Counted from the stretch's first letter, positions 1-64,000 are shown. The stretch: DNA of 64,000 nt from Schwartzia succinivorans DSM 10502 (GCF_900129225.1 NZ_FQUG01000003.1:62001-126000); one strand, 5' to 3'. Notes: generated by a model not told the origin, from the letters alone. Made by a program: numbers and translations.

Positions 1-314
1 TGGGAGATATCGGTAAACATTTTCCCGACACAGATCCAAGGTTTGAAGGGGCAGACAGCCTGAAGCTCCTTGCGCATGCGATGGGGCTTATCCGCGAGAA
101 GGGCTATGAGGTTGGAAATATCGACGCTACAATTGTGGCGCAGAAGCCGAAGCTTGCCCCATACATAGAAGCGATGAGAGATAATATAGCCAAGACACTT
201 GGCGTAGATAAAGACCTTGTAAATGTCAAAGCAACAACCGAGGAAAAGCTTGGCTTCACAGGCAGCGGCGATGGAATGTCCGCTTACGCGGTTGCAGGAA
301 TTGAAAAGAAATAA
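1..314 (+). CDS. ispF: 2-C-methyl-D-erythritol 2,4-cyclodiphosphate synthase, 3' part
   Basis: This is the C-terminal part of IspF, which makes the cyclic diphosphate intermediate of the MEP isoprenoid pathway in the cytoplasm. The open frame runs from position 3 (the window cuts the 5' end) and gives about 103 residues of a protein that is normally near 157. Visible family signatures are [13 protein letters not shown] near the start of the fragment, the following GADSLKLL helix, and the C-terminal [12 protein letters not shown] segment, which is close to invariant in IspF. The gene ends just before a strong hairpin terminator, so it is not co-transcribed with groESL. Only the missing N-terminus limits this call. 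Confidence 0.95.
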
Positions 315-320
315 AAAAAG

Positions 321-360
321 AGAACCCGATGGATGCATAGGTATCCACGGGTTCTTTTGT
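321..360 (+). terminator. intrinsic terminator after ispF
   Basis: AGAACCCG and CGGGTTCT arms, extended by GGAT/ATCC, are followed by TTTTGTTT. It lies 7 bases after the ispF stop codon. Confidence 0.85.
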
Positions 361-476
361 TTAAGCGGAAAATGGGGAATTTAGGCGTATAAATATGCGG
401 GCAAAAAATAAAATGTCAAAAAATCAAAAATAACTCTTGATTTTTTGACTTGAAGTGTTTATTATAAGACTTGTGA

Positions 477-503
477 TTAGCACTCAGCTATATGGAGTGC
501 TAA
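477..503 (+). promoter_or_regulatory. CIRCE operator (HrcA binding site) of groESL
   Basis: TTAGCACTC, a 9-base spacer and GAGTGCTAA form a perfect CIRCE inverted repeat 37 bases before the groES start. CIRCE is the operator of the heat-shock repressor HrcA in Firmicutes. Promoter hexamers just upstream (TTGACT at 445-450, TATAAG at 463-468) are poorly spaced, so I do not assign the exact promoter. Confidence 0.95.
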
Positions 504-539
504 CAAAAAGAAGAAATCAAATATAGGAGGAAGATAAAC

Positions 540-821
540 ATGATTAAGCCATTAGGCGAACGCGTAGTAGTGAAGGTTTCTGAGCAGGATATGAAGACGG
601 CCAGCGGTATCGTACTGCCGGACACAGCAAAAGAAAAACCGCAGCAGGGTGAGGTTGTTGCTGTTGGTAAAGGCAAAATCCTCGACAGCGGCGCACTTGC
701 TCCGATGGATGTCAAAAAAGGCGATACAGTCCTCTTTGCAAAATACTCCGGCAATGAAGTAAAGGTAGACGGTGTTGACTACCTTATCATCCGCCAGAGC
801 GATATCCTCGCAATTCTTTAA
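540..821 (+). CDS. groES: co-chaperonin GroES (Hsp10)
   Basis: GroES is the heptameric lid of the GroEL folding chamber. The 93-residue length is typical. It opens with [12 protein letters not shown], has the mobile-loop region at [17 protein letters not shown], and ends with the DILAIL strand. The ATG follows an AGGAGG site at the normal distance. It is the first gene of the CIRCE-controlled groESL operon, and groEL starts 34 bases downstream. Confidence 0.98.
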
Positions 822-828
822 TAGATAG

Positions 829-2487
<1,659 letters not shown>

Positions 2488-2580
2488 GGTGAAACGAAAT
2501 TCCGCGAAATATCGAGGGATAATAAATTAACCATGTTAAATAATGGCTAAATAATGGTTAAAAATATTTTTGAATGATAA

Positions 2581-2613
2581 AATCGGACCTCATTTTGAGG
2601 CCCGATTTTTTTC
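2581..2613 (+). terminator. intrinsic terminator after groEL
   Basis: AATCGG and CCGATT arms, with an inner CCTC/GAGG stem separated by one mismatch, are followed by a run of seven T. It sits between the converging groEL and dinD-like genes. Confidence 0.8.
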
Positions 2614-2622
2614 TGCATAATA

Positions 2623-3471
2623 TTATTTGTCCTTATTAAAGCCGGAGCCCTTTGCAAGCTTCTTTTCTTCAGATTTCACACGTCGCTCAAGCTTTTTTAT
2701 ATCCTCGGCGGGTGGTAAAGTTTCTGGAAGAATTCCTCTGTTACATAGCATAGCGCGGACAGCTTTGTTGTTTCCTACGTGTTCGTTGGTTATTGCCGTT
2801 TCGCCGAAGAGGTCTTTTTCTTCTGTATTATGGTTAGTCATTTCTGTAGCAAGATTTTTCGCGGCTATTGTAAGTGTAGGCAAAAAATCGGCCAGAGGAC
2901 GTCCTTTTTTTACATTAAGTTGAGCCTTCATAGCTGCAGTAGATTTACCGAATAAAGCGGCATCACCGGCAGAACGAATCCGTCCAAAACCTCTATCATC
3001 GACACCGCGCTCATAGATGTTTTTCGATAAAAGTGTTTCTGATTTAGAAAGGCGTTGCCTAACCTCGAAACGATGGAGAAGATTTAGCCTGTCTTCAATG
3101 AGTTCTTGCTTACGTGTTTGCAGAGCAAAATAACTCTGCGCAAAAGCAATTTCATCTTTACGAGGATCTCCGTTCTGTGCAATAAGATAACACGCGTAGC
3201 GAGTGAGCTTCAAATCAGGTATTTCACGAGTAGAACCAGAACCCAATGTAACCATTTTCGTGACGTCACGAAAATGGTCTGAAAGCTGAATTTTTGAGGT
3301 CTCGCAGGCAACTTTAGCACGTTTGATAGCGGTTTCAAAATTTTCCCATCGAGCATAACCGAGCGCTGACTGAATTTCTCGGGCAAACCAAAATTCAATA
3401 CCAATTTCCTCGTCATAATGAACTAACTCATCAAACTTTTTTTTCATGTTAATGATTTTTTGTTTATCCAT
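2623..3471 (-). CDS. dinD: DinD-like DNA damage-inducible protein
   Basis: This 282-residue protein matches the DinD/BRO-N-type family of E. coli, whose expression is SOS-induced and which is reported to act on RecA filaments. The N-terminal BRO-like segment (FWFAREIQSALGY, then KLTRYACYLIAQNGDP) and the following AYFALQTRKQEL-type helix are visible. The C-terminal half is helical and charged. It converges on groEL and stands alone. A weak Firmicute-type LexA-like sequence, GAAC-N4-GATT, lies at 3591-3602 in its upstream region, two bases off the consensus, so SOS control is only possible. The function in this host is inferred from the family. Confidence 0.85.
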   Translation of the reverse strand: MDKQKIINMKKKFDELVHYDEEIGIEFWFAREIQSALGYARWENFETAIKRAKVACETSKIQLSDHFRDVTKMVTLGSGSTREIPDLKLTRYACYLIAQNGDPRKDEIAFAQSYFALQTRKQELIEDRLNLLHRFEVRQRLSKSETLLSKNIYERGVDDRGFGRIRSAGDAALFGKSTAAMKAQLNVKKGRPLADFLPTLTIAAKNLATEMTNHNTEEKDLFGETAITNEHVGNNKAVRAMLCNRGILPETLPPAEDIKKLERRVKSEEKKLAKGSGFNKDK

Positions 3472-3927
3472 GAATATCGATCCTTTTTAATATGCCAAAA
3501 TCAATAGTTTTTGATTGCAGTTTTTGGAAAGCCGTTGCACCGGTATGATTATTTATGCACTAATGTTTTATAATCCTATTTTATCAAAAAGAACATACGA
3601 TTGCAAAACATATATTTGTCATAATATGTTTTAATTTGAATAGATAGTTTTCGTATGAAAGCTTAGGAGATTCGTTGGGAAAATATAAGGTAAAAGTCCT
3701 TGTTTTTATTGACATAGGCAGTGAGAAGAAATAAAATGTCTATCTGTGAGTAAAATTATCAGTTAAATTGAAAATTGCGGGAGGGGGGTCATTCTTAGGA
3801 GATACAAATTTTAGCAAAAGTGATGAACTTCCCACGCACAGAAATAATATCAGATATTTATTGAGCGTATTCGAATGCATGCATTTATCGTGTGCGAATA
3901 TGAAATAAACGTAAGGGGTAGAGGATA
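3472..3927. other. 456-base divergent intergenic region
   Basis: AT-rich spacer between the divergently transcribed dinD-like gene and the dynamin operon. It holds the promoter at 3709-3737 and a leader of about 180 bases. I see no ORF with a ribosome site and no known RNA motif in the leader. Confidence 0.6.
3709..3737 (+). promoter_or_regulatory. sigma-A type promoter of the dynamin operon
   Basis: TTGACA at 3709-3714 and TAAAAT at 3732-3737 are separated by exactly 17 bases. This is the only near-consensus promoter seen upstream of the GTPase cluster. Confidence 0.75.
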
Positions 3928-6900
3928 GTGCCACAAGATTTTTTTGAAAATGTTGGGAGCAGTTTGAAGGTGTTACGCAAAGAAATAGCTGCTATTTCTG
4001 AGCTTGATAATATAAAAAGGGATATTGATGAGGTAATTGAAAATATAAACAGTCCGCTGCTGGTTATGGTAATGGGGGAATTTTCCCGAGGAAAATCGAC
4101 ATTTATCAATGCGTTGGTCGGACAGTCTATTGCAATGGTCGATGCAAAGCCGACTACTGCCGTTATCACAAAGCTGTCCTATGGGGAAAAGGACAAAATT
4201 ACTGTATTTATGCGTGACGGCAGTGTAAAAAATTATGATACGGACAGCTTCGCACGTTTAACTGCACAGGGAAACGATAAAAGCAATAAACTTCATAAAA
4301 AAATAGATTATGTAGAGCGTACGCTGCCTATAGACATGCTGAAGTCTATGTCCATAATAGACAGCCCAGGCCTGAATTCTATCAATGATGTACACGAAGC
4401 GGCCACCAAAAGATTTATGGATAAAGCAGACACGGTTATTTGGCTGTTTGATGCTAATGATCCCTGTAAACAGACGGAAATAGATGCTCTGAAGAGACTT
4501 AATCCGCGTCTTGCTCCACTGGTTCTTGTAAATAAAATTGATGTAATTGATGAGGATGAGGGAGATACACCTGAAAAGGTATTGGCAAAGATAGAGCGCG
4601 ACCTCTCCAACAATAAGCTGGAGTATCAGAAAATTATTGGCATTTCAGCAAAAATGGCGTTTAAGGGAAAGGTGAATAATAACCAAAAACTGATTACGGC
4701 AAGCAATATCAACGAATTTTACGATGCTGTCGATACGATTATTTTGCCTAATAGAGAAAAATTCAAGCGCATATCTATGGTTGATGAATTGGCAAGGGTG
4801 TTTTTCTCTGCAGGCAGGATATTGAATGGTAAGCGTGAAGAGAATAATAATAGGAAAAATGCTGATTATTCCGCTTACATTGGAACTGAAGAAAGTCTTG
4901 CCTGTGCGTTAGATGAATTGGAAAATGCTGCAGACATTGTAATGACTGAAATAGATTCTGAACAAACAGCGCGCAGAAAACGGCTGAATCCCGCAGAAAA
5001 GACATTTTACGGTGCGTTATATTGGCACGGCCTTTTGGAAAAGAAGGATAGAAAAACGGCACAGAAGTATACGGAAGAGGCTGCTGTTCGTGGAGATGCG
5101 GTTGCGCAGATGAATCTGGCGGAGATGTATCAAGAGCTTGGACAGGAGGATAGGGCAGAATACTGGTTTCAGCGTTTGGGAAAAACACGTAAAGTTGGTG
5201 AGAATGCAGAAAGTGCGTATTCAAAGGCTGAAAAATATGCAAAAGATGGAAAATATACTGAAGCAGTAACGTGGGATTGCAAGGCAGCAGAAGCAGGAAA
5301 TGCAGATGCAATGGCTAATCGAGGTTATGTGTATGACTATGGTGTTGGTGTAGAAAAAGACAAAGCTGAGGCTTTAAAGTGGTATAAGGAAGCGATTAAA
5401 GCAGGTTGTAATGATGCAACTGTAAAAAAGAGAATAAAAGACATAGAAGCAGCGCAAGCATCGGCAAGTGGAGTTCAGAATACCTACCGGGCAGAGAGTA
5501 CAAATAAAAATTCATCACTCAGTGCCGAAGAAATGTACAGAAAAGCGGAACAATATTATCAAAGGCATAGCTTTGCAGAAGCAGTAAAGTGGTATCGTAA
5601 AGCAGCAGAAGTAGGAAATGCAGATGCAATGGCTAGTCTAGGTTATGCGTATGACTATGGTGTTGGTGTAGAAAAAGACAAAGCTGAGGCTTTAAAGAGG
5701 TATAAGGAAGCTATTAAAGCAGGCTGCAATGATGCAACTGTAAAAAAGAGAATAAAAGAAATAGAGTCAGCGCAATCATCGGCAAGTGGATTTCAAAACA
5801 TTTACCAGGCAGAGAGTACAAATAAAAATTCATCACTCAGTGCCGAAGAAATGTACAGAAAAGCGGAACAATATTATCAAAGGCATAGCTTTGCAGAAGC
5901 AGTGAAATGGTATCGCAAGGCAGCAGAAGCAGGAAATGCAGATGCAATGTATCATCTGGGTTATGCGTATGAATACGGTAGTGGGGTAAAGAAAGATAAA
6001 ATAGAAGCAGAAAAGTGGTATAAGAAGGCGGCTGGCGCAGGTTCAGAGTTCGCAAAGAGGAGAATAAAAGGAATAGAACTAGAAATATATAGTAAGGCAA
6101 CAGAAGCAGGAAATGCAGATGCAATGGCTAATCGAGGTTATGTGTATGACTATGGTGTTGGTGTAGAAAAAGACAAAGCTGAAGCTTTAAAGTGGTATAA
6201 GGAAGCGATTAAAGCAGGCTGTAATGATGCAACTGTAAAAAAGAGAATAAAAGAAATAGAGTCAGCGCAATCATCGGCAAGTGGATTTCAAAACATTTAC
6301 CAGGCAGAGAGTACAAATAAAAATTCATCACTCAGTGCCGAAGAAATGTACAGAAAAGCGGAACAATATTATCAAATGCATAGCTTTGCAGAAGCAGTGA
6401 AGTGGTATCGCAGGGCAGCAGAAGCTGGAAATAAGTACGCGATGTATGATTTAGGCTATGCATATGAAATAGGGCGAGGGGTAAAAAAAGATGAGAATGA
6501 AGCCGTAAAATGGTATAAGAAATCGGCGGGTGCAGGTTATCGAAAAGCAAAGCAACGCATTGAAGTGGTGGAAAAGAAAAACAGAAAAATATCAGATGTG
6601 GAAAAGAAAAACAGAATAATATCAGATGTTGAAAAAATGTACCAAAAGGGTAAATATCACTACGATTTAGGGAAAAAGCATGGCATTGGAAACTTTACGG
6701 AGGCTAGAGTGTGTTTTGAAAAAGCAGCTGAAGCAGGGCACATTGCTGCTATGTACTATTTGGGGGATATGTACGCACGAGGGCTTGAGGGATTTAAAAA
6801 CCTTGAAATAGCATCAAATTGGCTATCAAAAGCGGCGGCTTCCGGATATCTAGGTGCGCAAGAAAGATTAGATGAGGTAAAGAAAGAAAAGGAACAACGA

Positions 6901-7290
6901 AAGCAAGAAATTGAAAAACGCAAAAGAGAACAAGAAATAGAAAAACGCCCAAGAGAACAAGAAAGTGGTTTTTGCTTCATTACTACTGCTGTCTGCAATA
7001 GTTTTCAAAAAACAGATGACTGTTATGAGCTAACTATGTTTCGGTGTTTCCGTGACGGATGGCTAAAGGCGCAGCCGGACGGAGCGAAATTGATTAAGGA
7101 ATATTACGAGGTTGCTCCGAGTATTGTCAAAGCTATTGATGGTGAGAATAGAGCAAATGAGATTTATCACAGTATCTGGACAGAGTATTTGTCGCCATGC
7201 TTAAAAATGCTTGAGGACGGGTGTAATGAGGAATGTAAGGCGATGTATATGCGGATGGTGCTTGTATTGAAGAAGAAATATATTCATTAA
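3928..7290 (+). CDS. dynamin-family GTPase with Sel1 repeats and CFI-box C-terminus
   Basis: A 1120-residue protein starting at GTG after AAGGGGTAGAGG. Residues 1-300 are a dynamin-type GTPase: P-loop GEFSRGKST near 50-58, G3 motif DSPG near 146, G4 motif NKID near 202. Residues about 355-960 are Sel1-like TPR repeats with AEAGNADAMANRGYVYDYG-type units, some nearly identical even in DNA. A Lys/Glu/Arg coiled stretch follows, then a C-terminal domain beginning CFITTAVC at residue 1016, the cysteine-rich CFI-box seen at the end of diverse multidomain proteins. I see no obvious membrane segment. It is first of three adjacent dynamin genes, which suggests a joint membrane-remodelling or defence role. 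That role is inference. Confidence 0.85.
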   Translation: MPQDFFENVGSSLKVLRKEIAAISELDNIKRDIDEVIENINSPLLVMVMGEFSRGKSTFINALVGQSIAMVDAKPTTAVITKLSYGEKDKITVFMRDGSVKNYDTDSFARLTAQGNDKSNKLHKKIDYVERTLPIDMLKSMSIIDSPGLNSINDVHEAATKRFMDKADTVIWLFDANDPCKQTEIDALKRLNPRLAPLVLVNKIDVIDEDEGDTPEKVLAKIERDLSNNKLEYQKIIGISAKMAFKGKVNNNQKLITASNINEFYDAVDTIILPNREKFKRISMVDELARVFFSAGRILNGKREENNNRKNADYSAYIGTEESLACALDELENAADIVMTEIDSEQTARRKRLNPAEKTFYGALYWHGLLEKKDRKTAQKYTEEAAVRGDAVAQMNLAEMYQELGQEDRAEYWFQRLGKTRKVGENAESAYSKAEKYAKDGKYTEAVTWDCKAAEAGNADAMANRGYVYDYGVGVEKDKAEALKWYKEAIKAGCNDATVKKRIKDIEAAQASASGVQNTYRAESTNKNSSLSAEEMYRKAEQYYQRHSFAEAVKWYRKAAEVGNADAMASLGYAYDYGVGVEKDKAEALKRYKEAIKAGCNDATVKKRIKEIESAQSSASGFQNIYQAESTNKNSSLSAEEMYRKAEQYYQRHSFAEAVKWYRKAAEAGNADAMYHLGYAYEYGSGVKKDKIEAEKWYKKAAGAGSEFAKRRIKGIELEIYSKATEAGNADAMANRGYVYDYGVGVEKDKAEALKWYKEAIKAGCNDATVKKRIKEIESAQSSASGFQNIYQAESTNKNSSLSAEEMYRKAEQYYQMHSFAEAVKWYRRAAEAGNKYAMYDLGYAYEIGRGVKKDENEAVKWYKKSAGAGYRKAKQRIEVVEKKNRKISDVEKKNRIISDVEKMYQKGKYHYDLGKKHGIGNFTEARVCFEKAAEAGHIAAMYYLGDMYARGLEGFKNLEIASNWLSKAAASGYLGAQERLDEVKKEKEQRKQEIEKRKREQEIEKRPREQESGFCFITTAVCNSFQKTDDCYELTMFRCFRDGWLKAQPDGAKLIKEYYEVAPSIVKAIDGENRANEIYHSIWTEYLSPCLKMLEDGCNEECKAMYMRMVLVLKKKYIH
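5280..6420 (+). repeat. near-identical DNA repeats encoding Sel1 units
   Basis: A block containing TCATCACTCAGTGCCGAAG recurs three times, with its landmark ending at 5520, 5838 and 6333, so the periods are 318 and 495 bases. A second block coding for GYVYDYGVGVEKDKAEAL occurs three times, starting near 5300, 5620 and 6120. Copies differ by only a few bases, which points to recent duplication. Confidence 0.85.
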
Positions 7291-7309
7291 ATCTGGGGAG
7301 TGATTTTAT

Positions 7310-9226
7310 TTGAATTTAAGTAATTATCGACAGAAGGCAACTTCTTTAGCATCATACATGAAGAAAATAAGTGCCCTTGGTGAAGAGCTTAACATGCCAA
7401 GTGCATCAGAAGAAGTCACAAGAATCAAGAGACGTCTTGAGGATGAAACGTTTCATCTTGTAGTTGTGGGTGAGTTTTCACGTGGAAAATCTACCTTTGT
7501 AAATGCTCTTTTGGGCAGACGGATTCTTCCGTCGAGCAAGAATCCGACTACCGCTATTATCAGCAAAATTGTGTATGGAGATAGCCCTTCCTATCGAATT
7601 GTTTACAAGGACAAACGGCAGGAGGCTATGACTGAAGATGTATTCAAAAAAATCACGGCACCTCCTGAGCCGGACGAAAATGATCCTGACTCTGTGATGG
7701 AATTTGCAAAAGCACAGAAAGTCATTTCATCAATAGACTTTGCTGAGATTGCATATCCGATGTCTTTTTGCCGTGATAACGTGGAGCTGGTGGATACTCC
7801 GGGAACTAATGATTTAAATGTTGGACGTATGGAAATCACCTACGGGTATCTGAATCAGGCAGATGCAGTTATTTTGCTATTGGCGGCGTATCAGCCTCTT
7901 ACAGCATCTGAGGTACAGTTTCTGAAGGAACGTATACTCGGAAACAAGATACAGGATATTTTCTTTGTTATCAGTCATAAGGATGATTTGGATAATGAGG
8001 AACAGGAGAATGAAGTAACAGAGTTCATAAAAAAACATTTGCGTGAGATTTTTCCTGAAGGGTTAAGTTTGGATAATCGCATATTTCTTGTTAACAGTTT
8101 GGGCGCAGTTTATTTTCATATGCAGGAGCAGGGTGAGGAGCTGACTGCAAAGCAGGAGCTTAAGGTACCTGATAAATTCAGTGATACAGGATTTCAGGAT
8201 TTGGAATCTTCACTTGGGGAGTTTCTTTCGAATGAGAAGGGAAAGGTGCTCCTGAGGAAGTATAATCGTGATGTGCAGGGGATTATCAATACCATGCAGC
8301 ATGATATTTCTGTTAATATTGGTATCGTTATGCATTCTGCTGATGAGATCCGTGAAAAAGCTACAGAGCTATATCCAAAGTTTCAGCAGGCAAAACGCCA
8401 AGCAGAGAACATAATCTCAGATATGAGGATGTCTTTCGAGAGTGCTGGTTCGGATATAGAGTATAAATGTCAGTCTGCAGCGAATGCAATGCTGAACAAG
8501 GCAAAGAAAGCTGTGGAAACGCTCACTCGGGATATGTCGTCTACTGTTATGCAGGAAGCTATAGAACGTGAGGTTACAGCGGAAAAGAAAAAGTTCATAG
8601 ATACAACGCTAAAGGAATGGCAGAATATTTTTAATGGTGAAAATGATAAAGCACAGCGCGCTTTGCGTGGTATATGGCATGATATAGATGTTGAGTATCA
8701 GCGAAGCTTTAATCTACCTGCTGTTATAGACAATGAAAAATCGTTGACCATTTCAGTAGTAGAGGACGAAAAAAGTTTTTCGAAGCAGGCTTATGCTTTT
8801 GCCGGAGATATGTTTCGAAGTGCGGAAAAAGAAGATAATATTTTGGGTGTTATCGGCGGCATAGGTATGGGCGTGATTGCAGGTGCTGTTGGCGTTGTGG
8901 CAGATATTTTTAGTGCATTCTTCGGAAATAAGCGTGAGACGTGGCGCGATAAGATACGTGCCGAGGTTGTCCGTACGTACAGCGGGCAGGGAGAGAAAAT
9001 AGCGAAAGTTATGAAGGCACTGTATAAGGAAAAAACAGAGGCTCTTTGCCGTGACATACAAGGGAGTGTAAATGCCCGTATCGCTGACATGGAGTGGCAG
9101 CTGCAAAATATTCTCAGTGAAAAAGAGTCTAAAGAACAGGATGCCGAGAGGAAGAAATCATATCTTCTCTCAAAGCAGGCTGAGCTTAACAAAATCTCCG
9201 GTGAACTGAACCGGCTGGTATTGTAA
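7310..9226 (+). CDS. dynamin-family GTPase with membrane segment
   Basis: A 638-residue bacterial dynamin-like protein. The GTPase P-loop is GEFSRGKST at residues 54-62, with G3 VDTPGTND near 160 and an SHKDD segment in the G4 position. The middle and C-terminal parts are long helical stalk regions. A Gly-rich hydrophobic stretch around residues 514-540 (VIGGIGMGVIAGAVGVVADIF) resembles the membrane-inserting paddle or transmembrane hairpin of bacterial dynamins. The C-terminus is a Lys/Glu coiled coil. The TTG start at 7310 follows a GGGGAG site. It begins 19 bases after the first GTPase and ends 13 bases before the third, so the three are surely one operon. Confidence 0.88.
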   Translation: MNLSNYRQKATSLASYMKKISALGEELNMPSASEEVTRIKRRLEDETFHLVVVGEFSRGKSTFVNALLGRRILPSSKNPTTAIISKIVYGDSPSYRIVYKDKRQEAMTEDVFKKITAPPEPDENDPDSVMEFAKAQKVISSIDFAEIAYPMSFCRDNVELVDTPGTNDLNVGRMEITYGYLNQADAVILLLAAYQPLTASEVQFLKERILGNKIQDIFFVISHKDDLDNEEQENEVTEFIKKHLREIFPEGLSLDNRIFLVNSLGAVYFHMQEQGEELTAKQELKVPDKFSDTGFQDLESSLGEFLSNEKGKVLLRKYNRDVQGIINTMQHDISVNIGIVMHSADEIREKATELYPKFQQAKRQAENIISDMRMSFESAGSDIEYKCQSAANAMLNKAKKAVETLTRDMSSTVMQEAIEREVTAEKKKFIDTTLKEWQNIFNGENDKAQRALRGIWHDIDVEYQRSFNLPAVIDNEKSLTISVVEDEKSFSKQAYAFAGDMFRSAEKEDNILGVIGGIGMGVIAGAVGVVADIFSAFFGNKRETWRDKIRAEVVRTYSGQGEKIAKVMKALYKEKTEALCRDIQGSVNARIADMEWQLQNILSEKESKEQDAERKKSYLLSKQAELNKISGELNRLVL

Positions 9227-9239
9227 TGGGGGACGGCAA

Positions 9240-11048
9240 ATGGAATTGCAACAGGAAAAAGACAGGATGCTTCAAATTTTGACTGAGGTTACTACGAAGC
9301 CCTACATACGTAATCATGAAAAAATCATGCAGGGGCTGTGTGAGCTTCAGAATGATATTCAGGGAGATTTTTATACCATAGTAGTGCTTGGAGAATTTAA
9401 ACGTGGGAAAAGTACTCTGGTGAATGCGCTTTTGGGTACAAGGCTTCTGCCTATGGATGTATTGCCTGAAACTGCAACGATAAATGCCATAATGTACGAG
9501 GAAAAGCCGAAACTGGTTGTGGTAAATCGTGATGGTTCGACAAGAACGGGTGAAGTTTCCTATGATTTTCTCAAGAAGTATTCTGCCCGCGAGGAAGGCT
9601 CGGATGCAGAGAATGTACGGTATATCAAAATCGGCTATCCATGTGAGCTTTTGAAGAACAGGATTGTTCTCGTTGATACGCCGGGTGTGTCAGACCTCAA
9701 TGAACAGCGTTCTGAGGTAACATATCAATTCGTACCGAAATCCAATGCAGTTCTTTTCGTTCTAGATGCAAATGCACCGTTGAAGAAAACGGAGAAAGAG
9801 TTTATTGATGAACGGCTTCTCCCCTTGGGGATCAATAATATTCTCTTCATCATAAACAAGTACGATGCCGTGGATGAGGACGAAGAAGAGGGGTTTCTTG
9901 ATACTGTAAAGAAGCGACTGCACAGTGCATTTCAGATGAATGCGGCAGAGGCACAGCTGAGGGATATTACCGTCTATCCGCTTTCAGCCAAGATGGCTTT
10001 GCAGGGGATTGAGACAGGCAATGAAAAGCTTATCAAGGCATCCGGATTTGAGGATATAAAAGCAAAGTTAAGCGATATGCTTTTCGAGGGAAAAGTGGAG
10101 CAGGAAAAGCTGCAGGGATATCGCAAGCGGCTTCACTGGCTGCTTACTGCGCTGGATAGAGAGATTCAAAGCGAAAAATCTATGAAATCTGCGAGCATAA
10201 CAGAGCTTGAGGATGCTGCATTTGCACTTCGTCAGATGCTTGAGGAAAAGACATCTGAAGATAATAATGTGGCTGAATACGTTAACTCGGCAAAGTCCAA
10301 AATTTACGCTATGGCAGACAAGTCACTGCAGCATTTTCACGGTAAACTGAAAGATAATATCTTTGAGCTTGTGGACGGATACCAGAGTCAGGATTTCAAG
10401 AATTTCATTGAAAAGGCTGTTCCAAAGCACATTCAGAGAAATATAGAAAGCTGGATAGGTGTTTATGCGCCTCATGTGGATGAACTTTTAGCGTTGATGG
10501 AACGGGAACTGGCGAGAGGGCTCAGTTACCGTTTTAATCAGAAAATCCGTTTAGAGGCTGAAAAAGGGAATGGAATACAGAATATGGGTGCTGTCCTTAA
10601 CATTGAGGCAGATGATATTTCTAATACGGGTCTGCAGGCGGGGGCTATTACAGCGGCAGGAGCTGTTGCTATCATGGCGGTGCTGAATCCAATACTTGTA
10701 CCTATACTCAGCATTTGGGGACGGTCAAAGATATTTGACAGTCTTTTGAAGAAAAAACTTGCGGCTGCAAAGGCAGACGTTGTCCCTCAGGTGGAAAGCC
10801 AGCTTGGGAAAACAATGCTTGAGCTTCGCGCACATATTCATAGCTATATTGACAAGCGGTGTGTTGTTATCCAGAAGAATACGCAGAATGCGTATGAATT
10901 TATCTTGTCAGATATTCAGAAGCAGATTGAGGCGCAGATTGAGGATAAGAAACAAGCGGGGAAAAATGTCCAAAAGGAAATGGACGAGTTGGCAATGCAG
11001 TCCAATGAAATTCATAGCTATATGCTAAAACTTTGTGAGGAGGTATGA
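9240..11048 (+). CDS. dynamin-family GTPase with membrane segment
   Basis: The third tandem dynamin-like protein, 602 residues. The P-loop is GEFKRGKST at residues 51-59, G3 is VDTPGVSD, and G4 is NKYD. A hydrophobic hairpin lies at about 464-494 (AGAITAAGAVAIMAVLNPILVPIL), the likely membrane paddle. Helical stalk regions flank it. Its sequence differs clearly from the other two, so the cluster is not a recent triplication. Bacterial dynamins often work as unequal pairs (one bridging, one tethering), which fits adjacent non-identical copies. The specific role here is not known. Confidence 0.88.
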   Translation: MELQQEKDRMLQILTEVTTKPYIRNHEKIMQGLCELQNDIQGDFYTIVVLGEFKRGKSTLVNALLGTRLLPMDVLPETATINAIMYEEKPKLVVVNRDGSTRTGEVSYDFLKKYSAREEGSDAENVRYIKIGYPCELLKNRIVLVDTPGVSDLNEQRSEVTYQFVPKSNAVLFVLDANAPLKKTEKEFIDERLLPLGINNILFIINKYDAVDEDEEEGFLDTVKKRLHSAFQMNAAEAQLRDITVYPLSAKMALQGIETGNEKLIKASGFEDIKAKLSDMLFEGKVEQEKLQGYRKRLHWLLTALDREIQSEKSMKSASITELEDAAFALRQMLEEKTSEDNNVAEYVNSAKSKIYAMADKSLQHFHGKLKDNIFELVDGYQSQDFKNFIEKAVPKHIQRNIESWIGVYAPHVDELLALMERELARGLSYRFNQKIRLEAEKGNGIQNMGAVLNIEADDISNTGLQAGAITAAGAVAIMAVLNPILVPILSIWGRSKIFDSLLKKKLAAAKADVVPQVESQLGKTMLELRAHIHSYIDKRCVVIQKNTQNAYEFILSDIQKQIEAQIEDKKQAGKNVQKEMDELAMQSNEIHSYMLKLCEEV

Positions 11049-11051
11049 ATC

Positions 11052-11522
11052 ATGAGCTTGTTTGAAATTTTTGATGCGAACTATGGTGATGGTATCTATC
11101 AGTCTGTACCTGACGGAATAGGCGGAACAGATATTATTCATGACGGCACGGTTGTAGATCACATGAATAATGACGGTGTGCTGCATTCACATGGGGCGGC
11201 AATAAGTACACATAATGTGGATGGCGGAGTAGATATAGTATCGGATGGGCATTTGGTGGTTCATACTCATCCGAATGTTATGGGCGGACACGATGTGTAT
11301 GGCAGCGACGGACTTCACCATGTAAGTATTCCTAATGTGCATGGCGGGGTGGATATATACGATGGAGATATGCACATTGAGGGAATGACTATGCCTAATG
11401 TTCTTGGTGGTGAGGATTATTGGTCGATGAACGGAAACACTGATACGATTCTGAACTATGATGATCCGCTGATGCATTCGAGTGAGTACGTTATGGACCC
11501 GTTTACTGTGGGTATGAAATAG
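11052..11522 (+). CDS. Gly/Asp/His-rich repeat protein of the dynamin cluster
   Basis: I do not recognise this 156-residue protein. It starts at ATG 11052 after AGGAGGT, four bases after the third GTPase stop, so it is translationally linked to it. From residue 20 to 122 it is built of irregular repeats around GG-x-D-(I/V): Gly-Gly pairs at 24, 58, 78, 98 and 119, the last four spaced 20-21 residues apart, with PNV/HNV preceding and DG following. The repeats are rich in His and Asp and have no membrane segment or Cys. A beta-solenoid-like fold or metal binding is conceivable, but this is inference. Position suggests a partner of the GTPases. Confidence 0.75.
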   Translation: MSLFEIFDANYGDGIYQSVPDGIGGTDIIHDGTVVDHMNNDGVLHSHGAAISTHNVDGGVDIVSDGHLVVHTHPNVMGGHDVYGSDGLHHVSIPNVHGGVDIYDGDMHIEGMTMPNVLGGEDYWSMNGNTDTILNYDDPLMHSSEYVMDPFTVGMK

Positions 11523-11662
11523 AAGTAGTGGCTGACATTGTGACTATAGCGTTATTGCAATTGAACACTCTTAAGATAGGAGGTGATGTCTTAGGACACA
11601 GATAGATTAATTAATGCTTTTATCAGTATGAACTAATTTTTAACTAGAAGGGAGGTAAAGTT

Positions 11663-11845
11663 ATGGCACGTTGTTGTAAGTGTGGTAAACAAAAGGAAAC
11701 GCCTTTTGTGTTTAGAACGGATGAACCTTTATGTAAGGATTGTGCTGCAAAATATGAGCTGTGTACGAAATGTAGTCGTTATTTCGAATATGAGAATATG
11801 AACGGGTCGTATTGCACCGCATGTGATATGTTGAGCGAAGATTAA
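11663..11845 (+). CDS. small four-CXXC zinc-finger protein
   Basis: A 60-residue protein after a strong GGGAGGT site. It has four CXXC pairs: CCKCGK, CKDC, CTKC and CTAC, the arrangement of two zinc ribbons or a treble-clef tandem. No enzymatic domain is present. It is 140 bases downstream of the repeat protein and upstream of a terminator, so it probably belongs to the dynamin transcription unit as a small adaptor or regulator. The function is unknown. Confidence 0.75.
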   Translation: MARCCKCGKQKETPFVFRTDEPLCKDCAAKYELCTKCSRYFEYENMNGSYCTACDMLSED

Positions 11846-11896
11846 TGTTTAAAATCTGTATAGCGAGCATATCTTGATGCTTTTGCTATAAAAAGA

Positions 11897-11928
11897 GACG
11901 CTGAACGATATGTTCAGTGTCTTTTTTT
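11897..11928 (+). terminator. intrinsic terminator ending the dynamin cluster
   Basis: GACGCTGAAC and GTTCAGTGTC pair over 10 bases (one G-T) and are followed by seven T. Confidence 0.88.
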
Positions 11929-12115
11929 ATAACTAAGGAATTATATTTTTATAAACGTTTGTTGTCATGTATACAGTATTATTATGTATAAAATATACTG
12001 AATAGTATGTTAACGTGTTATACTTAAAACCGATACGGGCGAGTTATGTTATATGCCTGTTGAGATTATTTTGTCTGTTCAGGTTGTTCGGATGGGCAGG
12101 AGGGGGTCTTATATC

Positions 12116-13363
12116 ATGTTTATTACAGGGTGCATAATTGTGCTGGCTACCCTGGTGCTTCTTGTAAAGCATTACGAAGCCAGAATGGTTCTTATTTGTT
12201 CGGGTATTTTGATGTGTATTATCGGCGGTGTTGCTATGTCAGGTCTTGATGCCTTCGCAAAGGGCATGAAGAGCGGCATGATTACGTCGGCTTGCTCCAG
12301 TATGGGTTTTGCTCTCGCAATGCGCTTCACCGGCTGCGACAAGCACCTCATCAACGGTCTTGCAAAGATTCTTTTGAAGGTCAACTGGCTGTTGATTCCG
12401 GGCGTTATCTTCGGTACGTATGCTGTTAATATGGCACTTCCAAGTGCTGCAGGAACGGCAGCTGCCGCAGGTGCTATCTTTATTCCTATTCTCATGGGCG
12501 CAGGTGTTCATCCGGCAATGGCTGCTGCCGCTGTTAAGTGCGGTACGTACGGCTCAATGCTGAACCCTGGACTTGCTCATAACCCGTTTGTGGCGCAGAT
12601 CGCTGGCGTGGATGTCATGGATGTTATCGCGTTCCACTATCGGGCAAATATCGCATCCCTTGTTGTGGGTGCTGTTGCTCTTATGGCTATTGCTTACTTC
12701 TTCCATGAAAACAAGGGTCATGTAGCTGAGGGCCTTGAGCTGGAAGAGGATTTCAAGGTAAATCCGATTTTCGCTCTCATGCCTGTTGTTCCTATCGTAA
12801 TCCTTATTCTCGGTTCTACGGGAATTGTTCCGCTCTTCAAGATGGGTGTTGCTCAGGCAATGATTATCGGTACGGTTCTGACATGTATCATCACACGTAC
12901 GAATCCGGGCAATCTTGCAAAATCCTTTTTCGAAGGTATGGGGAAGGCATACGGCGATATCATCGGTATTATTATCGCTGCAGGCGTATTCGTTGCAGGT
13001 ATGAATGCTATGGGACTTATCAAGGCTTTCATCGCTGCTATGATTAACAATCCTGCTATCGTCAAAATCTGTGCTTCTGTCGGACCTTTCATTCTCGGTC
13101 TTGTTACAGGCTCCGGTGATGCTGCTACATTTGCCTTCAACGAGGCTGTTACACCGCATGCAGAGGATTTCGGTCTCTCCATCCTGCAGATGGGCTCCAT
13201 GGCAACTCTCGGCGGTACTCTCGGACGTACAATGTCTCCGATTGCAGGTGCTACGATTATTGTTGCAGGTATCGCAGGAATCAATCCGATGGAGGTTACG
13301 CGCCGCAACGGTATTCCGATGATTCTTGCTATGATTGTAGGTATGGCAGTTCTTCTTATGTGA
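12116..13363 (+). CDS. dcuC: DcuC-family anaerobic C4-dicarboxylate carrier
   Basis: A polytopic inner-membrane carrier of 415 residues, placed in the DcuC family, which exchanges or exports C4-dicarboxylates such as succinate and fumarate under anaerobiosis. The start at ATG 12116 follows AGGAGGGGGT and gives MFITGCIIVLATLVLLVKHYEARMVL; the open frame extends upstream without a ribosome site. Family features are the long hydrophobic segments throughout and the C-terminal SPIAGATIIVAG...NPMEVTRRNGIP region. It is slightly shorter than the E. coli protein. The exact substrate cannot be read from sequence. It is monocistronic between two terminators. Confidence 0.82.
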   Translation: MFITGCIIVLATLVLLVKHYEARMVLICSGILMCIIGGVAMSGLDAFAKGMKSGMITSACSSMGFALAMRFTGCDKHLINGLAKILLKVNWLLIPGVIFGTYAVNMALPSAAGTAAAAGAIFIPILMGAGVHPAMAAAAVKCGTYGSMLNPGLAHNPFVAQIAGVDVMDVIAFHYRANIASLVVGAVALMAIAYFFHENKGHVAEGLELEEDFKVNPIFALMPVVPIVILILGSTGIVPLFKMGVAQAMIIGTVLTCIITRTNPGNLAKSFFEGMGKAYGDIIGIIIAAGVFVAGMNAMGLIKAFIAAMINNPAIVKICASVGPFILGLVTGSGDAATFAFNEAVTPHAEDFGLSILQMGSMATLGGTLGRTMSPIAGATIIVAGIAGINPMEVTRRNGIPMILAMIVGMAVLLM

Positions 13364-13385
13364 TCTCATGCGTTAAAATTTATGA

Positions 13386-13417
13386 AGAGAACTTCGTTAA
13401 TCGAGGTTCTCTTTTTA
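13386..13417 (+). terminator. intrinsic terminator after the DcuC-like gene
   Basis: AGAGAAC and GTTCTCT arms with an inner TCG/CGA pair are followed by TTTTTATTTTT. Confidence 0.85.
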
Positions 13418-13502
13418 TTTTTATCGAAATATATGAATAATGATGATATACTGATGTTATTGATAAATATTCTCCTTTATACAAATATCAGGAGGCAAAT
13501 AT

Positions 13503-14285
13503 ATGAACAGCAGCGTTATAGAAGTTTTGCTGATTCCGTTTTTGGGAACAACTGCCGGAGCGGCTATGGTATTTTTCCTGAAGGACACCATAAGCCCGAG
13601 ACTGCAGAAAATCTTTCTTGGGTTTGCGGCCGGCGTTATGGTGGCGGCGAGCTTTTGGAGTCTTCTTGCTCCTGCGATAGAGCAGTCGGAGGGTTTGGGG
13701 AGGCTTGCCTTTATTCCTGCGGCTGCGGGATTTCTTGTTGGTATGCTGTTTCTGTTGGTGCTGGATGTGGTGACTCCGCACATGCACATGGATATGCAGG
13801 AGGAGGGCCCGCAGGAAACAGGACTGAAGAAAACAACAAAGCTGCTTCTGGCAGTTACGCTGCATAACATACCTGAGGGAATGGCGGTCGGTGTAGTGCT
13901 GGCAGGCTGGATATACGGTGTAGAAAATATTTCGGGTGCGGGCGCTTTGGCACTTGCCATCGGCATCGCGGTGCAGAACTTTCCTGAGGGGGCAATTGTG
14001 TCAATGCCGCTTCTGGCGGAGGGAATGACGAAGTGGAAAACCTTTGTGGCAGGGGTGCTGTCAGGTATCGTAGAGCCTATAGCGGGAATTATTACTATAG
14101 CCGCTGCAGGCTTGGTTGTCCCGATTCTTCCGTATTTTTTAAGCTTTGCCGCAGGTGCAATGATGTACGTGGTGGTTGAGGAGCTGATTCCCGAGATGTC
14201 AGAGGGGAGTCACTCGAACGTCGCGGTTATTACCTTTGCTGTCGGATTTACGATTATGATGATATTGGATGTTGCTCTCGGATAA
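13503..14285 (+). CDS. ZIP-family metal transporter
   Basis: A 260-residue membrane protein of the ZIP family (ZupT/GufA type), which imports divalent metals such as zinc. The two signature motifs of the metal path are present: HNIPEG at residues 121-126 and QNFPEG at about 158-163. About eight hydrophobic segments span the sequence. A short His/Met-rich loop (HMHMDMQEE near residue 93-101) between segments III and IV is the usual variable metal-binding loop of ZIPs. The start follows AGGAGG. The gene stands alone before a hairpin terminator. The metal specificity is not determinable here. Confidence 0.9.
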   Translation: MNSSVIEVLLIPFLGTTAGAAMVFFLKDTISPRLQKIFLGFAAGVMVAASFWSLLAPAIEQSEGLGRLAFIPAAAGFLVGMLFLLVLDVVTPHMHMDMQEEGPQETGLKKTTKLLLAVTLHNIPEGMAVGVVLAGWIYGVENISGAGALALAIGIAVQNFPEGAIVSMPLLAEGMTKWKTFVAGVLSGIVEPIAGIITIAAAGLVVPILPYFLSFAAGAMMYVVVEELIPEMSEGSHSNVAVITFAVGFTIMMILDVALG

Positions 14286-14286
14286 G

Positions 14287-14343
14287 TAAGGCTGCAATTT
14301 AGCAGAGGCTTAAAGCCAACGCCGGGTTGCAGTCTTATTTTAT
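14287..14343 (+). terminator. intrinsic terminator after the ZIP gene
   Basis: TAAGGCTGCAA and TTGCAGTCTTA form an 11-base stem with one G-T pair, followed by TTTTATT; the loop is 29 bases. Confidence 0.65.
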
Positions 14344-14449
14344 TATGATGCTGACAGGTGATGAATAAGATTCACTTTATGAAAAGCAGGATTCAGGAAA
14401 AATATATCGAATTATAAAGAATTAGAATGCAGAAGGGAAGTGGAATTTT

Positions 14450-14809
14450 ATGAGTGAACGGATTTTTGTATGCTATCCACGGTGCACGACCTGCAAGAAA
14501 GCTGAGAAATGGCTTTCAGACAAGGGTATTGCGGCAAAGGTGAGAGATATCAAGGAGGACAATCCCACGGAGAAGGAGCTTCGCCAGTGGCACAAAAAGA
14601 GCGCTCTTCCTCTGAAACGGTTTTTCAATACCAGCGGTCTCAAGTACAAGGAGCTTTCGCTGAAGGATAAGCTTCCTTCTATGAGCGAGGAGGAGCAGTA
14701 CAAGCTTCTGGCTACCGACGGTATGCTTGTAAAACGCCCTATACTTGTTGATGGAGATAAGGTGCTTGTGGGCTTTAAGGAGCAGGAATGGCAGGATGCG
14801 TTGTCCTGA
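14450..14809 (+). CDS. ArsC/Spx-family thioredoxin-fold protein
   Basis: A 119-residue protein of the arsenate reductase ArsC/Spx/YffB family. It begins with the family strand and a CTTC redox motif (Cys12, Cys15), and has the later RPILVDGD segment in which the Arg-Pro is typical of the cis-Pro region. Members include Spx regulators that contact RNA polymerase and small thiol oxidoreductases. True Spx proteins have a longer C-terminus, so this is more likely the enzymatic or orphan branch. Its neighbours do not specify the role. Confidence 0.85.
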   Translation: MSERIFVCYPRCTTCKKAEKWLSDKGIAAKVRDIKEDNPTEKELRQWHKKSALPLKRFFNTSGLKYKELSLKDKLPSMSEEEQYKLLATDGMLVKRPILVDGDKVLVGFKEQEWQDALS

Positions 14810-14848
14810 TTTTAGGTTTTTGAGATGTTTTGGACAGGAGGTATATGA

Positions 14849-15967
14849 ATGAACTGTAAAAAACTGACTACTATGGTTTTGGCGGCAATGATTGGCTTTG
14901 GCAGCGCAGGGATGGCGCCTGTATCGGAGGCTGCAACAAGAGCAGAGCTTGCGCAGATTACTGTCAATCAGAAGGGTTCGGATTTCAAATACTGGAACGA
15001 AAAATCTGTACCGTTTCAGAAGCTCAAAAGCTATGTCAAGGATGTAACTAATCCGGGAAGCAAAAACTTCATACCTGTAGAGGACCGCATAGCGGTTTTT
15101 GATCTCGACGGAACGCTGGTAGGCGAGACGACTCCGTGTTATTTCGAGTGGATGATGTATCTGGAGCGTGCGCTTAATGACAAGAGCTTTACTCCGAGCC
15201 CTGAAGACAGGGAATATGCCGAGGAAGTAAAACAGACAATAGAAGAGGTTGGTATTCCGAATCCAAAGCCTGAGCGCACACGGAATATGCCAAAGGATAT
15301 GGACCGTCGTGAGGCCATTTCCCAGGAGTCTGTATTTTCGGGTATGACCATGCCTGAATATGAGCAGTTCGTCAAGAATTTTATGGAGACCAAGGCAGAG
15401 GGAATGACGAACCTCAAGCGGGGCGAAGCATTTTACCTTCCTATGGTAGAGGTTGTATCCTATCTTCATGCGAATAAATTCAAAATCTTTATCGTGTCGG
15501 GAACAGACCGTCAGGCACTGAGAGTCCTGACAGACGGAGTACTGCCCGTTGATAAGGACAATATCATAGGTACTGATATTTTCTATGAAGCATCAAATCA
15601 GAACGGTGCTGACGGACTGGATTATCTTTACAAGCATGATGATGAAGTAGTCCGTGGAGAATTTATTCTTAAGAACGTAAAGATGAACAAGGTAGTGAAT
15701 ATTGTCCGTGAGATAGGAAAGCAGCCTGTACTGGCTTTCGGAAATTCTTCCGGTGATTCAAGCATGTTCAACTATACGATATCGAACAACAAGTATAAAT
15801 CTCTTGCATTCGCGCTGCTCTGTGATGATTTGGAGCGAGAGCTTGGCTGCATGGAAAAGGCAGACAAGATGCGTGAGTCCTGTGAGAAATACGGATGGAT
15901 TCCTGTTTCCATGCGGGATGATTTCAAGACGATTTATGGAAATAATGTTACCAGGGCTGTTAAATAA
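14849..15967 (+). CDS. exported HAD-superfamily phosphatase
   Basis: A 372-residue protein with an N-terminal Sec signal peptide (Lys-rich start, hydrophobic core, cleavage near SEAAT at about residue 28). The HAD nucleophile motif FDLDGTLVG has Asp85 and Asp87. Motif II is probably IVSGTDR, and the late FGNSSGDSSMF gives the acidic motif IV. Large caps in the middle suggest small-molecule phosphatase activity in the periplasm. It precedes a Tat-type metallophosphoesterase by 27 bases, so both are probably one operon of exported phosphatases. The substrate is unknown. Confidence 0.82.
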   Translation: MNCKKLTTMVLAAMIGFGSAGMAPVSEAATRAELAQITVNQKGSDFKYWNEKSVPFQKLKSYVKDVTNPGSKNFIPVEDRIAVFDLDGTLVGETTPCYFEWMMYLERALNDKSFTPSPEDREYAEEVKQTIEEVGIPNPKPERTRNMPKDMDRREAISQESVFSGMTMPEYEQFVKNFMETKAEGMTNLKRGEAFYLPMVEVVSYLHANKFKIFIVSGTDRQALRVLTDGVLPVDKDNIIGTDIFYEASNQNGADGLDYLYKHDDEVVRGEFILKNVKMNKVVNIVREIGKQPVLAFGNSSGDSSMFNYTISNNKYKSLAFALLCDDLERELGCMEKADKMRESCEKYGWIPVSMRDDFKTIYGNNVTRAVK

Positions 15968-15994
15968 CTCGAATGCTCTAAAGAAGGTGATTTT

Positions 15995-16966
15995 ATGAAT
16001 CGGCGCGATTTCCTGAAGCTGATGACAGCAGGTGTCGGATGGCTTCTGTCAGGTGGAATATTCCAATGGCACAGACCTGTGTTGGCGGCAGAGCGTGATT
16101 ATCACCATATTTTGCTTTTGAGTGACCTGCATCTTCCCTTCAGGACGAAAAAGCATAAGACAGAGGAAGCTCAGGCATTTATCTGGGAGCAAAAGAAAAA
16201 GCTGCTTGATACAATAAATTCCTGGGAAGATGTGGACGAGGCGGCACTTTTGGGAGATTACGCGGCACGCTTCGGAAATGAAGAAGAATTCGCCTGCGTG
16301 GACAGCTATTTGGCAGGTATAAGGGTTCCATGGTATGCGGTAGCAGGAAATCATGACTATGCGTACCTTGACGGGGATGATGAAAACGGACACCTCCGCC
16401 GGTGCGGAACTTATGAAGAACGATGGGAAAAGCTCATGGCATTCACGCGGAGATACAATTTGCCGGATGTGTACTACGCCCGCTCCATCGGAAAATACCG
16501 CCTGCTTTATCTGGCACCTGATGCCTGCAGCGAGCAGAATATAGAGCTTTCGGACAGGCAGCTTGCGTGGATAAAAAATGAAATAGCATCCCATCAGAAC
16601 GGCCCGATACTCTTTTTCTGCCATGCTCCTCTTATGGGGACACTAAGGCAGTATAAAAGTAAAATCAACACGCCGTCAAGGACCGCACAGCCTGATGAGC
16701 CGCTGGAGGAAATACTGGCTGACTGCCCCAAGGGAAGCCTCTGGGTGTCAGGACATACGCATACACCTCCTACGGAAGAAAGCTACGCTGATGACAGCGT
16801 AAACCGTTTCAACGAAAATCTGGTAAATATTCATAATCCCACTATAGATAAGCGTCATTTGTATACCAACTCGCTTTATCTGTATGATAACCGTATAGCT
16901 GTGCGGACCTTCGACCACAAAAACGGTATCTGGGTGGAGGAATTTGACAGGGAATATGAGAATTAG
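15995..16966 (+). CDS. Tat-exported metallophosphoesterase
   Basis: A 323-residue calcineurin-like phosphoesterase. The N-terminus NRRDFLKLM is a twin-arginine signal motif followed by a hydrophobic stretch and a cleavage site near VLAAE, so it should be folded in the cytoplasm and exported with its metals. Metal-binding motifs are SDLHLP (Asp44, His46), GDY, GNHD near residue 119 and SGHTHTP near 252. Operon position after the exported HAD phosphatase suggests shared periplasmic phosphate or nucleotide metabolism, which is inference. Confidence 0.88.
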   Translation: MNRRDFLKLMTAGVGWLLSGGIFQWHRPVLAAERDYHHILLLSDLHLPFRTKKHKTEEAQAFIWEQKKKLLDTINSWEDVDEAALLGDYAARFGNEEEFACVDSYLAGIRVPWYAVAGNHDYAYLDGDDENGHLRRCGTYEERWEKLMAFTRRYNLPDVYYARSIGKYRLLYLAPDACSEQNIELSDRQLAWIKNEIASHQNGPILFFCHAPLMGTLRQYKSKINTPSRTAQPDEPLEEILADCPKGSLWVSGHTHTPPTEESYADDSVNRFNENLVNIHNPTIDKRHLYTNSLYLYDNRIAVRTFDHKNGIWVEEFDREYEN

Positions 16967-16982
16967 AAGTTGACCTGCAAAA

Positions 16983-17035
16983 AGCAAAAATAATACCCCT
17001 ATACGTCGATTAAGATGTATGGGGGTATTGCTTTT
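16983..17035. terminator. bidirectional terminator between convergent genes
   Basis: AATACCCC and GGGGTATT arms, extended by AAGC/GCTT and ATAC/GTAT, lie between the converging phosphoesterase and chemoreceptor genes, with A-rich and T-rich flanks. Confidence 0.8.
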
Positions 17036-17051
17036 AGGATTTGAACCTGTA

Positions 17052-19022
17052 TTAAACCTTGAATCTTCCGATAGCTGTCTGCAGGTCAGTTGCCAGTGTA
17101 GCCAAAGCCTGAGATGCGGAAGCAATCTCCTCGCTGGATGCGGACTGCTCTTCAGCGGCTGCCGAGATAGCCTGCGTATGCTCGGAGGTCTTGCGGCTTA
17201 CATCATCTATATCATCAACTGCGGAGACGATATTCGTTGTGTTGGTGGATACTTTATCTACAGAGGTGCTGATACCGCGTACCTGCTCTTCGATGTCATT
17301 GACCATATCCATAATTTTGGAGAACTGCTCGCCGACTTCACGGATAGCGGCAGTACCCTGCTGTACCTCATCTGTACCGCTCTGCATGGAAACAACGGCT
17401 TCCTCTGTATCCTTTTGAATTACAGAGATACGCTTCTTGATTTCCTCGGCAGAATCCTGAGACTGTTCTGCAAGCTTACGGACCTCCTCTGCTACTACAG
17501 AGAATCCGCGTCCTGCTTCACCGGCTCTTGCAGCCTCGATAGCGGCGTTGAGAGCGAGGAGGTTCGTCTGATCTGCTATAGCGGAGATAGACTCTACAAT
17601 CTGCCCAATCTGCTGTGAATTTTCGCCAAGCTTCTTTACGACATCGGCAGAGCTCATAACACTCTTTTCAATCTGCTCCATGCGTGTCATAGCACCCTGC
17701 ATAAGGGATTCACCGCGTATTGCGGCTTCCTTGGTGCTGGCAGAATTCTCGGCAGCCTCACGGGCCTGTACTGTCATGCTGTTGATGTCCTCGGATGCGG
17801 AATCAACATTTTCTTTGGCTGTATCAATATTTGTCAGCTGTTTTTCCATGCCGCCTGCGACCTCAACAACTGTTTCAGCAACATTTGTGGCGGCCTGTGC
17901 CGACTGCTGCGCACCTGCGGTAAGCTCTTCGGCGGAGGAGGCAAGCTGCTCAGAGGTCGAAGTCATCTGAGATATAAGAGACTTCAGATTCTTATGCATA
18001 TCATTAAAGGCCTGTGTCAAGGAGCCAATCTCATCAGCAGAGGATACAGGGATATCCGGCATATGGAGATTGCCCTTTGCCATCTCCTTCGCGCTGCCCT
18101 CAAGCTCGATGATAGGACGGGTGATGCGTCCGGCAAACTGCAGGCAGAGGAAAGTGATAAGCACGATACCTGCGATGCTCAGGATACCGTAGGTGATTTT
18201 CAGACGGTTGAGAGATGCATAAACAAAATCGTAGGGAACGGAAAGACCTAAAATCCAGTTTGTAGACGGAATCGTCATGTAAGCAAAGACCTTTTCGCCT
18301 TCAGGACTCTTAAATGTGAAGAAGCCCTCATGATTCTTTGCCATCTCATCGTAATGAGCGCCGATACCGGGGACTGATTTGAGCTCTGACATCGGCTCAA
18401 GACCGTTGGAAGCGGCGAGGATTTTACCTGCCTTATCGACTACGATACCGATACCTTCACCGTGGTATTTAAGCTGATCAACCTGTTTGGTAAGAACATC
18501 AAGACCTAAATCAGTGCAGAGTGTTCCTCCAAAGCTGCCATTAACCTTGAAAGGTGCTACCGCGGATACAACGAGCTTGTTCGTGTTGCGGTCAACATAC
18601 GGATCGGTGAAGACTGTCTTGCCTGCCTTCTTGGCATCGTTGTACCAGGGGCGGGTTCTCGGGTCGAGACGGCCTGTGCCGTCGCCTGTCTTGAGGGATG
18701 CGAAATATCCGTCCTCAGCACCGATGTTGAGGTCGAGGATATCGGGATCATCCGCAACAAGAGACAGCGAATCAATAGATTTGATACGTGCCATGTCCCC
18801 CTTGAAGCCGGTCATGAGACTTGCTGCATAGGTTGCCGATGCCCCTTTTTCGCTGAGCCATCCTTCAAGCTCTTCGCCCTGCGCCTTAATGGTAGCACGA
18901 ATCTCCTGCGAGATACTCTCTTCAAGATTGTTCTTTGCTGTAATGAAGCCCACTACAGATACTACGGCCAGTAGGAGTCCGACAGCACCTGCCAGCGCAA
19001 AAAACTTTTGTCTGATACCCAT
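17052..19022 (-). CDS. methyl-accepting chemotaxis protein with dCache sensor
   Basis: A 656-residue chemoreceptor. There is a transmembrane segment at about residues 8-28, then a periplasmic double Cache domain with the typical [13 protein letters not shown] and TDPYVD segments at about 120-150, a second transmembrane segment near 280-300, a HAMP domain ([20 protein letters not shown]), and the cytoplasmic signalling hairpin containing [18 protein letters not shown] and [13 protein letters not shown]. It signals to CheA/CheW to steer flagellar rotation, probably sensing a small metabolite such as an amino or organic acid. The ligand is unknown. No che genes lie nearby. Confidence 0.95.
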
Positions 19023-19261
19023 ATAACCATCTCCTTTTAGATTCTCTAAAAATATTTATATAATGTATTCGCTGTAATTTTAATTTTTCCTTCATGAAAT
19101 AGAAAATAATTTTACAATTTCATGAATTAAAATCTGCCAGACCGTAACCCTTCATTTTGAGCAGTAGGAGACGTGATGCTTTAATCTATTTCTGTGTTTT
19201 ATTTGGAAACAGTTATATACCCGAATTTTCTCTTGAGGAGCGCATTAATTTGAATTGTATA

Positions 19262-19305
19262 TTAAAACACCCGGTTGCCGATGATTCGGTAACCGGGTGT
19301 TTTGG
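19262..19305 (-). terminator. intrinsic terminator of the Gly/Tyr-rich protein gene
   Basis: AAACACCCGGTT and AACCGGGTGTTT form a 12-base perfect stem, with a further CCGA/TCGG inner stem. It lies just past the 3' end of the minus-strand gene. Confidence 0.85.
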
Positions 19306-19322
19306 TCGTTAAAGTTTTTTCA

Positions 19323-19568
19323 TTACTGATTGTTTTCGGAATCGTATCCGCCGCCATAGCAGTAGCCACCGCCGTAGCCACCGCAGCCATAGCCTCCGCC
19401 GTAACCGCCGCGTCCGCGTCCACGCCCGTATCCGCCGCAGGTATAGTCAGCGTTGACATTCTGCTCGAAAGCCGGTACGTTTTCAGCACGCTCCGGGGCT
19501 GCCGCAAAAGCTGTTCCTGTAGTTGCGATGACAACTGCTGCCATCATGGTTAAGATTGTCTTTCTCAT
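19323..19568 (-). CDS. exported Gly/Tyr-rich small protein
   Basis: An 81-residue secreted protein. The start at 19568 follows GAGGAGG and gives MRKTILTMMAAVVIATTGTAFAAAP, a clear Sec signal with AFA-A cleavage. After about 20 ordinary residues the C-terminal half is almost entirely Gly, Tyr, Arg and Cys in GGYG units. Such low-complexity tails occur in surface or cell-wall-associated peptides. I do not recognise a named family, and the function is unknown. Confidence 0.75.
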   Translation of the reverse strand: MRKTILTMMAAVVIATTGTAFAAAPERAENVPAFEQNVNADYTCGGYGRGRGRGGYGGGYGCGGYGGGYCYGGGYDSENNQ

Positions 19569-19660
19569 TGTAATCTGCCTCCTCAATTTGGTTGATGTTT
19601 TCTTTGTTGATTGTATTATATGAGGCAGTTGTGACAAAAATGTGTCAGGAAAATTTTTTT

Positions 19661-20173
19661 TTAGCGATATGTTACCGTTTCACTCAGAGGCTTGCGGCTG
19701 TCGTGAGGAGGAAGGGGCTTTGCGTCAGCGTCGGCATAGCCTATATCAATGAAGATTGTCACGGCTTCGTTGTCAGGAAGTTTAAGAAGCTCATGGGCTT
19801 TATCCGGGTCAAAATAATTTACCCAGCATGTGTCAAGCCCCACGGCCTTTGCAGCCAGTACGATATGCGTTGCAACGATGGCCGCGTCCTCTGCCCCTGA
19901 GTTATACTTGCCGCCGGGATACTCGAAAACATTGCCTGTGTCATAAGCAATAGCAAGCACCGTAGGTGCGTTGTAGCGGCAGGGCGTAATCTTGTCTGCA
20001 ATCTCAAGCGAATCCTTGGTTTCAAGGACATAGATGTGCTGCGGCTGATTGTTTTTTGCCGTAGGAGCGAGACGGCCCGCTTCCAAAACCTGTTCAAGTT
20101 TTGCAGTTTCTACAGTTTTGTCCGAAAATTTCTTGCACGAATAACGTGCCTTTGCAAGTTCAAGAAAATCCAT
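19661..20173 (-). CDS. nitroreductase-family FMN oxidoreductase
   Basis: A 170-residue protein of the nitroreductase family, which uses FMN and NAD(P)H to reduce nitro- or quinone-type substrates. Family features are the N-terminal RYSCKKF phosphate-binding segment, the LAPTAKNNQPQH segment that contacts FMN, the A-E-DAA helix, the GLDTCWVNYFDPD region and the C-terminal basic PLSETVTYR. It is short, like the single-domain NfsA/FRP-related clostridial enzymes. The physiological substrate is unknown. It is monocistronic. Confidence 0.92.
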   Translation of the reverse strand: MDFLELAKARYSCKKFSDKTVETAKLEQVLEAGRLAPTAKNNQPQHIYVLETKDSLEIADKITPCRYNAPTVLAIAYDTGNVFEYPGGKYNSGAEDAAIVATHIVLAAKAVGLDTCWVNYFDPDKAHELLKLPDNEAVTIFIDIGYADADAKPLPPHDSRKPLSETVTYR

Positions 20174-20352
20174 TGTATTGACCTCCTTACCGAAAAATAA
20201 CGCGATAAATCTCAGAATCAGGGTATTTTACCGTTTGTGTTTAATGAATGGTAAAGTGATTCTTTTTTTCAATTATACCAGTAAAATATTTTACTGTCTT
20301 AGAAATGTCAAAAATTGAGCGGTGTACACTTAAAAATAGATTTCTATGGATT

Positions 20353-20380
20353 TTGACAAAAAAATTCTTTATAATATCAT
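20353..20380 (+). promoter_or_regulatory. candidate promoter of the partner-switching cluster
   Basis: TTGACA at 20353-20358 and TATCAT at 20375-20380 are 16 bases apart, about 140 bases before the phosphatase start. An alternative TATAAT at 20370 is too close to the -35 box. Confidence 0.5.
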
Positions 20381-20522
20381 AGAATGTTAGAAAATTAAGG
20401 AAACAACGAATAAGTAAAGTCGTGCTGCCAAAGAGTAATTTTTGTTAGTCAGGGTAGAATACTACTGTGATATGCCTTCGGCAGGACTTGCTTGGCGTGT
20501 CTATGAAAATGGAGTGGACTTT

Positions 20523-22709
20523 TTGAAACTGAACATAAAACATCGCGTTTTGCTGTGGGGACTGTTTGCATCCCTGCTGACCTTCCTGTTGGCGGGCGCG
20601 ATTTATTTTTATTCTATGTCGGATACGAAGGATGCGTTTGCCAAACAGGGGGCGGCATTGGGGGACGATGTCGCGGAATCCGTAGGGCAGATTTCCGGGC
20701 AGGATGCAAAGGAACGTTTGCTGGCATCGGCTGTCCTCAAAGCGCGCCATATCGACCGTGAGCTCGTCCTTATCGGCGAGGATGTGGAATATATGGCGGA
20801 CCGGATGTCCATGCTTTTGACATCGCCAAACAGGTATCCTCCGAGAACTCTTCAAAGCACTCGGGACAGTGCAAGCATAACATCAGGAACACCTTATATC
20901 CATTTCAGCCCAACCCTTTCAAACGCACAAATAGAGAGTGATTTGGCGGAGGAAATCGAGACCGCCGGAAATATTGCCGACACTCTGAGCCTGATGAGCC
21001 GTTCCTACAGTGGCTATCGTTCCTGTTTTTTTGTCGTTTCGCGAAAAGGCTATTCGATTTATCTTGACATTACGGCGGACGGAAAAGGAAACGTGCTCCC
21101 CGACGGAGAGGCCCGCGAGGATATGCTCTCCGGCTTTGACCCTCGGGAACGGTCGTGGTATGAAATCGGACGAAACGCGAGCAATGCTACATACACTGCA
21201 CCTTATGCCGGTATCGACGGGCTTCTGAATATCAATTGCGTGGTTCCGTATTATGACGCGGACGGATTCGCCGGCGTTGCGGGTATCGTTTTTCCTATGG
21301 AGGAAGCGTATCGTCAGATTGCCGAATTTGTTACCGGCACGTCCGATATAGTGTTTGCTGTTGACCGTCGAGGCGAGGTGGCGTTTTCCTCTTTGGAGTC
21401 TGCCGTACTGACTGAGGCACTGGCAGACGCCGATGCCCGGGAGGCTGGAGAAGAATCATTTGCAGCGGCGATTAAGCGCATGACAGCCGGTGAAAGGGCT
21501 GTTGTGCCCGTCACCTTGAACGGAGAAGCGTATTATTTGGCATTCGCTCCTATGCCGTCCATCGGCTGGAGCTTTGGCACGCTGGTCAAAACGGACAAGG
21601 TAATGGCACCTGCCGTCGAAGCGCGGAAAAACATATTGGATTATACGAGTGAATTCCAGGCCACGCTGGAAGGCATCTTCGCAGATACCACCCGAAATGC
21701 TTTTATTGCCCTCGTGATAGCGGCATTGCTTCTCCTGATTGGAAGTGAAACGCTGGCAAGCCGCATTACGAATCCTATACGAAAGCTTGCCGACGGCGTG
21801 CGGACGATTGCAGGCGGCAATCTCGAATATAGGCTGGACGTTAAAACAGGCGATGAGATTGAGCTCCTCGCCAACAGCTTCAACAATATGACGGAAGAGC
21901 TCTCGGCGTATATGAAAAACCTGGAGCGCACCACCGCAGAAAAAGAACGTATTAAGACGGAGCTCGACCTGGCACGGAATATACAGGACGGTATGCTGCC
22001 GAAAGACTTTCCGCATCAAAAGGAATTTGATCTCATTGCGACGATGCACCCCGCAAAGGAGGTCGGCGGCGATTTTTATGATTTCTATTTCCTCGATGAA
22101 ACTCATCTGGCGGTGACGGTGGCAGATGTGTCAGACAAGGGGATTCCTGCGGCGCTTTTCATGGTCATTGCGAAAACTCTGCTGAAGGACAACACTGTAG
22201 GGGCTAAAAATCCCGAAAAGCTGTCGGAAGCCGTAGCAAAGACAAATGAAGCTCTCATCAGCAGTAATCAGGAGGGGATGTTCGTCACCGCCTTTTGCGG
22301 TATTCTTGACCTGAAAACAGGGGAATTCATATACGCGAACGCGGGACACAATCCGCCACTTATTCGTCATGGCACGGAATTTTCCTATTTCAAGAAGAGT
22401 CGGAACCTGGTGCTTGGCATTATGCCGGGAGAGGCATTTGAGACGGAAACGATTACTCTCGCTCCGGGCGATGCGATTTTCATATATACCGACGGCGTCA
22501 CCGAGGCGCTGGACACGAACTGCGAAATGTTCAGGGAAAACAGGCTGAAGGAGACGCTTGACAGCACGCCGGAAGGGTCTGATGCTGCCGGGTTGGTTAG
22601 TGCGGTCAAAACGACACTTGAAAGCTACACAGAAGGCACCGAACAGTCGGACGATATTACTATGCTTGCCCTCGTATATCACGGAAATAACGGGCCGAAG
22701 CCATCTTAA
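20523..22709 (+). CDS. membrane SpoIIE/RsbU-type PP2C phosphatase with Cache and HAMP
   Basis: A 728-residue sensor phosphatase. I chose the TTG at 20523, after GGAG, giving a short basic N-terminus before the first membrane segment; the frame stays open to 20442, with an ATG at 20472. It has a periplasmic dCache-like domain (DPRERSWYEIGR), a second membrane segment, a HAMP domain (SRITNPIRKLADGV), a coiled linker with LDLARNIQDGMLPKDF, and a C-terminal PP2C/SpoIIE domain with VGGDFYDF, VADVSDKG and IYTDGVTEA metal-binding motifs. Such enzymes dephosphorylate STAS anti-anti-sigma proteins. The STAS protein is the next gene, so it is the likely substrate. Confidence 0.93.
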   Translation: MKLNIKHRVLLWGLFASLLTFLLAGAIYFYSMSDTKDAFAKQGAALGDDVAESVGQISGQDAKERLLASAVLKARHIDRELVLIGEDVEYMADRMSMLLTSPNRYPPRTLQSTRDSASITSGTPYIHFSPTLSNAQIESDLAEEIETAGNIADTLSLMSRSYSGYRSCFFVVSRKGYSIYLDITADGKGNVLPDGEAREDMLSGFDPRERSWYEIGRNASNATYTAPYAGIDGLLNINCVVPYYDADGFAGVAGIVFPMEEAYRQIAEFVTGTSDIVFAVDRRGEVAFSSLESAVLTEALADADAREAGEESFAAAIKRMTAGERAVVPVTLNGEAYYLAFAPMPSIGWSFGTLVKTDKVMAPAVEARKNILDYTSEFQATLEGIFADTTRNAFIALVIAALLLLIGSETLASRITNPIRKLADGVRTIAGGNLEYRLDVKTGDEIELLANSFNNMTEELSAYMKNLERTTAEKERIKTELDLARNIQDGMLPKDFPHQKEFDLIATMHPAKEVGGDFYDFYFLDETHLAVTVADVSDKGIPAALFMVIAKTLLKDNTVGAKNPEKLSEAVAKTNEALISSNQEGMFVTAFCGILDLKTGEFIYANAGHNPPLIRHGTEFSYFKKSRNLVLGIMPGEAFETETITLAPGDAIFIYTDGVTEALDTNCEMFRENRLKETLDSTPEGSDAAGLVSAVKTTLESYTEGTEQSDDITMLALVYHGNNGPKPS

Positions 22710-22785
22710 ACGGTCAGCACCTGAATATTTTGAGCACTTTCACTATTGAAGACATTGTAAAGGGACAAAAAACGGAGGTATATTC

Positions 22786-24390
22786 ATGGATATCAGTATT
22801 ACGAAAAAAATTGATGGGGAGACGCTTACGCTGTTTTTGACGGGGCGGTTGGACAAACTCACGGGGCCAACGTTCGACGCGGAATTTCGCGCTTCAATCC
22901 CCGGATTCAAAGAGACCGTGCTGGATGTTTCAGGGCTTGAGTATCTTTCCTCTGCAGGACTCCGTTCATTGATTACGGCAAACAATCAAATGAAAAAGCA
23001 GGGCGGTGGCCTGACGGTCAAAAATCCGACGCCTGATGTGATGGACATATTCGAGATGACGAATTTCGGGCGGCTGCTCCGGATTGTAAAGGACGAGTAT
23101 GGCGGGCAGGGCGAAGAGAAGCCCCCGCAATATTATCCATTGCGTCCAATTCAGCGTTGGCTGGTCGATACCCATTTCCAAAAAGCGAACTCGACGATGA
23201 TGAACATCGGTGCTTTGGTGCGGCTTGATGCATCTATCGATATGGAGCGCATGGCAGATGCACTGAATGATATCCTGTCTTCCTATGATATCTTCCGCTG
23301 CCGTTTGCTGTTCCACCCGGAAACGGGAGAGGTCTGCCAGCGCTTCGACGGAGAAGTGGCACGGGTATATGTGGAAACGCTTTCTGACGAGGCTTTTGAA
23401 AAACGTAAACTTGACCTCAAGGAACCATATTCAATTATTGACCGTCCGCTCTATCGGGTGCACCTGATGGAGACTCCATCAGGAAAATATATTTACGCGG
23501 ACTTTTATCATGCCACAGTGGATGGCATGGCAGTCGCACTGATTTTTTGGCGTGAACTCGACAAACGCTATGTGCGTGGAATGGAGAACGCTATTGCACG
23601 AAAGGCGCCGAGCTACGCGGAATATGTCCTCGCAGAGTCTAAGATTTCACCGGAAGATTTGGAGGAAGGGCACGCTTACTGGCGAAAAACGCTTGACGGC
23701 TTTGATGAGAATAAGCACCTGCCTCCGGCTGATGTCGAAAACGCAGGAGCATGGAAGAAAAACGAGTTTGAAATGCCGTTGAAAACCGCAATTGCCAAAG
23801 ACTTTTTCAAGGGAAAAGATTTTACGGAAAACACCTTTTTTATGGCGGCGGCGATGCTTGCGATGGCGAAATCCGCAGGGGTTCGCGAGTCCATCATGAG
23901 CTGGGTGCACAACGGGCGAATGAACGCTGCAGAGCGTCGCCTGCTGGGACTTATGCTGAATCAGATTCCTATTCGCTGGGATTTCGAGGACGGGCTTACT
24001 GTCGATGCGTTCCTACGCGGACTGGAAGCGCGGATTGCGGAAGGAATGAAATATGTCAAAAGTTTGGATGTAGTGTATAACGAGGGGCTCGAAGACCTGT
24101 GTGCTACATTCATATTCCAAAAGGGCACCACGGGACGGCGTGGCAGTGCGCGTCTCGGAGGCACGGAAGCCGTGTACGAGGAGATGCCTGAAAACGAATG
24201 GTCGGCGGCGGAAAATACGCTGGACATCGAACTTAATGCCCGTACCGACGGGACGTTTTCATTGGTGATGAATTATGATGCCAGCCGCTACTCCGTAGAT
24301 GCCATGCACCGATTCGCCCGGACGGTGGACGAAATGATAGGGGCGCTCACGGATGGGAATCGGAACGTAACGGAACTTTTAAAAGCGTGA
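22786..24390 (+). CDS. STAS domain fused to condensation-type acyltransferase domain
   Basis: A 534-residue two-domain protein. Residues 1-105 are a STAS anti-anti-sigma-like domain with the phospho-acceptor region EYLSSAGLR (Ser55/Ser56). From about residue 113 (YYPLRPIQRWLVD) to the end is an NRPS-type condensation domain: the HHxxxDG motif reads YHATVDG, keeping the catalytic His242 and Asp246 but with Tyr for the first His, and RLLGLMLNQIPIRW matches the later N-x-x-P-x-R motif. It sits between a SpoIIE-type phosphatase and a MATE-kinase-like fusion. I infer that phosphorylation of the STAS part controls acyl transfer or binding. No carrier protein gene is visible nearby. Confidence 0.85.
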   Translation: MDISITKKIDGETLTLFLTGRLDKLTGPTFDAEFRASIPGFKETVLDVSGLEYLSSAGLRSLITANNQMKKQGGGLTVKNPTPDVMDIFEMTNFGRLLRIVKDEYGGQGEEKPPQYYPLRPIQRWLVDTHFQKANSTMMNIGALVRLDASIDMERMADALNDILSSYDIFRCRLLFHPETGEVCQRFDGEVARVYVETLSDEAFEKRKLDLKEPYSIIDRPLYRVHLMETPSGKYIYADFYHATVDGMAVALIFWRELDKRYVRGMENAIARKAPSYAEYVLAESKISPEDLEEGHAYWRKTLDGFDENKHLPPADVENAGAWKKNEFEMPLKTAIAKDFFKGKDFTENTFFMAAAMLAMAKSAGVRESIMSWVHNGRMNAAERRLLGLMLNQIPIRWDFEDGLTVDAFLRGLEARIAEGMKYVKSLDVVYNEGLEDLCATFIFQKGTTGRRGSARLGGTEAVYEEMPENEWSAAENTLDIELNARTDGTFSLVMNYDASRYSVDAMHRFARTVDEMIGALTDGNRNVTELLKA

Positions 24391-24399
24391 GGATGGCCT

Positions 24400-24471
24400 A
24401 TGCACAATAAAACTTGCAGCGCGATTTGTATTCTTGGTCATCTGCTGATGGCTTTCGGAGCGATAGTGTAA
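24400..24471 (+). CDS. possible 23-residue hydrophobic peptide
   Basis: A short ORF reading MHNKTCSAICILGHLLMAFGAIV. It begins 10 bases after the STAS-condensation stop behind a GGATGG sequence, and its TAA overlaps the ATG of the MATE fusion (TAATG). It may be a coupling leader or a small membrane peptide. The evidence is position and reading frame only. Confidence 0.35.
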   Translation: MHNKTCSAICILGHLLMAFGAIV

Positions 24472-26246
24472 TGGAAAATTATTCGTCGCTTTCGGCGTAT
24501 TTTACCCGAAAAATGTTCCTTCGGGCAGTATTGCCAGCCCCTTTGGCAGGCATTGGGCTGGCACTGGCTGAAATGGGTGATACCATTCTGATCGGTCACG
24601 CTATCGGTATGGACGGTATTGCCGCCATTGCTTATATTTCCCCACTTTTTCTGCTGGCGACCTTTTTCGTTTTTGGCCTATCAATGGGCGGCGCGGTGGT
24701 TTTTTCGACGCTGATGCACGAGGGGGAAAAGAAACAGGCACTGGCAATCTTTAACTTTTTCATGCGCCTCTCCTGCGTCATCGGCTTTGGCATCATGGCG
24801 GCGGGGCTTTTCATGGGGGACAGCCTGCTTTATATACTGGGCGCGACACCTGATGAGGGTGTCGTGTTCGATATGGCGAAAAGCTATGTGTTCTACATTC
24901 TTCTGGGGATTCCCTTTCAGATTCTGCTGGGCGTGGTGACGGCATATCTTCGGAACGACAATGCCAATGCGTTTTCCGTTGCGCTACAGACGGCGGCTGG
25001 CGTCGGCAACCTTATTCTCAGCGCGATTCTGCTGCTCTTTTTCGATTGGGGTGTTGCAGGATGCAGCTTCGGCTTCTTCGCTTCAAACGCGGTTGCGTTT
25101 CTCATCGGTTTCCTCTATCTCTTCCTGGGGAAAGGGGAACTCAGAATTCAGCGTGAAACCGCTTCCTTTGCCGATGCGGTTAAGCCGCTGCGGCTTGGCT
25201 TTGCAACCTCCTTTGAATACATTTTCGGAGCGATATTTGCTCTTGTTTCCCTTCATATTCTGACGAATCTGGCGGGCACTGAGGGAGCGGCGATTTTTAA
25301 TATCGTAGAAAATCTGTCGCAGCTTTTCATCTTCATGTACGAACTCATCGGAAAGACGGCACAGCCCATTTTTTCAACGTTTTTCTCGGAATGTAATTTT
25401 CGCGAGCTGCACCGTATGTTCAGGTACTGCCTCGTCTATTCGCTGGCGGTGGGCGCCGTTGCAACTATAGCCGCGATTATCTATCCTGAAATCGTGGACC
25501 TGTTATTCGGGCTTGAGGACATAAGGGACGCGGCGGCGGCCTATTACGCGGTGCGGGTATTTTGTATCGGGGCGATTTTCATGGGCGTATGTCTCCTGCT
25601 GCAAAATTACTTCCAGTCAGAGGAGGATGAGCAGGGCGCATTTCTCGTCGTTTTTTTGCGGCGGATGGGCATAGGCGTTGTCTTGGCACTGGTTCTGTCC
25701 CGTTTTGGACTTGATGCCTTTTGGATGGTGTACCCGCTCTCCGAGCTTCTGACGCTGCTGGCTGTTATCGTTTACAAACGCTGCCATGGCGAACGGACGA
25801 ACATCGACCCTGCGCGGGTATATGCCTCCGCTTTTTACGGCAACGCCAAAAACGTCGTCGAGCATCTGGATGCCATTGACGCTTTCGCAGCCCACTGGGG
25901 TGCCGACAAGCACAAGCGGTTTTTGCTTCGCATGGCTTTGGATGAAATATCGGGCCTCATCAACGAACGCGCCACACGCCGCGCCAATACGAACGTCCTG
26001 CTGCAGCTTACGCTGATTGCCAAAGAAACTACCGGAATGCAAAGTCCCGAATTTGAGATTCACCTTCGGGACGACGCGAAAAATTTTGACCCATTCCTGA
26101 TTCCCGTAGGGCCGATTTCTGTCGTGCCGGAGCGGACGGAGGATTTGGACGTGGAGGCACTCGGCATGTACTTTGTCCGAAGCCGCGTTCATAGCTTTTT
26201 CTTCAGAAACTACCAAGGCTTCAATACGACAATGATGGTGATATGA
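24471..26246 (+). CDS. MATE-family transporter fused to RsbW-like ATPase domain
   Basis: A 591-residue fusion starting at ATG 24471 behind GGAG. Residues about 10-440 are a MATE/polysaccharide flippase-type transporter with twelve or so hydrophobic segments (LPAPLAGIGLALAEMGDTILIGHAIG at the start of the core). Residues about 455-591 resemble the histidine-kinase-like ATPase of anti-sigma kinases: LLRMALDEISGLINERA corresponds to the N box, LRDDAKNFDPF to the G1 box, and LGMYFVRSRVHSFFFRNYQGFNTTMMVI to the terminal strands. The N box lacks the usual Asn, so kinase activity is doubtful. Together with the two upstream genes it completes a partner-switching trio. Confidence 0.85.
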   Translation: MENYSSLSAYFTRKMFLRAVLPAPLAGIGLALAEMGDTILIGHAIGMDGIAAIAYISPLFLLATFFVFGLSMGGAVVFSTLMHEGEKKQALAIFNFFMRLSCVIGFGIMAAGLFMGDSLLYILGATPDEGVVFDMAKSYVFYILLGIPFQILLGVVTAYLRNDNANAFSVALQTAAGVGNLILSAILLLFFDWGVAGCSFGFFASNAVAFLIGFLYLFLGKGELRIQRETASFADAVKPLRLGFATSFEYIFGAIFALVSLHILTNLAGTEGAAIFNIVENLSQLFIFMYELIGKTAQPIFSTFFSECNFRELHRMFRYCLVYSLAVGAVATIAAIIYPEIVDLLFGLEDIRDAAAAYYAVRVFCIGAIFMGVCLLLQNYFQSEEDEQGAFLVVFLRRMGIGVVLALVLSRFGLDAFWMVYPLSELLTLLAVIVYKRCHGERTNIDPARVYASAFYGNAKNVVEHLDAIDAFAAHWGADKHKRFLLRMALDEISGLINERATRRANTNVLLQLTLIAKETTGMQSPEFEIHLRDDAKNFDPFLIPVGPISVVPERTEDLDVEALGMYFVRSRVHSFFFRNYQGFNTTMMVI

Positions 26247-26271
26247 GCGGGTTAAAAAATAAAGCTTTTTA

Positions 26272-26430
26272 ATGCTTGATATAGCAATTAAAGTTGCAAA
26301 AAAGATTGAGGACAGAGTTGAAAATGTCGGTTTGAACAAAACAGAAAAAGCTGTACTTGGATTGTTGATTGCTTTGATGGAATGCTCCCCGCATGGACTA
26401 TTGGCACAGCCCCCAATGCCGCACTTGTAA
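26272..26430 (+). pseudogene. short chimeric ORF at the IS remnant junction
   Basis: A 52-codon ORF starting MLDIAIKVAKKIEDRVENVG and running into IS-derived sequence in another frame from about 26373. The first 36 codons look like real coding sequence (Lys/Glu/Leu helix), the rest is out-of-frame transposase DNA. It is probably a gene cut by the insertion. Family not recognised. Confidence 0.4.
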
Positions 26431-26786
26431 ACAGCATGTTGTATAAAGCCATAGCAACCCTGTCGAAAGAAAAACATCCCTTAGTTCATTCAGACCGTGG
26501 CTGCCATTATCGTTGACCAGGATGGATTGAACGTATGGAAACCCGAAAACTTACCTGTTCAATGTCGAAAAAGGGATATTCCCCTGATAATTCAGCATGT
26601 GAGGGCCTGTTTGGCAGGCTGAAGAATGAAATGTTCTACAACAGGGATTGGAAAGGTGTAAGCATACCGGAATTCATAGATGTCCTCAATGAATATCTTG
26701 TTTGGTATAACGAGAAGAGGATTAAAGTGTCACTTGGAAATATGAGTCCCGTAGAGTATAGACAAAGTCTTGGATTAGTCGTATAA
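26373..26786 (+). pseudogene. IS3-family transposase OrfB remnant
   Basis: C-terminal part of an IS150-like integrase-type transposase: FDGMLPAWTIGTAPNAALVN, HSDRGCHYR, then after an in-frame TGA at 26514 the frame continues as PGWIERM, SMSKKGYSPDNSACEG, FGRLKNEMFY, LNEYLVWYNEKRIK, LGNMSPVEYR. The TGA replaces what should be a Trp codon. HSDRG and the DNSACEGFFG-type Glu region are the second and third acidic DDE positions. The N-terminal half and OrfA are missing, so the copy cannot move by itself. Confidence 0.9.
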
Positions 26787-26817
26787 ACTGTCCAAGAAAA
26801 TGTCCGCACCCCCCTAT
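26787..26817 (+). mobile_element. right terminal sequence of the IS3-family remnant
   Basis: CTGTCCAAGAAAATGTCCGCACCCCCC follows the transposase stop and has the look of an IS150-like right inverted repeat. The left end is not present in the strip before 26373. Confidence 0.55.
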
Positions 26818-26822
26818 AAAAT

Positions 26823-26864
26823 TTGACAACCTAATGTTGTACTTTTTTATATTGGCATTATAAT
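26823..26864 (+). promoter_or_regulatory. promoter with inverted-repeat operator upstream of the AAA gene
   Basis: GACAAC-CTAAT-GTTGTA forms an inverted repeat that overlaps TTGTAC (26837-26842), 16 bases before TATAAT (26859-26864). Nearly the same sequence lies at 37523-37566 before hsdM, including TATATTGGCATTATAATT. Confidence 0.65.
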
Positions 26865-26977
26865 TCGTACAGAGGGACACCTCACAACAGAAGCGAGAGT
26901 TTATGACTTTGGAATTCGCATGAAGAGGTTTCTAACAAGCGGGATAAAAGCGGTGAAACTATTGGAGAGAAATAGAA

Positions 26978-27697
26978 ATGAATAAGGATTTATTTCTTCA
27001 AAAAGCAACTATTGACTGGAAGAAGATTGACGAGAACAGCTATCTTCATGATATTCTCGCGATTAGCAAGATTAAAAGTCTTTCATTCAATAGTCCTGTA
27101 ACATTTTTCGTAGGGGAAAATGGAAGTGGAAAATCCACAATGCTTGAGGCAATTGCTATAGCAGCTGGGTTTAACCCCGAAGGTGGAACAAAAAATTATT
27201 TTTTTTCAACTTATGATTCTCATTCTGAACTCTGTGATGCAATCCACTTAACGCGTGGTTTACGGAGAGAAAAATGGGGCTATTTCTTTCGTGCAGAGAG
27301 CTTTTATAACGTAGCGACGAAAGAGGAAGAATATAGTAGGCTTGGTGGGGTACCACGATGTTACCATGAAAAATCGCATGGGGAAAGTTTTTTTGCCCTG
27401 GCGGAAGATAATTTTCGTCCCAATGGTCTCTATTTTCTCGATGAACCTGAGGCAGCACTTTCGCCACAGCGACAGCTTGCATATCTACGGAAAATATATC
27501 TCTGCGCTCAAAGAGGGGCTCAGTTCGTAGTTGTTAGTCATTCTCCGATTTTGCTTGGATTGCCTGGTGCTGAGATTTTGGTTTTTGATGACAATAAACC
27601 CCATCGGTGCTCTTATGAGCAGACAGACAGCTATGCTGTGACATCACTGTTTATTAATCATCGTGAACGGTTGTTGCGTGATTTGTTGGATGAATAA
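26978..27697 (+). CDS. small AAA/ABC-type ATPase
   Basis: A 239-residue single-domain ATPase of the OLD/SMC-like AAA group. Walker A is GENGSGKS at residues 46-53, the signature-like SHGESFFAL lies near 133-141, Walker B is YFLDEPEAALSP near 152-163, and the switch His is in VVSHSPILLG. The size and layout match stand-alone AAA_21 ATPases seen in bacterial defence and mobile contexts. A GIY-YIG protein follows after about 60 bases. It starts after GGAGAG. The biological role is unknown. Confidence 0.85.
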   Translation: MNKDLFLQKATIDWKKIDENSYLHDILAISKIKSLSFNSPVTFFVGENGSGKSTMLEAIAIAAGFNPEGGTKNYFFSTYDSHSELCDAIHLTRGLRREKWGYFFRAESFYNVATKEEEYSRLGGVPRCYHEKSHGESFFALAEDNFRPNGLYFLDEPEAALSPQRQLAYLRKIYLCAQRGAQFVVVSHSPILLGLPGAEILVFDDNKPHRCSYEQTDSYAVTSLFINHRERLLRDLLDE

Positions 27698-27757
27698 CTG
27701 ATATGGAGAATTTTATAATTGTAATAAGAACGGTGCTGATTAAGGCAGGTGTGTAAT

Positions 27758-28357
27758 GTGGAAAAGGGATTCATTTATATCATGACAAATCCTGCATTAA
27801 GGGATATGGTCAAGATTGGATATGCAGCGGATGTGGAGAAGCGACGGAAGCAGCTTTCTTCGACAGGTCTTCCATATGATTACGAGGTTTATGCTACATA
27901 TGAAACCTCAGGGAATCTGGAAGATTTGAAGCTTCATAAAATGATTGACAAGCTTAATCCTGATTTGCGTGTTGTTTCCAATAAAGAGTTCTTTGTGATG
28001 ACTCCACAAGAGGCATACGAATTGTTAGAGAATATAGCAACTATCAGTGGTACAATGGACAAGTTGAAGAAGATTAAGGTTGATGAGACAAAGAAACAGA
28101 CTGTAAAGAAGCCAGCTGTGAATTTTGCAAAATGTGGTATTCCTGTCGGGGCAGAACTTGTTTTCACGGAAGATCCAACTGTTAAGGTAACAGTTATCAG
28201 TGACCGTAAAGTCCAATGGAATGAAGAGGAGACATCTTTGTCAGCTGTGGCTGCTCTGTTAAAGCATTCAAAAGCAATACAGGGTTCTGCTTTTTTTACT
28301 TATAACGGAAAATTGATAACCAAGATTGCTGAGGAAACTCAGTGGAATGATTATTGA
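27758..28357 (+). CDS. GIY-YIG (T5orf172-type) nuclease-fold protein
   Basis: A 199-residue protein. I use the GTG at 27758, behind AAGGCAGG; an in-frame GTG at 27749 is too close to that site. Residues about 4-95 are a GIY-YIG/T5orf172 domain: GFIYIMTNPALRDMVKIG, then DVEKRRKQLSSTGLP. The C-terminal part from about 125 (FAKCGIPVGAELVF, then AVAALLK) resembles the small DNA-binding-like RAMA/DUF4357-type module often attached to methylases and nucleases. It may be a nicking nuclease, and it lies directly after the AAA ATPase. Activity is inferred from family only. Confidence 0.8.
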   Translation: MEKGFIYIMTNPALRDMVKIGYAADVEKRRKQLSSTGLPYDYEVYATYETSGNLEDLKLHKMIDKLNPDLRVVSNKEFFVMTPQEAYELLENIATISGTMDKLKKIKVDETKKQTVKKPAVNFAKCGIPVGAELVFTEDPTVKVTVISDRKVQWNEEETSLSAVAALLKHSKAIQGSAFFTYNGKLITKIAEETQWNDY

Positions 28358-28576
28358 TAATTATAGAGCAATTTTCGTATACCGAAATCAGGGGCAGCGA
28401 CTATCATATTACCGTTCATTTGTGACGGATAAGTAGCCGTTGATTTTCATTATCTGCAACAATATTGTAAAGACAGAAGACTATTGCACTGATTGTATTT
28501 ATTCGTTTGTAAGCTTACTGTATGAATTTGAAATACTCATTTTTTAACGAACGTTAATTTTGAGATATACAGCAAT

Positions 28577-28603
28577 AAAAAAGATGGGATTCATCATCCC
28601 ATC
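28577..28603 (-). terminator. intrinsic terminator of the antitoxin gene
   Basis: GATGGGAT and ATCCCATC arms with a 5-base loop; on the minus strand they are followed by a T run (A-rich at 28575-28582). Confidence 0.8.
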
Positions 28604-28611
28604 TGCAGAAA

Positions 28612-28917
28612 TCAGTATGCTATGGATAACTTGTTTTTTTGAAGCAGGCTAAGTAGTCTGCTGCTTGGGCCAGAAGGCTTGTTGCGACCGGTTTCCCATG
28701 CTTCAACTGTTCTGGTGGATACACCAAGCCATTTTGCGAACAGAGATTGTGTCAGGCCTGTACTTTTTCTAATTTCTTTTATTGTGTCTGCACTATAGTC
28801 AACAAGCGGTTCTATCTCTATGGAGATGGTTTCTGATTTTAAGATTTTGTTTCCGGATTTGGCATCAGCAATTGCTTCATCCAAGGCTGCGGACAAAATA
28901 TCAAATTCCTTACTCAT
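28612..28917 (-). CDS. HigA-type helix-turn-helix antitoxin
   Basis: A 101-residue protein with a C-terminal Xre-type helix-turn-helix (TIKEIRKSTGLTQSLFAKWLGVSTRTVEAWETGRNKPSG), the pattern of HigA/NadS antitoxins that follow a RelE/HigB toxin. The N-terminal half is short and acidic. Its ATG overlaps the stop codon of the toxin fragment upstream, the usual toxin-first order. Because the toxin is truncated, this may be an orphan antitoxin or regulator. Confidence 0.88.
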   Translation of the reverse strand: MSKEFDILSAALDEAIADAKSGNKILKSETISIEIEPLVDYSADTIKEIRKSTGLTQSLFAKWLGVSTRTVEAWETGRNKPSGPSSRLLSLLQKNKLSIAY

Positions 28918-29063
28918 GGTATCACTCCTCGCATTACTGGCCCAGTTTTGGGATTGGACAAAAGGTCACGCTGTAGACGACGTAAGTCGTCATCCTTGAG
29001 CTTTAAATTTGCCCATTCCTTCTCAAAACCTGTTCCAAGTATAAATTTGCGTTTTATAAGCAT
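28914..29063 (-). pseudogene. truncated HigB/RelE-family toxin
   Basis: A 49-residue ORF that reads like the first half of a HigB-type mRNA interferase: FILGTGFEKEWANLKL, DDDLRRLQRDLLSNPKTGPVMRG, then VIP and a stop. Full toxins continue with TGGLRK and about 60 more residues carrying the catalytic basic positions. These are absent, so it is very likely inactive. The end overlaps the antitoxin start by 3 bases. Confidence 0.75.
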
Positions 29064-29147
29064 GAAACGACTTCTCCTGAGGGATTAGTTTTATTCTGAT
29101 GTCATTATACTACGATTTAATGGTAGTTTTCAACAAGAAGGTTCCAC

Positions 29148-29270
29148 ATGGTGAAAATTTACGGTTATGCCCGAATCAGCAGAAAAGAGCAGTCTATTGA
29201 CCGTCAGATCAGAAACATAACAGTAGCATGTCCAGATGTCCATATTGTGCAGGCGGCATATTTTTTATAA
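29148..29270 (+). pseudogene. truncated serine recombinase (resolvase) N-terminus
   Basis: A 40-codon ORF beginning MVKIYGYARISRKEQSIDRQ, the start of a resolvase/invertase catalytic domain with the expected Ser in the YARIS motif. It stops after VQAAYFL; the rest of the catalytic domain and the DNA-binding domain are missing. Confidence 0.75.
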
Positions 29271-29330
29271 CTCGGCCCAAAGATGTCACCAACTTCTGTA
29301 AGTGGGGTTGGAACAAAGGTGTTATAACAT

Positions 29331-29359
29331 TTTTACAACTTTTTACAACTTATTTATGC
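29331..29359 (+). repeat. extra copy of the element right-end repeat, outside the left att core
   Basis: Twenty-nine bases made of TTTTACAACTT units and ending ATTTATGC are identical to 47903-47931 near the right end of the integrated element. Further matches (GATATATCAAGG) follow on both sides at similar distances from the att core. Confidence 0.85.
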
Positions 29360-29436
29360 AATTTTTTGCCGAGTCAATAAAATAATTAAATTGCTGGAAT
29401 GCTCGATATATCAAGGATTCAAGGGGGAGTGGGAAA

Positions 29437-29484
29437 ATGGAAAAAATCATATTCATTTGCCACGGCAGCAGACTAACTTATTGA
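29437..29484 (+). pseudogene. displaced 5' end of the tyrosine phosphatase gene
   Basis: Behind a good AGGGGGAG site, the ORF MEKIIFICHGSRLTY matches the first ten residues of the intact phosphatase at 48019 and then breaks off. It is the severed start left behind at the left junction of the integrated element. Confidence 0.8.
29443..29467 (+). other. attL core of the integrated element
   Basis: A 25-base sequence (AAAATCATATTC then ATTTGCCACGGCA) that matches 48025-48049 with one mismatch. It covers the codons for the IIFICHG segment of the tyrosine phosphatase. Confidence 0.8.
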
Positions 29485-29531
29485 CTCAATTCCTTGATTT
29501 GACGGGGTTTTTTGTTCGATGGTATCGGTAG

Positions 29532-29556
29532 TTTACAACTTTTTTACAACTTTTCA
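29532..29556 (+). repeat. left-end integrase arm-type repeats
   Basis: Two adjacent TTTACAACTTTT units 65 bases inside the left att core; the same unit is repeated near the right end at 47892-47925. Confidence 0.6.
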
Positions 29557-29617
29557 AAACATCAATCTTGAGAAGAGCTTCAGCAATGAGTAATAAACGT
29601 AAAGATACCGCCCGCTT

Positions 29618-29663
29618 TCAACGTATTTAGGGATTTACCCCAACGAAGAGAGCGAGCGGTTAT
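29618..29663. repeat. large imperfect inverted repeat
   Basis: ACCGCCCGCTTTC and GAGAGCGAGCGGT arms with an inner GGG-ATTTA-CCC hairpin, not followed by a T run. It may be an origin-like or protein-binding structure of the element. Confidence 0.45.
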
Positions 29664-29797
29664 ATTTTAATGGATTGGGAATAAAACTTTATACTTAGAC
29701 GTATTATGTCCATGCTAAGTTATATAATAATCATAAAGAAGGAATCAGCCAGCAGATCATATTATGTCTAAGTAAAACAACGAAAGTAAGCCTTTGA

Positions 29798-29863
29798 TGG
29801 AGGAGTTGGCTGCAGAGATTGCGGAGTTTACTAAAGGCGAAGAGGAAGGAGGGTCATTTTGAG
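29798..29863 (+). CDS. possible 21-residue acidic peptide
   Basis: A short ORF reading MEELAAEIAEFTKGEEEGGSF directly upstream of the next gene; its TGA overlaps that gene's start region. There is no convincing ribosome site, so it may be a leader or not translated. Confidence 0.25.
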
Positions 29864-29864
29864 T

Positions 29865-30197
29865 ATGGCAAAGCTATCTAAGGAGGAAAAGGACAGACTA
29901 TCCGCAAAGCTATATACCACAACAGATCCGACGAAGATTCTTGAACAGCATGACTCAATGAATCCTCAAAGGATATTCGAGATAGGGAAGGGGCTTCAGT
30001 TAGATATAACGATGGAAGAAGCCGAGAAAATCGCCGAAGAGAACCGACTGTTTAATGGAACTATAGCCTTGCAATTAGCCATGACAGAAGAAGAGGTCCG
30101 CGCAGCGGTGGAAGTTATGCCGGTATTTTCGGGGGAAGAAAAGGAAGAGTTTATACAGAAGATCTTGGAAGGTGACAAGGAGAGATTTTCAAAATGA
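29865..30197 (+). CDS. hypothetical 110-residue acidic protein
   Basis: I do not recognise this protein. It starts at ATG 29865 behind GGAAGGAGGG; a TTG at 29859 is in frame but too close to the site. The sequence is Lys/Glu-rich and helical, without Cys, signal or membrane segments, with SKEEKDRLSAKLY at the start and EEKEEFIQKILEG at the end. It is the first gene inside the left end of the integrated element, followed by a terminator, which is a typical place for a maintenance or regulatory gene. Confidence 0.6.
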   Translation: MAKLSKEEKDRLSAKLYTTTDPTKILEQHDSMNPQRIFEIGKGLQLDITMEEAEKIAEENRLFNGTIALQLAMTEEEVRAAVEVMPVFSGEEKEEFIQKILEGDKERFSK

Positions 30198-30296
30198 CGA
30201 AAGAATCAAGAAGCGATATGATTTGTCGTTATTGATACAAGAAAAATGGTGGAGCTGTTCGATAAGGGACAAAGATTATAAAAGAAACCTAAGGTT

Positions 30297-30330
30297 ATCC
30301 CCTTGGTCTTATGGCCAAGGGGATTTTTTT
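30297..30330 (+). terminator. intrinsic terminator
   Basis: ATCCCCTTGG and CCAAGGGGAT perfect 10-base arms followed by TTTTTTT. Confidence 0.88.
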
Positions 30331-30342
30331 AGCTGTCCAGAT

Positions 30343-30528
30343 TTATATCATTTTTGACTGAGATAAAATGTACTGCTTTAAACTTTCACGAGGGATTTTC
30401 CATACTCTGCCTATTTTAAACCCTTTTAGCTTTCCTGATGACAGTAAAGAATATATAGTATTACGTCCGGCCATCAGCTCTTCGCAGGCCTCCTCTACCG
30501 TTATTAGAGATGTGCTTAGATTTTCCAT
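30343..30528 (-). CDS. excisionase-type helix-turn-helix protein
   Basis: A 61-residue MerR/excisionase-family DNA-binding protein (TVEEACEELMAGRNTIYSLLSSGKLKGFKIGRVWKIP). The ATG at 30528 follows AAAGGAG; the longer frame would need a TTG inside that site. Such small proteins act as regulators or recombination directionality factors of integrated elements. A second paralogue lies just upstream on the same strand. Confidence 0.82.
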   Translation of the reverse strand: MENLSTSLITVEEACEELMAGRNTIYSLLSSGKLKGFKIGRVWKIPRESLKQYILSQSKMI

Positions 30529-30598
30529 ACTTTTTACTCCTTTCAAGGTACTTATATTACGGTAATGTTATTTAAATATAAAAAAACAATACAGTGCT

Positions 30599-30793
30599 TC
30601 AATGAGCATATTTCTTCAAGTTGGTGCGCATATAGTCTTCAATAGCAAAATCAGGTATTTTCCAAGCATTATGCCCTTCTTCTTTGTAGGCTTTTAGTTT
30701 TCCTGTACGGATGAGGCCATATATCATCTGTGAGCTGCAAGATAATAATGTGGCAGCTTCAGAAACATAGAACGTGCTTTTATTGATTAACAT
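30599..30793 (-). CDS. helix-turn-helix (excisionase-family) protein
   Basis: A 64-residue protein with the winged helix-turn-helix excisionase pattern FYVSEAATLLSCSSQMIYGLIRTGKLKAYK and a WKIPDFAIEDYM tail, placed behind AAAGGAG. It is 70 bases upstream of a similar gene, so the two are probably co-transcribed leftwards, divergent from the DUF932 operon. A regulatory role for the element is likely but not proven. Confidence 0.8.
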   Translation of the reverse strand: MLINKSTFYVSEAATLLSCSSQMIYGLIRTGKLKAYKEEGHNAWKIPDFAIEDYMRTNLKKYAH

Positions 30794-30920
30794 AGCTTTT
30801 CACTCCTTTCTTTTTCGTATTTATTATTATGTTAGCTATTTTGAGATTCCTTTTGATTTCGCTTGGTTGCGTGTGTAAGAGTCGAAAAAAATAAGCATAT
30901 ATCGTATATATGACATTAAT

Positions 30921-30950
30921 TGCCCGGACGATACATCCGGGCATTTTTTA
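30921..30950 (+). terminator. hairpin with T run before the DUF932 gene
   Basis: TGCCCGGA and TCCGGGCA arms with a 7-base loop, followed by TTTTTT. It lies 35 bases before the ATG, so it is an attenuator or the end of an upstream transcript. Confidence 0.8.
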
Positions 30951-30984
30951 TGCTACTTGTAAACAATTTGAGGGAGGAAAAAAC

Positions 30985-32094
30985 ATGAAACAGGGACGAA
31001 CATTAGAGGAACTTGGGCAGGAATTAACAAGACAGAGAAAGGCAAGGAAAGATTATATTTCTGATACTCGATCATTGGAATTTGAGTCAGACAATGGAAT
31101 TTCGAAGATGAGATTGTTCATGGACGATACGACGCATGAGTTTACTGTGGGAGAGATTGCACATCAGCAGATTGCTAATCGGCTGCAGATTCCTTATCGC
31201 TACTACCAGAAAATGCAGGCAGAGTATCCGCAGCTTTTGGACGAGAATGTGAACGGCTGGTTCAATCAGAACTTTGAACGAAGAATGGTAAGAGTGTTGG
31301 ACGGTAATATCCGTGCATTCCTTTCTGACCGCTATCGCAGACTGGACAATTTGGAGCTTTGCTCTGCGGTACTTCCTGTCATACAGGAAATGAAGAATGC
31401 AGAGATAATGAGCTGTGATGTTACGGATCGTCACTTGTATCTGAAGGTGGTAAACAAGAAGCTTAAAGCGGAGGTGGCTTTGGGTGATGTTGTCCAAGCA
31501 GGGTTTGTCATTTCTAACAGCGAGGTTGGACTGGGCAGCCTCAAAGTCGAACCACTCATTTACAGGCTCGTCTGTAAGAATGGCTTGATTGTTAAGGATT
31601 ACACGCAGAAGAGGTATCACGTTGGTAAGCAGGTCGCAAATGATGATGATTCGGCTTATGAGCTTTACTCTGACGCTACTCTTGAGCAGGATGATAAGGC
31701 TTTCTTCATGAAGGTACAGGACACGGTGAGATGTGCTATTGACGAGGCTAAGTTTCAGCTGACTGTAGACAAGTTGCGTCAGACAATGCATACGCCCATA
31801 GGAAACAATCCGGTACAGGCAGTTGAAGAATTGGCTGACCGTTTTCTCCTTAACCAAAACGAGCGCGGTGATGTACTCAGACAGCTCTTTATGGGTGGAG
31901 ATAACAGCCGGTATGGCCTGATTAATGCTGTGACAGCTGCAAGCAAATTGGCAGATTCCTATGAAAGAGCTACAGAGCTTGAGCGCATAGGTGGCGAACT
32001 TTTAGCAGCACCGATTCCTATGGCGTTGAAATCCGCAAAAACAGAGGATTATGGAGAAAAGAATGTAACGCCGAGATATAAAATGCTGGCGTAA
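30985..32094 (+). CDS. DUF932 (phage/plasmid-like) protein
   Basis: A 369-residue protein of the DUF932 family, found on plasmids, ICEs and phages, often in leading regions expressed early after transfer. The start at ATG 30985 follows GAGGGAGG. Family-typical segments are LQIPYRYYQKMQAEYPQLLDENVNGWFN, RRMVRVLDGNIRAFLSDRYRRLDNLEL and VCKNGLIV. The biochemical function is unknown; anti-restriction or DNA-protection roles are proposed for neighbours of this family. It heads a run of element genes including YubB-like, Gp157-like and ERF proteins. Confidence 0.85.
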   Translation: MKQGRTLEELGQELTRQRKARKDYISDTRSLEFESDNGISKMRLFMDDTTHEFTVGEIAHQQIANRLQIPYRYYQKMQAEYPQLLDENVNGWFNQNFERRMVRVLDGNIRAFLSDRYRRLDNLELCSAVLPVIQEMKNAEIMSCDVTDRHLYLKVVNKKLKAEVALGDVVQAGFVISNSEVGLGSLKVEPLIYRLVCKNGLIVKDYTQKRYHVGKQVANDDDSAYELYSDATLEQDDKAFFMKVQDTVRCAIDEAKFQLTVDKLRQTMHTPIGNNPVQAVEELADRFLLNQNERGDVLRQLFMGGDNSRYGLINAVTAASKLADSYERATELERIGGELLAAPIPMALKSAKTEDYGEKNVTPRYKMLA

Positions 32095-32119
32095 AGCCAG
32101 GAGAAAAGGAGTGTATAAG

Positions 32120-32437
32120 ATGTCAACGTATAACTGTAATTGCCTGTCCTACGAAGAACTTCGCGGGCGAATATACGAGTCGGATGGAGCAATCTTAATG
32201 AGCCTTGAAACGGAAAAGTCGGCAGAGAGTGTTACTCTCATTTTGAATCCAATACAGACAAAGATTCTGGCAGAAGGGCTGAATAACGTAGCATTTCAGG
32301 CTGCTGTGAACATGAAGAATGAAAACCGATTGTACGGAGGTTTGGTTATTGATTTCCCCGTTGAAGTTGTAAATGCGAAACAAAAGTTGGAGAAGTATGA
32401 AGCTGCAGAACAGATTAAAGAGAAGCCTGTAGCATAA
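32120..32437 (+). CDS. hypothetical 105-residue protein
   Basis: Not recognised. It starts at ATG 32120 behind AAAAGGAG (a GTG at 32111 overlaps the site). The N-terminus has a CNCLSYEELRGRIY segment and the rest is a mixed alpha/beta small domain with ILNPIQTKILAEGLNNVAFQAAV. There is no membrane segment. It lies in tight order between the DUF932 and YubB-like genes, so it is probably one of the same co-expressed element proteins. Confidence 0.65.
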   Translation: MSTYNCNCLSYEELRGRIYESDGAILMSLETEKSAESVTLILNPIQTKILAEGLNNVAFQAAVNMKNENRLYGGLVIDFPVEVVNAKQKLEKYEAAEQIKEKPVA

Positions 32438-32449
32438 GGAGGAAGCATT

Positions 32450-33217
32450 ATGCCCAATTTTGCATCAAACACGCTGCGGCTTATCGGGGAGCATGATTTG
32501 CTGCAGGCAGTAACCGAAAAAGTAAAAGGAAAACCACCGTATGCGTTTGATTTCAACAAGATTATTCCAATGCCCAAAGAACTTGAGGGGACTTTTTCTC
32601 CCATGGAAATAGAACATGCACTTGCGTTTTATTGCTTACGGGAAAAGATTCAGTTACCCGAGGTGAAGGGTTTGTTTCTGCTGAGAGATAAGAATATTCG
32701 TGAGCTTGCCAGGTTGTTCCCTGAAGAATCAGCAGAAGAGACTTATAAAGCGGGAAAACGCTGGTATGAGCTTTGGAAGCGTTTCGGATATGTCAGCTGG
32801 TATACATGGGCCTGTGATAACTGGGGCACAAAATGGAATGCCTTGGACTCAGACGGCCCTACATGGGAGAGTGATAATGCTGTCATGTACACATTTGACA
32901 CAGCGTGGTCGGCACCGCTTCCTGTAATTACAAAGCTTTCTTACCAGAACCCTGATATTACATTTGAGCTTGAGGTCATATATGAAGGGGGTGAACCTGC
33001 AGACCGTTTCATTATTGAGCGTGGAAATATGACCGACAGGCAGGAAGGTAAACGCATTTTAACAGATGCGAAAAGCGGAAAGGTATACGAAGATTATTGT
33101 GATATCCCGGAGGATGCGGATATTGATGAGTCTTATGAGTGGGAAGACAGTTCAACCTTCGACTTAAGTAACTACTTACATGGTATGGCGGGTGAAACAC
33201 ATGGGGCCGCTTACTGA
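32450..33217 (+). CDS. YubB-like (DUF1281/Api92-type) ferredoxin-fold protein
   Basis: A 255-residue protein. The N-terminus MPNFASNTLRLIGEHDLL, the FDFNKIIPMPKEL segment and WYTWACDNWGTKWNA match the YubB/Api92-like family common on plasmids and phages, with a ferredoxin-like fold and unknown function. The C-terminal part after about residue 190 is Asp/Glu-rich and carries YEDYCDIPEDADIDESYEW. The gene is 12 bases after its upstream neighbour behind AAGGAGG. Function not established. Confidence 0.8.
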   Translation: MPNFASNTLRLIGEHDLLQAVTEKVKGKPPYAFDFNKIIPMPKELEGTFSPMEIEHALAFYCLREKIQLPEVKGLFLLRDKNIRELARLFPEESAEETYKAGKRWYELWKRFGYVSWYTWACDNWGTKWNALDSDGPTWESDNAVMYTFDTAWSAPLPVITKLSYQNPDITFELEVIYEGGEPADRFIIERGNMTDRQEGKRILTDAKSGKVYEDYCDIPEDADIDESYEWEDSSTFDLSNYLHGMAGETHGAAY

Positions 33218-33356
33218 GCTTACCAATGAGGCTTTAAGAGGGATTATCAGTGATCCTTATGAGAAATTTTATGAGGAATATTTTCGGAGGAAAAAACGAG
33301 ATTCAAGAAGGGGGAAAATATGGGTACGCTTTATGAAATCAATGACGGAATACTAG
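33201..33356 (+). CDS. possible 51-residue basic protein overlapping neighbours
   Basis: An ORF reading MGPLTELTNEALRGIISDPY, then a basic FRRKKRDSRRGK stretch. It overlaps the end of the YubB-like gene by 17 bases and the start of the Gp157-like gene by 37. The ribosome site is weak (GGGTG), but it fills an otherwise empty 100-base gap. Confidence 0.4.
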   Translation: MGPLTELTNEALRGIISDPYEKFYEEYFRRKKRDSRRGKIWVRFMKSMTEY

Positions 33357-33784
33357 ACTGTATCGATTTTGAGACAGGAGAAATTCTTGATGAGGAACGG
33401 CTTGAAAAGCTCAATATGGACCGAAAGATAAAAATTCGCAATATCGCCTGTCTTATTAAAAATTTGAGAGCAGAAGCAAAAGCCTGTGAGGAAGAGGAAA
33501 AGATTTTCTGTCAGAGGAAGGTTACTGCAAGGAATAAAGCAGAACGTCTTTCACAGTATCTTTCTGCGAATATTTCTGGCGAAAAATACAGCGAAAAGGA
33601 GTTTGTGATTGGCTGGCGAAAATCACAGCAGGTACATATTGCAGACGATGCAAATATTCCGGATGCTTTTATGATTCCTACTCCGTATAAGATTGATAAG
33701 ATGGGCTTGAAGTATGCATTGCTTCACGGCGAAACATTTGATGGAATATCTTTGGTCGAAAAGAATAATATACAGATTAAGTAA
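33320..33784 (+). CDS. Gp157-like phage protein
   Basis: A 154-residue protein of the siphovirus Gp157 family: N-terminal LYEINDGILDCIDFETGEI, a central coiled coil with IKNLRAEAKACEEEEKIFCQRKVTARNKAERL, then an IGWRKSQQVHI segment and a C-terminal KYALLHGETFDGISL. Family members lie near single-strand annealing proteins and are linked in one phage to resistance against other phages. Here the ERF gene is 1.9 kb downstream, past the AbiE cassette. Start behind GGGGG. Confidence 0.85.
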   Translation: MGTLYEINDGILDCIDFETGEILDEERLEKLNMDRKIKIRNIACLIKNLRAEAKACEEEEKIFCQRKVTARNKAERLSQYLSANISGEKYSEKEFVIGWRKSQQVHIADDANIPDAFMIPTPYKIDKMGLKYALLHGETFDGISLVEKNNIQIK

Positions 33785-33799
33785 ACGGAGAGATGCAGC

Positions 33800-33871
33800 A
33801 TGGGAACACTGAAGGATATAGCGATTATTCTCGGTACGATTATTGATGTTATGGATAAAAAGAGGAAATGA
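33800..33871 (+). CDS. possible 23-residue peptide
   Basis: MGTLKDIAIILGTIIDVMDKKRK, with a GGAGAG site 8 bases upstream. A hydrophobic core and a basic tail suggest a small membrane peptide. The frame and ribosome site are the only evidence. Confidence 0.35.
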   Translation: MGTLKDIAIILGTIIDVMDKKRK

Positions 33872-33881
33872 CATGAGGTGA

Positions 33882-33914
33882 GCCTGCGGAATTATCCGCA
33901 GGCTTTTACTTTTT
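33882..33914 (+). terminator. leader hairpin before the AbiE cassette
   Basis: GCCTGCGGA and TCCGCAGGC arms followed by TTTTACTTTTT and at once by GGAGGGATTAAAAT and an ATG that opens only a 10-codon ORF. The same arrangement, almost base for base, recurs at 35675-35723 before the ERF gene. Confidence 0.8.
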
Positions 33915-33952
33915 GGAGGGATTAAAATATGAAAAGTAAAAATAAATTCTAC

Positions 33953-33982
33953 TTGACATAATTGGTATATTGTTACTAAAAT
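33953..33982 (+). promoter_or_regulatory. candidate promoter of the AbiE-type pair
   Basis: TTGACA at 33953-33958 and TAAAAT at 33977-33982, 18 bases apart, 34 bases before the antitoxin start. Confidence 0.65.
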
Positions 33983-34015
33983 GATGACAGAAAGTAATTT
34001 GGGAGGTGAACGGAG

Positions 34016-34711
34016 ATGGAAAGTCAGGCACAAACTATAGCGCAATGGATAGAAAAGCAGCCGGAGGATAAAATTCTAACGGCAAATCAGATTTATGCGC
34101 AGATGCCAAAAGATATTTCTGAAGCAACATTTTATCAGGCATTAACACGTATGGTAAAGCGGAAGAAGCTTTGTCATTTGACAAAAGGTCTGTATTATCG
34201 TCCGCGCCGTTCACGCTTCGGATTGATACCTTTGGGCGAAACCACGATTGTCCAACACTATACGGATAATAAACAGGGAATGGTTATCGGATACCGACTG
34301 TATCAGCAGCTTGGTATCACCACACAGATATCCAAAAATGTGGAGATTCTTTCCAACGCCGTACAGGACAACAAAAAGACGATTCAAAATGTAAAGGTTA
34401 ATCGGCTTGAACTGCGCTTTACAGAGCCGATTCGCTACGCTATTGCAACTCTGGAGCTTTTGCAGAATTACTCGAAGATAGAGGATATTAACCGCAGAAG
34501 CATGGCTAAATACATGAAGCGTTTTGCTGAGAATTATTCGGAGGAAGCGGTAAAGACGGTACTGAAAAAGAGAAGGTATAAGAAATCGACCATAGCCTTC
34601 TTAGCAATGTTCCTTACGTTTTGGAAGGTGAAACATACGTTGCATGAGTATCTTTCCGCACTCTCGGTTTATGCTATCCCACGTATGGAGGAATTTTATG
34701 AATCTGCATAA
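34016..34711 (+). CDS. AbiEi-like (DUF6088) type IV antitoxin
   Basis: A 231-residue protein with an N-terminal winged helix (ILTANQIYAQMPKDISEATFYQALTRMVKRKKLCHLTKGLYYRP), as in AbiEi-type antitoxins that repress their own promoter. A C-terminal domain with IRYAIATLELLQNYSKIE counteracts the toxin in characterised systems. It starts at ATG 34016 behind GGAGG and overlaps the toxin gene by 14 bases, the expected order for an AbiE pair. Phage-abortive or element-stabilising function is inferred from the family. Confidence 0.85.
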   Translation: MESQAQTIAQWIEKQPEDKILTANQIYAQMPKDISEATFYQALTRMVKRKKLCHLTKGLYYRPRRSRFGLIPLGETTIVQHYTDNKQGMVIGYRLYQQLGITTQISKNVEILSNAVQDNKKTIQNVKVNRLELRFTEPIRYAIATLELLQNYSKIEDINRRSMAKYMKRFAENYSEEAVKTVLKKRRYKKSTIAFLAMFLTFWKVKHTLHEYLSALSVYAIPRMEEFYESA

Positions 34712-35642
34712 GCATGAAAGAGATTTTAAAGATTTAAAGGAATTGGCTGCAAGCTTTATTGGAATACCGTCAGTAGCAGTCGGACGGGACTATTATATCG
34801 TCATGCTGCTAAAGAAACTCTCTGACAGTGCCTTTGCAGAAGATTGTGTTTTTAAGGGTGGAACATCTCTTAGCAAATGTTATCCGGGCTCTATTGAGCG
34901 TTTTTCTGAGGATATTGATTTAACTTACATTCCACAGGAAGAACTTGGGAATAAGCAGTACGATCGCCGTTTGAAGCAGGTTGAAAAGGTAATGACAGAA
35001 GGCTTTCGTCTAGAAAAAATCGTTGAAGAGCGGAATGACAGAAATAAAAGTGCCTTTGTTTGGTTTGATGACAGCGATAGTGTTAATGGTCGAATAAAAC
35101 TGGAAATCGGTTCTAAGGTTCGTCCAGAGCCATATCGCCCGATGAAGGTTAAGACATATATTCAGGAATACTTGGAATCACAACAGTTGGATGAGGAAGT
35201 TAAAAATTTTGGATTAACTGAAGTGACGGTTAATGCTCTTGCCATTGAGCGAACATTTTTGGATAAGGTTATGTCTGTTAAGCGACATGCATTTTGCGGA
35301 ACTCTGTCTGAAAAAATACGTCATGTATATGATGTGACAAGACTTTTCAATTTAACTGAGATACAAGCGTTTCTTGCTAATACAGATGAATTAAAGCGTC
35401 TGTTCAAGCTCACTAAAGAGACGGATAGCTTCTATCTGCAGAAACGCAATCTGCCGGAGGATTATACTCCTCTGGGACCCTATGGATTCAGTACGTGGAG
35501 AGAGCGTTTTGATGAAAAGGCAAAGCAGAGTTACGAAGTATTGCATGAATCACTTCTTTACACCAATGAAAAACAAGATTTTAATAAGGCGATGGAAACG
35601 TTTACTGAATTGGATAGATTGTTTGATTCAATCGGTGAATAA
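34698..35642 (+). CDS. AbiEii-like nucleotidyltransferase toxin
   Basis: A 314-residue protein of the AbiEii/MenT nucleotidyltransferase family. The start at ATG 34698 follows GGAGGA. The catalytic region VFKGGTSLSKCYPGSIERFSEDIDL has the GGTSLSK motif and the Asp pair (DID), and ALAIERTFLDKV is the later family signature. Related toxins add nucleotides to tRNA or similar substrates and block growth. The paired antitoxin overlaps upstream. All expected motifs are present, so it should be active. Confidence 0.9.
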   Translation: MNLHKHERDFKDLKELAASFIGIPSVAVGRDYYIVMLLKKLSDSAFAEDCVFKGGTSLSKCYPGSIERFSEDIDLTYIPQEELGNKQYDRRLKQVEKVMTEGFRLEKIVEERNDRNKSAFVWFDDSDSVNGRIKLEIGSKVRPEPYRPMKVKTYIQEYLESQQLDEEVKNFGLTEVTVNALAIERTFLDKVMSVKRHAFCGTLSEKIRHVYDVTRLFNLTEIQAFLANTDELKRLFKLTKETDSFYLQKRNLPEDYTPLGPYGFSTWRERFDEKAKQSYEVLHESLLYTNEKQDFNKAMETFTELDRLFDSIGE

Positions 35643-35674
35643 ACCTAGCTTGATGATTTGAGTTATTTAATAAT

Positions 35675-35711
35675 AAGGCCTGCGGCGATGTTCCGCAGGC
35701 CTTTATTTTTG
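35675..35711 (+). terminator. leader hairpin before the ERF gene
   Basis: AAGGCCTGCGG and CCGCAGGCCTT perfect 11-base arms, then TATTTTT and directly GGAGGGATTGAAATG, the start of the ERF gene. Homologous to the hairpin at 33882. Confidence 0.85.
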
Positions 35712-35722
35712 GAGGGATTGAA

Positions 35723-36328
35723 ATGCAAAAACTGGCAAAGAAGTTCATTGAGGTAATGAAAGAATGCAGCCATATTGCGAAGGCTGGAACCAATAGCTTT
35801 CACGGGTATAAATATGCCACGAGTGCTGATGTAATGGATAGGGTAAACTCTTCGTTAGCTAAACATGGTATCGCCAGCGCTGCACGTCCTGAGCTTTTGA
35901 GCCTGCAGGACGTTACGACAGTAAAGGGTAATACGGAACATTTAGCCACAGTAAAAATGACGATAGAGCTTACAGATGTGGATTCTGGCGAAAGCTGCTC
36001 TATCACGGGGCTTGGTTCTGGGCAGGACGCAGGGGATAAAGCAGTGATGAAAGCACAAACAGCAGCTATAAAATATGCGTATATGCTGAGTCTTGCGGTG
36101 TCTACGGGTGATGACCCGGAAGCAGATATTCATACTGATCAGGCTGGTGAGGAGCTGTCTGTGGTACCTTTGAAGCCAAAGCCTATAAGAAAGCGAGTGT
36201 CTCAGAATAATGCAACAGTTTGTGTGGACTGCGGGACGCCAATCTCTGACAAGGTATTTGATTTCTCAGTAAAACGGTTTGGTGCTGCTCTCTGCATGGA
36301 CTGTCAGAAAAATCATCAGGCAGTGTGA
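35723..36328 (+). CDS. ERF-family single-strand annealing protein with zinc knuckle
   Basis: A 201-residue recombinase of the ERF family, which anneals complementary single strands and supports recombination or circularisation of phage and plasmid DNA. Typical segments are FHGYKYATSADVMDRVNSSLAKHGI, a MTIELTDVDSGESC strand pair, and GLGSGQDAGDKAVMKAQTAAIKYAYM. A C-terminal CVDCG...CMDC pair forms a small zinc ribbon not found in the basic family. It starts behind the hairpin and GGAGGG, and ends before a strong terminator. Confidence 0.9.
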   Translation: MQKLAKKFIEVMKECSHIAKAGTNSFHGYKYATSADVMDRVNSSLAKHGIASAARPELLSLQDVTTVKGNTEHLATVKMTIELTDVDSGESCSITGLGSGQDAGDKAVMKAQTAAIKYAYMLSLAVSTGDDPEADIHTDQAGEELSVVPLKPKPIRKRVSQNNATVCVDCGTPISDKVFDFSVKRFGAALCMDCQKNHQAV

Positions 36329-36335
36329 AGAAAAT

Positions 36336-36370
36336 AACGCCGGGGATATTCCCCGGCGTTTAATTTTTAA
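36336..36370 (+). terminator. intrinsic terminator after the ERF gene
   Basis: AACGCCGGGG and CCCCGGCGTT perfect 10-base arms with a 5-base loop, then TTTAATTTTTAA. Confidence 0.88.
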
Positions 36371-36521
36371 TAACACACAACTCATATTTTGTAAAAAGAT
36401 TTGTATATAGACATATCGTGTCCATGATGAGTGATATGGAGAATTTTGGTATCTTATATAGTCCTATATCCTGCTTAACAGGACAGCCCCACTCTGAAAC
36501 GAGTAGGGCTGTTTGTTGTGC

Positions 36522-37031
36522 TTATTTGTCTTTGTTGTCTGGATTGTCAGGGACATCATTATCCTCGCTATTAATCTCTGTTTCGTGCTCGTGCTCGTTC
36601 TCACTCTTTTTTGCTGGGGTTTTAAATAAAAGATATAAGCAGCCAAAGAAACACAATGTCTCACTTATGATACCAGAAGGTGTTGGGGGAAAGAGAAGCG
36701 TGAATATAGCACCAATAAAGTCTAAGATGCCTGGATTAGCCGGTTTTCCGCCGAATAAATCCATAATGTCTCCTAAAAGAAATAATCCCCATAAACAAGT
36801 ATATATCAACGCTCTAATACGCCTTGAGAGAACGGATTTGTCTTCCAGTTCATTATTTGTCGCACCAATTATTATCGAAGAATTTATAATCGCAATTATA
36901 AATGGGGATTTTGCAGGTGTTGTACTAAAAATCCACCAAGCAATTTTTTCTACTATGAATTCCGCAAGCCAGCACACAATAAGGTATCCGACTATCACCA
37001 GTAATACGTTTTTTATAGATGTTTTGTTCAC
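36522..37031 (-). CDS. small polytopic membrane protein
   Basis: Unrecognised 169-residue protein. The GTG at 37031 follows GAGGGGGG and gives a start just before the first hydrophobic stretch; the frame is open further but without a site. About four hydrophobic segments (VLLVIVGYLIVCWLAEF, PFIIAIINSSIIIGA, IYTCLWGLFLLGDIM, ISETLCFFGCLYLLF) are followed by a charged tail rich in Glu, His and Asp (ENEHEHETEINSEDND). It is on the opposite strand to most element genes, with a small Cys-rich protein gene 61 bases upstream. Function unknown. Confidence 0.65.
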   Translation of the reverse strand: MNKTSIKNVLLVIVGYLIVCWLAEFIVEKIAWWIFSTTPAKSPFIIAIINSSIIIGATNNELEDKSVLSRRIRALIYTCLWGLFLLGDIMDLFGGKPANPGILDFIGAIFTLLFPPTPSGIISETLCFFGCLYLLFKTPAKKSENEHEHETEINSEDNDVPDNPDNKDK

Positions 37032-37092
37032 GATAATAACCCCCCTCAAAACTAAAAAACAAAACATGGATCTAGGCGACAGAAAAATTTTA

Positions 37093-37263
37093 TTAGGCTT
37101 TTTCCCAGCGAGGTTTATGATGTCCATCTGGACTTGAAGGACACTTGCCAGACCCTGCGGATGGGGTTGCTGTTGGAGCTCCAGCACTTTCAGATCTACT
37201 CATACCGCCACCACATTTCTTGCCACAAAAAATACATATCGGTTCCCATTTGACCATACTCAT
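37093..37263 (-). CDS. 56-residue Cys-rich protein
   Basis: A small ORF behind GGGAGA: MSMVKWEPICIFCGKKCGGG, a Ser/Ala/Pro/Gly-rich linker, then GKCPSSPDGHHKPRWEKA. CIFCGKKC plus the later Cys-Pro and His pair suggest one zinc site. The GKCP..G.H.PRWEK ending recurs in small proteins of many bacteria as I know them, but their function is not known to me. It probably forms an operon with the membrane protein gene at 36522. Confidence 0.65.
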   Translation of the reverse strand: MSMVKWEPICIFCGKKCGGGMSRSESAGAPTATPSAGSGKCPSSPDGHHKPRWEKA

Positions 37264-37612
37264 AACAACATCTCCCGTTACATGTTTTTTATGAAACTTT
37301 TAAGGCTTGCCCAGACCCATGCTTGTTATTGGTAAATTTATAATTTGAACGATTGCCAAAAAACTTTGAAATCTTAACATTTACAAAGGATTTATTCTAC
37401 AAAAATTAAAAAATTCCTGCATGCAAAAAAGAATTCTTTAATAAAGTCTTAAATACAAAGACAATTGATTTAAAAAAGTCTGTGAACTTTTTCATTTCGG
37501 GAAAAATCAAAAAGCTATAAAAAGGACAACTTAATGTTGTCCTTTTTTTTATATTGGCATTATAATTTACTAAAGAAATAAATTGAATAATTGAAAAATA
37601 AGGGGTAATGGA
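37264..37612. other. 349-base AT-rich divergent spacer
   Basis: Lies between the minus-strand Cys-rich gene and hsdM. Apart from the operator-promoter at 37523-37566, I see only AT-rich sequence with no reading frame or RNA structure. Confidence 0.6.
37523..37566 (+). promoter_or_regulatory. promoter-operator of the type I restriction operon
   Basis: GGACAAC-TTAAT-GTTGTCC is a perfect inverted repeat. Its right arm gives TTGTCC as a -35-like box, with TATAAT at 37561-37566, 18 bases away. The stem is followed by eight T, so it could also act as a terminator. It closely matches the sequence at 26823-26864. Confidence 0.65.
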
Positions 37613-39400
37613 ATGATGGAATCCAGCAATGAGAAAATTCAAGAGGTAGGCAAAAATATACAGGAAAAGGCTGCTCTCGTTTGGTCTGTTGCGGATGACC
37701 TTGTAGGTGCTTTCAAGCCGCATGAATACGGCCTTGTGGTGCTTCCTATGGCGGTTATCAAGCGTTTTCATGACTGTCTGCTTCCTACCCATGACAAGGT
37801 GCTGAAGACTTACGAAGATGTAAAGAATTTAGCTGTAAAAGACGGATTTCTTAAGAAAGCAGCAGGCTATCAGTTTTACAATACAAGCAAGTTTACCTTT
37901 GATTTGCTGACGGCAGACCCGGAGAACATAGAAGCAAATTTTGAGGATTTTCTCAATGGATTCTCTGAGAACGTTCAGGACATACTGGCCCGCATGGACT
38001 TCTCTTCGCAGGTAAAGCGAATGATTGAAGGCGGGCTTCTTTATCGTGTCGTTTCGGATTTCAACTCGGAAAAGGGAGATTTCTCGCCAGAAAAGATTGC
38101 AGCAGTGGATATGGGCTACATCTTTGAAAACCTGGTTCAGAGATTCTCTGAGTCATACAACGAAGAAGCAGGAGCACACTTCACCAGCCGTGATGTCATA
38201 TACCTCATGTGTGATTTGCTGGTGGCAGGGGATAATAATGCCTTTGAGGATGAAGGCATATCCAAGACTGTATATGATATGACAATGGGCACAAGTCAGA
38301 TGCTCACCTGTATGGAGGAACGGCTTAAAGCCCTTGATGCCGATGCGGATATTGATGTATTCGGACAGGAGTTCAATCCATTTACATTTGGTATCGCAAA
38401 GGCTGACATGCTTATCCGTGGCGGTGATCCGAACAACATGCAGTTCGGAGACACGCTCTCCGACGATAAATTTACCGACTATCACTTTGACTACGTTATT
38501 TCAAATCCGCCCTTTGGTATTCCTTGGAAAAGAGAAGAAAAAGAAGTTGAAGCCGAGCACAAGAAAGGTGCTGCAGGACGGTTCGCACCGGGGCTTCCTT
38601 CCAAATCTGACGGACAGATGCTTTTCATGCTGAACGGTGTAGCAAAGCTCAAAGAAACAGGCAGAATGGCAATAATACAGAACGGTTCATCACTTTTCAC
38701 AGGAGACGCAGGAAGCGGACAGTCTGAAATACGCCGTTACCTCATCGAAAATGACTGGCTGGATGCTATCGTGCAGCTCCCGAATGATACCTTCTACAAC
38801 ACGGGTATCGCCACCTATGTATGGGTTATTACGAGAGATAAAGAAGAAAAACGCATAGGAAAAGTGCAGCTTATTGATGCAAGCAACTGCTATACCAGCC
38901 GCAGGAAAAATATCGGTAATAAACGTGTAGACATCACCACTGCCTGCCGTGATTTGATTGTGAAAATCTATGGTGACTACGTGGATGGCACATTCAGGGA
39001 TGTGGACGAAAACGGCAATGAAATCATCGTAAAGAGTAAGGTATTGGACGCTGTAACACTGGGCTATAACAAGATAACTGTTGAGTCCCCTGAGCTGGAC
39101 GAGGAAGGCAATAAAGTCCTCAAGAGTAAAAAGCCTGTGGCAGATACCAAGAAACGTGATACGGAGAACGTGCCTCTTGATGAGGATATTGATGCCTATT
39201 TCAAGCGAGAGGTATTGCCTTATAATCCTGATGCGTGGATTGACAAGAAAAAGACCAAGGTGGGCTATGAGATTCCGTTTACCCGCACCTTCTATGAATA
39301 TAAGCAGATAGAGCCGGCTGATGTAATTGCCAAACGTATCGAGGAACACGAAAAGAGCTTGATGGCTAAACTCCATGAACTGTTCGGGGAGGAAGCATAA
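37613..39400 (+). CDS. hsdM: type I restriction-modification methyltransferase subunit HsdM
   Basis: A 595-residue adenine methyltransferase. An N-terminal helical HsdM_N region is followed by the SAM-binding core: motif I in the variant form VYDMTMGTSQML, FGQEFNPFTFGIAKADM, and the catalytic motif IV NPPFG with Asn298. FAPGLPSKSDGQMLFMLNG and GDAGSGQSEIRRYLIENDWLDAIVQLP are typical of the family. It methylates the recognition site specified by HsdS and is required for restriction too. hsdS overlaps its stop codon (TAATG), so hsdMSR are one operon. Confidence 0.95.
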   Translation: MMESSNEKIQEVGKNIQEKAALVWSVADDLVGAFKPHEYGLVVLPMAVIKRFHDCLLPTHDKVLKTYEDVKNLAVKDGFLKKAAGYQFYNTSKFTFDLLTADPENIEANFEDFLNGFSENVQDILARMDFSSQVKRMIEGGLLYRVVSDFNSEKGDFSPEKIAAVDMGYIFENLVQRFSESYNEEAGAHFTSRDVIYLMCDLLVAGDNNAFEDEGISKTVYDMTMGTSQMLTCMEERLKALDADADIDVFGQEFNPFTFGIAKADMLIRGGDPNNMQFGDTLSDDKFTDYHFDYVISNPPFGIPWKREEKEVEAEHKKGAAGRFAPGLPSKSDGQMLFMLNGVAKLKETGRMAIIQNGSSLFTGDAGSGQSEIRRYLIENDWLDAIVQLPNDTFYNTGIATYVWVITRDKEEKRIGKVQLIDASNCYTSRRKNIGNKRVDITTACRDLIVKIYGDYVDGTFRDVDENGNEIIVKSKVLDAVTLGYNKITVESPELDEEGNKVLKSKKPVADTKKRDTENVPLDEDIDAYFKREVLPYNPDAWIDKKKTKVGYEIPFTRTFYEYKQIEPADVIAKRIEEHEKSLMAKLHELFGEEA

Positions 39401-40779
39401 TGAAGGCTATAATGCGCGATGAACAGGAAATGAAGGATAGCGGGATTGAGTGGATAGGGAAAATCCCAGCTTCATGGAATATAGAACGCATGAAAAATCA
39501 ATTTGTTTATAATAAAGGATTAAACATTACTAAGGCAGATTTAGTAGATGAAGGGGTTGCTGTCATTAGTTATGGACAGATTCATGCAAAAAATAACACT
39601 GGTACTACGCTAAACCCTGAGTTTTTAAGATACATATCTCCAGACAATATAGCAATTAATGATAAATCGTTGCTTAATATGGGTGATATTGTTTTTGCCG
39701 ATACATCTGAGGATTATGATGGGTTAGGAAATGCAGTATATATGGACAGTGATACGGAAACCTATGCTGGATATCACACCATTATAGCAAGGCTGAAAAA
39801 TATTGATTATTCCAAGTATTTTGCTTATCTATTTAAAAGTGATGCATGGAGAGAGCAACTTCGGGTTCGTGCGAGTGGAATAAAGGTATTTAGTGTGACT
39901 CAGAGAATGTTAAATGATGTTACATTGATTATGCCGGAAAAAAATGCTATTAGACCTATTATTTCTTATCTTGATGACCGTTGTGGGAAGATAGATGCTC
40001 TCATTGCTGAAGCTAAAGCCAGTATTGAGGAATACAAGGAACTGAAACAGGCTGTTATCTATGAGGCTGTTACTAAGGGATTAGATAAGAATGTTGAGAT
40101 GAAGGATAGCGGTGTTGAATGGATTGATAATATTCCTGCTAACTGGAATTTGGTAAAAATAACGCGTATCCTTGATAAAAATCATCCGTATGCAATTGGC
40201 GATGGTGATCATGGTTCTATAAAGACAGATCAATATCTTGATAGTGGAATACCGTTTATTCGAGTACAAAATTTAGGTTGGGGAACTGCTCTGAATTTGG
40301 AAAATGTTGTATATATCTCTGAGGAAGATAATAAACAAATTCAAAACAGTACGTTAAGACCTAATGATATTTTGTTTGCAAAGACTGGTGCCACTATAGG
40401 TAAGACTGCAATTATGCCAGATAATATTCCAGTTGCTAATACAACTTCTCATGTAGGGAAAATAACGCTTTCTAAAGAACATAATCCTAAATATGTATTT
40501 TATGTACTCAGCTCTCAAGTTGGCTACAGACAATTTTGGGATATTGCACTGCAAAAGACTACACGACCAGAGTTGTCTATCGAAGAAACAAAATCAATAA
40601 AAATATTACTGCCTCATGATAGAAGTATTGAAGATGATATTGTTAGCTACTTAGATGATAAATTACCTGTTTTTGATCAACTGATTGAGACGAAAATGGC
40701 TTTAATCGAAGACCTAGAAGCCTACAAAAAATCCCTGATTTACGAGGTAGTTACCGGCAAGCGGAAGGTGGTGGAGTAA
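39400..40779 (+). CDS. hsdS: type I restriction-modification specificity subunit HsdS
   Basis: A 459-residue specificity subunit with two target-recognition domains. Each half opens with the same motif, MKDSGIEWIGKIPASW near residue 8 and MKDSGVEWIDNIPANW near 231, and each ends with a helical conserved region (KIDALIAEAKASIEEYKELKQAVIYEAVTKGL and VFDQLIETKMALIEDLEAYKKSLIYEVVTG). The two variable domains define the two halves of the bipartite DNA target, which cannot be read from sequence here. Start overlaps hsdM, and hsdR follows at once. Confidence 0.95.
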   Translation: MKAIMRDEQEMKDSGIEWIGKIPASWNIERMKNQFVYNKGLNITKADLVDEGVAVISYGQIHAKNNTGTTLNPEFLRYISPDNIAINDKSLLNMGDIVFADTSEDYDGLGNAVYMDSDTETYAGYHTIIARLKNIDYSKYFAYLFKSDAWREQLRVRASGIKVFSVTQRMLNDVTLIMPEKNAIRPIISYLDDRCGKIDALIAEAKASIEEYKELKQAVIYEAVTKGLDKNVEMKDSGVEWIDNIPANWNLVKITRILDKNHPYAIGDGDHGSIKTDQYLDSGIPFIRVQNLGWGTALNLENVVYISEEDNKQIQNSTLRPNDILFAKTGATIGKTAIMPDNIPVANTTSHVGKITLSKEHNPKYVFYVLSSQVGYRQFWDIALQKTTRPELSIEETKSIKILLPHDRSIEDDIVSYLDDKLPVFDQLIETKMALIEDLEAYKKSLIYEVVTGKRKVVE

Positions 40780-43700
40780 GTGGCAGAGGATGAAAAGCAG
40801 TTTGAATCAAAAATAGAGGAATACCTTATTTCTCCTTTTGGCGGATATACGAAGGCGGATGATTCGGGGTATCGTGCGTCTATAGATATGGCGCTGGATA
40901 TTGAGACTTTGGTTAAGTTCGTAAAAAGCACTCAGCCTCTTGTATGGCAGCGGTTTGAGAAGCAGTGCAATTCGGATGTTAATCGGAAATTCTACAAGTG
41001 CTTTGAGGACGCAGTTCTGGCTGACGGACTGCTTTCTGTGTTGAGGCATGGTTTCAGGCATCGCGGTATGGATTTTAAGGTCTGCTATTTTAAGCCGGAG
41101 TCTACACTGAATGAGTCTGCTGTAAAGAAGTACAACAAGAATATCTGCCAGTGCATACGCCAGTGGCATTATTCGGCAGATAATAATAACAGTGTGGATA
41201 TGATGCTGGCTGTTAATGGTATTCCTGTCGTGGCCATTGAACTGAAAAATCAGCTTACGGGGCAGAGCGTAGACAACGCCAAGACACAGTGGATGTATGA
41301 CCGTGACCCGCGTGAGCCTGCTTTTCGTCTGAATCATCGTGTTCTTGCCTTTTTTGCTGTTGATCTTTACGAGGCAGCAATGACTACAAAGCTGGAATGG
41401 GATAATACGTTCTTCCTGCCATTTAATCAGGGCAGCAATGGTGCAGGAAAAGACGGCGGTGCAGGAAATCCGCAGACTGCTGATAATGATTATGTTACAG
41501 CCTATGTATGGAAAAAGGTTCTGCAGAAGGACAGTATGCTGGACATAATTCAGAAGTTCATAAATTATGAAGTCACCACGGAAAAGGTCAAGAAGAACGG
41601 AAAGACATCTACTGTTACGAAGAAAAAGATGATTTTCCCAAGATTTCATCAGCTTGATGTGGTTCGCAGACTGGTTGCTGATGCCCGTGAGTATGGCCCG
41701 GGACGCAATTATCTTATTCAGCATTCCGCAGGTTCGGGAAAGTCTAACTCTATAGCGTGGACAGCATATCGGCTGGCTTCTCTGCACAACGCAAAGAATG
41801 AGCCTGTGTTTACTTCTGTTATTATCGTTACTGACAGACGCAATCTGGACGCACAGCTGCAGGAAACAATCACAGGGTTTGACCATACCTTTGGAAGTGT
41901 TGAGACAATCGGGGAGAAGAAGACTTCCAAAGATTTGAAGAATGCCATAAACGAGGGTAAGCGTATTGTTGTTACGACTCTGCAGAAATTCCCTGTAATC
42001 TATGAAGAGGTCAAGGACTCATCAGGCAAGTGTTTCGCTGTTATTGTGGATGAGGCTCATTCTTCGCAGACAGGTACTTCGGCTATGAAGATGAAGGTGG
42101 CTCTTGCCGATACTTCGGATGCGCTGAAGGAGTATGCGGAGCTTGAGGGGAAAGCAGAGGAAGAACTGCTGGATGAGCAGGACAGAATCGTTAAGGAAAT
42201 GATTTCTCACGGAAAGCATAAGAATCTGTCCTTCTTTGCTTTTACGGCTACGCCGAAGGAGAAAACCCTGGAGCAGTTCGGTACGGAGTATGAGGACGGT
42301 TCTTTCCATCCTTTCCATGTCTACTCTATGAGACAGGCGATAGAGGAAGGATTTATTCTCGATGTTCTGCAGAATTATACTACCTACAGAACGTGCTATC
42401 AGATTGCAAGGAATGTGGAGGATAATCCTGATGTTCCGCAGTCCAAGGCACTTAAAATGATTCGGAAGTTCAGTGAGCTTCATCCGTATAATATTCAGCA
42501 GAAGACGGCACTTATAGTAGAGACGTTCCGTGATGTGACTAAGCAGAAGATAAACGGCAAGGGAAAGATGATGATGGTTACGTCTTCACGCCTTGCTGCT
42601 GTCCGTTATTTCCATGAAATCAAGCGGTATCTCAGGACAAGGCATTATGATGATATAGAGATATTGGCAGCATTTTCGGGTAGTATAAAAGATCCTGAAG
42701 ACCCGTCGGGTATGGAATATACAGAAAGCAGCCTGAATGTGGATTCTGATGGAGCACATGTTTCGGAAGCACAGACTAAGCAGGTATTCCATGATGAGGG
42801 CAATATTCTCATAGTTGCTGAGAAGTATCAGACGGGGTTTGATGAGCCACTGCTTCATACAATGATTGTTGATAAGAAGCTGCGTGGAGTTAAGGCAGTA
42901 CAGACTCTCTCAAGGCTTAACCGTATTCACCCCGACAAGGAAGATACATATATTCTTGATTTCGTTAATACGGAAGAGGATATTTTGAAGGCGTTCCAGC
43001 CGTATTATCAGGAGACTTCTCTTGCGCAGGAAATAAATGTCGATACGATTTACAAGGTGCAGAAACAGCTTCGTGAGTTTAAGATTTATGATGATACGGA
43101 TATTGAGAATGTCTGCAAGATTTATTTTGATGAAAATGCCCGGAAGAATAATAAGACGCAGGCAGCCATTACAAATACGCTTTTGCCTATTCAGCGTAAG
43201 TATAACGAGCTTAATCAGGAACAGCGATATCAGGTACGCAAGATGTGCCGTACCTTTGTGAAGTGGTATTCATACATAACGCAGATTGTCCGTATGTTTG
43301 ATAAGGAGCTTCACAAGGAGTATGTTTTCTGTTCGTATCTCGCAAAGGTTTTGCCTGCTGATCCTGAAGTGCCGTTTGATTTGGGCAACAGGGTAAGGCT
43401 TGAGTATTACAGTTTGAAGAAGACTTTTGAAGGTGCTATTGAGCTTGTGAAGGAACAAAAGGGTGAGTTTGACCCGCCTAAACCGAAAAAACCTGTGAAG
43501 CAGGAGGAAACGTTAAGTCCTCTTGAGGAGGTTATCGCAAGGATTAATGAGCAGTACGTCGGTGAGTTCACCGAAGGTGACAGGGTGGTTATTACAGCTC
43601 TACATGAGAAGCTCAAGAACAATAAGAAACTGCAGAAGGCTGCGAAAAATGATGGCAGGCAGATGTTTACCAACAATGTTTTCCCGAATATCTTCAACGA

Positions 43701-43833
43701 TACGGCACAGCAGGCGTATGCTGAGAGTCAGGAGACATACACTCAGCTTTTCAGGGATTCGGAGAAGTATCATGTGATAATGAATGCACTGGCTTCGGCC
43801 CTGTTCAGCGAGTTGAGCCAGCCGCAGTTGTGA
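40780..43833 (+). CDS. hsdR: type I restriction endonuclease subunit HsdR
   Basis: A 1017-residue motor/nuclease subunit, starting at GTG immediately after the hsdS stop. The N-terminal nuclease motif [19 protein letters not shown] near residue 138-156 has the D...ExK arrangement. The SF2 translocase motor follows: Walker [11 protein letters not shown] near 313, DEAH in [10 protein letters not shown] near 424, FTATP, and the later [11 protein letters not shown] and TLSRLNR motifs. The C-terminal helical domain joins HsdM. All key motifs are intact, so the system should restrict unmodified DNA. Confidence 0.96.
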
Positions 43834-43980
43834 GCTGAAATTTGTTCGTTGCGTCCAAAGGAAATATGCCTGTAATACTTATTTGGTAATACAAATCGGT
43901 ATCCTGGTCTATACTTTTCCTTTCCTTTTGTTTTATATTCATGGTTATGAAGTGTGTATTGCGACATAGGAGGATATTAA

Positions 43981-44541
43981 ATGGGAGAACAATATCGTCT
44001 GCATTGTCCGAATTGTGGCTATGAGGTTTGTGTAAATTTAGGCATTGGGTATTTCTATCCTCAGTATTATCTAGAAACAATGGAAGCAGCAAAAGAAGGA
44101 AAATTAGGAGCTACATTGAAAAAGTTTCTGGCTGAACATCCGGAAGGGGTTATTAATCCTGCGCTTACACTTGCTCAGTGTGAAAAATGCGGTAACTATA
44201 GTTCGGTTCATGACTATACAATGTATCTTCCCAAAAAGAACAAGAAGAAAGAGTGTACTGAAGGTAAATGGTCTGTTGGAGTACCGGGAGAAGATGTAAG
44301 CTATATTAGTTCCTTCGAGGATTATGATGTTTACAAGCTGTTTCCTCATCGATGTGGAAGAAGTTTAGAGGAACTCCATATGGTAAAGGAGGACGGAACA
44401 CCAATAATTATATCTCTGCCGCAGTGTAAAAGGTGCCGAGGTAAAGTTAAGCTCCTCGACAATAGGGATATTGAAAAGCTGAGATGCCCCAACTGTAAAA
44501 ATCGGCTTTTGAATGCAGAGTTGATTGCGAGGTGGGATTGA
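43981..44541 (+). CDS. zinc-ribbon protein downstream of the type I system
   Basis: A 186-residue protein behind AGGAGG. It has four Cys pairs: CPNCGYE near the start, CEKCGN in the middle, CKRCRG and CPNCKN near the end, giving two zinc ribbons around a central region with YLETMEAAKEGKLGATLKKFL. No enzymatic motif is seen. It is the first of two unrecognised genes between hsdR and the recombination module, with a spacer of about 60 bases to the next. A role linked to the following 567-residue protein is plausible but unproved. Confidence 0.7.
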   Translation: MGEQYRLHCPNCGYEVCVNLGIGYFYPQYYLETMEAAKEGKLGATLKKFLAEHPEGVINPALTLAQCEKCGNYSSVHDYTMYLPKKNKKKECTEGKWSVGVPGEDVSYISSFEDYDVYKLFPHRCGRSLEELHMVKEDGTPIIISLPQCKRCRGKVKLLDNRDIEKLRCPNCKNRLLNAELIARWD

Positions 44542-44603
44542 CGCGGACTCTATAGGTTTAGATTGTGAAAAATACGCAAATCTTCCAGTAGTTGAGGTGT
44601 TGA

Positions 44604-46307
44604 ATGTATAATTACAGAATTGGAAATATAACTGATTATGACATATTGGAACAGGTTTATGACTTTTGTAGTGATACTCATAATGAAGATGAACTGTTAA
44701 ATCATGTGAGAAAAACCTTAAATGCTTTGTTTGCGCTGCATGAATGTTCGTTGTTTCACGCACCGGAGAACTTGGACGACTTTTTTTGGATGCAAATACT
44801 GGGTGCATACAAAAATTGCATGGAAAAGAGTAATATACTTTTCCCTGTACGACCAGTAGTTGGGCCTCAATATAATCACTATACCAGTTCAGATGCTGTG
44901 GTGAATATTGATAAACGATTAACTAAATTGTTACCGTATTTTTTTGGTATTAGTTATACCACTGCAGAAGAACGCCATAATAATTGGAAGCTGGCTCGTA
45001 ATCCGAGCAATATTCTGATAGAACATCGTAAGCTATATGATATTCTCTTTTCGTACTGTTATCCGAACGGTAATTTAAGGTACGATGAAAAAGAGGAAAA
45101 TAACATATTGGGTAATTTTGCAAAACCGTCGATTTTTAGATTTGATAGCATAGCTGCGGGGAGCTATCGTAAAATCATTGAACACATTCACAGTGAACTT
45201 ATTTACAGAATATCCGGTTCTAATTCGTGGGGAAGGCTTTTTGCTGCGATGGAGGTTGAACAATTTGCATCGCAGATGCGCAGTCTTGCTTTTTCTTTGA
45301 TAGAGCAGTTGATGAAGCTTGATTCTGATATGAATTATCCGGTTGAAGGGCGTACCACCGTAAAAACGCTTGATAAAAAACGGTGTGGTGACTTATACGA
45401 TAAAATAATTAAACGGTGTAAAGATATTGACGTCATATCTATTAAAGAAACAGGGAAAAAGGATAAGTACGTCATTCCTATTAACATGGATATCAACGAT
45501 GATTCCGATGCGGTGATGTATTATGCCTATGCCTTCTTCCGAAATCTTCAAACTTCTGACTATATACAAGAAATGCAGAAGCATCTGGAAAAAAATTGTG
45601 ATGTTCTTGATAAAATCCTTGATTTATCCTCACATTATAAGGCGAATCGTATGGATCGTTCTTATTGGGAAAGTGTGGATATGGAAGAGTATCCTTATAT
45701 TCCGTATAAATGTGTAGAGCAATTTGTTGAGAAAGCATGGAATGGTATCATACCGATTGTTTGTATAGATGATTTTGAAAGTGGTAAAGGAGCAGCTTTC
45801 TGTAAGAGACATAGAGAGCATATGATAGGTTTTTTACACTTATTCCAATTAATCAATCATAAAATGGATGAAGAATATATATCTGTTATTGATTTGATAG
45901 ATTTGTTACACCTGTATGTTCGATTGAAGGTTTGCCGTGTTTCTATTCCGACCTCCTCTAACGGTTATATAAAGACAAATCCCACAAAGCCGGTTAAGGT
46001 TGATAGTGCCATGAAGTTGCTGCAGGAGGAGTGGGATCTTAGAGCTGAGAACAAACCCGTGCCGGATGAATTGTATATGAAGAATGTTATCATTGAAACG
46101 TGGCTTTCTGCGGTCATGTACATGACGATTAAGGGGCTGGACTGTTCTCTTTTTTTAAAACGAATGGATGCTACGCAAAGTCTATTTCATGCGCTGCTTC
46201 AACTCGTTCCCTCTATCACAAAGAAAGACGACAAAGATGTTGATTATGAGACAATAATACATGATTTACTAGATTTCAGTAAGAATACAGATGAGCACAT
46301 CCGATAA
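44604..46307 (+). CDS. unrecognised 567-residue protein
   Basis: Not assigned to any family I know. It is a soluble, largely helical protein without signal or membrane segments; the start at ATG 44604 has only a weak GAGGTG site. Possible landmarks are the N-terminal DILEQVYDFCSDTHNEDELLNHVRKTLNALFALHECSLFH, a central KTLDKKRCGDLYDKIIKRC, and the C-terminal WLSAVMYMTIKGLDCSLFLKRMDATQSLFHALLQLVP. It has no ATPase or nuclease motif that I can see. Position beside a type I system, an AbiE pair and a zinc-ribbon gene makes an unknown defence role a reasonable hypothesis. Confidence 0.65.
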   Translation: MYNYRIGNITDYDILEQVYDFCSDTHNEDELLNHVRKTLNALFALHECSLFHAPENLDDFFWMQILGAYKNCMEKSNILFPVRPVVGPQYNHYTSSDAVVNIDKRLTKLLPYFFGISYTTAEERHNNWKLARNPSNILIEHRKLYDILFSYCYPNGNLRYDEKEENNILGNFAKPSIFRFDSIAAGSYRKIIEHIHSELIYRISGSNSWGRLFAAMEVEQFASQMRSLAFSLIEQLMKLDSDMNYPVEGRTTVKTLDKKRCGDLYDKIIKRCKDIDVISIKETGKKDKYVIPINMDINDDSDAVMYYAYAFFRNLQTSDYIQEMQKHLEKNCDVLDKILDLSSHYKANRMDRSYWESVDMEEYPYIPYKCVEQFVEKAWNGIIPIVCIDDFESGKGAAFCKRHREHMIGFLHLFQLINHKMDEEYISVIDLIDLLHLYVRLKVCRVSIPTSSNGYIKTNPTKPVKVDSAMKLLQEEWDLRAENKPVPDELYMKNVIIETWLSAVMYMTIKGLDCSLFLKRMDATQSLFHALLQLVPSITKKDDKDVDYETIIHDLLDFSKNTDEHIR

Positions 46308-46325
46308 TCGGATGTGCTTTTTATT
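46294..46325 (+). terminator. intrinsic terminator after the 567-residue protein gene
   Basis: AGCACATCCGA and TCGGATGTGCT perfect arms overlap the end of the gene and are followed by TTTTTATTTT. Confidence 0.85.
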
Positions 46326-46396
46326 TTGGGGTGAAAAAGTGGCTTAGGGCAATTAAAATCGTTTTATCTTAGAATTGTCTTCAGGAGGTGAATGCG

Positions 46397-46597
46397 ATGA
46401 AAACAGAAATAGCGCCGGAAGCCAAATACTGTATGACAGTTGAGGAAGCAGCAGCTTACTTCAATGTGGGGATAAAGCGTCTTATTTGCTTGCTTGAATC
46501 ACCGGAAGGTGCTGATTTGATGCTGATGGTCGGAGTGAAAAGACTGGTTAAGAGAAAGAAAATGGAACAATATCTTGATCGGTTATATTCACTTTAA
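46397..46597 (+). CDS. xis: Tn916-type excisionase Xis
   Basis: A 66-residue DNA-binding protein that closely follows the Tn916 Xis layout: KYCMTVEEAAAYFNVGIKRLICLLESPEGADLMLMVGVKRLVKRKKMEQYLDRL corresponds to the winged helix and C-terminal helix. It starts at ATG 46397 behind CAGGAGGTG. In Tn916-like elements Xis directs the integrase to excision. A hairpin separates it from int. Confidence 0.88.
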   Translation: MKTEIAPEAKYCMTVEEAAAYFNVGIKRLICLLESPEGADLMLMVGVKRLVKRKKMEQYLDRLYSL

Positions 46598-46603
46598 AAA
46601 AAC

Positions 46604-46644
46604 AGAGCTTCAGCGTGGTATAATAACGGTGCTGAAGCTCTTTC
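46604..46644 (+). terminator. hairpin between xis and int
   Basis: AGAGCTTCAGC and GCTGAAGCTCT perfect 11-base arms, followed by TTCTT; the loop contains TATAAT. It lies about 25 bases before the int start. Confidence 0.75.
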
Positions 46645-46667
46645 TTATACATGAGGAGCAGATGATA

Positions 46668-47861
46668 ATGGCAAAGAGAAAAGATGACAGGAACCGAGTA
46701 CTGAAAAGGGGGGAAGGGCAAAGACGTGACGGCAGGTACTACTTCAAGTATCAGGATGCAAAAGGCGAGACTCATTTTATTTACAGTTGGAAGCTTGAAC
46801 CCTATGATGTACCGCCTGCGGGCAAGAAAAATGAATTGTCTCTGAGGGAAATGGAAAGAACAATAGTTCGTAACGTTGAAGATGGGATTCTTGGCTACGA
46901 CAGCAAGCTTACTGTACTACAGCTGGTTCAGTTGTATCTTCAGCAAAAAACGGGTGTGAGACACAGCACGCAAGCAAACTACACGTTCGTTGTCAACATC
47001 CTCAAGAAGGAGCCCTTTGGAAACATGCCGATTGGCCGCGTAAAAATGTCCGATGCGAGGCGCTGGCTTATAAAGCTGCAGAAAAAGGATGGAAGGGGTT
47101 ATAGTTCGATTCATGCAATCCGCGGTGTCATTAGACCTGCCTTCCAGATGGCGGTAGAAGATGATATGCTGAATAAGAACCCATTCCAATTCGAGCTTGC
47201 CACTGTAGTTATGAATGATAGTATAATCCGTCAGGCTATAACTCGGGAACAGGAACGTAGATTTCTTGAGTTTGTGGCGAATGATAAGCATTTCTCACGG
47301 TACTATGATGGGATATACATCTTGTTGAATACTGGGCTCAGAATTTCGGAGTTTGTAGGGCTTACAATCAATGATATTGATTTGAAGGCCAAACGTTTGA
47401 CTGTAGACCATCAGCTACAAAGAACCGGGAAAATGGAGTATATTATTGAAAAGCCTAAAACAGAGGCGGGGAACAGAATTATTCCAATTAATGACAGTGT
47501 ATGCGAGGCGTTTAAGCGGATAATTGCGAATCGGAAGAAGCCAAAAGTGGAACCGATGATTGAAGGTAAGATCGGGTTTCTGTTTTTGGATAAAAATGAC
47601 ATGCCTATGGTGGCCTTGCATTGGGAGAAGTATTTTCAGCACATTTGTTCAAAGTACAATTCCATATATAAGGTCCAGCTTCCTAAAATAACGCCGCATG
47701 TATGTCGTCACACCTACTGCAGCAAAATGGTACACTCGGGAATAAGCCCCAAAACGGTCCAATTTTTGATGGGACATTCTGATATCGGCGTCACGTTAAA
47801 TACGTATACCCACACCAGCGTTGATTTGGCGGAACAAGAGCTTAAAAAGATGGAATTATAA
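46668..47861 (+). CDS. int: tyrosine integrase of the Tn916 family
   Basis: A 397-residue phage-type integrase, starting at ATG 46668 (an ATG at 46662 is also possible) behind GAGGAG. An N-terminal arm-binding domain and a core-binding SAM-like domain precede the catalytic domain, whose residues are Arg225 (TGLRISE), His344-x-x-Arg347 (HVCRH), His370 (GHSD) and the nucleophile Tyr380 (NTYTH). It ends about 160 bases from the right att core, with TTTACAACTTTT repeats between. It should catalyse integration and, with Xis, excision at the phosphatase gene site. Confidence 0.95.
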   Translation: MAKRKDDRNRVLKRGEGQRRDGRYYFKYQDAKGETHFIYSWKLEPYDVPPAGKKNELSLREMERTIVRNVEDGILGYDSKLTVLQLVQLYLQQKTGVRHSTQANYTFVVNILKKEPFGNMPIGRVKMSDARRWLIKLQKKDGRGYSSIHAIRGVIRPAFQMAVEDDMLNKNPFQFELATVVMNDSIIRQAITREQERRFLEFVANDKHFSRYYDGIYILLNTGLRISEFVGLTINDIDLKAKRLTVDHQLQRTGKMEYIIEKPKTEAGNRIIPINDSVCEAFKRIIANRKKPKVEPMIEGKIGFLFLDKNDMPMVALHWEKYFQHICSKYNSIYKVQLPKITPHVCRHTYCSKMVHSGISPKTVQFLMGHSDIGVTLNTYTHTSVDLAEQELKKMEL

Positions 47862-47864
47862 AAA

Positions 47865-47931
47865 GTTGTAAACCGAACAATTTTAGAACACTTTTACAAC
47901 TTTTTTACAACTTTTTACAACTTATTTATGC
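47865..47931. repeat. right-end integrase arm-type repeats
   Basis: TTTACAACTTTT units follow the int stop: one inverted copy (GTTGTAAA at 47865) and three direct copies between 47892 and 47925. They mirror the repeats inside the left end at 29532-29556. Confidence 0.7.
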
Positions 47932-48018
47932 GGGTTTTTGCAGATTTGTGCCAAATTCCCAAAAAATAAAAATGGCTAGAACCATTGATATATCAAGGTT
48001 TTTGAGGAGATACGACTG

Positions 48019-48477
48019 ATGGTGAAAATCATATTTATTTGCCACGGCAATATTTGCCGTTCGCCTATGTGCGAGTCCGTTATGAAGGAGCTCGTGCGTC
48101 GTGAAGGGCTGGAGAATGAGTTTGTTATCGCTTCGGCTGCGACTACTACTGAGGAAATCGGGCATGATGTTCACCGGGGGACAAAGGAAGAACTGAGGAA
48201 GCACGATATACCCTTCGAACCCCGCAGAGCGCGGCAGCTTACCCGTGACGAGTATGAGGATTGGGATTATATTGTTGCCATGGATACGGAGAATATGGAG
48301 GATATTCCATATATTATTGGCGCTGATAAAGAACATAAGGTGCACCGCCTGATGGAATACTGCGGAGAAAACCGTGATGTTGCCGACCCGTGGTATACAG
48401 GTAATTTTGCAAAAACATATGATGATGTTCTGCGGGGGTGCAGGGCACTGCTTGAAAAAATTAAAAACGAAAAGTAA
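48019..48477 (+). CDS. low-molecular-weight protein tyrosine phosphatase
   Basis: A 152-residue phosphatase of the LMW-PTP/ArsC-like fold. The P-loop is CHGNICRSP (Cys9, Arg15) and the general-acid Asp lies in VADPWYTG near the C-terminus. It may act on tyrosine-phosphorylated kinases or exopolysaccharide regulators. The first codons were replaced by the integrated element: the present start ATG behind GAGGAG is provided by element DNA, while the original start lies at 29437. The protein remains full length, differing at the second residue (Val for Glu) from the displaced start. Confidence 0.92.
   Translation: MVKIIFICHGNICRSPMCESVMKELVRREGLENEFVIASAATTTEEIGHDVHRGTKEELRKHDIPFEPRRARQLTRDEYEDWDYIVAMDTENMEDIPYIIGADKEHKVHRLMEYCGENRDVADPWYTGNFAKTYDDVLRGCRALLEKIKNEK
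48025..48049 (+). other. attR core of the integrated element
   Basis: Matches the left core at 29443-29467 in 24 of 25 positions. It covers the phosphatase codons for KIIFICHGN. Confidence 0.8.
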
Positions 48478-48712
48478 ATCAGAAAACCCGTTGGTATGAT
48501 CCGGAAAGAAATTTCGCTGCTCACACTGACGGGTATTTTTATGTAATTTTTATGCTAATAAGTGGTGTTTATGTGGCGCTTTGGAAGGATTTTTAGTGAT
48601 GGCTGTAGAACTGTGAATAAAATAATGCTGTGGGGCGTAAAAAGTCATACTGAAGTCACATAATGGCAGCAGAATTGAATCAAATATATGATTTTATATT
48701 AGGGGGCGGCGT

Positions 48713-49396
48713 ATGTTTGATATATTGGTTGTCGAGGACGACAAAAATCTTAACCGTATGATTTGCACTAAGCTGCAGCAGGCGCAGTATCATGTTTTTC
48801 CTGCCTTTGACGGGCTGGAAGCGTTGGATATTATGGACCGTGAGCACATTGATTTGGTAATCAGTGATGTAATGATGCCAAAGATGGACGGTCTTGAACT
48901 GGCATCTGCATTAAGAGGCGCAAAGATGACCTTGCCGATTTTAATGATTACGGCAAAGGGACAGATGGAGGATATGGAGAAGGGCTTCCGTGCAGGAACG
49001 GATGATTACATGGTAAAGCCTATCCAGCTTCGGGAGCTTCTGCTGCGTGTTGAGGCACTCCTGAGACGGGCGAAGCTGATGAGTGAGAAGCAGCTTCAGA
49101 TTAAGGGTACTGTTCTGGATTATGCTTCGCTTACCGTGAGTACCGGAGGTCATTCGGAGAGTCTGCCTCCAAAAGAGTTTTATCTTCTGTTCAAGCTGCT
49201 TAACAGACCGGGAATTATTTTTACACGGCAGGAGCTTTTGGATGAAATCTGGGGGATGGATAAGGATACGGACAGCAGAAATGTGGATGCGCATATAAAG
49301 AAGCTTCGGCACCGCTTCGCAGACAATCCGGATTTTTCAATTGAGACGGTGCGGGGATTGGGGTACAAGGCGGTATTTAAGGAGATTGATTCATGA
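48713..49396 (+). CDS. OmpR-family response regulator
   Basis: A 227-residue transcription factor. The N-terminal receiver has VVEDDKNL acidic pocket residues, the phospho-acceptor Asp in LVISDVMMPKMDG, ITAKG and the VKPIQ Lys. The C-terminal OmpR/PhoB winged helix has FTRQELLDEIWG, DSRNVDAHIKKLRHRF and ETVRGLGYKAV. It overlaps the histidine kinase gene by four bases (ATGA), so they form one two-component operon. Target genes are not visible. Confidence 0.95.
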   Translation: MFDILVVEDDKNLNRMICTKLQQAQYHVFPAFDGLEALDIMDREHIDLVISDVMMPKMDGLELASALRGAKMTLPILMITAKGQMEDMEKGFRAGTDDYMVKPIQLRELLLRVEALLRRAKLMSEKQLQIKGTVLDYASLTVSTGGHSESLPPKEFYLLFKLLNRPGIIFTRQELLDEIWGMDKDTDSRNVDAHIKKLRHRFADNPDFSIETVRGLGYKAVFKEIDS

Positions 49397-50484
49397 AGCT
49401 CTGGAGAGTAAAAGACGGGAAAAGGCAGCTTGTTATTCCTTTGCGGCTTTATCACAGTCTGTCAACGCTGGCAACATTGGGAATTTGCTGTTTTGTATCA
49501 AGCCTTTTGGTGTTTTGTATCAACCATTTTTTTCAGGCGGAGCTTGAACTTCTGCCGGCGCTTGCGGTTTGCAGTGTTATGACGCTGGTTTTTGCTGCTG
49601 CGCTTTTGGCGTGGGAGGCAGGCGTTTATATCCGTCCGGCAAGGGCTCTTATGGAAGCAGCAGGGCATGTCGCAGAGGGGGATTTCAGTGTACGTATTCC
49701 AAAGTCTGAAGGATTAATCAGTCTTGAGGAGAGCCGTATACTTATTGACCATTTTAATCAGATGGCGAAGGAGCTTCAAAGCATTGACCATATGCAAAAG
49801 GGCTTTACCGGGAGTGTTTCTCACGAGTTCAGGACGCCTTTGTCGTCAATAGTAGGTTTTTCGGAGATTTTGCTGGAGGATGGGCTGTCTGACTCTGAGC
49901 GCAGGGAATATACGGTTCTTGTGCATGATGAGGCACTCCGCCTGTCGCGCTTGGCGGATAATCTGCTGCGGCTGTCAAAGCTGGATGCACAGGCGATAGT
50001 TATGAGGCATGAGCCTATTGATGTTGATGAGCAGATACGGCAGTGTGTCATTCTTCTGGCAGACAGATGGGAACCCAAAAATATTTCATTTGACATTGAT
50101 TTGCCGCATATGCAGATTGAAGGCGACCCTGATATGACAAAACAGGTTTGGCTGAATCTGATAGATAATGCAGTGAAGTATTCCGATGATGGGAAAGCAA
50201 TCCACATTTCAGGGCAGATATTTCCTGATTCGGTGTGTGTCAGAATACACGACGAAGGAATTGGAATCCCGAAGGATAAACAGGAGCGTATATTTGAGCG
50301 GTTTTATCAGTGTGATGAATCCCATAAGGAAAAGGGACATGGACTTGGCCTGTCCATTGTCAAACGAATTTTAGAGCTTTTGGGAGGACAGATTGGCTGC
50401 AGCAGTGAACCGGGCAAAGGGACGGAAATGGCGGTGGCTCTTCCACTGAACCGTCATACGACATGCTGTTTGCGTATTCAGTAA
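49393..50484 (+). CDS. sensor histidine kinase
   Basis: A 363-residue membrane kinase. Two hydrophobic segments at about residues 27-48 and 58-75 are separated by a very short loop, so little is exposed outside; sensing is probably within the membrane. A HAMP domain follows (ARALMEAAGHVAEGDFSVRIP). HisKA carries the phospho-His in SVSHEFRTPLSSIVGF, and the ATPase domain has NLIDNAVKYS, DEGIGIPKDKQERIFERFYQ and GHGLGLSIVKRI. It is translationally coupled to the response regulator. The signal is unknown. Confidence 0.95.
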   Translation: MKLWRVKDGKRQLVIPLRLYHSLSTLATLGICCFVSSLLVFCINHFFQAELELLPALAVCSVMTLVFAAALLAWEAGVYIRPARALMEAAGHVAEGDFSVRIPKSEGLISLEESRILIDHFNQMAKELQSIDHMQKGFTGSVSHEFRTPLSSIVGFSEILLEDGLSDSERREYTVLVHDEALRLSRLADNLLRLSKLDAQAIVMRHEPIDVDEQIRQCVILLADRWEPKNISFDIDLPHMQIEGDPDMTKQVWLNLIDNAVKYSDDGKAIHISGQIFPDSVCVRIHDEGIGIPKDKQERIFERFYQCDESHKEKGHGLGLSIVKRILELLGGQIGCSSEPGKGTEMAVALPLNRHTTCCLRIQ

Positions 50485-50542
50485 AAATTATGTTTATTTG
50501 GTCACATAAAGGTCATAAAAGACTTTTATAATGCCTTCAATC

Positions 50543-50672
50543 AAAGTTTGCCAAAGGCAAACTTTCCTCTGTGGCATTTTGCCAATGGCACTAGCTGCGC
50601 GTCGCGCGAGGCGGGAGATATGCTCACCGCCTGTTATTTGTCCCAGCCCCCACTTACAGAAGTGTGGGACAT
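50543..50672 (+). repeat. array of short hairpins in the intergenic region
   Basis: Five hairpins in 130 bases: AAAGTTTGCC/GGCAAACTTT (10-base perfect stem, 50543-50565), TGGCA/TGCCA (50572-50584), GCGCG/CGCGC (about 50597-50607), GGCGG/CCGCC (50610-50631), and TGTCCCA/TGGGACA with an inner CACTT/AAGTG (50639-50671). It has no ORF and may be a MITE-like or REP-like element. Confidence 0.6.
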
Positions 50673-50730
50673 CTTTTGCCGAGTTATATTATGTTCTGTG
50701 AAAATATGTTGTGGAAAAGGAGCGATTTAC

Positions 50731-51276
50731 ATGAGTTTACACGGTATTACAAAAGGAACACCATTAGAAAAGATGGCAGAAATGATGGCCCTTGGTGAAG
50801 CAAAGGGTACGATGATGTACTACACGCTGGCCCGTCTTGCAAAGGAGCAGGGGCTGGATGATGTTGCGGCACAGTTCGTACAGGCAGCTAATCAGGAAGC
50901 AGTACACGCAGGCTTTTACGCTACAGTCAACGGCATGCTGCCGAAGGATTTCTGGCAGCTGGTGCGTGGAGTTATGAGTGCTGAAACCAGCGGTGAAAAG
51001 AAGGTCAAGGCCATGGCTGATAAGTTCAGGGAAGCCGGATTTGGTGAAGCTGCCGATGAAATGGAGATTTTTGCAAGGCAGGAAGGCCATCATGGCGTGA
51101 TGCTGGCTAAAATTTTGGAAAAGCACTGCCCGGGACTGTTTGAAGCAGCGGGTAAAAAGATTTATGTATGCGCGGTCTGCGGATATGAATACGTCGGAGA
51201 TCTCGACGCCGAGCCTGAGGACTTCGTTTGCCCGCTCTGCGGACAGCCGAAAAAGGTGTTTAGTCTGAAGGACTGA
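50731..51276 (+). CDS. rubrerythrin with C-terminal rubredoxin domain
   Basis: A 181-residue rubrerythrin-type protein, starting at ATG 50731 behind AAAGGAG (the open frame extends into the hairpin array without a site). Residues about 1-135 form a ferritin-like four-helix domain with Glu/His ligands (GEAKGTMMYYTLARLAKEQ, NQEAVHAGFY, FARQEGHHGVML). The C-terminal rubredoxin-like domain has VCAVCGYEY and CPLCGQP, four Cys binding one iron. The family reduces hydrogen peroxide in anaerobes. Confidence 0.92.
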   Translation: MSLHGITKGTPLEKMAEMMALGEAKGTMMYYTLARLAKEQGLDDVAAQFVQAANQEAVHAGFYATVNGMLPKDFWQLVRGVMSAETSGEKKVKAMADKFREAGFGEAADEMEIFARQEGHHGVMLAKILEKHCPGLFEAAGKKIYVCAVCGYEYVGDLDAEPEDFVCPLCGQPKKVFSLKD

Positions 51277-51289
51277 GGTGATTTCGAAA

Positions 51290-51631
51290 ATGACTGATCA
51301 GGAAGTAATAAATGCATTTCATATAATGTGGGATAATTTTCCGGAGCCTGTGACTATTACACAGCGAAGCAGAGAGATTATTGCCGTGAACAAAAAAGCG
51401 ACAGAGATGGGCCTGACCGCAGGGATTAAGTGTTCATCTATCGGAAAACCCGAAGACCATAAGGGCTGCCTGTGCAACAAGGCAATTGATGAAAACAAGT
51501 CCGTGCATGTGGCCTATGAAGGCCCGCAGGGCAAGGCATACGGCTTTTGGACTCCGATTACGGAACGTCCTGAATGGATTCTCCACTTCAGTGTTGGTTT
51601 GGCCGCAGAATATCTGGAAATAAAGCGCTGA
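51290..51631 (+). CDS. hypothetical PAS-like protein
   Basis: A 113-residue protein after the rubrerythrin, starting at ATG 51290 behind GAGGTGA. The layout DNFPEPVTITQRSREIIAVNKKATEMG resembles a PAS fold beginning, and a CSSIGKPEDHKGCLCNKA segment gives three Cys that could bind a cofactor or metal. There is no output domain. Close spacing suggests co-transcription with the rubrerythrin and a redox role, which is inference. Confidence 0.6.
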   Translation: MTDQEVINAFHIMWDNFPEPVTITQRSREIIAVNKKATEMGLTAGIKCSSIGKPEDHKGCLCNKAIDENKSVHVAYEGPQGKAYGFWTPITERPEWILHFSVGLAAEYLEIKR

Positions 51632-51705
51632 ATAAAGTGGAGATTCCACCGGTGTGAGGCTCTTTATCCGATGCTTTGAATGCTTGGAGAGTATAGGAGA
51701 AAGTT

Positions 51706-52194
51706 ATGTCTACAAAAATTTATTTAAGCGAAGTTATGATGCCGAGTCAAACGAATCCCAGTGGAAACGTTCATGGCGGCGAATTAATGAAAATGATGGA
51801 CTCCACCGCTTATGCCGCAGCACGTAAATTCTGTCGTTCAAATGTGGTTACTGCCAGAGTTGATGAATTGGAATTTCACACGCCCATATTGATAGGTGAT
51901 TTGGTTACGTGCACGGCAGAGGTCATATATGTGGGACGTACTTCGATGGAAGTGGCTGTCAATGTGGAGGTTGAGGTTTTGGAAGCAGAGCAGGGGCCTC
52001 AGCATGCTCTGTCTGCTTATTTCACTATGGTAGCTTTGGACCGCAATGGACGTCCGATGGCAGTACCTCCGCTGAAGCTGGAAACAGAGGAAGAAAAAGC
52101 AGCTTTCGAGGAGGCTAAAAAGCGTCATGAGCTTTATCATGACCGCAAGAAAAAACGTGAGCAGACGAAGCAAAAACAAGATGACTGCATTTAA
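51706..52194 (+). CDS. hotdog-fold acyl-CoA thioesterase
   Basis: A 162-residue thioesterase of the YciA/BFIT-type hotdog family. The N-terminal MMPSQTNPSGNVHGGELMKMMD holds the typical Asn-x-x-Gly-x-x-His-Gly-Gly and the catalytic Asp, and VDELEFHTPILIGDLV follows. It cleaves acyl-CoA thioesters in the cytoplasm. The C-terminal tail is a Lys/Glu-rich charged helix. It is followed by a strong terminator. Chain-length preference is unknown. Confidence 0.9.
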   Translation: MSTKIYLSEVMMPSQTNPSGNVHGGELMKMMDSTAYAAARKFCRSNVVTARVDELEFHTPILIGDLVTCTAEVIYVGRTSMEVAVNVEVEVLEAEQGPQHALSAYFTMVALDRNGRPMAVPPLKLETEEEKAAFEEAKKRHELYHDRKKKREQTKQKQDDCI

Positions 52195-52225
52195 TTTGTA
52201 TTGAACGGCCGATGCTTCAGGCCGC

Positions 52226-52263
52226 AAAAAAAGGTCGACCGGATTTCCGGCCGACCTTTTTTG
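52226..52263. terminator. bidirectional terminator between thioesterase and TlpA genes
   Basis: AAAAAAAGGTCG and CGACCTTTTTT arms with an inner CCGG/CCGG stem, one mismatch; A-run and T-run on the two sides serve both strands. Confidence 0.88.
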
Positions 52264-52306
52264 TGTAAGCTAGTGATTTGTCAGAAGCTCATAGAGTAAC
52301 TGTTTA

Positions 52307-52822
52307 TTACAGAGCAGACTCAATGAATGCCTTAAGCTCGCCCGTTGTCATGCCACCGACATGATGAGCTACAATCTGTCCGCCTGAGATTATGTAGGAC
52401 TGCGGGATTGCATCAAGCTTATAAGCTGAGGAAATGGCATTCACATCACCCGTATAGAACGGAATCGAGAAGGATGCGCCCTGACCGCGGAGATAAGCAT
52501 AAGCGTCATCTGTAGGGTAGTCTACGGAAACTGCAGCGAAGTTTACTCTGTCGCCATAAATCTGATAAACCTCGTTGATGGACGGCATTTCACCTACGCA
52601 TGGAGGGCACCATGAAGCCCAGAAATTCAAAAACAGCGGTTTGCTCTGAGAAAGCTCTGCGATAGAAGTACTGCTGCCATCGCGAAGATTTATGAGCGCC
52701 TGATCGGGTGCAGCTGCAGCCTCGGCTGTGCAGGAAATCTGCGGAGCCAGATCTGTCGGAGCAAAAGCAGGGGCAAATGCGAGAAGTCCCGTTGCAGCGA
52801 GAGCCATAAGTGTTTTTTTCAT
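52307..52822 (-). CDS. exported TlpA-type thioredoxin
   Basis: A 171-residue protein with a Sec signal (KKTLMALAATGLLAFAPAFA), starting at 52822 behind AGGAGG. The mature thioredoxin fold has the redox motif WCPPC and the family segment LFLNFWASWCPPCVGEMPSINEV, with the cis-Pro in AIPQS. TlpA-type proteins reduce extracytoplasmic disulphides, e.g. of cytochromes or metalloproteins. The two genes upstream on the same strand are redox-related, so it probably acts with them. Confidence 0.92.
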   Translation of the reverse strand: MKKTLMALAATGLLAFAPAFAPTDLAPQISCTAEAAAAPDQALINLRDGSSTSIAELSQSKPLFLNFWASWCPPCVGEMPSINEVYQIYGDRVNFAAVSVDYPTDDAYAYLRGQGASFSIPFYTGDVNAISSAYKLDAIPQSYIISGGQIVAHHVGGMTTGELKAFIESAL

Positions 52823-52835
52823 AATGAATTCCTCC

Positions 52836-53681
52836 TTAGGTTTTTGAACTTTCATTGTTTTTATTCGACAGGCGGTGAAACTGAATCGCCTGAGTCGGAC
52901 AGGATGAAATGCAGCTGCCGCAGGAAATACATTCGTGATCTCCGGCAATCTTTGTATCCATTTTGCATACGGCTGCGCATTTGCCGCAGTGAATGCAGGA
53001 TGAAGCGTTGACAGTTATACCAAGCAGAGCATATTTGTTCAGCAGACCGTAAAAAGCTCCGAGAGGGCAGAACCATCGGCAGAATGGGCGGTATATGAAT
53101 ATCATAAGAATGAGGAAAACCGCCAGCAAAGAGAATTTCCATACCGTCAGCCAGCCTGCAGCAGAACGAAGCATCGGGTTGAATGAGAGAAGAGGTACAG
53201 CGCCTTCCAAAGTTCCTGCAGGGCAGATAAACTTACAGAAGGCCGGGACGCCGATGCCGGTCATGAAAAAGAAGGCAAACGGCAGTATCAGTACAAAGAC
53301 AACTGCCCAAAGATATTTCAGGCGGCTGAGTTTTTGTGTCAGCTTTGATTTTTTCAGCTTCGGGCCGGGAAGCTTGTGGAGAAGCTCCTGCAGAAATCCG
53401 AAGGGACATGCCCAGCCGCAAATAACGCGTCCAAGCAGGAGTCCGAACAGCAGCATTGTCCCCAGCACATACGCAGGGAATTTCGGTACCGCGCCTGAAA
53501 AAAAGCTCTGAAGCGAACCGAGGGGACACGCAGCTGCTGCCGCAGGGCATGAATAGCAGTTGAGCCCCGGAACACATATATTTTTAGTCCATTCTCTTGA
53601 TATACGTCCGCCGGTAAGATTTGAAAGATACGGATTATACAGCAGAGTAGAAAAAAACTGTGCTATGGTTCTTTTAGCCAA
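52836..53681 (-). CDS. NapH/CcdA-like membrane protein with 4Fe-4S clusters
   Basis: A 281-residue polytopic membrane ferredoxin-type protein. I chose the TTG at 53681, which overlaps the stop of the upstream CXXC peptide by eight bases, giving AKRTIAQFFSTLLYNPYLSNLTGG. It has NapH-like CGWACPFGFLQ and CRWFCPLGAFYG motifs, four to five membrane segments, and a C-terminal ferredoxin domain with CIHCGKCAAVC and CISCGSCISSCP. It likely moves electrons through the membrane to the thioredoxin TlpA encoded 13 bases downstream. This coupling is inference from order. Confidence 0.88.
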   Translation of the reverse strand: MAKRTIAQFFSTLLYNPYLSNLTGGRISREWTKNICVPGLNCYSCPAAAAACPLGSLQSFFSGAVPKFPAYVLGTMLLFGLLLGRVICGWACPFGFLQELLHKLPGPKLKKSKLTQKLSRLKYLWAVVFVLILPFAFFFMTGIGVPAFCKFICPAGTLEGAVPLLSFNPMLRSAAGWLTVWKFSLLAVFLILMIFIYRPFCRWFCPLGAFYGLLNKYALLGITVNASSCIHCGKCAAVCKMDTKIAGDHECISCGSCISSCPTQAIQFHRLSNKNNESSKT

Positions 53682-53796
53682 TTCCGATACACTCCAAACA
53701 TATTCGTGCCGCTTTGCCGAATACCAGACGCGGTTCGTTGAAATAAATGCCTGCGGAAAGCAGTGCAGCAGCCGCAAGCCAGAGATACTTTTTCAT
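53674..53796 (-). CDS. CD1871A-family CXXC peptide
   Basis: A 40-residue peptide starting MKKYLWLAAAALLSAGIYF and ending with the CLECIGIG motif, the signature of the CD1871A family of small clostridial membrane peptides, where a CXXC pair follows a hydrophobic helix. It occurs upstream of NapH-like membrane ferredoxins, as here, and its stop overlaps the next gene's start. It is too short for most gene finders. Confidence 0.85.
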   Translation of the reverse strand: MKKYLWLAAAALLSAGIYFNEPRLVFGKAARICLECIGIG

Positions 53797-54131
53797 ATCA
53801 ATCACCTGATTAGCATATTTACTGCCGGCGCGTACTTCACTGAATTCGAAATCTTCGCCTTTTTTGAAAAATTCTTTTCTACATAATAGCATAATGTCTT
53901 TTACAGAGCAATTGTTTAACGGTTGTGTATTTTGAAGAATAGGAGCGGTAAGGTATGACTGAATGGTAGTTATTGACTCTCTTGAGAAGCGTGTGATGCC
54001 TTATACATAGTGGGGTATAGACTGTTTACGATATGATTTAATTCTTGACGTTGTGACTAGGATAAGCTATGATAATGATAGTATTTTGCATCACGCAGGG
54101 TATTAAAAGAAATTTAACAGGAGGAGTTAAA
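53797..54131. other. 335-base divergent intergenic region
   Basis: Between the redox trio (leftward) and the metal ATPase operon (rightward). It holds the promoter at 54045-54073 and a Fur-like sequence at 54071; otherwise no gene or RNA is seen. Confidence 0.6.
54045..54073 (+). promoter_or_regulatory. promoter of the P-type ATPase operon with Fur-like half-site
   Basis: TTGACG and TATGAT are 17 bases apart. The -10 box runs into GATAATGATA (54071-54080), which equals the left half of a Fur box; the right half is degenerate, so metal regulation is only suggested. Confidence 0.55.
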
Positions 54132-54338
54132 ATGTTTTCTAAGAGCGATTTTTGGATTGGTTTGGCAGTAGGCGCAGTTGTCGGAGTTTTCGGTTATCGT
54201 TTCATGCAGGAGCGTGAGCAGCAGATGATGGCTCTTTCGGAGGGTGCATCTGCAGGACAGATTCCTTTGGCAGAGCTCGAGCGTCAGAAGGAAGAGCTTG
54301 AGGACCTGATTGCAGCACAGAAAGCTCAGGAGAAATAA
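54132..54338 (+). CDS. small membrane protein of the P-type ATPase operon
   Basis: A 68-residue protein at ATG 54132 behind GAGGAG. A single hydrophobic helix (FWIGLAVGAVVGVFGYRF) is followed by a Glu/Gln-rich helix, resembling short membrane-anchored partners of metal ATPases in Firmicutes. It is first in the operon. The function is unknown. Confidence 0.75.
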   Translation: MFSKSDFWIGLAVGAVVGVFGYRFMQEREQQMMALSEGASAGQIPLAELERQKEELEDLIAAQKAQEK

Positions 54339-54407
54339 TAGTCAGCAGAAAGGAGACTGCCTTTGTAGAAAAGACAGTTTCCTTTATTTGTTTTTGGAGA
54401 GATTTTT

Positions 54408-54881
54408 ATGAAACAGATTTCGCTGGGAATCCCCATGCTTGGTGCTGTTGCGGGAACGCTTCTGTCACTTGCGCTTCCTTCAAAGCGTGGGCATATTATC
54501 TGCGGAGCAGTTTGGACAGGGCTTTCTGTGCTTCATGCATGGCAGTACCGTAAAAAACTGGAGCAGGATATTAAGAGAAACGGTGGTTTTTTTGACATGA
54601 CGCTTTTTCCGCAATCAAAATTGGATTTTTTTGTCCGTGCGGTAGATGTTGCTTCGTATATTCCGGGCCGTACACGTCTTTATACACGTGCGCTCGTCGG
54701 GAATGAAGCACTTGCAAAGCAGGTGAAGGATGAGCTTTCAGGTGCTGCGGGTATGAAGAGTGTTTTGGTTAATACGACTACGGGCTCTATTCTTCTGGAA
54801 TATGATCCTGAGGTTTTGAGGACGAACCCGGATTTGGCACGAATGGAAAATTATATCAAGACACATGTAAAGAAAAGATAG
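54408..54881 (+). CDS. HMA-like small membrane protein
   Basis: A 157-residue protein. An N-terminal hydrophobic pair (IPMLGAVAGTLLSLALP, HIICGAVWTGLSVLHAW) is followed by an HMA-like ferredoxin-fold segment with the SYIPGRTRLYTRALVG loop in place of a canonical Cys-x-x-Cys. It resembles the HMA_2 partner proteins found before P1B-type ATPases. It is third-last in the operon. It may guide metal or regulate the pump; this is inference. Confidence 0.7.
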   Translation: MKQISLGIPMLGAVAGTLLSLALPSKRGHIICGAVWTGLSVLHAWQYRKKLEQDIKRNGGFFDMTLFPQSKLDFFVRAVDVASYIPGRTRLYTRALVGNEALAKQVKDELSGAAGMKSVLVNTTTGSILLEYDPEVLRTNPDLARMENYIKTHVKKR

Positions 54882-54914
54882 TTTAAAAGGATTTTACGGA
54901 AAGGAAGATAAAGT

Positions 54915-55517
54915 ATGTCCTACATGTCCGGAATGATGCTGGGATTGGCTTTCGGCAAGAAGGTCAGAAGCCTTTTGAAGGGCTGTCCTGCAAAGACTGA
55001 AGCGGCAGCATTTACACTGGCGCGTGCTATCCCGGGAAGACGCCGCTATTATGCAAAGCGGCTTATCGGGAATGAGGAGCTGGCAAAGCTTTTGGAGACT
55101 TCGCTTGTAAAGCTCGATTATGTTGATGAGGTTAAGGCAAGCCATATAACAGGAAGCCTTTTGATTGTATATCATGGTAATGAGTCGAAATTGGATGCAG
55201 TTGTATCGTATCTTGCGACACGTGTTTTTGGAATGTCTGCAAAGGAGCCGCAGATTGGTGCGGCCGACAACGCTCTCTCTCATGAGGGTTCAGCGGAAAC
55301 GCTTGCTTCCTTCGGACAGAGTGTAAGGGGAACCTTTAACGCGTTCAACCGCCATATCAAAATGCTGACGGGAGGATGGTTTGATTTGCCGTCACTTCTC
55401 TCGCTGCTGTTTACTATAAGAGGTTTGCAGAAAATACTTGTTTTGAAGCAGCTCCCACCCGGACCACAGCTTATCTGGTGGGCATTCTCACTTCTGAGAG
55501 GATGGCGGATTGCATGA
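54915..55517 (+). CDS. HMA-like protein upstream of the P-type ATPase
   Basis: A 200-residue protein with an HMA_2-like domain whose ARAIPGRRRYYAKRLIG loop parallels the neighbouring 157-residue protein (IPGRTRLYTRALVG); Cys pairs of classic metal chaperones are missing. A C-terminal hydrophobic segment contains LPSLLSLLFTIRGLQKILVL. The stop overlaps the ATPase start by four bases. The two neighbouring genes look like paralogues. Confidence 0.7.
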   Translation: MSYMSGMMLGLAFGKKVRSLLKGCPAKTEAAAFTLARAIPGRRRYYAKRLIGNEELAKLLETSLVKLDYVDEVKASHITGSLLIVYHGNESKLDAVVSYLATRVFGMSAKEPQIGAADNALSHEGSAETLASFGQSVRGTFNAFNRHIKMLTGGWFDLPSLLSLLFTIRGLQKILVLKQLPPGPQLIWWAFSLLRGWRIA

Positions 55518-57610
55518 ATTACCGTCTTGTGAGTGTTCCACTGGCATCAGAGCTTTCGCATGAGGCAAGGCTTCTCGCGGGAGCACGCCTGAGGGCTGCC
55601 AGAGGCGTTGTATCGGCAGCTGCGGACGGAAAAACACTCCGTGTATGGTACAGGGGCACGAGACTTTCTGACGCGGCTATGCGTCAGATTCAGCGCATCA
55701 GAGAAAAAACCGAGGAGCGCGTTTCTGAGCCCAAGATGGAGGATTACCGCAGAGATGCTCTGATTTCCCTGGGCGTTTTTGCTGCGATGAAGCTTTTGGA
55801 AAAAAATGCGCCCGGAGCTTATGTGGGACTTCGCTTTTTAAGAAGTATTCTCGTCCTCGGTATGGCGAGAGGATTGTTCAAGAGCGGATACGGCGGACTT
55901 ATCAGAGACCGCCGTCCAAACGCTGATACACTGACCGCAACGGCTGTCGCGGCATCGGTGCTTTCGGGACGTCCTGAATCAAGTCTTTCCCTTCTTACAC
56001 TGTCAAATGTCGCAGAGATGCTTACGAGCTATGCCGCAGAGCGTGCACGCCGTCAGATTTCGGGCCTTCTGAATCTCAATCAGCGCTTTGTGTGGCTGGT
56101 GGACGGCGGCGTAGAAAGAAAGGTTCCTGTGGAGTCACTGAAGGCAGGGGATATGATTGCCGCTCATGCAGGTGAGATGATATGTATTGACGGACGAGTA
56201 TTGGAAGGCTCGGCTGCTGTCAACCAGTCTTCAATTACTGGCGAATCCAATCCTGCCATGAAGCAGGAAAAATCACGGGTATACGCAGGAAGCGTCGTGG
56301 AAGCGGGAGAGCTTACGATTCTTGTCGAAAAGGTCGGAAAGGATACGTCTCTTGCGCATATTGTTCACCTCGTAGAAGAAGCGCAGGCACAGCGCGCGCC
56401 TGTACAGAACTTTGCTGACCAGATGGCTAACCTTTTGGTGCCTGTATCTTTGCTGGGGGCTGTTGTTGTATACGGGGCAACCCGTGACTGGCAGCGTGTA
56501 TTGAATCTTCTCTTTATTGATTTCTCCTGCGGCCTGAAGCTTTCTACGGCTACGGCGATTTCTGCCGCTATTGCAGCCGCAGCGAAAAAGGGAATCCTGG
56601 TAAAGGGCGGAAACTATATAGAGGCTTTGGCGGAGGCAGACACGCTTGTTCTTGATAAGACAGGCACTCTGACTGTTGGTGTACCGCAGATTTCCTTCAT
56701 CAGAACTGTTGAAGGTGTAAGCGAAAAAGAAACTGTACTTCTTGCGGCATCTGCCGAGATGCATTCTGTACATCCGCTTGCGGTTGCAATTCAGAAATAC
56801 GTCCGCGAAAAGGCGTGGGAGGTTCCTCAGCATAAAAGCTCCGAAACCATTGTCGCACGCGGCATGAAGGCCTCCGTTCCTGATTTTGACGGCTTCAAGG
56901 GTGGCTCTGTGCTTGTTGGCAGCCGGAAATTCATGGAGGAATCAAAGGTCAAAAAGCTTGATGACATAACGATAGAAGACAAATCACCGAATCGCATTTA
57001 TGTGGCACGGGACAAAAAGCTTCTGGGTGTCATCGGAATAAATGACCCGATTCGTCCCAAGATGAAAAAGACGCTTAATCAGATGCGCCGTCACGGTATT
57101 GATGAAATCGTGATGCTCACAGGTGACTCCAAGGAGGTCGCCGCACAGGTAGCACAGGAGATGGACATAGACTCCTTCTATGCAGAGGTTCTTCCCGAGG
57201 ATAAGGCAAACTACGTTCAGAAGCTGAAGGAACGCGGATGTATCATGATGGTCGGTGACGGCATAAATGACGCGCCTGCGCTTGCCTTTGCCAATGTCGG
57301 AGTGAGCCTTGGCGGACAGCAGACGGATATTGCGGCCGAGTCAGGCGCAGTAACAATCCGCTCCGAGGACCCGGAGGGCCTTATGACAGCCCTTTCCATC
57401 GGACGCCGCACCATGAGCCTGATTCGTCAGAACTTCACGGCGACAATCACGGTAAACTCTGCCGCGATGCTTTTGGGAGCTCTTGGAAAAATCAATCCGC
57501 TTTGGGCGGCGATTATTCATAACACGGCTACCCTGGCTGTTGTCCTGAACAGCGCGCGTATTTTAGGAAGCGGAAAAAAGAAATTACTTCCTCACATAGG
57601 ATTGTTTTAA
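55514..57610 (+). CDS. heavy-metal P1B-type ATPase
   Basis: A 698-residue metal pump, starting at ATG 55514, which overlaps the previous stop by four bases. Core motifs are the actuator SSITGESNP, the metal-site helix with SCG (Cys339) in place of the CPC motif, the phosphorylation site DKTGTLT (Asp381), MLTGDS and GDGINDAPAL. An N-terminal segment (to about residue 70) resembles a degenerate HMA domain. The SCG motif resembles that of CtpC-type pumps, for which manganese or zinc has been discussed. Substrate cannot be fixed here. Confidence 0.92.
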   Translation: MNYRLVSVPLASELSHEARLLAGARLRAARGVVSAAADGKTLRVWYRGTRLSDAAMRQIQRIREKTEERVSEPKMEDYRRDALISLGVFAAMKLLEKNAPGAYVGLRFLRSILVLGMARGLFKSGYGGLIRDRRPNADTLTATAVAASVLSGRPESSLSLLTLSNVAEMLTSYAAERARRQISGLLNLNQRFVWLVDGGVERKVPVESLKAGDMIAAHAGEMICIDGRVLEGSAAVNQSSITGESNPAMKQEKSRVYAGSVVEAGELTILVEKVGKDTSLAHIVHLVEEAQAQRAPVQNFADQMANLLVPVSLLGAVVVYGATRDWQRVLNLLFIDFSCGLKLSTATAISAAIAAAAKKGILVKGGNYIEALAEADTLVLDKTGTLTVGVPQISFIRTVEGVSEKETVLLAASAEMHSVHPLAVAIQKYVREKAWEVPQHKSSETIVARGMKASVPDFDGFKGGSVLVGSRKFMEESKVKKLDDITIEDKSPNRIYVARDKKLLGVIGINDPIRPKMKKTLNQMRRHGIDEIVMLTGDSKEVAAQVAQEMDIDSFYAEVLPEDKANYVQKLKERGCIMMVGDGINDAPALAFANVGVSLGGQQTDIAAESGAVTIRSEDPEGLMTALSIGRRTMSLIRQNFTATITVNSAAMLLGALGKINPLWAAIIHNTATLAVVLNSARILGSGKKKLLPHIGLF

Positions 57611-57617
57611 ATGCTTT

Positions 57618-57661
57618 TATAAGCCCTCTGCCTGATTAGAGAAGCGGGGGCTTATTTTTAT
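57618..57661 (+). terminator. intrinsic terminator after the P-type ATPase
   Basis: ATAAGCCC and GGGCTTAT arms with an interrupted inner stem (CTCT/AGAG), followed by TTTTTATT. Confidence 0.75.
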
Positions 57662-57683
57662 TGTCAAATATGATATTGACCAT

Positions 57684-57712
57684 TTGACTTTTTTGCAAAG
57701 TGTAACTATAAT
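57684..57712 (+). promoter_or_regulatory. promoter of htpG
   Basis: TTGACT (57684-57689) and TATAAT (57707-57712) with a 17-base spacer. A GAGGCGCC/GGTGCCTC hairpin at 57733-57750 with a weak T run lies in the leader and could attenuate. No CIRCE is present. Confidence 0.75.
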
Positions 57713-57795
57713 AGATACATACCAACAGAGATGAGGCGCCGCGGGTGCCTCTTTCTTTGTGAATCGAAATTACTTTGAAAGGGAGCAAGAACCAA

Positions 57796-59751
57796 ATGGC
57801 AAAGGAACAACACGAATTTCAGGCGGAGACGAAACAGCTGCTGGACCTTATGGTTCATTCCATTTATACGAATCATGAGATTTTCCTGCGCGAGCTCATT
57901 TCGAATGCTTCTGATGCAATCGACAAGGTGCATTTTGAAGCTCTGACGAACCGTGACCTTCTGGAGGGGGACGAGTCGTATGAAATTTTCCTCGTGCCTG
58001 ATAAAGAAAGCCATACACTGACGATTTCCGATAACGGTATCGGAATGAATCTTGAAGAAGTTATTGAAAATATCGGTACGATTGCAAAGTCCGGTACTAA
58101 GGCATTTCTCGAGAAGCTGAAGGAAGCAAAGGAATCCGATGCATCCGTCAGCGACAAGGATATGATTGGTCAGTTCGGTGTAGGCTTCTATTCTGCATTC
58201 ATGGTAGCTGACAGAGTAGTAATCACAACACGCAAGGCTGGAGAGAAGCAGGCTGTACGCTGGGAATCCGACGGCAGCGGTTCCTTCACGACAGAGGAAT
58301 GTGAGAAGGAGAAGCGCGGTACGTCTATCACGCTCTTCCTCGGAAAGGATTTCTACGGCGACTCCACTGAGGAAAACTACGAAGACCAGTACACGCTTGA
58401 ACGCCTTGTGAAGAAATATTCGGATTATGTACGCTACCCGATTAAGATGAACTGGGAGTCGGAGGAAATGCCGCGCGACAAGGACGGCAAAATCATTCCT
58501 GATTCCAAGCCTGAGAAAAAGGTTGAAATCCGTACCCTTAATTCAATGCAGCCGCTTTGGACAAAGGGCAAGAGTGACATCACACAGGACGAATACAACG
58601 AATTTTACAAGAATCAGTTCCATGACTGGGAGAATCCTATGGAGATTTTCCATGTGAATGCAGAGGGTGCTGTTGAGTTTACGGCGCTCATGTTCATTCC
58701 TGAGAATGCTCCGTTCAACCTTTATCATGCTGATTTTGAGCCGGGACTGCAGCTTTATTCCCGCCACGTATTTATCATGGATAAATGCAAGGACCTCCTG
58801 CCGGACTACCTGCGCTTTGTAAAAGGTCTTGTAGATTCTCCGGACCTTTCTCTTAATATCTCCCGTGAGCTTCTGCAGCAGAGCCGCGAACTCAAGGTCA
58901 TCGGCAAAAATCTTGAGAAGACAATTCTCAAGACACTGGCAAAGCAGCTTGAGAAGGAACGCGAGAAATACGAGAAATTCTGGGCACAGTTCGGTAAATC
59001 CCTGAAGATTGGTGTCTATGGCAGCATTTACAGCGGCGGAGATACAAAGGATAAGCTGAAGGATCTCCTTCTTTTCGAGACATCAAAGGAAGGTAAGCTG
59101 ACCTCTCTCAAAGAATACAAGGAGCGCATGCCTGAGAGCCAGAAAAAGATTTTCTACGCAACAGGCAAGGACAAGGCAATCATCGACGAGCTTCCGCAGA
59201 TGGAGCTTTTGCGTGAAAAAGGTCTTGAGGTGCTGTATCTTACTGACCCTGTGGATGAGTTCTGCATTGAAGCGCTGCACGAGTATGATGGAAAAGAATT
59301 CCAGTCCATCAGCCGCGGTGAGCTTGACCTCGGTGATGCCGAGTCCGAGCAGGAGAAGAAGGAAACAGAGAACATTGCCAAGGAAAACGGCGACCTCATG
59401 AAGGATATAAAGGAAGCGCTCGGAGATAAGGTCGGTGAGGTAAAGGTTTCAAGCCGTCTGAAATCCAGTGCTGTCTGCCTCGTAGCATCAGCAGAAGGCC
59501 CGTCCCTTTCCATGGAGCAGACCTTCTCTGACATGGACAATCCTATGTTCAAGGCAAAACGTATTCTTGAAATCAATCCGAAGCATGACCTTTTCGGACG
59601 TCTGCAGCAGCTTCATGACGCAGGAAAGGACAGTCAGGAATTCAAGGATTACTGCGATATGCTTTATACGCAGGCACTTCTTATCGAAGGCATTATGCCT
59701 GATGACCCTGTTGCCTTTGCAAATAAGGTTGCAAAGCTCATGGCCAAGTAA
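57796..59751 (+). CDS. htpG: molecular chaperone HtpG (Hsp90)
   Basis: A 651-residue Hsp90. The ATG at 57796 follows AAAGGGAGC; an earlier in-frame start is unlikely. The N-terminal ATPase has FLRELISNASDAIDK, SDNGIGM and GQFGVGFYSAFMVAD. The middle domain carries ELLQQSRELKVIGKNL with the catalytic Arg, and the C-terminal dimerisation domain follows with NPMFKAKRILEINPKHD. It has no charged linker, as expected for bacteria. It is monocistronic. Confidence 0.97.
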   Translation: MAKEQHEFQAETKQLLDLMVHSIYTNHEIFLRELISNASDAIDKVHFEALTNRDLLEGDESYEIFLVPDKESHTLTISDNGIGMNLEEVIENIGTIAKSGTKAFLEKLKEAKESDASVSDKDMIGQFGVGFYSAFMVADRVVITTRKAGEKQAVRWESDGSGSFTTEECEKEKRGTSITLFLGKDFYGDSTEENYEDQYTLERLVKKYSDYVRYPIKMNWESEEMPRDKDGKIIPDSKPEKKVEIRTLNSMQPLWTKGKSDITQDEYNEFYKNQFHDWENPMEIFHVNAEGAVEFTALMFIPENAPFNLYHADFEPGLQLYSRHVFIMDKCKDLLPDYLRFVKGLVDSPDLSLNISRELLQQSRELKVIGKNLEKTILKTLAKQLEKEREKYEKFWAQFGKSLKIGVYGSIYSGGDTKDKLKDLLLFETSKEGKLTSLKEYKERMPESQKKIFYATGKDKAIIDELPQMELLREKGLEVLYLTDPVDEFCIEALHEYDGKEFQSISRGELDLGDAESEQEKKETENIAKENGDLMKDIKEALGDKVGEVKVSSRLKSSAVCLVASAEGPSLSMEQTFSDMDNPMFKAKRILEINPKHDLFGRLQQLHDAGKDSQEFKDYCDMLYTQALLIEGIMPDDPVAFANKVAKLMAK

Positions 59752-59765
59752 ATACCATACGTTGA

Positions 59766-59798
59766 AGAAAACTCTGCTCAGGTGGCAGAGTTTTCTTG
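59766..59798 (+). terminator. intrinsic terminator after htpG
   Basis: GAAAACTCTGC and GCAGAGTTTTC perfect 11-base arms with a 7-base loop, followed by TT. Confidence 0.85.
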
Positions 59799-59939
59799 CA
59801 ATTATAAAGGATTTATGCTATTCTAAGCCACGGGTATTGATAACATCCGTTGACGGAGTTATACAAAAACGCCTGCTCACAATAAAACGACTGCTTGGAT
59901 CATGTGACCGAGACAGGGTATAGTATTAAGCATATTACT

Positions 59940-59974
59940 GCGCCTTTCGGTCCGATACGGGAGGCGCTTTTCTT
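59940..59974 (+). terminator. hairpin with T run before the BASS transporter gene
   Basis: GCGCCT and AGGCGC arms with a 16-base loop containing GGTCCGATACGG, followed by TTTTCTTG. It lies about 26 bases before the gene start, so it may attenuate; no known riboswitch consensus is recognised. Confidence 0.55.
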
Positions 59975-59999
59975 GTGGGAAAAATCTGGAGGGATTCCT

Positions 60000-60950
60000 G
60001 TGAAAAAATTTTGCAAGCTCATGGTAGACAACATGGCGGTTCTGGTGCTTTTGATTGCTGTTCTTGCTATCGCTTATCCGCCTTCACTTACGTGGGTAGG
60101 ACCGTGGGTATCAATCATGCTGGGCATTGTTATGTTCGGCATGGGTATGACGCTTAAATTTGATGATTTCCGTATGCTGGCAAAGCGGCCGTGGGAGATA
60201 TTTCTTGGCGCGCTGGCGCAGTTTACGATTATGCCGGCAGCAGCATACCTGCTGGTCAAGGTGTTTAATCTTCCGCCTGAGCTCGCTATCGGAGTTGTTC
60301 TGGTCGGAACATGTCCCGGCGGTACGGCATCGAACGTTATTGCTTACCTCGCAAAGGGTGACGTTGCTCTTTCAGTCGCTATGACGATGACGACTACATT
60401 GCTGGCGCCTATTGTCACACCGACGATTACATGGCTTTTGGCCGGAGCGTGGGTAGACATTTCCCTTACTAAAATGATGATTTCCATCGCGCAGATGGTT
60501 TTGGCTCCGGTTATTCTCGGACTTTTGATGAATGAATTCTGCGGCGGCTTCGTAAAGAAGGTCACGCCTGTACTTCCTCTTGTTTCAGTTGTAACTATCG
60601 TGCTTCTCGTCGGAGGCGTTGTTGCTCTTTCAGCCTCCAAGCTTTTGACACATGGGCTCCTCATTGCAGGCGTTGTTGTGTGCCATAATGCTCTCGGACT
60701 TATATGCGGATACGCATTCGGAAAGCTGTTCCGCCTCACAGAGCCTAAGGTGCGCTCCCTTTCCATTGAGGTAGGCATGCAGAACTCAGGCCTTGCGGCA
60801 TCTCTTGCGCTGATGTATTTCAGTCCTGCAGCAGCTATACCGGGAGCGATTTTCAGTGTATGGCATAATATATCGGGTTCCATAGTGGCAAATTATTATA
60901 ACCGCAAGGATGCAGCCAACGAAGAGGTTGTGCCGGCCAAGACGGTATGA
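60000..60950 (+). CDS. panS: BASS-family transporter, likely pantoate/ketopantoate (PanS-like)
   Basis: A 316-residue bile acid:sodium symporter-family protein with about ten membrane segments. The GTG at 60000 follows GGAGGG and gives KKFCKLMVDNMAVLVLL; the longer frame crosses a hairpin. Family features are GTCPGGTASNVIAYLAKGD and the C-terminal EVGMQNSGLAASLA, which bind sodium. It lies 39 bases upstream of panC, followed by panD. In Salmonella, PanS of this family imports ketopantoate, so a pantothenate-pathway substrate is a strong inference here; other organic acids cannot be excluded. Confidence 0.82.
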   Translation: MKKFCKLMVDNMAVLVLLIAVLAIAYPPSLTWVGPWVSIMLGIVMFGMGMTLKFDDFRMLAKRPWEIFLGALAQFTIMPAAAYLLVKVFNLPPELAIGVVLVGTCPGGTASNVIAYLAKGDVALSVAMTMTTTLLAPIVTPTITWLLAGAWVDISLTKMMISIAQMVLAPVILGLLMNEFCGGFVKKVTPVLPLVSVVTIVLLVGGVVALSASKLLTHGLLIAGVVVCHNALGLICGYAFGKLFRLTEPKVRSLSIEVGMQNSGLAASLALMYFSPAAAIPGAIFSVWHNISGSIVANYYNRKDAANEEVVPAKTV

Positions 60951-60989
60951 TTGAAAAATACAGGTAAAAATACAAAAGGAGTCATTTCA

Positions 60990-61835
60990 ATGAAGGTATT
61001 GCGTACAGTCAAAGAAATTCAGGAATATACGAAGGAAGTTAAGGCACAGGGAAAGACAATCGGTCTTGTTCCGACAATGGGATGCCTGCATGAAGGACAT
61101 CTTACACTCATGCGTGCGGCGAGAGAGGCATGTGATATTGTTATTGCTTCGGTATTTGTAAATCCGACGCAGTTCGGACCGAACGAGGATTTTGATGCGT
61201 ATCCGCGCCAGTTCGATGAGGACTGCAAAAAGCTCGAGACAGTTCCTGTCGATGCAGTATTTCATCCTGAGCCTGAGGAAATGTATCCTGAGGGCTTCTG
61301 CACCTACGTCAATGTTGAGGGTGAATTCACGCACAGACTCTGTGGCGCGCAGCGTCCGATTCATTTCCGCGGCGTAGCTACTGTTGTAACAAAGCTCATG
61401 AATCTCGCCCGTGCTGACAAGGCATTCTTCGGTCAGAAGGACGCGCAGCAGGTAGTGGTTGTCAAACGCTTTGTTGAAGACCTCAATATACCTGTTGAAA
61501 TCACGATGGTTCCGATTGTTCGCGAACCCAGTGGTCTTGCAAGAAGCTCAAGAAACCGTTACCTCTCGGATAAAGAAAAGGAAGCAGCTCTTATATTGAG
61601 CAAGAGCCTCAAGGAAGGGCAGAAGGCCTTTGAGAGCGGAGAGAAGAACGCAAGAAAGATTGAAGAAATCGTCACAGCTAAGATTAAGACAGAGCCGATG
61701 GCATCCATTGACTATGTGAAGGTTTATTCCTTCCCTGCACTTGAGCCTATTGATACAGTGGATGACGAAGCACTGCTTGCTATTGCGGTCCGCATCGGAA
61801 AAACCCGCCTCATTGATAACGTCATTCTTAAATAA
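60990..61835 (+). CDS. panC: pantothenate synthetase (pantoate-beta-alanine ligase)
   Basis: A 281-residue ligase that joins pantoate and beta-alanine using ATP, the last step of pantothenate synthesis. Start at ATG 60990 behind AAAGGAG. Motifs are the PTMGCLHEGHLTL HIGH-type ATP site, VFVNPTQFGPNEDF, FGQKDAQQ and REPSGLARSSRNRYLS (the KMSKS-like loop). All are intact. It lies between the BASS transporter and panD in one operon; panB and panE are not in the window. Confidence 0.97.
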   Translation: MKVLRTVKEIQEYTKEVKAQGKTIGLVPTMGCLHEGHLTLMRAAREACDIVIASVFVNPTQFGPNEDFDAYPRQFDEDCKKLETVPVDAVFHPEPEEMYPEGFCTYVNVEGEFTHRLCGAQRPIHFRGVATVVTKLMNLARADKAFFGQKDAQQVVVVKRFVEDLNIPVEITMVPIVREPSGLARSSRNRYLSDKEKEAALILSKSLKEGQKAFESGEKNARKIEEIVTAKIKTEPMASIDYVKVYSFPALEPIDTVDDEALLAIAVRIGKTRLIDNVILK

Positions 61836-61868
61836 TTTTTATTCTATACAGTTTGGAGGAACCAACGG

Positions 61869-62252
61869 ATGTTTTTGAATCTGTTCAAATCGAAAATTCA
61901 CCGCGCAACAGTCACGGAAGCAAATCTTGAGTACATGGGAAGCATCACGATTGATGAGGCACTCATGGAAAAGGCACATATCCTGCCGAATGAGCGCGTG
62001 CAGGTAGTGGACAACAACAACGGTTCACGCCTTGAGACTTATGTTATCCCGGGACCGAAGGATTCCGGTGTTATCTGCCTGAACGGTGCTGCAGCCCGTC
62101 TTGTGCAGCCGGGAGATACCGTCATCATCATGGCATACGCATGGATGGATGAAAAGGAAGCCGAGAGCTACAAACCGACGGTCGTTATGGTTGACAGCAA
62201 AAACAAGGCTGTCGAGGTACGCCGTGTTGAGCATGCGGGCGAAGTCGGCTGA
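61869..62252 (+). CDS. panD: aspartate 1-decarboxylase (pyruvoyl)
   Basis: A 127-residue proenzyme that makes beta-alanine from aspartate for pantothenate. The self-cleavage site is Gly24-Ser25 in EYMGSITID, generating the pyruvoyl group; Lys9 ([13 protein letters not shown]) and the Thr/Tyr active-site residues ([22 protein letters not shown]) are conserved. It follows panC by 33 bases and closes the operon before a terminator. Confidence 0.97.
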
Positions 62253-62274
62253 GTAAGGCCTTATGAAAATTTTA

Positions 62275-62309
62275 AGCGGTACGCAGAAAAATGCGCGCCG
62301 CTTTTTTTA
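62275..62309 (+). terminator. intrinsic terminator after panD
   Basis: AAGCGG and CCGCTT arms, with an inner GC-rich pair, are followed by TTTTTTT. Confidence 0.8.
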
Positions 62310-62437
62310 TTACAGTAGATAAAAACTTGTCTAAAAATTATTCGTGGCTATACTCTTTCAACTATAAAAAGAGTATCATATATATGTATTGAAAATTTGT
62401 ACAGCAGAGGCGCTGTACATTTTTGGGGGAATGCTTA

Positions 62438-63523
62438 GTGCAAAAACTGCGGATACTTTTCGCTGCGGCATGCTTTATGTTCATTGCGGCAACCGCATCG
62501 GCTGCAATGGTTACGACAACAGGGCAGGGCGGCTCGGAGCGTGACGCGCTGCATGATGCCATGCGAAACGCGATAGAGCAGCAGGTAGGCGTGCTTGTTG
62601 ACAGTAAAACCTACGTGCAGAATTATAAGGTCATACACGATCAGATTTTTACCCACTCTGAGGGTTACATAAAAAGCTACAGCATTGTAAACAAGCAGTA
62701 TGTAAACGCAATATATTCGGTCACGATACAGGCGGATGTAGCAAGCGACATACTGAATACGGACCTCATGAATAAGCTGCAGAAGCAGCAGGTGGTCAGG
62801 GCGAATATGCAGGACCCGCGTGTGGGTGTTATTGTCATGGAAAATGACGGTACGGAGAATTCAGCTCTTGAGAGCAAATTGATGAAAGGTCTTGCCAATA
62901 ACGGATTTTCGCGGATAGTAGACATGCGGCAGATTGATGCCTCGGTCAAAAATCGTATATCCGATGCTGTATTCGAGGATGATATGGACCTTGCACAGAT
63001 GCTGAAATCCCAGTTCAACGCGGATTATCTGGTGATGGGATATATAGACAAGACCTCTGACGCGGTCTCTGTTCCAGGGGATATTCCCTTTGTGAATTCA
63101 CTTCAAAATGTCGTTGTAACGATTTCAATTCGTATGCTGAACACGAATACTGGAGAAGTTGTTTATGCCGATTCCTTTGAAGGACAGGCCTTTGATTTCG
63201 GAGCGAAGGCAGAACAGGAGGCCATGAAGAAGGCTTCGAAAAATATCGTCAAGGAGCTCTCACGCTCCGCGCTTAAAAAAGCGGCAAATCCTGAGCAGCA
63301 TATTACTTTGATTGTTACAAACGGAGCTCTTGGAACGATGTCTGAGGCATATAACCGAATAAGCAGCATTTCAGGAGTGAATGGAGTATACGTCAGAAGC
63401 ACGCAGTCCGGAAATATACAGATGGACGTGGATTATTACGGGACGGCCTATGATTTGGCGCAGGCTCTTGAAAGAAGCGGAATAGGAATAAGCGAAATGA
63501 ATTCGGAGTACATCCGGATTTGA
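62438..63523 (+). CDS. exported FlgT-like protein
   Basis: A 361-residue protein with a Sec signal (KLRILFAAACFMFIAATASAA). The GTG at 62438 follows GGGGGA; the longer frame starts with a TTG in that site. The mature N-terminus TGQGGSERDALHDAMRNAIEQQVGVLVDS and SEGYIKSYSIVNK match the flagellar assembly FlgT N-domain; the middle ADYLVMGYIDKTSD segment is a TolB-like or CsgG-like fold. It probably supports assembly of an envelope structure, maybe flagella. A related LPP20-like gene follows 24 bases later. Confidence 0.72.
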   Translation: MQKLRILFAAACFMFIAATASAAMVTTTGQGGSERDALHDAMRNAIEQQVGVLVDSKTYVQNYKVIHDQIFTHSEGYIKSYSIVNKQYVNAIYSVTIQADVASDILNTDLMNKLQKQQVVRANMQDPRVGVIVMENDGTENSALESKLMKGLANNGFSRIVDMRQIDASVKNRISDAVFEDDMDLAQMLKSQFNADYLVMGYIDKTSDAVSVPGDIPFVNSLQNVVVTISIRMLNTNTGEVVYADSFEGQAFDFGAKAEQEAMKKASKNIVKELSRSALKKAANPEQHITLIVTNGALGTMSEAYNRISSISGVNGVYVRSTQSGNIQMDVDYYGTAYDLAQALERSGIGISEMNSEYIRI

Positions 63524-63547
63524 GTCCAAATAAGGGAGGAATATTTC

Positions 63548-64000
63548 ATGAAAAAAATAGCGGCATTACTCATTATGTGCTGTATGCTGGTGTTCGGCAG
63601 TGTGGCGTCTGCGGCATCGGGAGCGAATTTTGATGCGAACCGTGTAGAGGCCGACGGCTACGGTGTAGAACCTGATAATGCAGGAAGCGCGGTGCAGGCA
63701 CGGCTTATGGCCCGCAGAGCGGCAATCGCGGATGCCCAGAGAAATCTCGCGGAGCAGATTGCGGGGGTGCAGGTAAATGCGGAGACAACAGTCCGTGACA
63801 TGCAGCTGGCAAGCGATGTAGTGACAACCAGAGTCTCGGCAGTTTTGAAGGGAGCTAAGGTTATCGAGGAATCCTACGAGGACGGTGCCTATCATGTTGT
63901 ACTGGCACTGCCTGTATTTGGAGCAAGGAACTCCCTGGCCTCTGTAGTTCTTCCGTCGAACCCTGTAAAAACAGAATTTCCCAAGGCACTTACGCCTGAG
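63548..64000 (+). CDS. LPP20-like exported protein, 5' part
   Basis: The frame is open to the window end (151 codons), so the gene is incomplete. It begins KKIAALLIMCCMLVFGSVASAAS, a Sec signal without the usual lipobox at the cleavage site, followed by an LPP20/FlgT-type domain: ARLMARRAAIADAQRNLAEQIAGVQVNAETTVRDM and ISYEDGAYHVVLALPV-like strands. It lies in the same transcription unit as the FlgT-like gene. Its role is an outer-membrane or flagellar-associated protein by family, not proved. Confidence 0.75.
   Translation, partial: MKKIAALLIMCCMLVFGSVASAASGANFDANRVEADGYGVEPDNAGSAVQARLMARRAAIADAQRNLAEQIAGVQVNAETTVRDMQLASDVVTTRVSAVLKGAKVIEESYEDGAYHVVLALPVFGARNSLASVVLPSNPVKTEFPKALTPE

Follow-up and report, generated by a model that had tools for sequence, protein, structure and literature searches.

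Gene content of the locus

Three intact open reading frames (ORFs) of one shared direction occupy positions 20523-26246 of the window (the whole 64-kb stretch of Schwartzia succinivorans DNA analysed here) and encode a receptor phosphatase, a protein in which a STAS domain is fused to an NRPS-type condensation domain (STAS-C), and a MATE transporter with a C-terminal RsbW-like domain (Table 1). An earlier note on this DNA had described the phosphatase as a Cache-HAMP-SpoIIE protein, and this composition was confirmed by Pfam matches to SpoIIE (6e-46), dCache_1 (2e-16) and HAMP (3e-16). The protein carries the PP2C/SpoIIE phosphatase domain of an RsbU/V/W-type system, with the metal-binding Asp motifs GGDFYDF, ADVSDKG, YTDGVTE and SDDIT, whose catalytic role we assume by analogy with PP2C/SpoIIE enzymes. 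The likeliest start of the MATE gene is ATG 24471, not TTG 24414, judging from a GGAG located 11 nt upstream and from relatives that start nearby. The promoter-like site 5' of the operon is to be read against a background in which such sites are no more numerous than in shuffled sequences, and both promoter and terminator scans of the region gave results at or near chance level. The integrase remnant on the 3' side is possibly the scar of a rearrangement. Between the window's genome (G000) and a related genome (G006), dN/dS was 0.17 for the phosphatase, 0.09 for STAS-C, 0.11 for the MATE/RsbW protein, and 0.07 for the condensation part, which is the most constrained; every part of the module is under purifying selection (dN/dS 0.07-0.17).

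Table 1. Positions of the operon genes, their domains and key residues, and the flanking features
Feature	Position	Strand	Evidence and remarks
Promoter-like site TTGACA-16-TATCAT, 5' of operon	20353..20380	+	Consensus scan, 11/12 matches; weak
Cache-HAMP-SpoIIE (RsbU-like PP2C) receptor phosphatase, 728 aa, TTG start	20523..22709	+	Pfam
STAS-condensation fusion gene (STAS-C)	22786-24390	+	Pfam
STAS (RsbV-like) domain, residues 1-106 of STAS-C	22786..23103	+	Pfam; PDB SpoIIAA matches, E 2e-6
Ser56 codon	22951..22953	+	Aligns with SpoIIAA phosphoserine; unchanged in 19 relatives
NRPS-type condensation domain, residues 116-522 of STAS-C	23131..24351	+	Pfam 3e-39; AF2 model
His242 codon, second His of HHxxxDG (YHATVDG)	23509..23511	+	Invariant in alignment
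MATE transporter with C-terminal RsbW-like domain, 591 aa	24471..26246	+	Pfam MatE 1e-17; ORF extendable to TTG 24414
RsbW-like domain, probable pseudokinase	25779..26243	+	N-box Glu kept, Asn absent; G1-box first Gly replaced (DDAKNFD)
IS3-type integrase core remnant, directly 3' of operon	26535..26786	+	Pfam rve_2 1e-14, rve_3 7e-8

The STAS-condensation protein

The fusion of a STAS domain with a condensation domain that keeps its catalytic His, pointed out in the earlier note, is borne out by Pfam (STAS_2, 6e-13; Condensation, 3e-39) and by alignment, so that the condensation similarity is upheld by profile search. Ser56 aligns with Ser58 of SpoIIAA and is unchanged in 19 relatives, giving the domain the conserved phosphorylatable Ser of RsbU/V/W-type systems, and is likely its phosphosite; Ser55, which had been named beside it as a possible target, varies among the same relatives. 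In the condensation motif YHATVDG, H242, D246 and G247 are invariant in the 19 relatives; Tyr stands in the position of the first His of HHxxxDG, while the second His and the DG are kept. The domain has the PF00668 fold together with an HxxxDG motif, as expected of an NRPS condensation domain, and the AF2 model of STAS-C matches NRPS C domains (E 3e-23). The acyl-amide product envisaged earlier may be one option beside a peptide bond, an ester or amide release.

A probable RsbW-like pseudokinase fused to the MATE transporter

The MATE protein matches MatE in two stretches, i.e., it has the two MatE repeats of such exporters, and it matches TIGR00797 at 4e-27, yet under the curated cut-off of that family. 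The earlier note had read its tail as an RsbW-like ATPase domain. Pfam does not carry this reading for the window protein (HATPase_c_2, 0.0064, under the gathering score), and neither BLASTP of the tail against the RsbW of the same genome nor phmmer against PDB gave a significant match, but the assignment stands on the Pfam score of a Selenomonas orthologue (4e-7, over the gathering score), on profile-profile comparison with canonical RsbW (hhalign, prob 90%, E 2e-6) and on the fold model. The AlphaFold2 model of the tail (pLDDT 70) found RsbW, UsfX and SpoIIAB as its best PDB matches in Foldseek (E 6e-6 to 5e-4; best RsbW match E 6e-6, TM up to 0.80 of target), and the top seven PDB matches all come from complexes with STAS partners. 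The tail thus has the RsbW-type GHKL fold. In its N box the Glu is kept and the Asn is absent in 13/13 orthologues aligned, so the tail is probably a pseudokinase, in line with the earlier suspicion of a missing Asn and a non-catalytic switch; the G1-box Gly is lost in lineage A. The claim that all three partner-switch parts are present therefore holds for the folds but not for catalysis, as no active Ser kinase with an N-box Asn is encoded within the locus.

Conservation of gene order among relatives

Close MATE/RsbW homologues were found in 17 of the 151 genomes of the family survey, and each of the 17 directly follows either STAS-C or an A-T-C NRPS (in 3 of these loci the contig does not include STAS-C itself); none of the 17 is located away from STAS-C or the NRPS. 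The three-gene order, whose recurrence in other genomes had been proposed as a check, is conserved, and the genes are not usually found apart. The commonest arrangement is SpoIIE - (free STAS) - STAS-C - A-T-C NRPS - MATE/RsbW, and the order SpoIIE - (STAS) - STAS-C - (NRPS) - MATE/RsbW occurs in Selenomonadaceae and Acidaminococcaceae. Named carriers are Schwartzia, Selenomonas ruminantium, Succiniclasticum, Anaerovibrio and Quinella, from rumen or other ruminant-gut samples, and cultured ones include S. ruminantium ATCC 12561 and S137 and Succiniclasticum ruminis DSM 9236. Among the 398 sampled genomes of the phylum survey, full-length STAS-C is confined to this family; further carriers are Acidaminococcaceae, one Synergistota MAG and one Oribacterium MAG. 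The neighbourhood in the Oribacterium relative (sugar-acid catabolism and a carboxyltransferase) gives no clue to the product. We regard the domain content and the conserved wiring as close to certain.

Several loci depart from the common arrangement. A free RsbW with clear Pfam scores adjoins the operon in G064 (locus L039) and in an Acidaminococcaceae MAG (L084), and no SpoIIE gene adjoins the module in G095. The MATE that follows STAS-C in Anaerovibrio and in some strains of S. ruminantium has a divergent RsbW-like domain as its tail (hhalign 96%, E 1e-8). RND and DUF6056 genes adjoin most loci of this type; no paper on DUF6056, which adjoins the module in several relatives, was found in the open-licence literature. 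In genus g13 a STAS domain is missing from the condensation gene, and in many loci the adjoining MATE nonetheless has a related tail, so that the condensation-MATE/tail pair either predates the STAS fusion or extends beyond it. As a condensation enzyme and a MATE tail occur without any STAS domain in some lineages, docking cannot be the tail's only role everywhere.

The A-T-C NRPS and its probable loss in the window lineage

In most relatives (S. ruminantium, Succiniclasticum) an A-T-C NRPS lies between STAS-C and MATE/RsbW and consists of adenylation, carrier and condensation domains preceded by an N-terminal stretch of ~200 residues that resembles the last third, or C-terminal lobe, of a condensation domain (prob 79%, E 2e-5). 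With the N-terminal condensation domain of the NRPS truncated, STAS-C could supply the condensation step in trans. The amino acids at the A-domain motif positions, read by eye, match no specificity code known to us. The NRPS was not found in G000 or G006, and none was detected in G095 (an 82%-complete genome); the sister genome G050 has it a few genes downstream, together with a second MATE/RsbW copy. A cognate carrier (T) and A domain are thus present in most relatives and missing from the window's genome, and the proposal that the locus makes and moves a product gains from the former; the latter speaks against the mechanism proposed below. A split A-domain ligase of the window's genome (C14) was considered as a rescued NRPS and rejected, as its neighbours are an FkbM methyltransferase and a CoA-binding domain, with no carrier domain among them. 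PPTase counts were tried as an indicator of active NRPSs and showed no agreement with NRPS presence.

In the condensation tree, G000, G006, G095 and G050 are nested among NRPS carriers; the root is unreliable (very long outgroup branches), and the nested position of the window clade alone was used. From this position, loss of the NRPS in the window lineage appears more likely than absence from the start. The operon could accordingly be a decaying remnant of an NRPS cluster that lost its A-T-C gene, a reading with which the nesting, the pattern of absence (including the displaced gene in G050), the integrase remnant and the lost G1-box Gly of lineage A agree. Three intact ORFs, at dN/dS 0.09-0.17 between genomes that both lack the NRPS, make decay quite improbable, and purifying selection without the NRPS implies that the module still works on something.

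A candidate kinase in trans and a second condensation family

With the kinase residue missing from the fused ATPase domain, the true kinase would have to act in trans. One canonical RsbW is encoded elsewhere in the window's genome (contig C13) and is the candidate for this role, being the only strong RsbW match of the genome. No sigma factor was found in the 64-kb window, as the earlier note had stated for the surroundings of the genes, or adjoining the C13 RsbW, i.e., the sigma-factor output of RsbU/V/W systems is missing.

A condensation-cNMP protein of 617 residues is encoded in the same genome; its gene immediately follows a STAS gene and lies 6-8 kb from SpoIIE-STAS and the strong RsbW. 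This condensation and cNMP-binding family is present in 75/151 family genomes. In 13 of the 21 condensation-cNMP loci read, STAS, RsbW or SpoIIE is encoded in the same direction no more than 1.2 kb away (STAS at 12, RsbW at 6, SpoIIE at 6), and two (L216 and L217) have complete SpoIIE-RsbW-enzyme-STAS sets. With only a handful of STAS, RsbW and SpoIIE genes per genome, this neighbourhood is far from chance and gives separate support to the view that partner switches control condensation enzymes in these bacteria; the link between condensation enzymes and partner switches thus extends to two protein families.

Proposed mechanism and alternatives

We consider it probable that the enzyme/exporter pair is under partner-switch control. 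More tentatively, as a full mechanism that may well be wrong in part, we propose that the module has the enzyme and exporter as its output instead of a sigma factor, with STAS docking on the MATE pseudokinase. The Cache-HAMP receptor would sense an extracytoplasmic ligand, the SpoIIE domain would remove phosphate from Ser56, and a free-standing RsbW (that of C13 here, one adjoining the operon in some relatives) would rephosphorylate it. When unphosphorylated, the STAS domain would dock on the MATE protein's cytoplasmic pseudokinase tail; condensation enzyme and exporter would thereby be brought together, and synthesis would be coupled with export. STAS-C would work with the neighbouring A-T-C NRPS in most relatives; in the window's genome, from which the NRPS is gone, it would need a different donor and acceptor. 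In the case of BtrV it is the phosphorylated form that binds BtrW, which shows that switches of this kind can have the opposite sign (PMC8256260); here, the outcome may be either coupling or blocking of synthesis and export.

The same anatomy and the same BtrV/BtrW precedent (PMC8256260) would also suit a tail acting as an inhibitor, which holds unphosphorylated STAS-C at the membrane until phosphorylation frees the active enzyme; recruitment better explains why the tail is fused to an exporter, and we judge inhibition unlikely, although nothing decisive speaks against it. Equally doubtful is a switch that only opens and closes the MATE pump, with the condensation domain as a non-catalytic scaffold: some condensation-like domains are non-catalytic, Tyr replaces the first His here and the window's genome has no NRPS, but the catalytic His and DG do not vary in the 19 relatives, the condensation part is the most constrained of all, and the operon of most relatives still includes a full A-T-C NRPS. 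Least likely is a STAS domain that serves as a dock bringing an acyl or aminoacyl carrier protein to the condensation domain, with MATE tail and SpoIIE present by operon history, for although the STAS domain of E. coli YchM binds ACP and condensation domains require carrier-bound substrates, SpoIIE phosphatase and RsbW-like domains travel with STAS-C, Ser56 is invariant, and complete SpoIIE/RsbW sets accompany free STAS genes in the condensation-cNMP family.

Comparison with known systems and significance

The module shares with the Rsb/SpoIIA systems (RsbU-RsbV-RsbW and SpoIIE-SpoIIAA-SpoIIAB) a PP2C phosphatase, a STAS domain with a conserved Ser and an RsbW-type GHKL fold, but it has no sigma factor, its STAS domain is fused to a condensation enzyme, and its RsbW fold sits on a MATE exporter and lacks the N-box Asn. 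The nearest precedent is SiaABCD of Pseudomonas aeruginosa, in which a partner switch acts straight on an enzyme (PMC8457831). It likewise has a membrane PP2C phosphatase, and SiaA is the best NCBIfam match of the window phosphatase (87 bits, under the equivalog cut-off); its enzyme, however, is a diguanylate cyclase to which a separate protein, SiaC, binds, whereas here STAS is fused to the condensation enzyme and the kinase-like domain sits on a transporter. Neither a SiaD-type cyclase output nor a SiaC partner was found, and none of the three proteins contains a cyclase domain. With free-standing NRPS condensation enzymes and A-T-C modules STAS-C shares the condensation fold and catalytic His, and in relatives the operon itself has an A-T-C NRPS; it differs in its N-terminal STAS, in the operon with SpoIIE and in the NRPS partner lost here. 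A STAS fusion outside SulP is known from the glycosyltransferase all4160 of Anabaena (PMC8256260), also an N-terminal STAS on a biosynthetic enzyme, but of another enzyme class, and an exporter with an RsbW-like tail is not described there. The open-licence literature contained nothing relevant on STAS with condensation, NRPS or MATE domains.

With still more reserve, we put forward as conceivable that Selenomonadaceae and neighbours share a general and unreported kind of control, in which partner switches directly gate condensation-domain biosynthesis in two families and the exporter pseudokinase is a phosphorylation-sensitive dock that passes the nascent product from enzyme to pump. Control of NRPS pathways is generally thought to be mainly transcriptional. 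If true, our proposal would place a fast post-translational phospho-gate on secondary metabolism, at enzyme and exporter, and would add a new output class to partner switching. The module suggests that in Selenomonas-related rumen bacteria an external signal directly gates the making and export of a small molecule; it would provide a handle on undescribed small molecules from these abundant organisms, and, as cultured strains carry it, it is open to experiment.

Other genes of the window

An IS3-type integrase remnant adjoins the operon, and the ATPase and T5orf172 genes that form a pair in the window may be a small set of defence genes or of mobile genes (table below).

Coordinates of the features discussed
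Feature	Position	Remarks
Dynamin-like GTPases, two neighbouring	window 3928-9226	first fused to Sel1 repeats
IS3-type integrase remnant	window 26535-26786	immediately downstream of main operon
AAA_21/AbiEii-like ATPase, then T5orf172 protein	window 26978-28357	T5orf172 is GIY-YIG-like
Type I restriction-modification genes	window 37613-43833	
HsdM	window 37613-39400	
Unassigned 459-aa ORF		between HsdM and HsdR, specificity-subunit position
HsdR	window 40780-43833	
STAS - A-T-C NRPS - SpoIIE cluster	L045:4147-10884	Selenomonas sp. MAG; immediately upstream of main operon
Locus from canonical RsbW - SpoIIE - STAS to STAS and condensation/cNMP fusion	C13:286401-296747 (L164)	own genome
SpoIIE - STAS pair	C17:91789-94425 (L168:6789-9425)	own genome

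Condensation loci in relatives

The NRPS of the additional L045 cluster and the main NRPS, found between the STAS-condensation and MATE/RsbW genes in most relatives, are only 28% alike. A fourth arrangement is found at L145 and L151, where a MATE protein comes after a large NRPS (1805-2403 aa) and a free condensation gene lies one gene further on. DUF6056 membrane proteins, frequently paired and with an RND pump alongside, repeatedly adjoin condensation/MATE genes (L048, L054, L056-L059, L061, L078, L079); a literature search on DUF6056 found no paper.

Further partner-switch genes in the same genome

The SpoIIE - STAS pair on contig C17 has a 42% identical phosphatase, and a sigma factor lies ~5.5 kb beyond it. 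On contig C13, a canonical RsbW with SpoIIE and STAS is followed by DegS-like kinase and Lys/Orn decarboxylase genes and then by STAS and a condensation/cNMP fusion, whose C-terminus is cyclic-nucleotide-binding-like (weak Pfam match, 6e-5). This locus is a second partner switch linked to a condensation protein.
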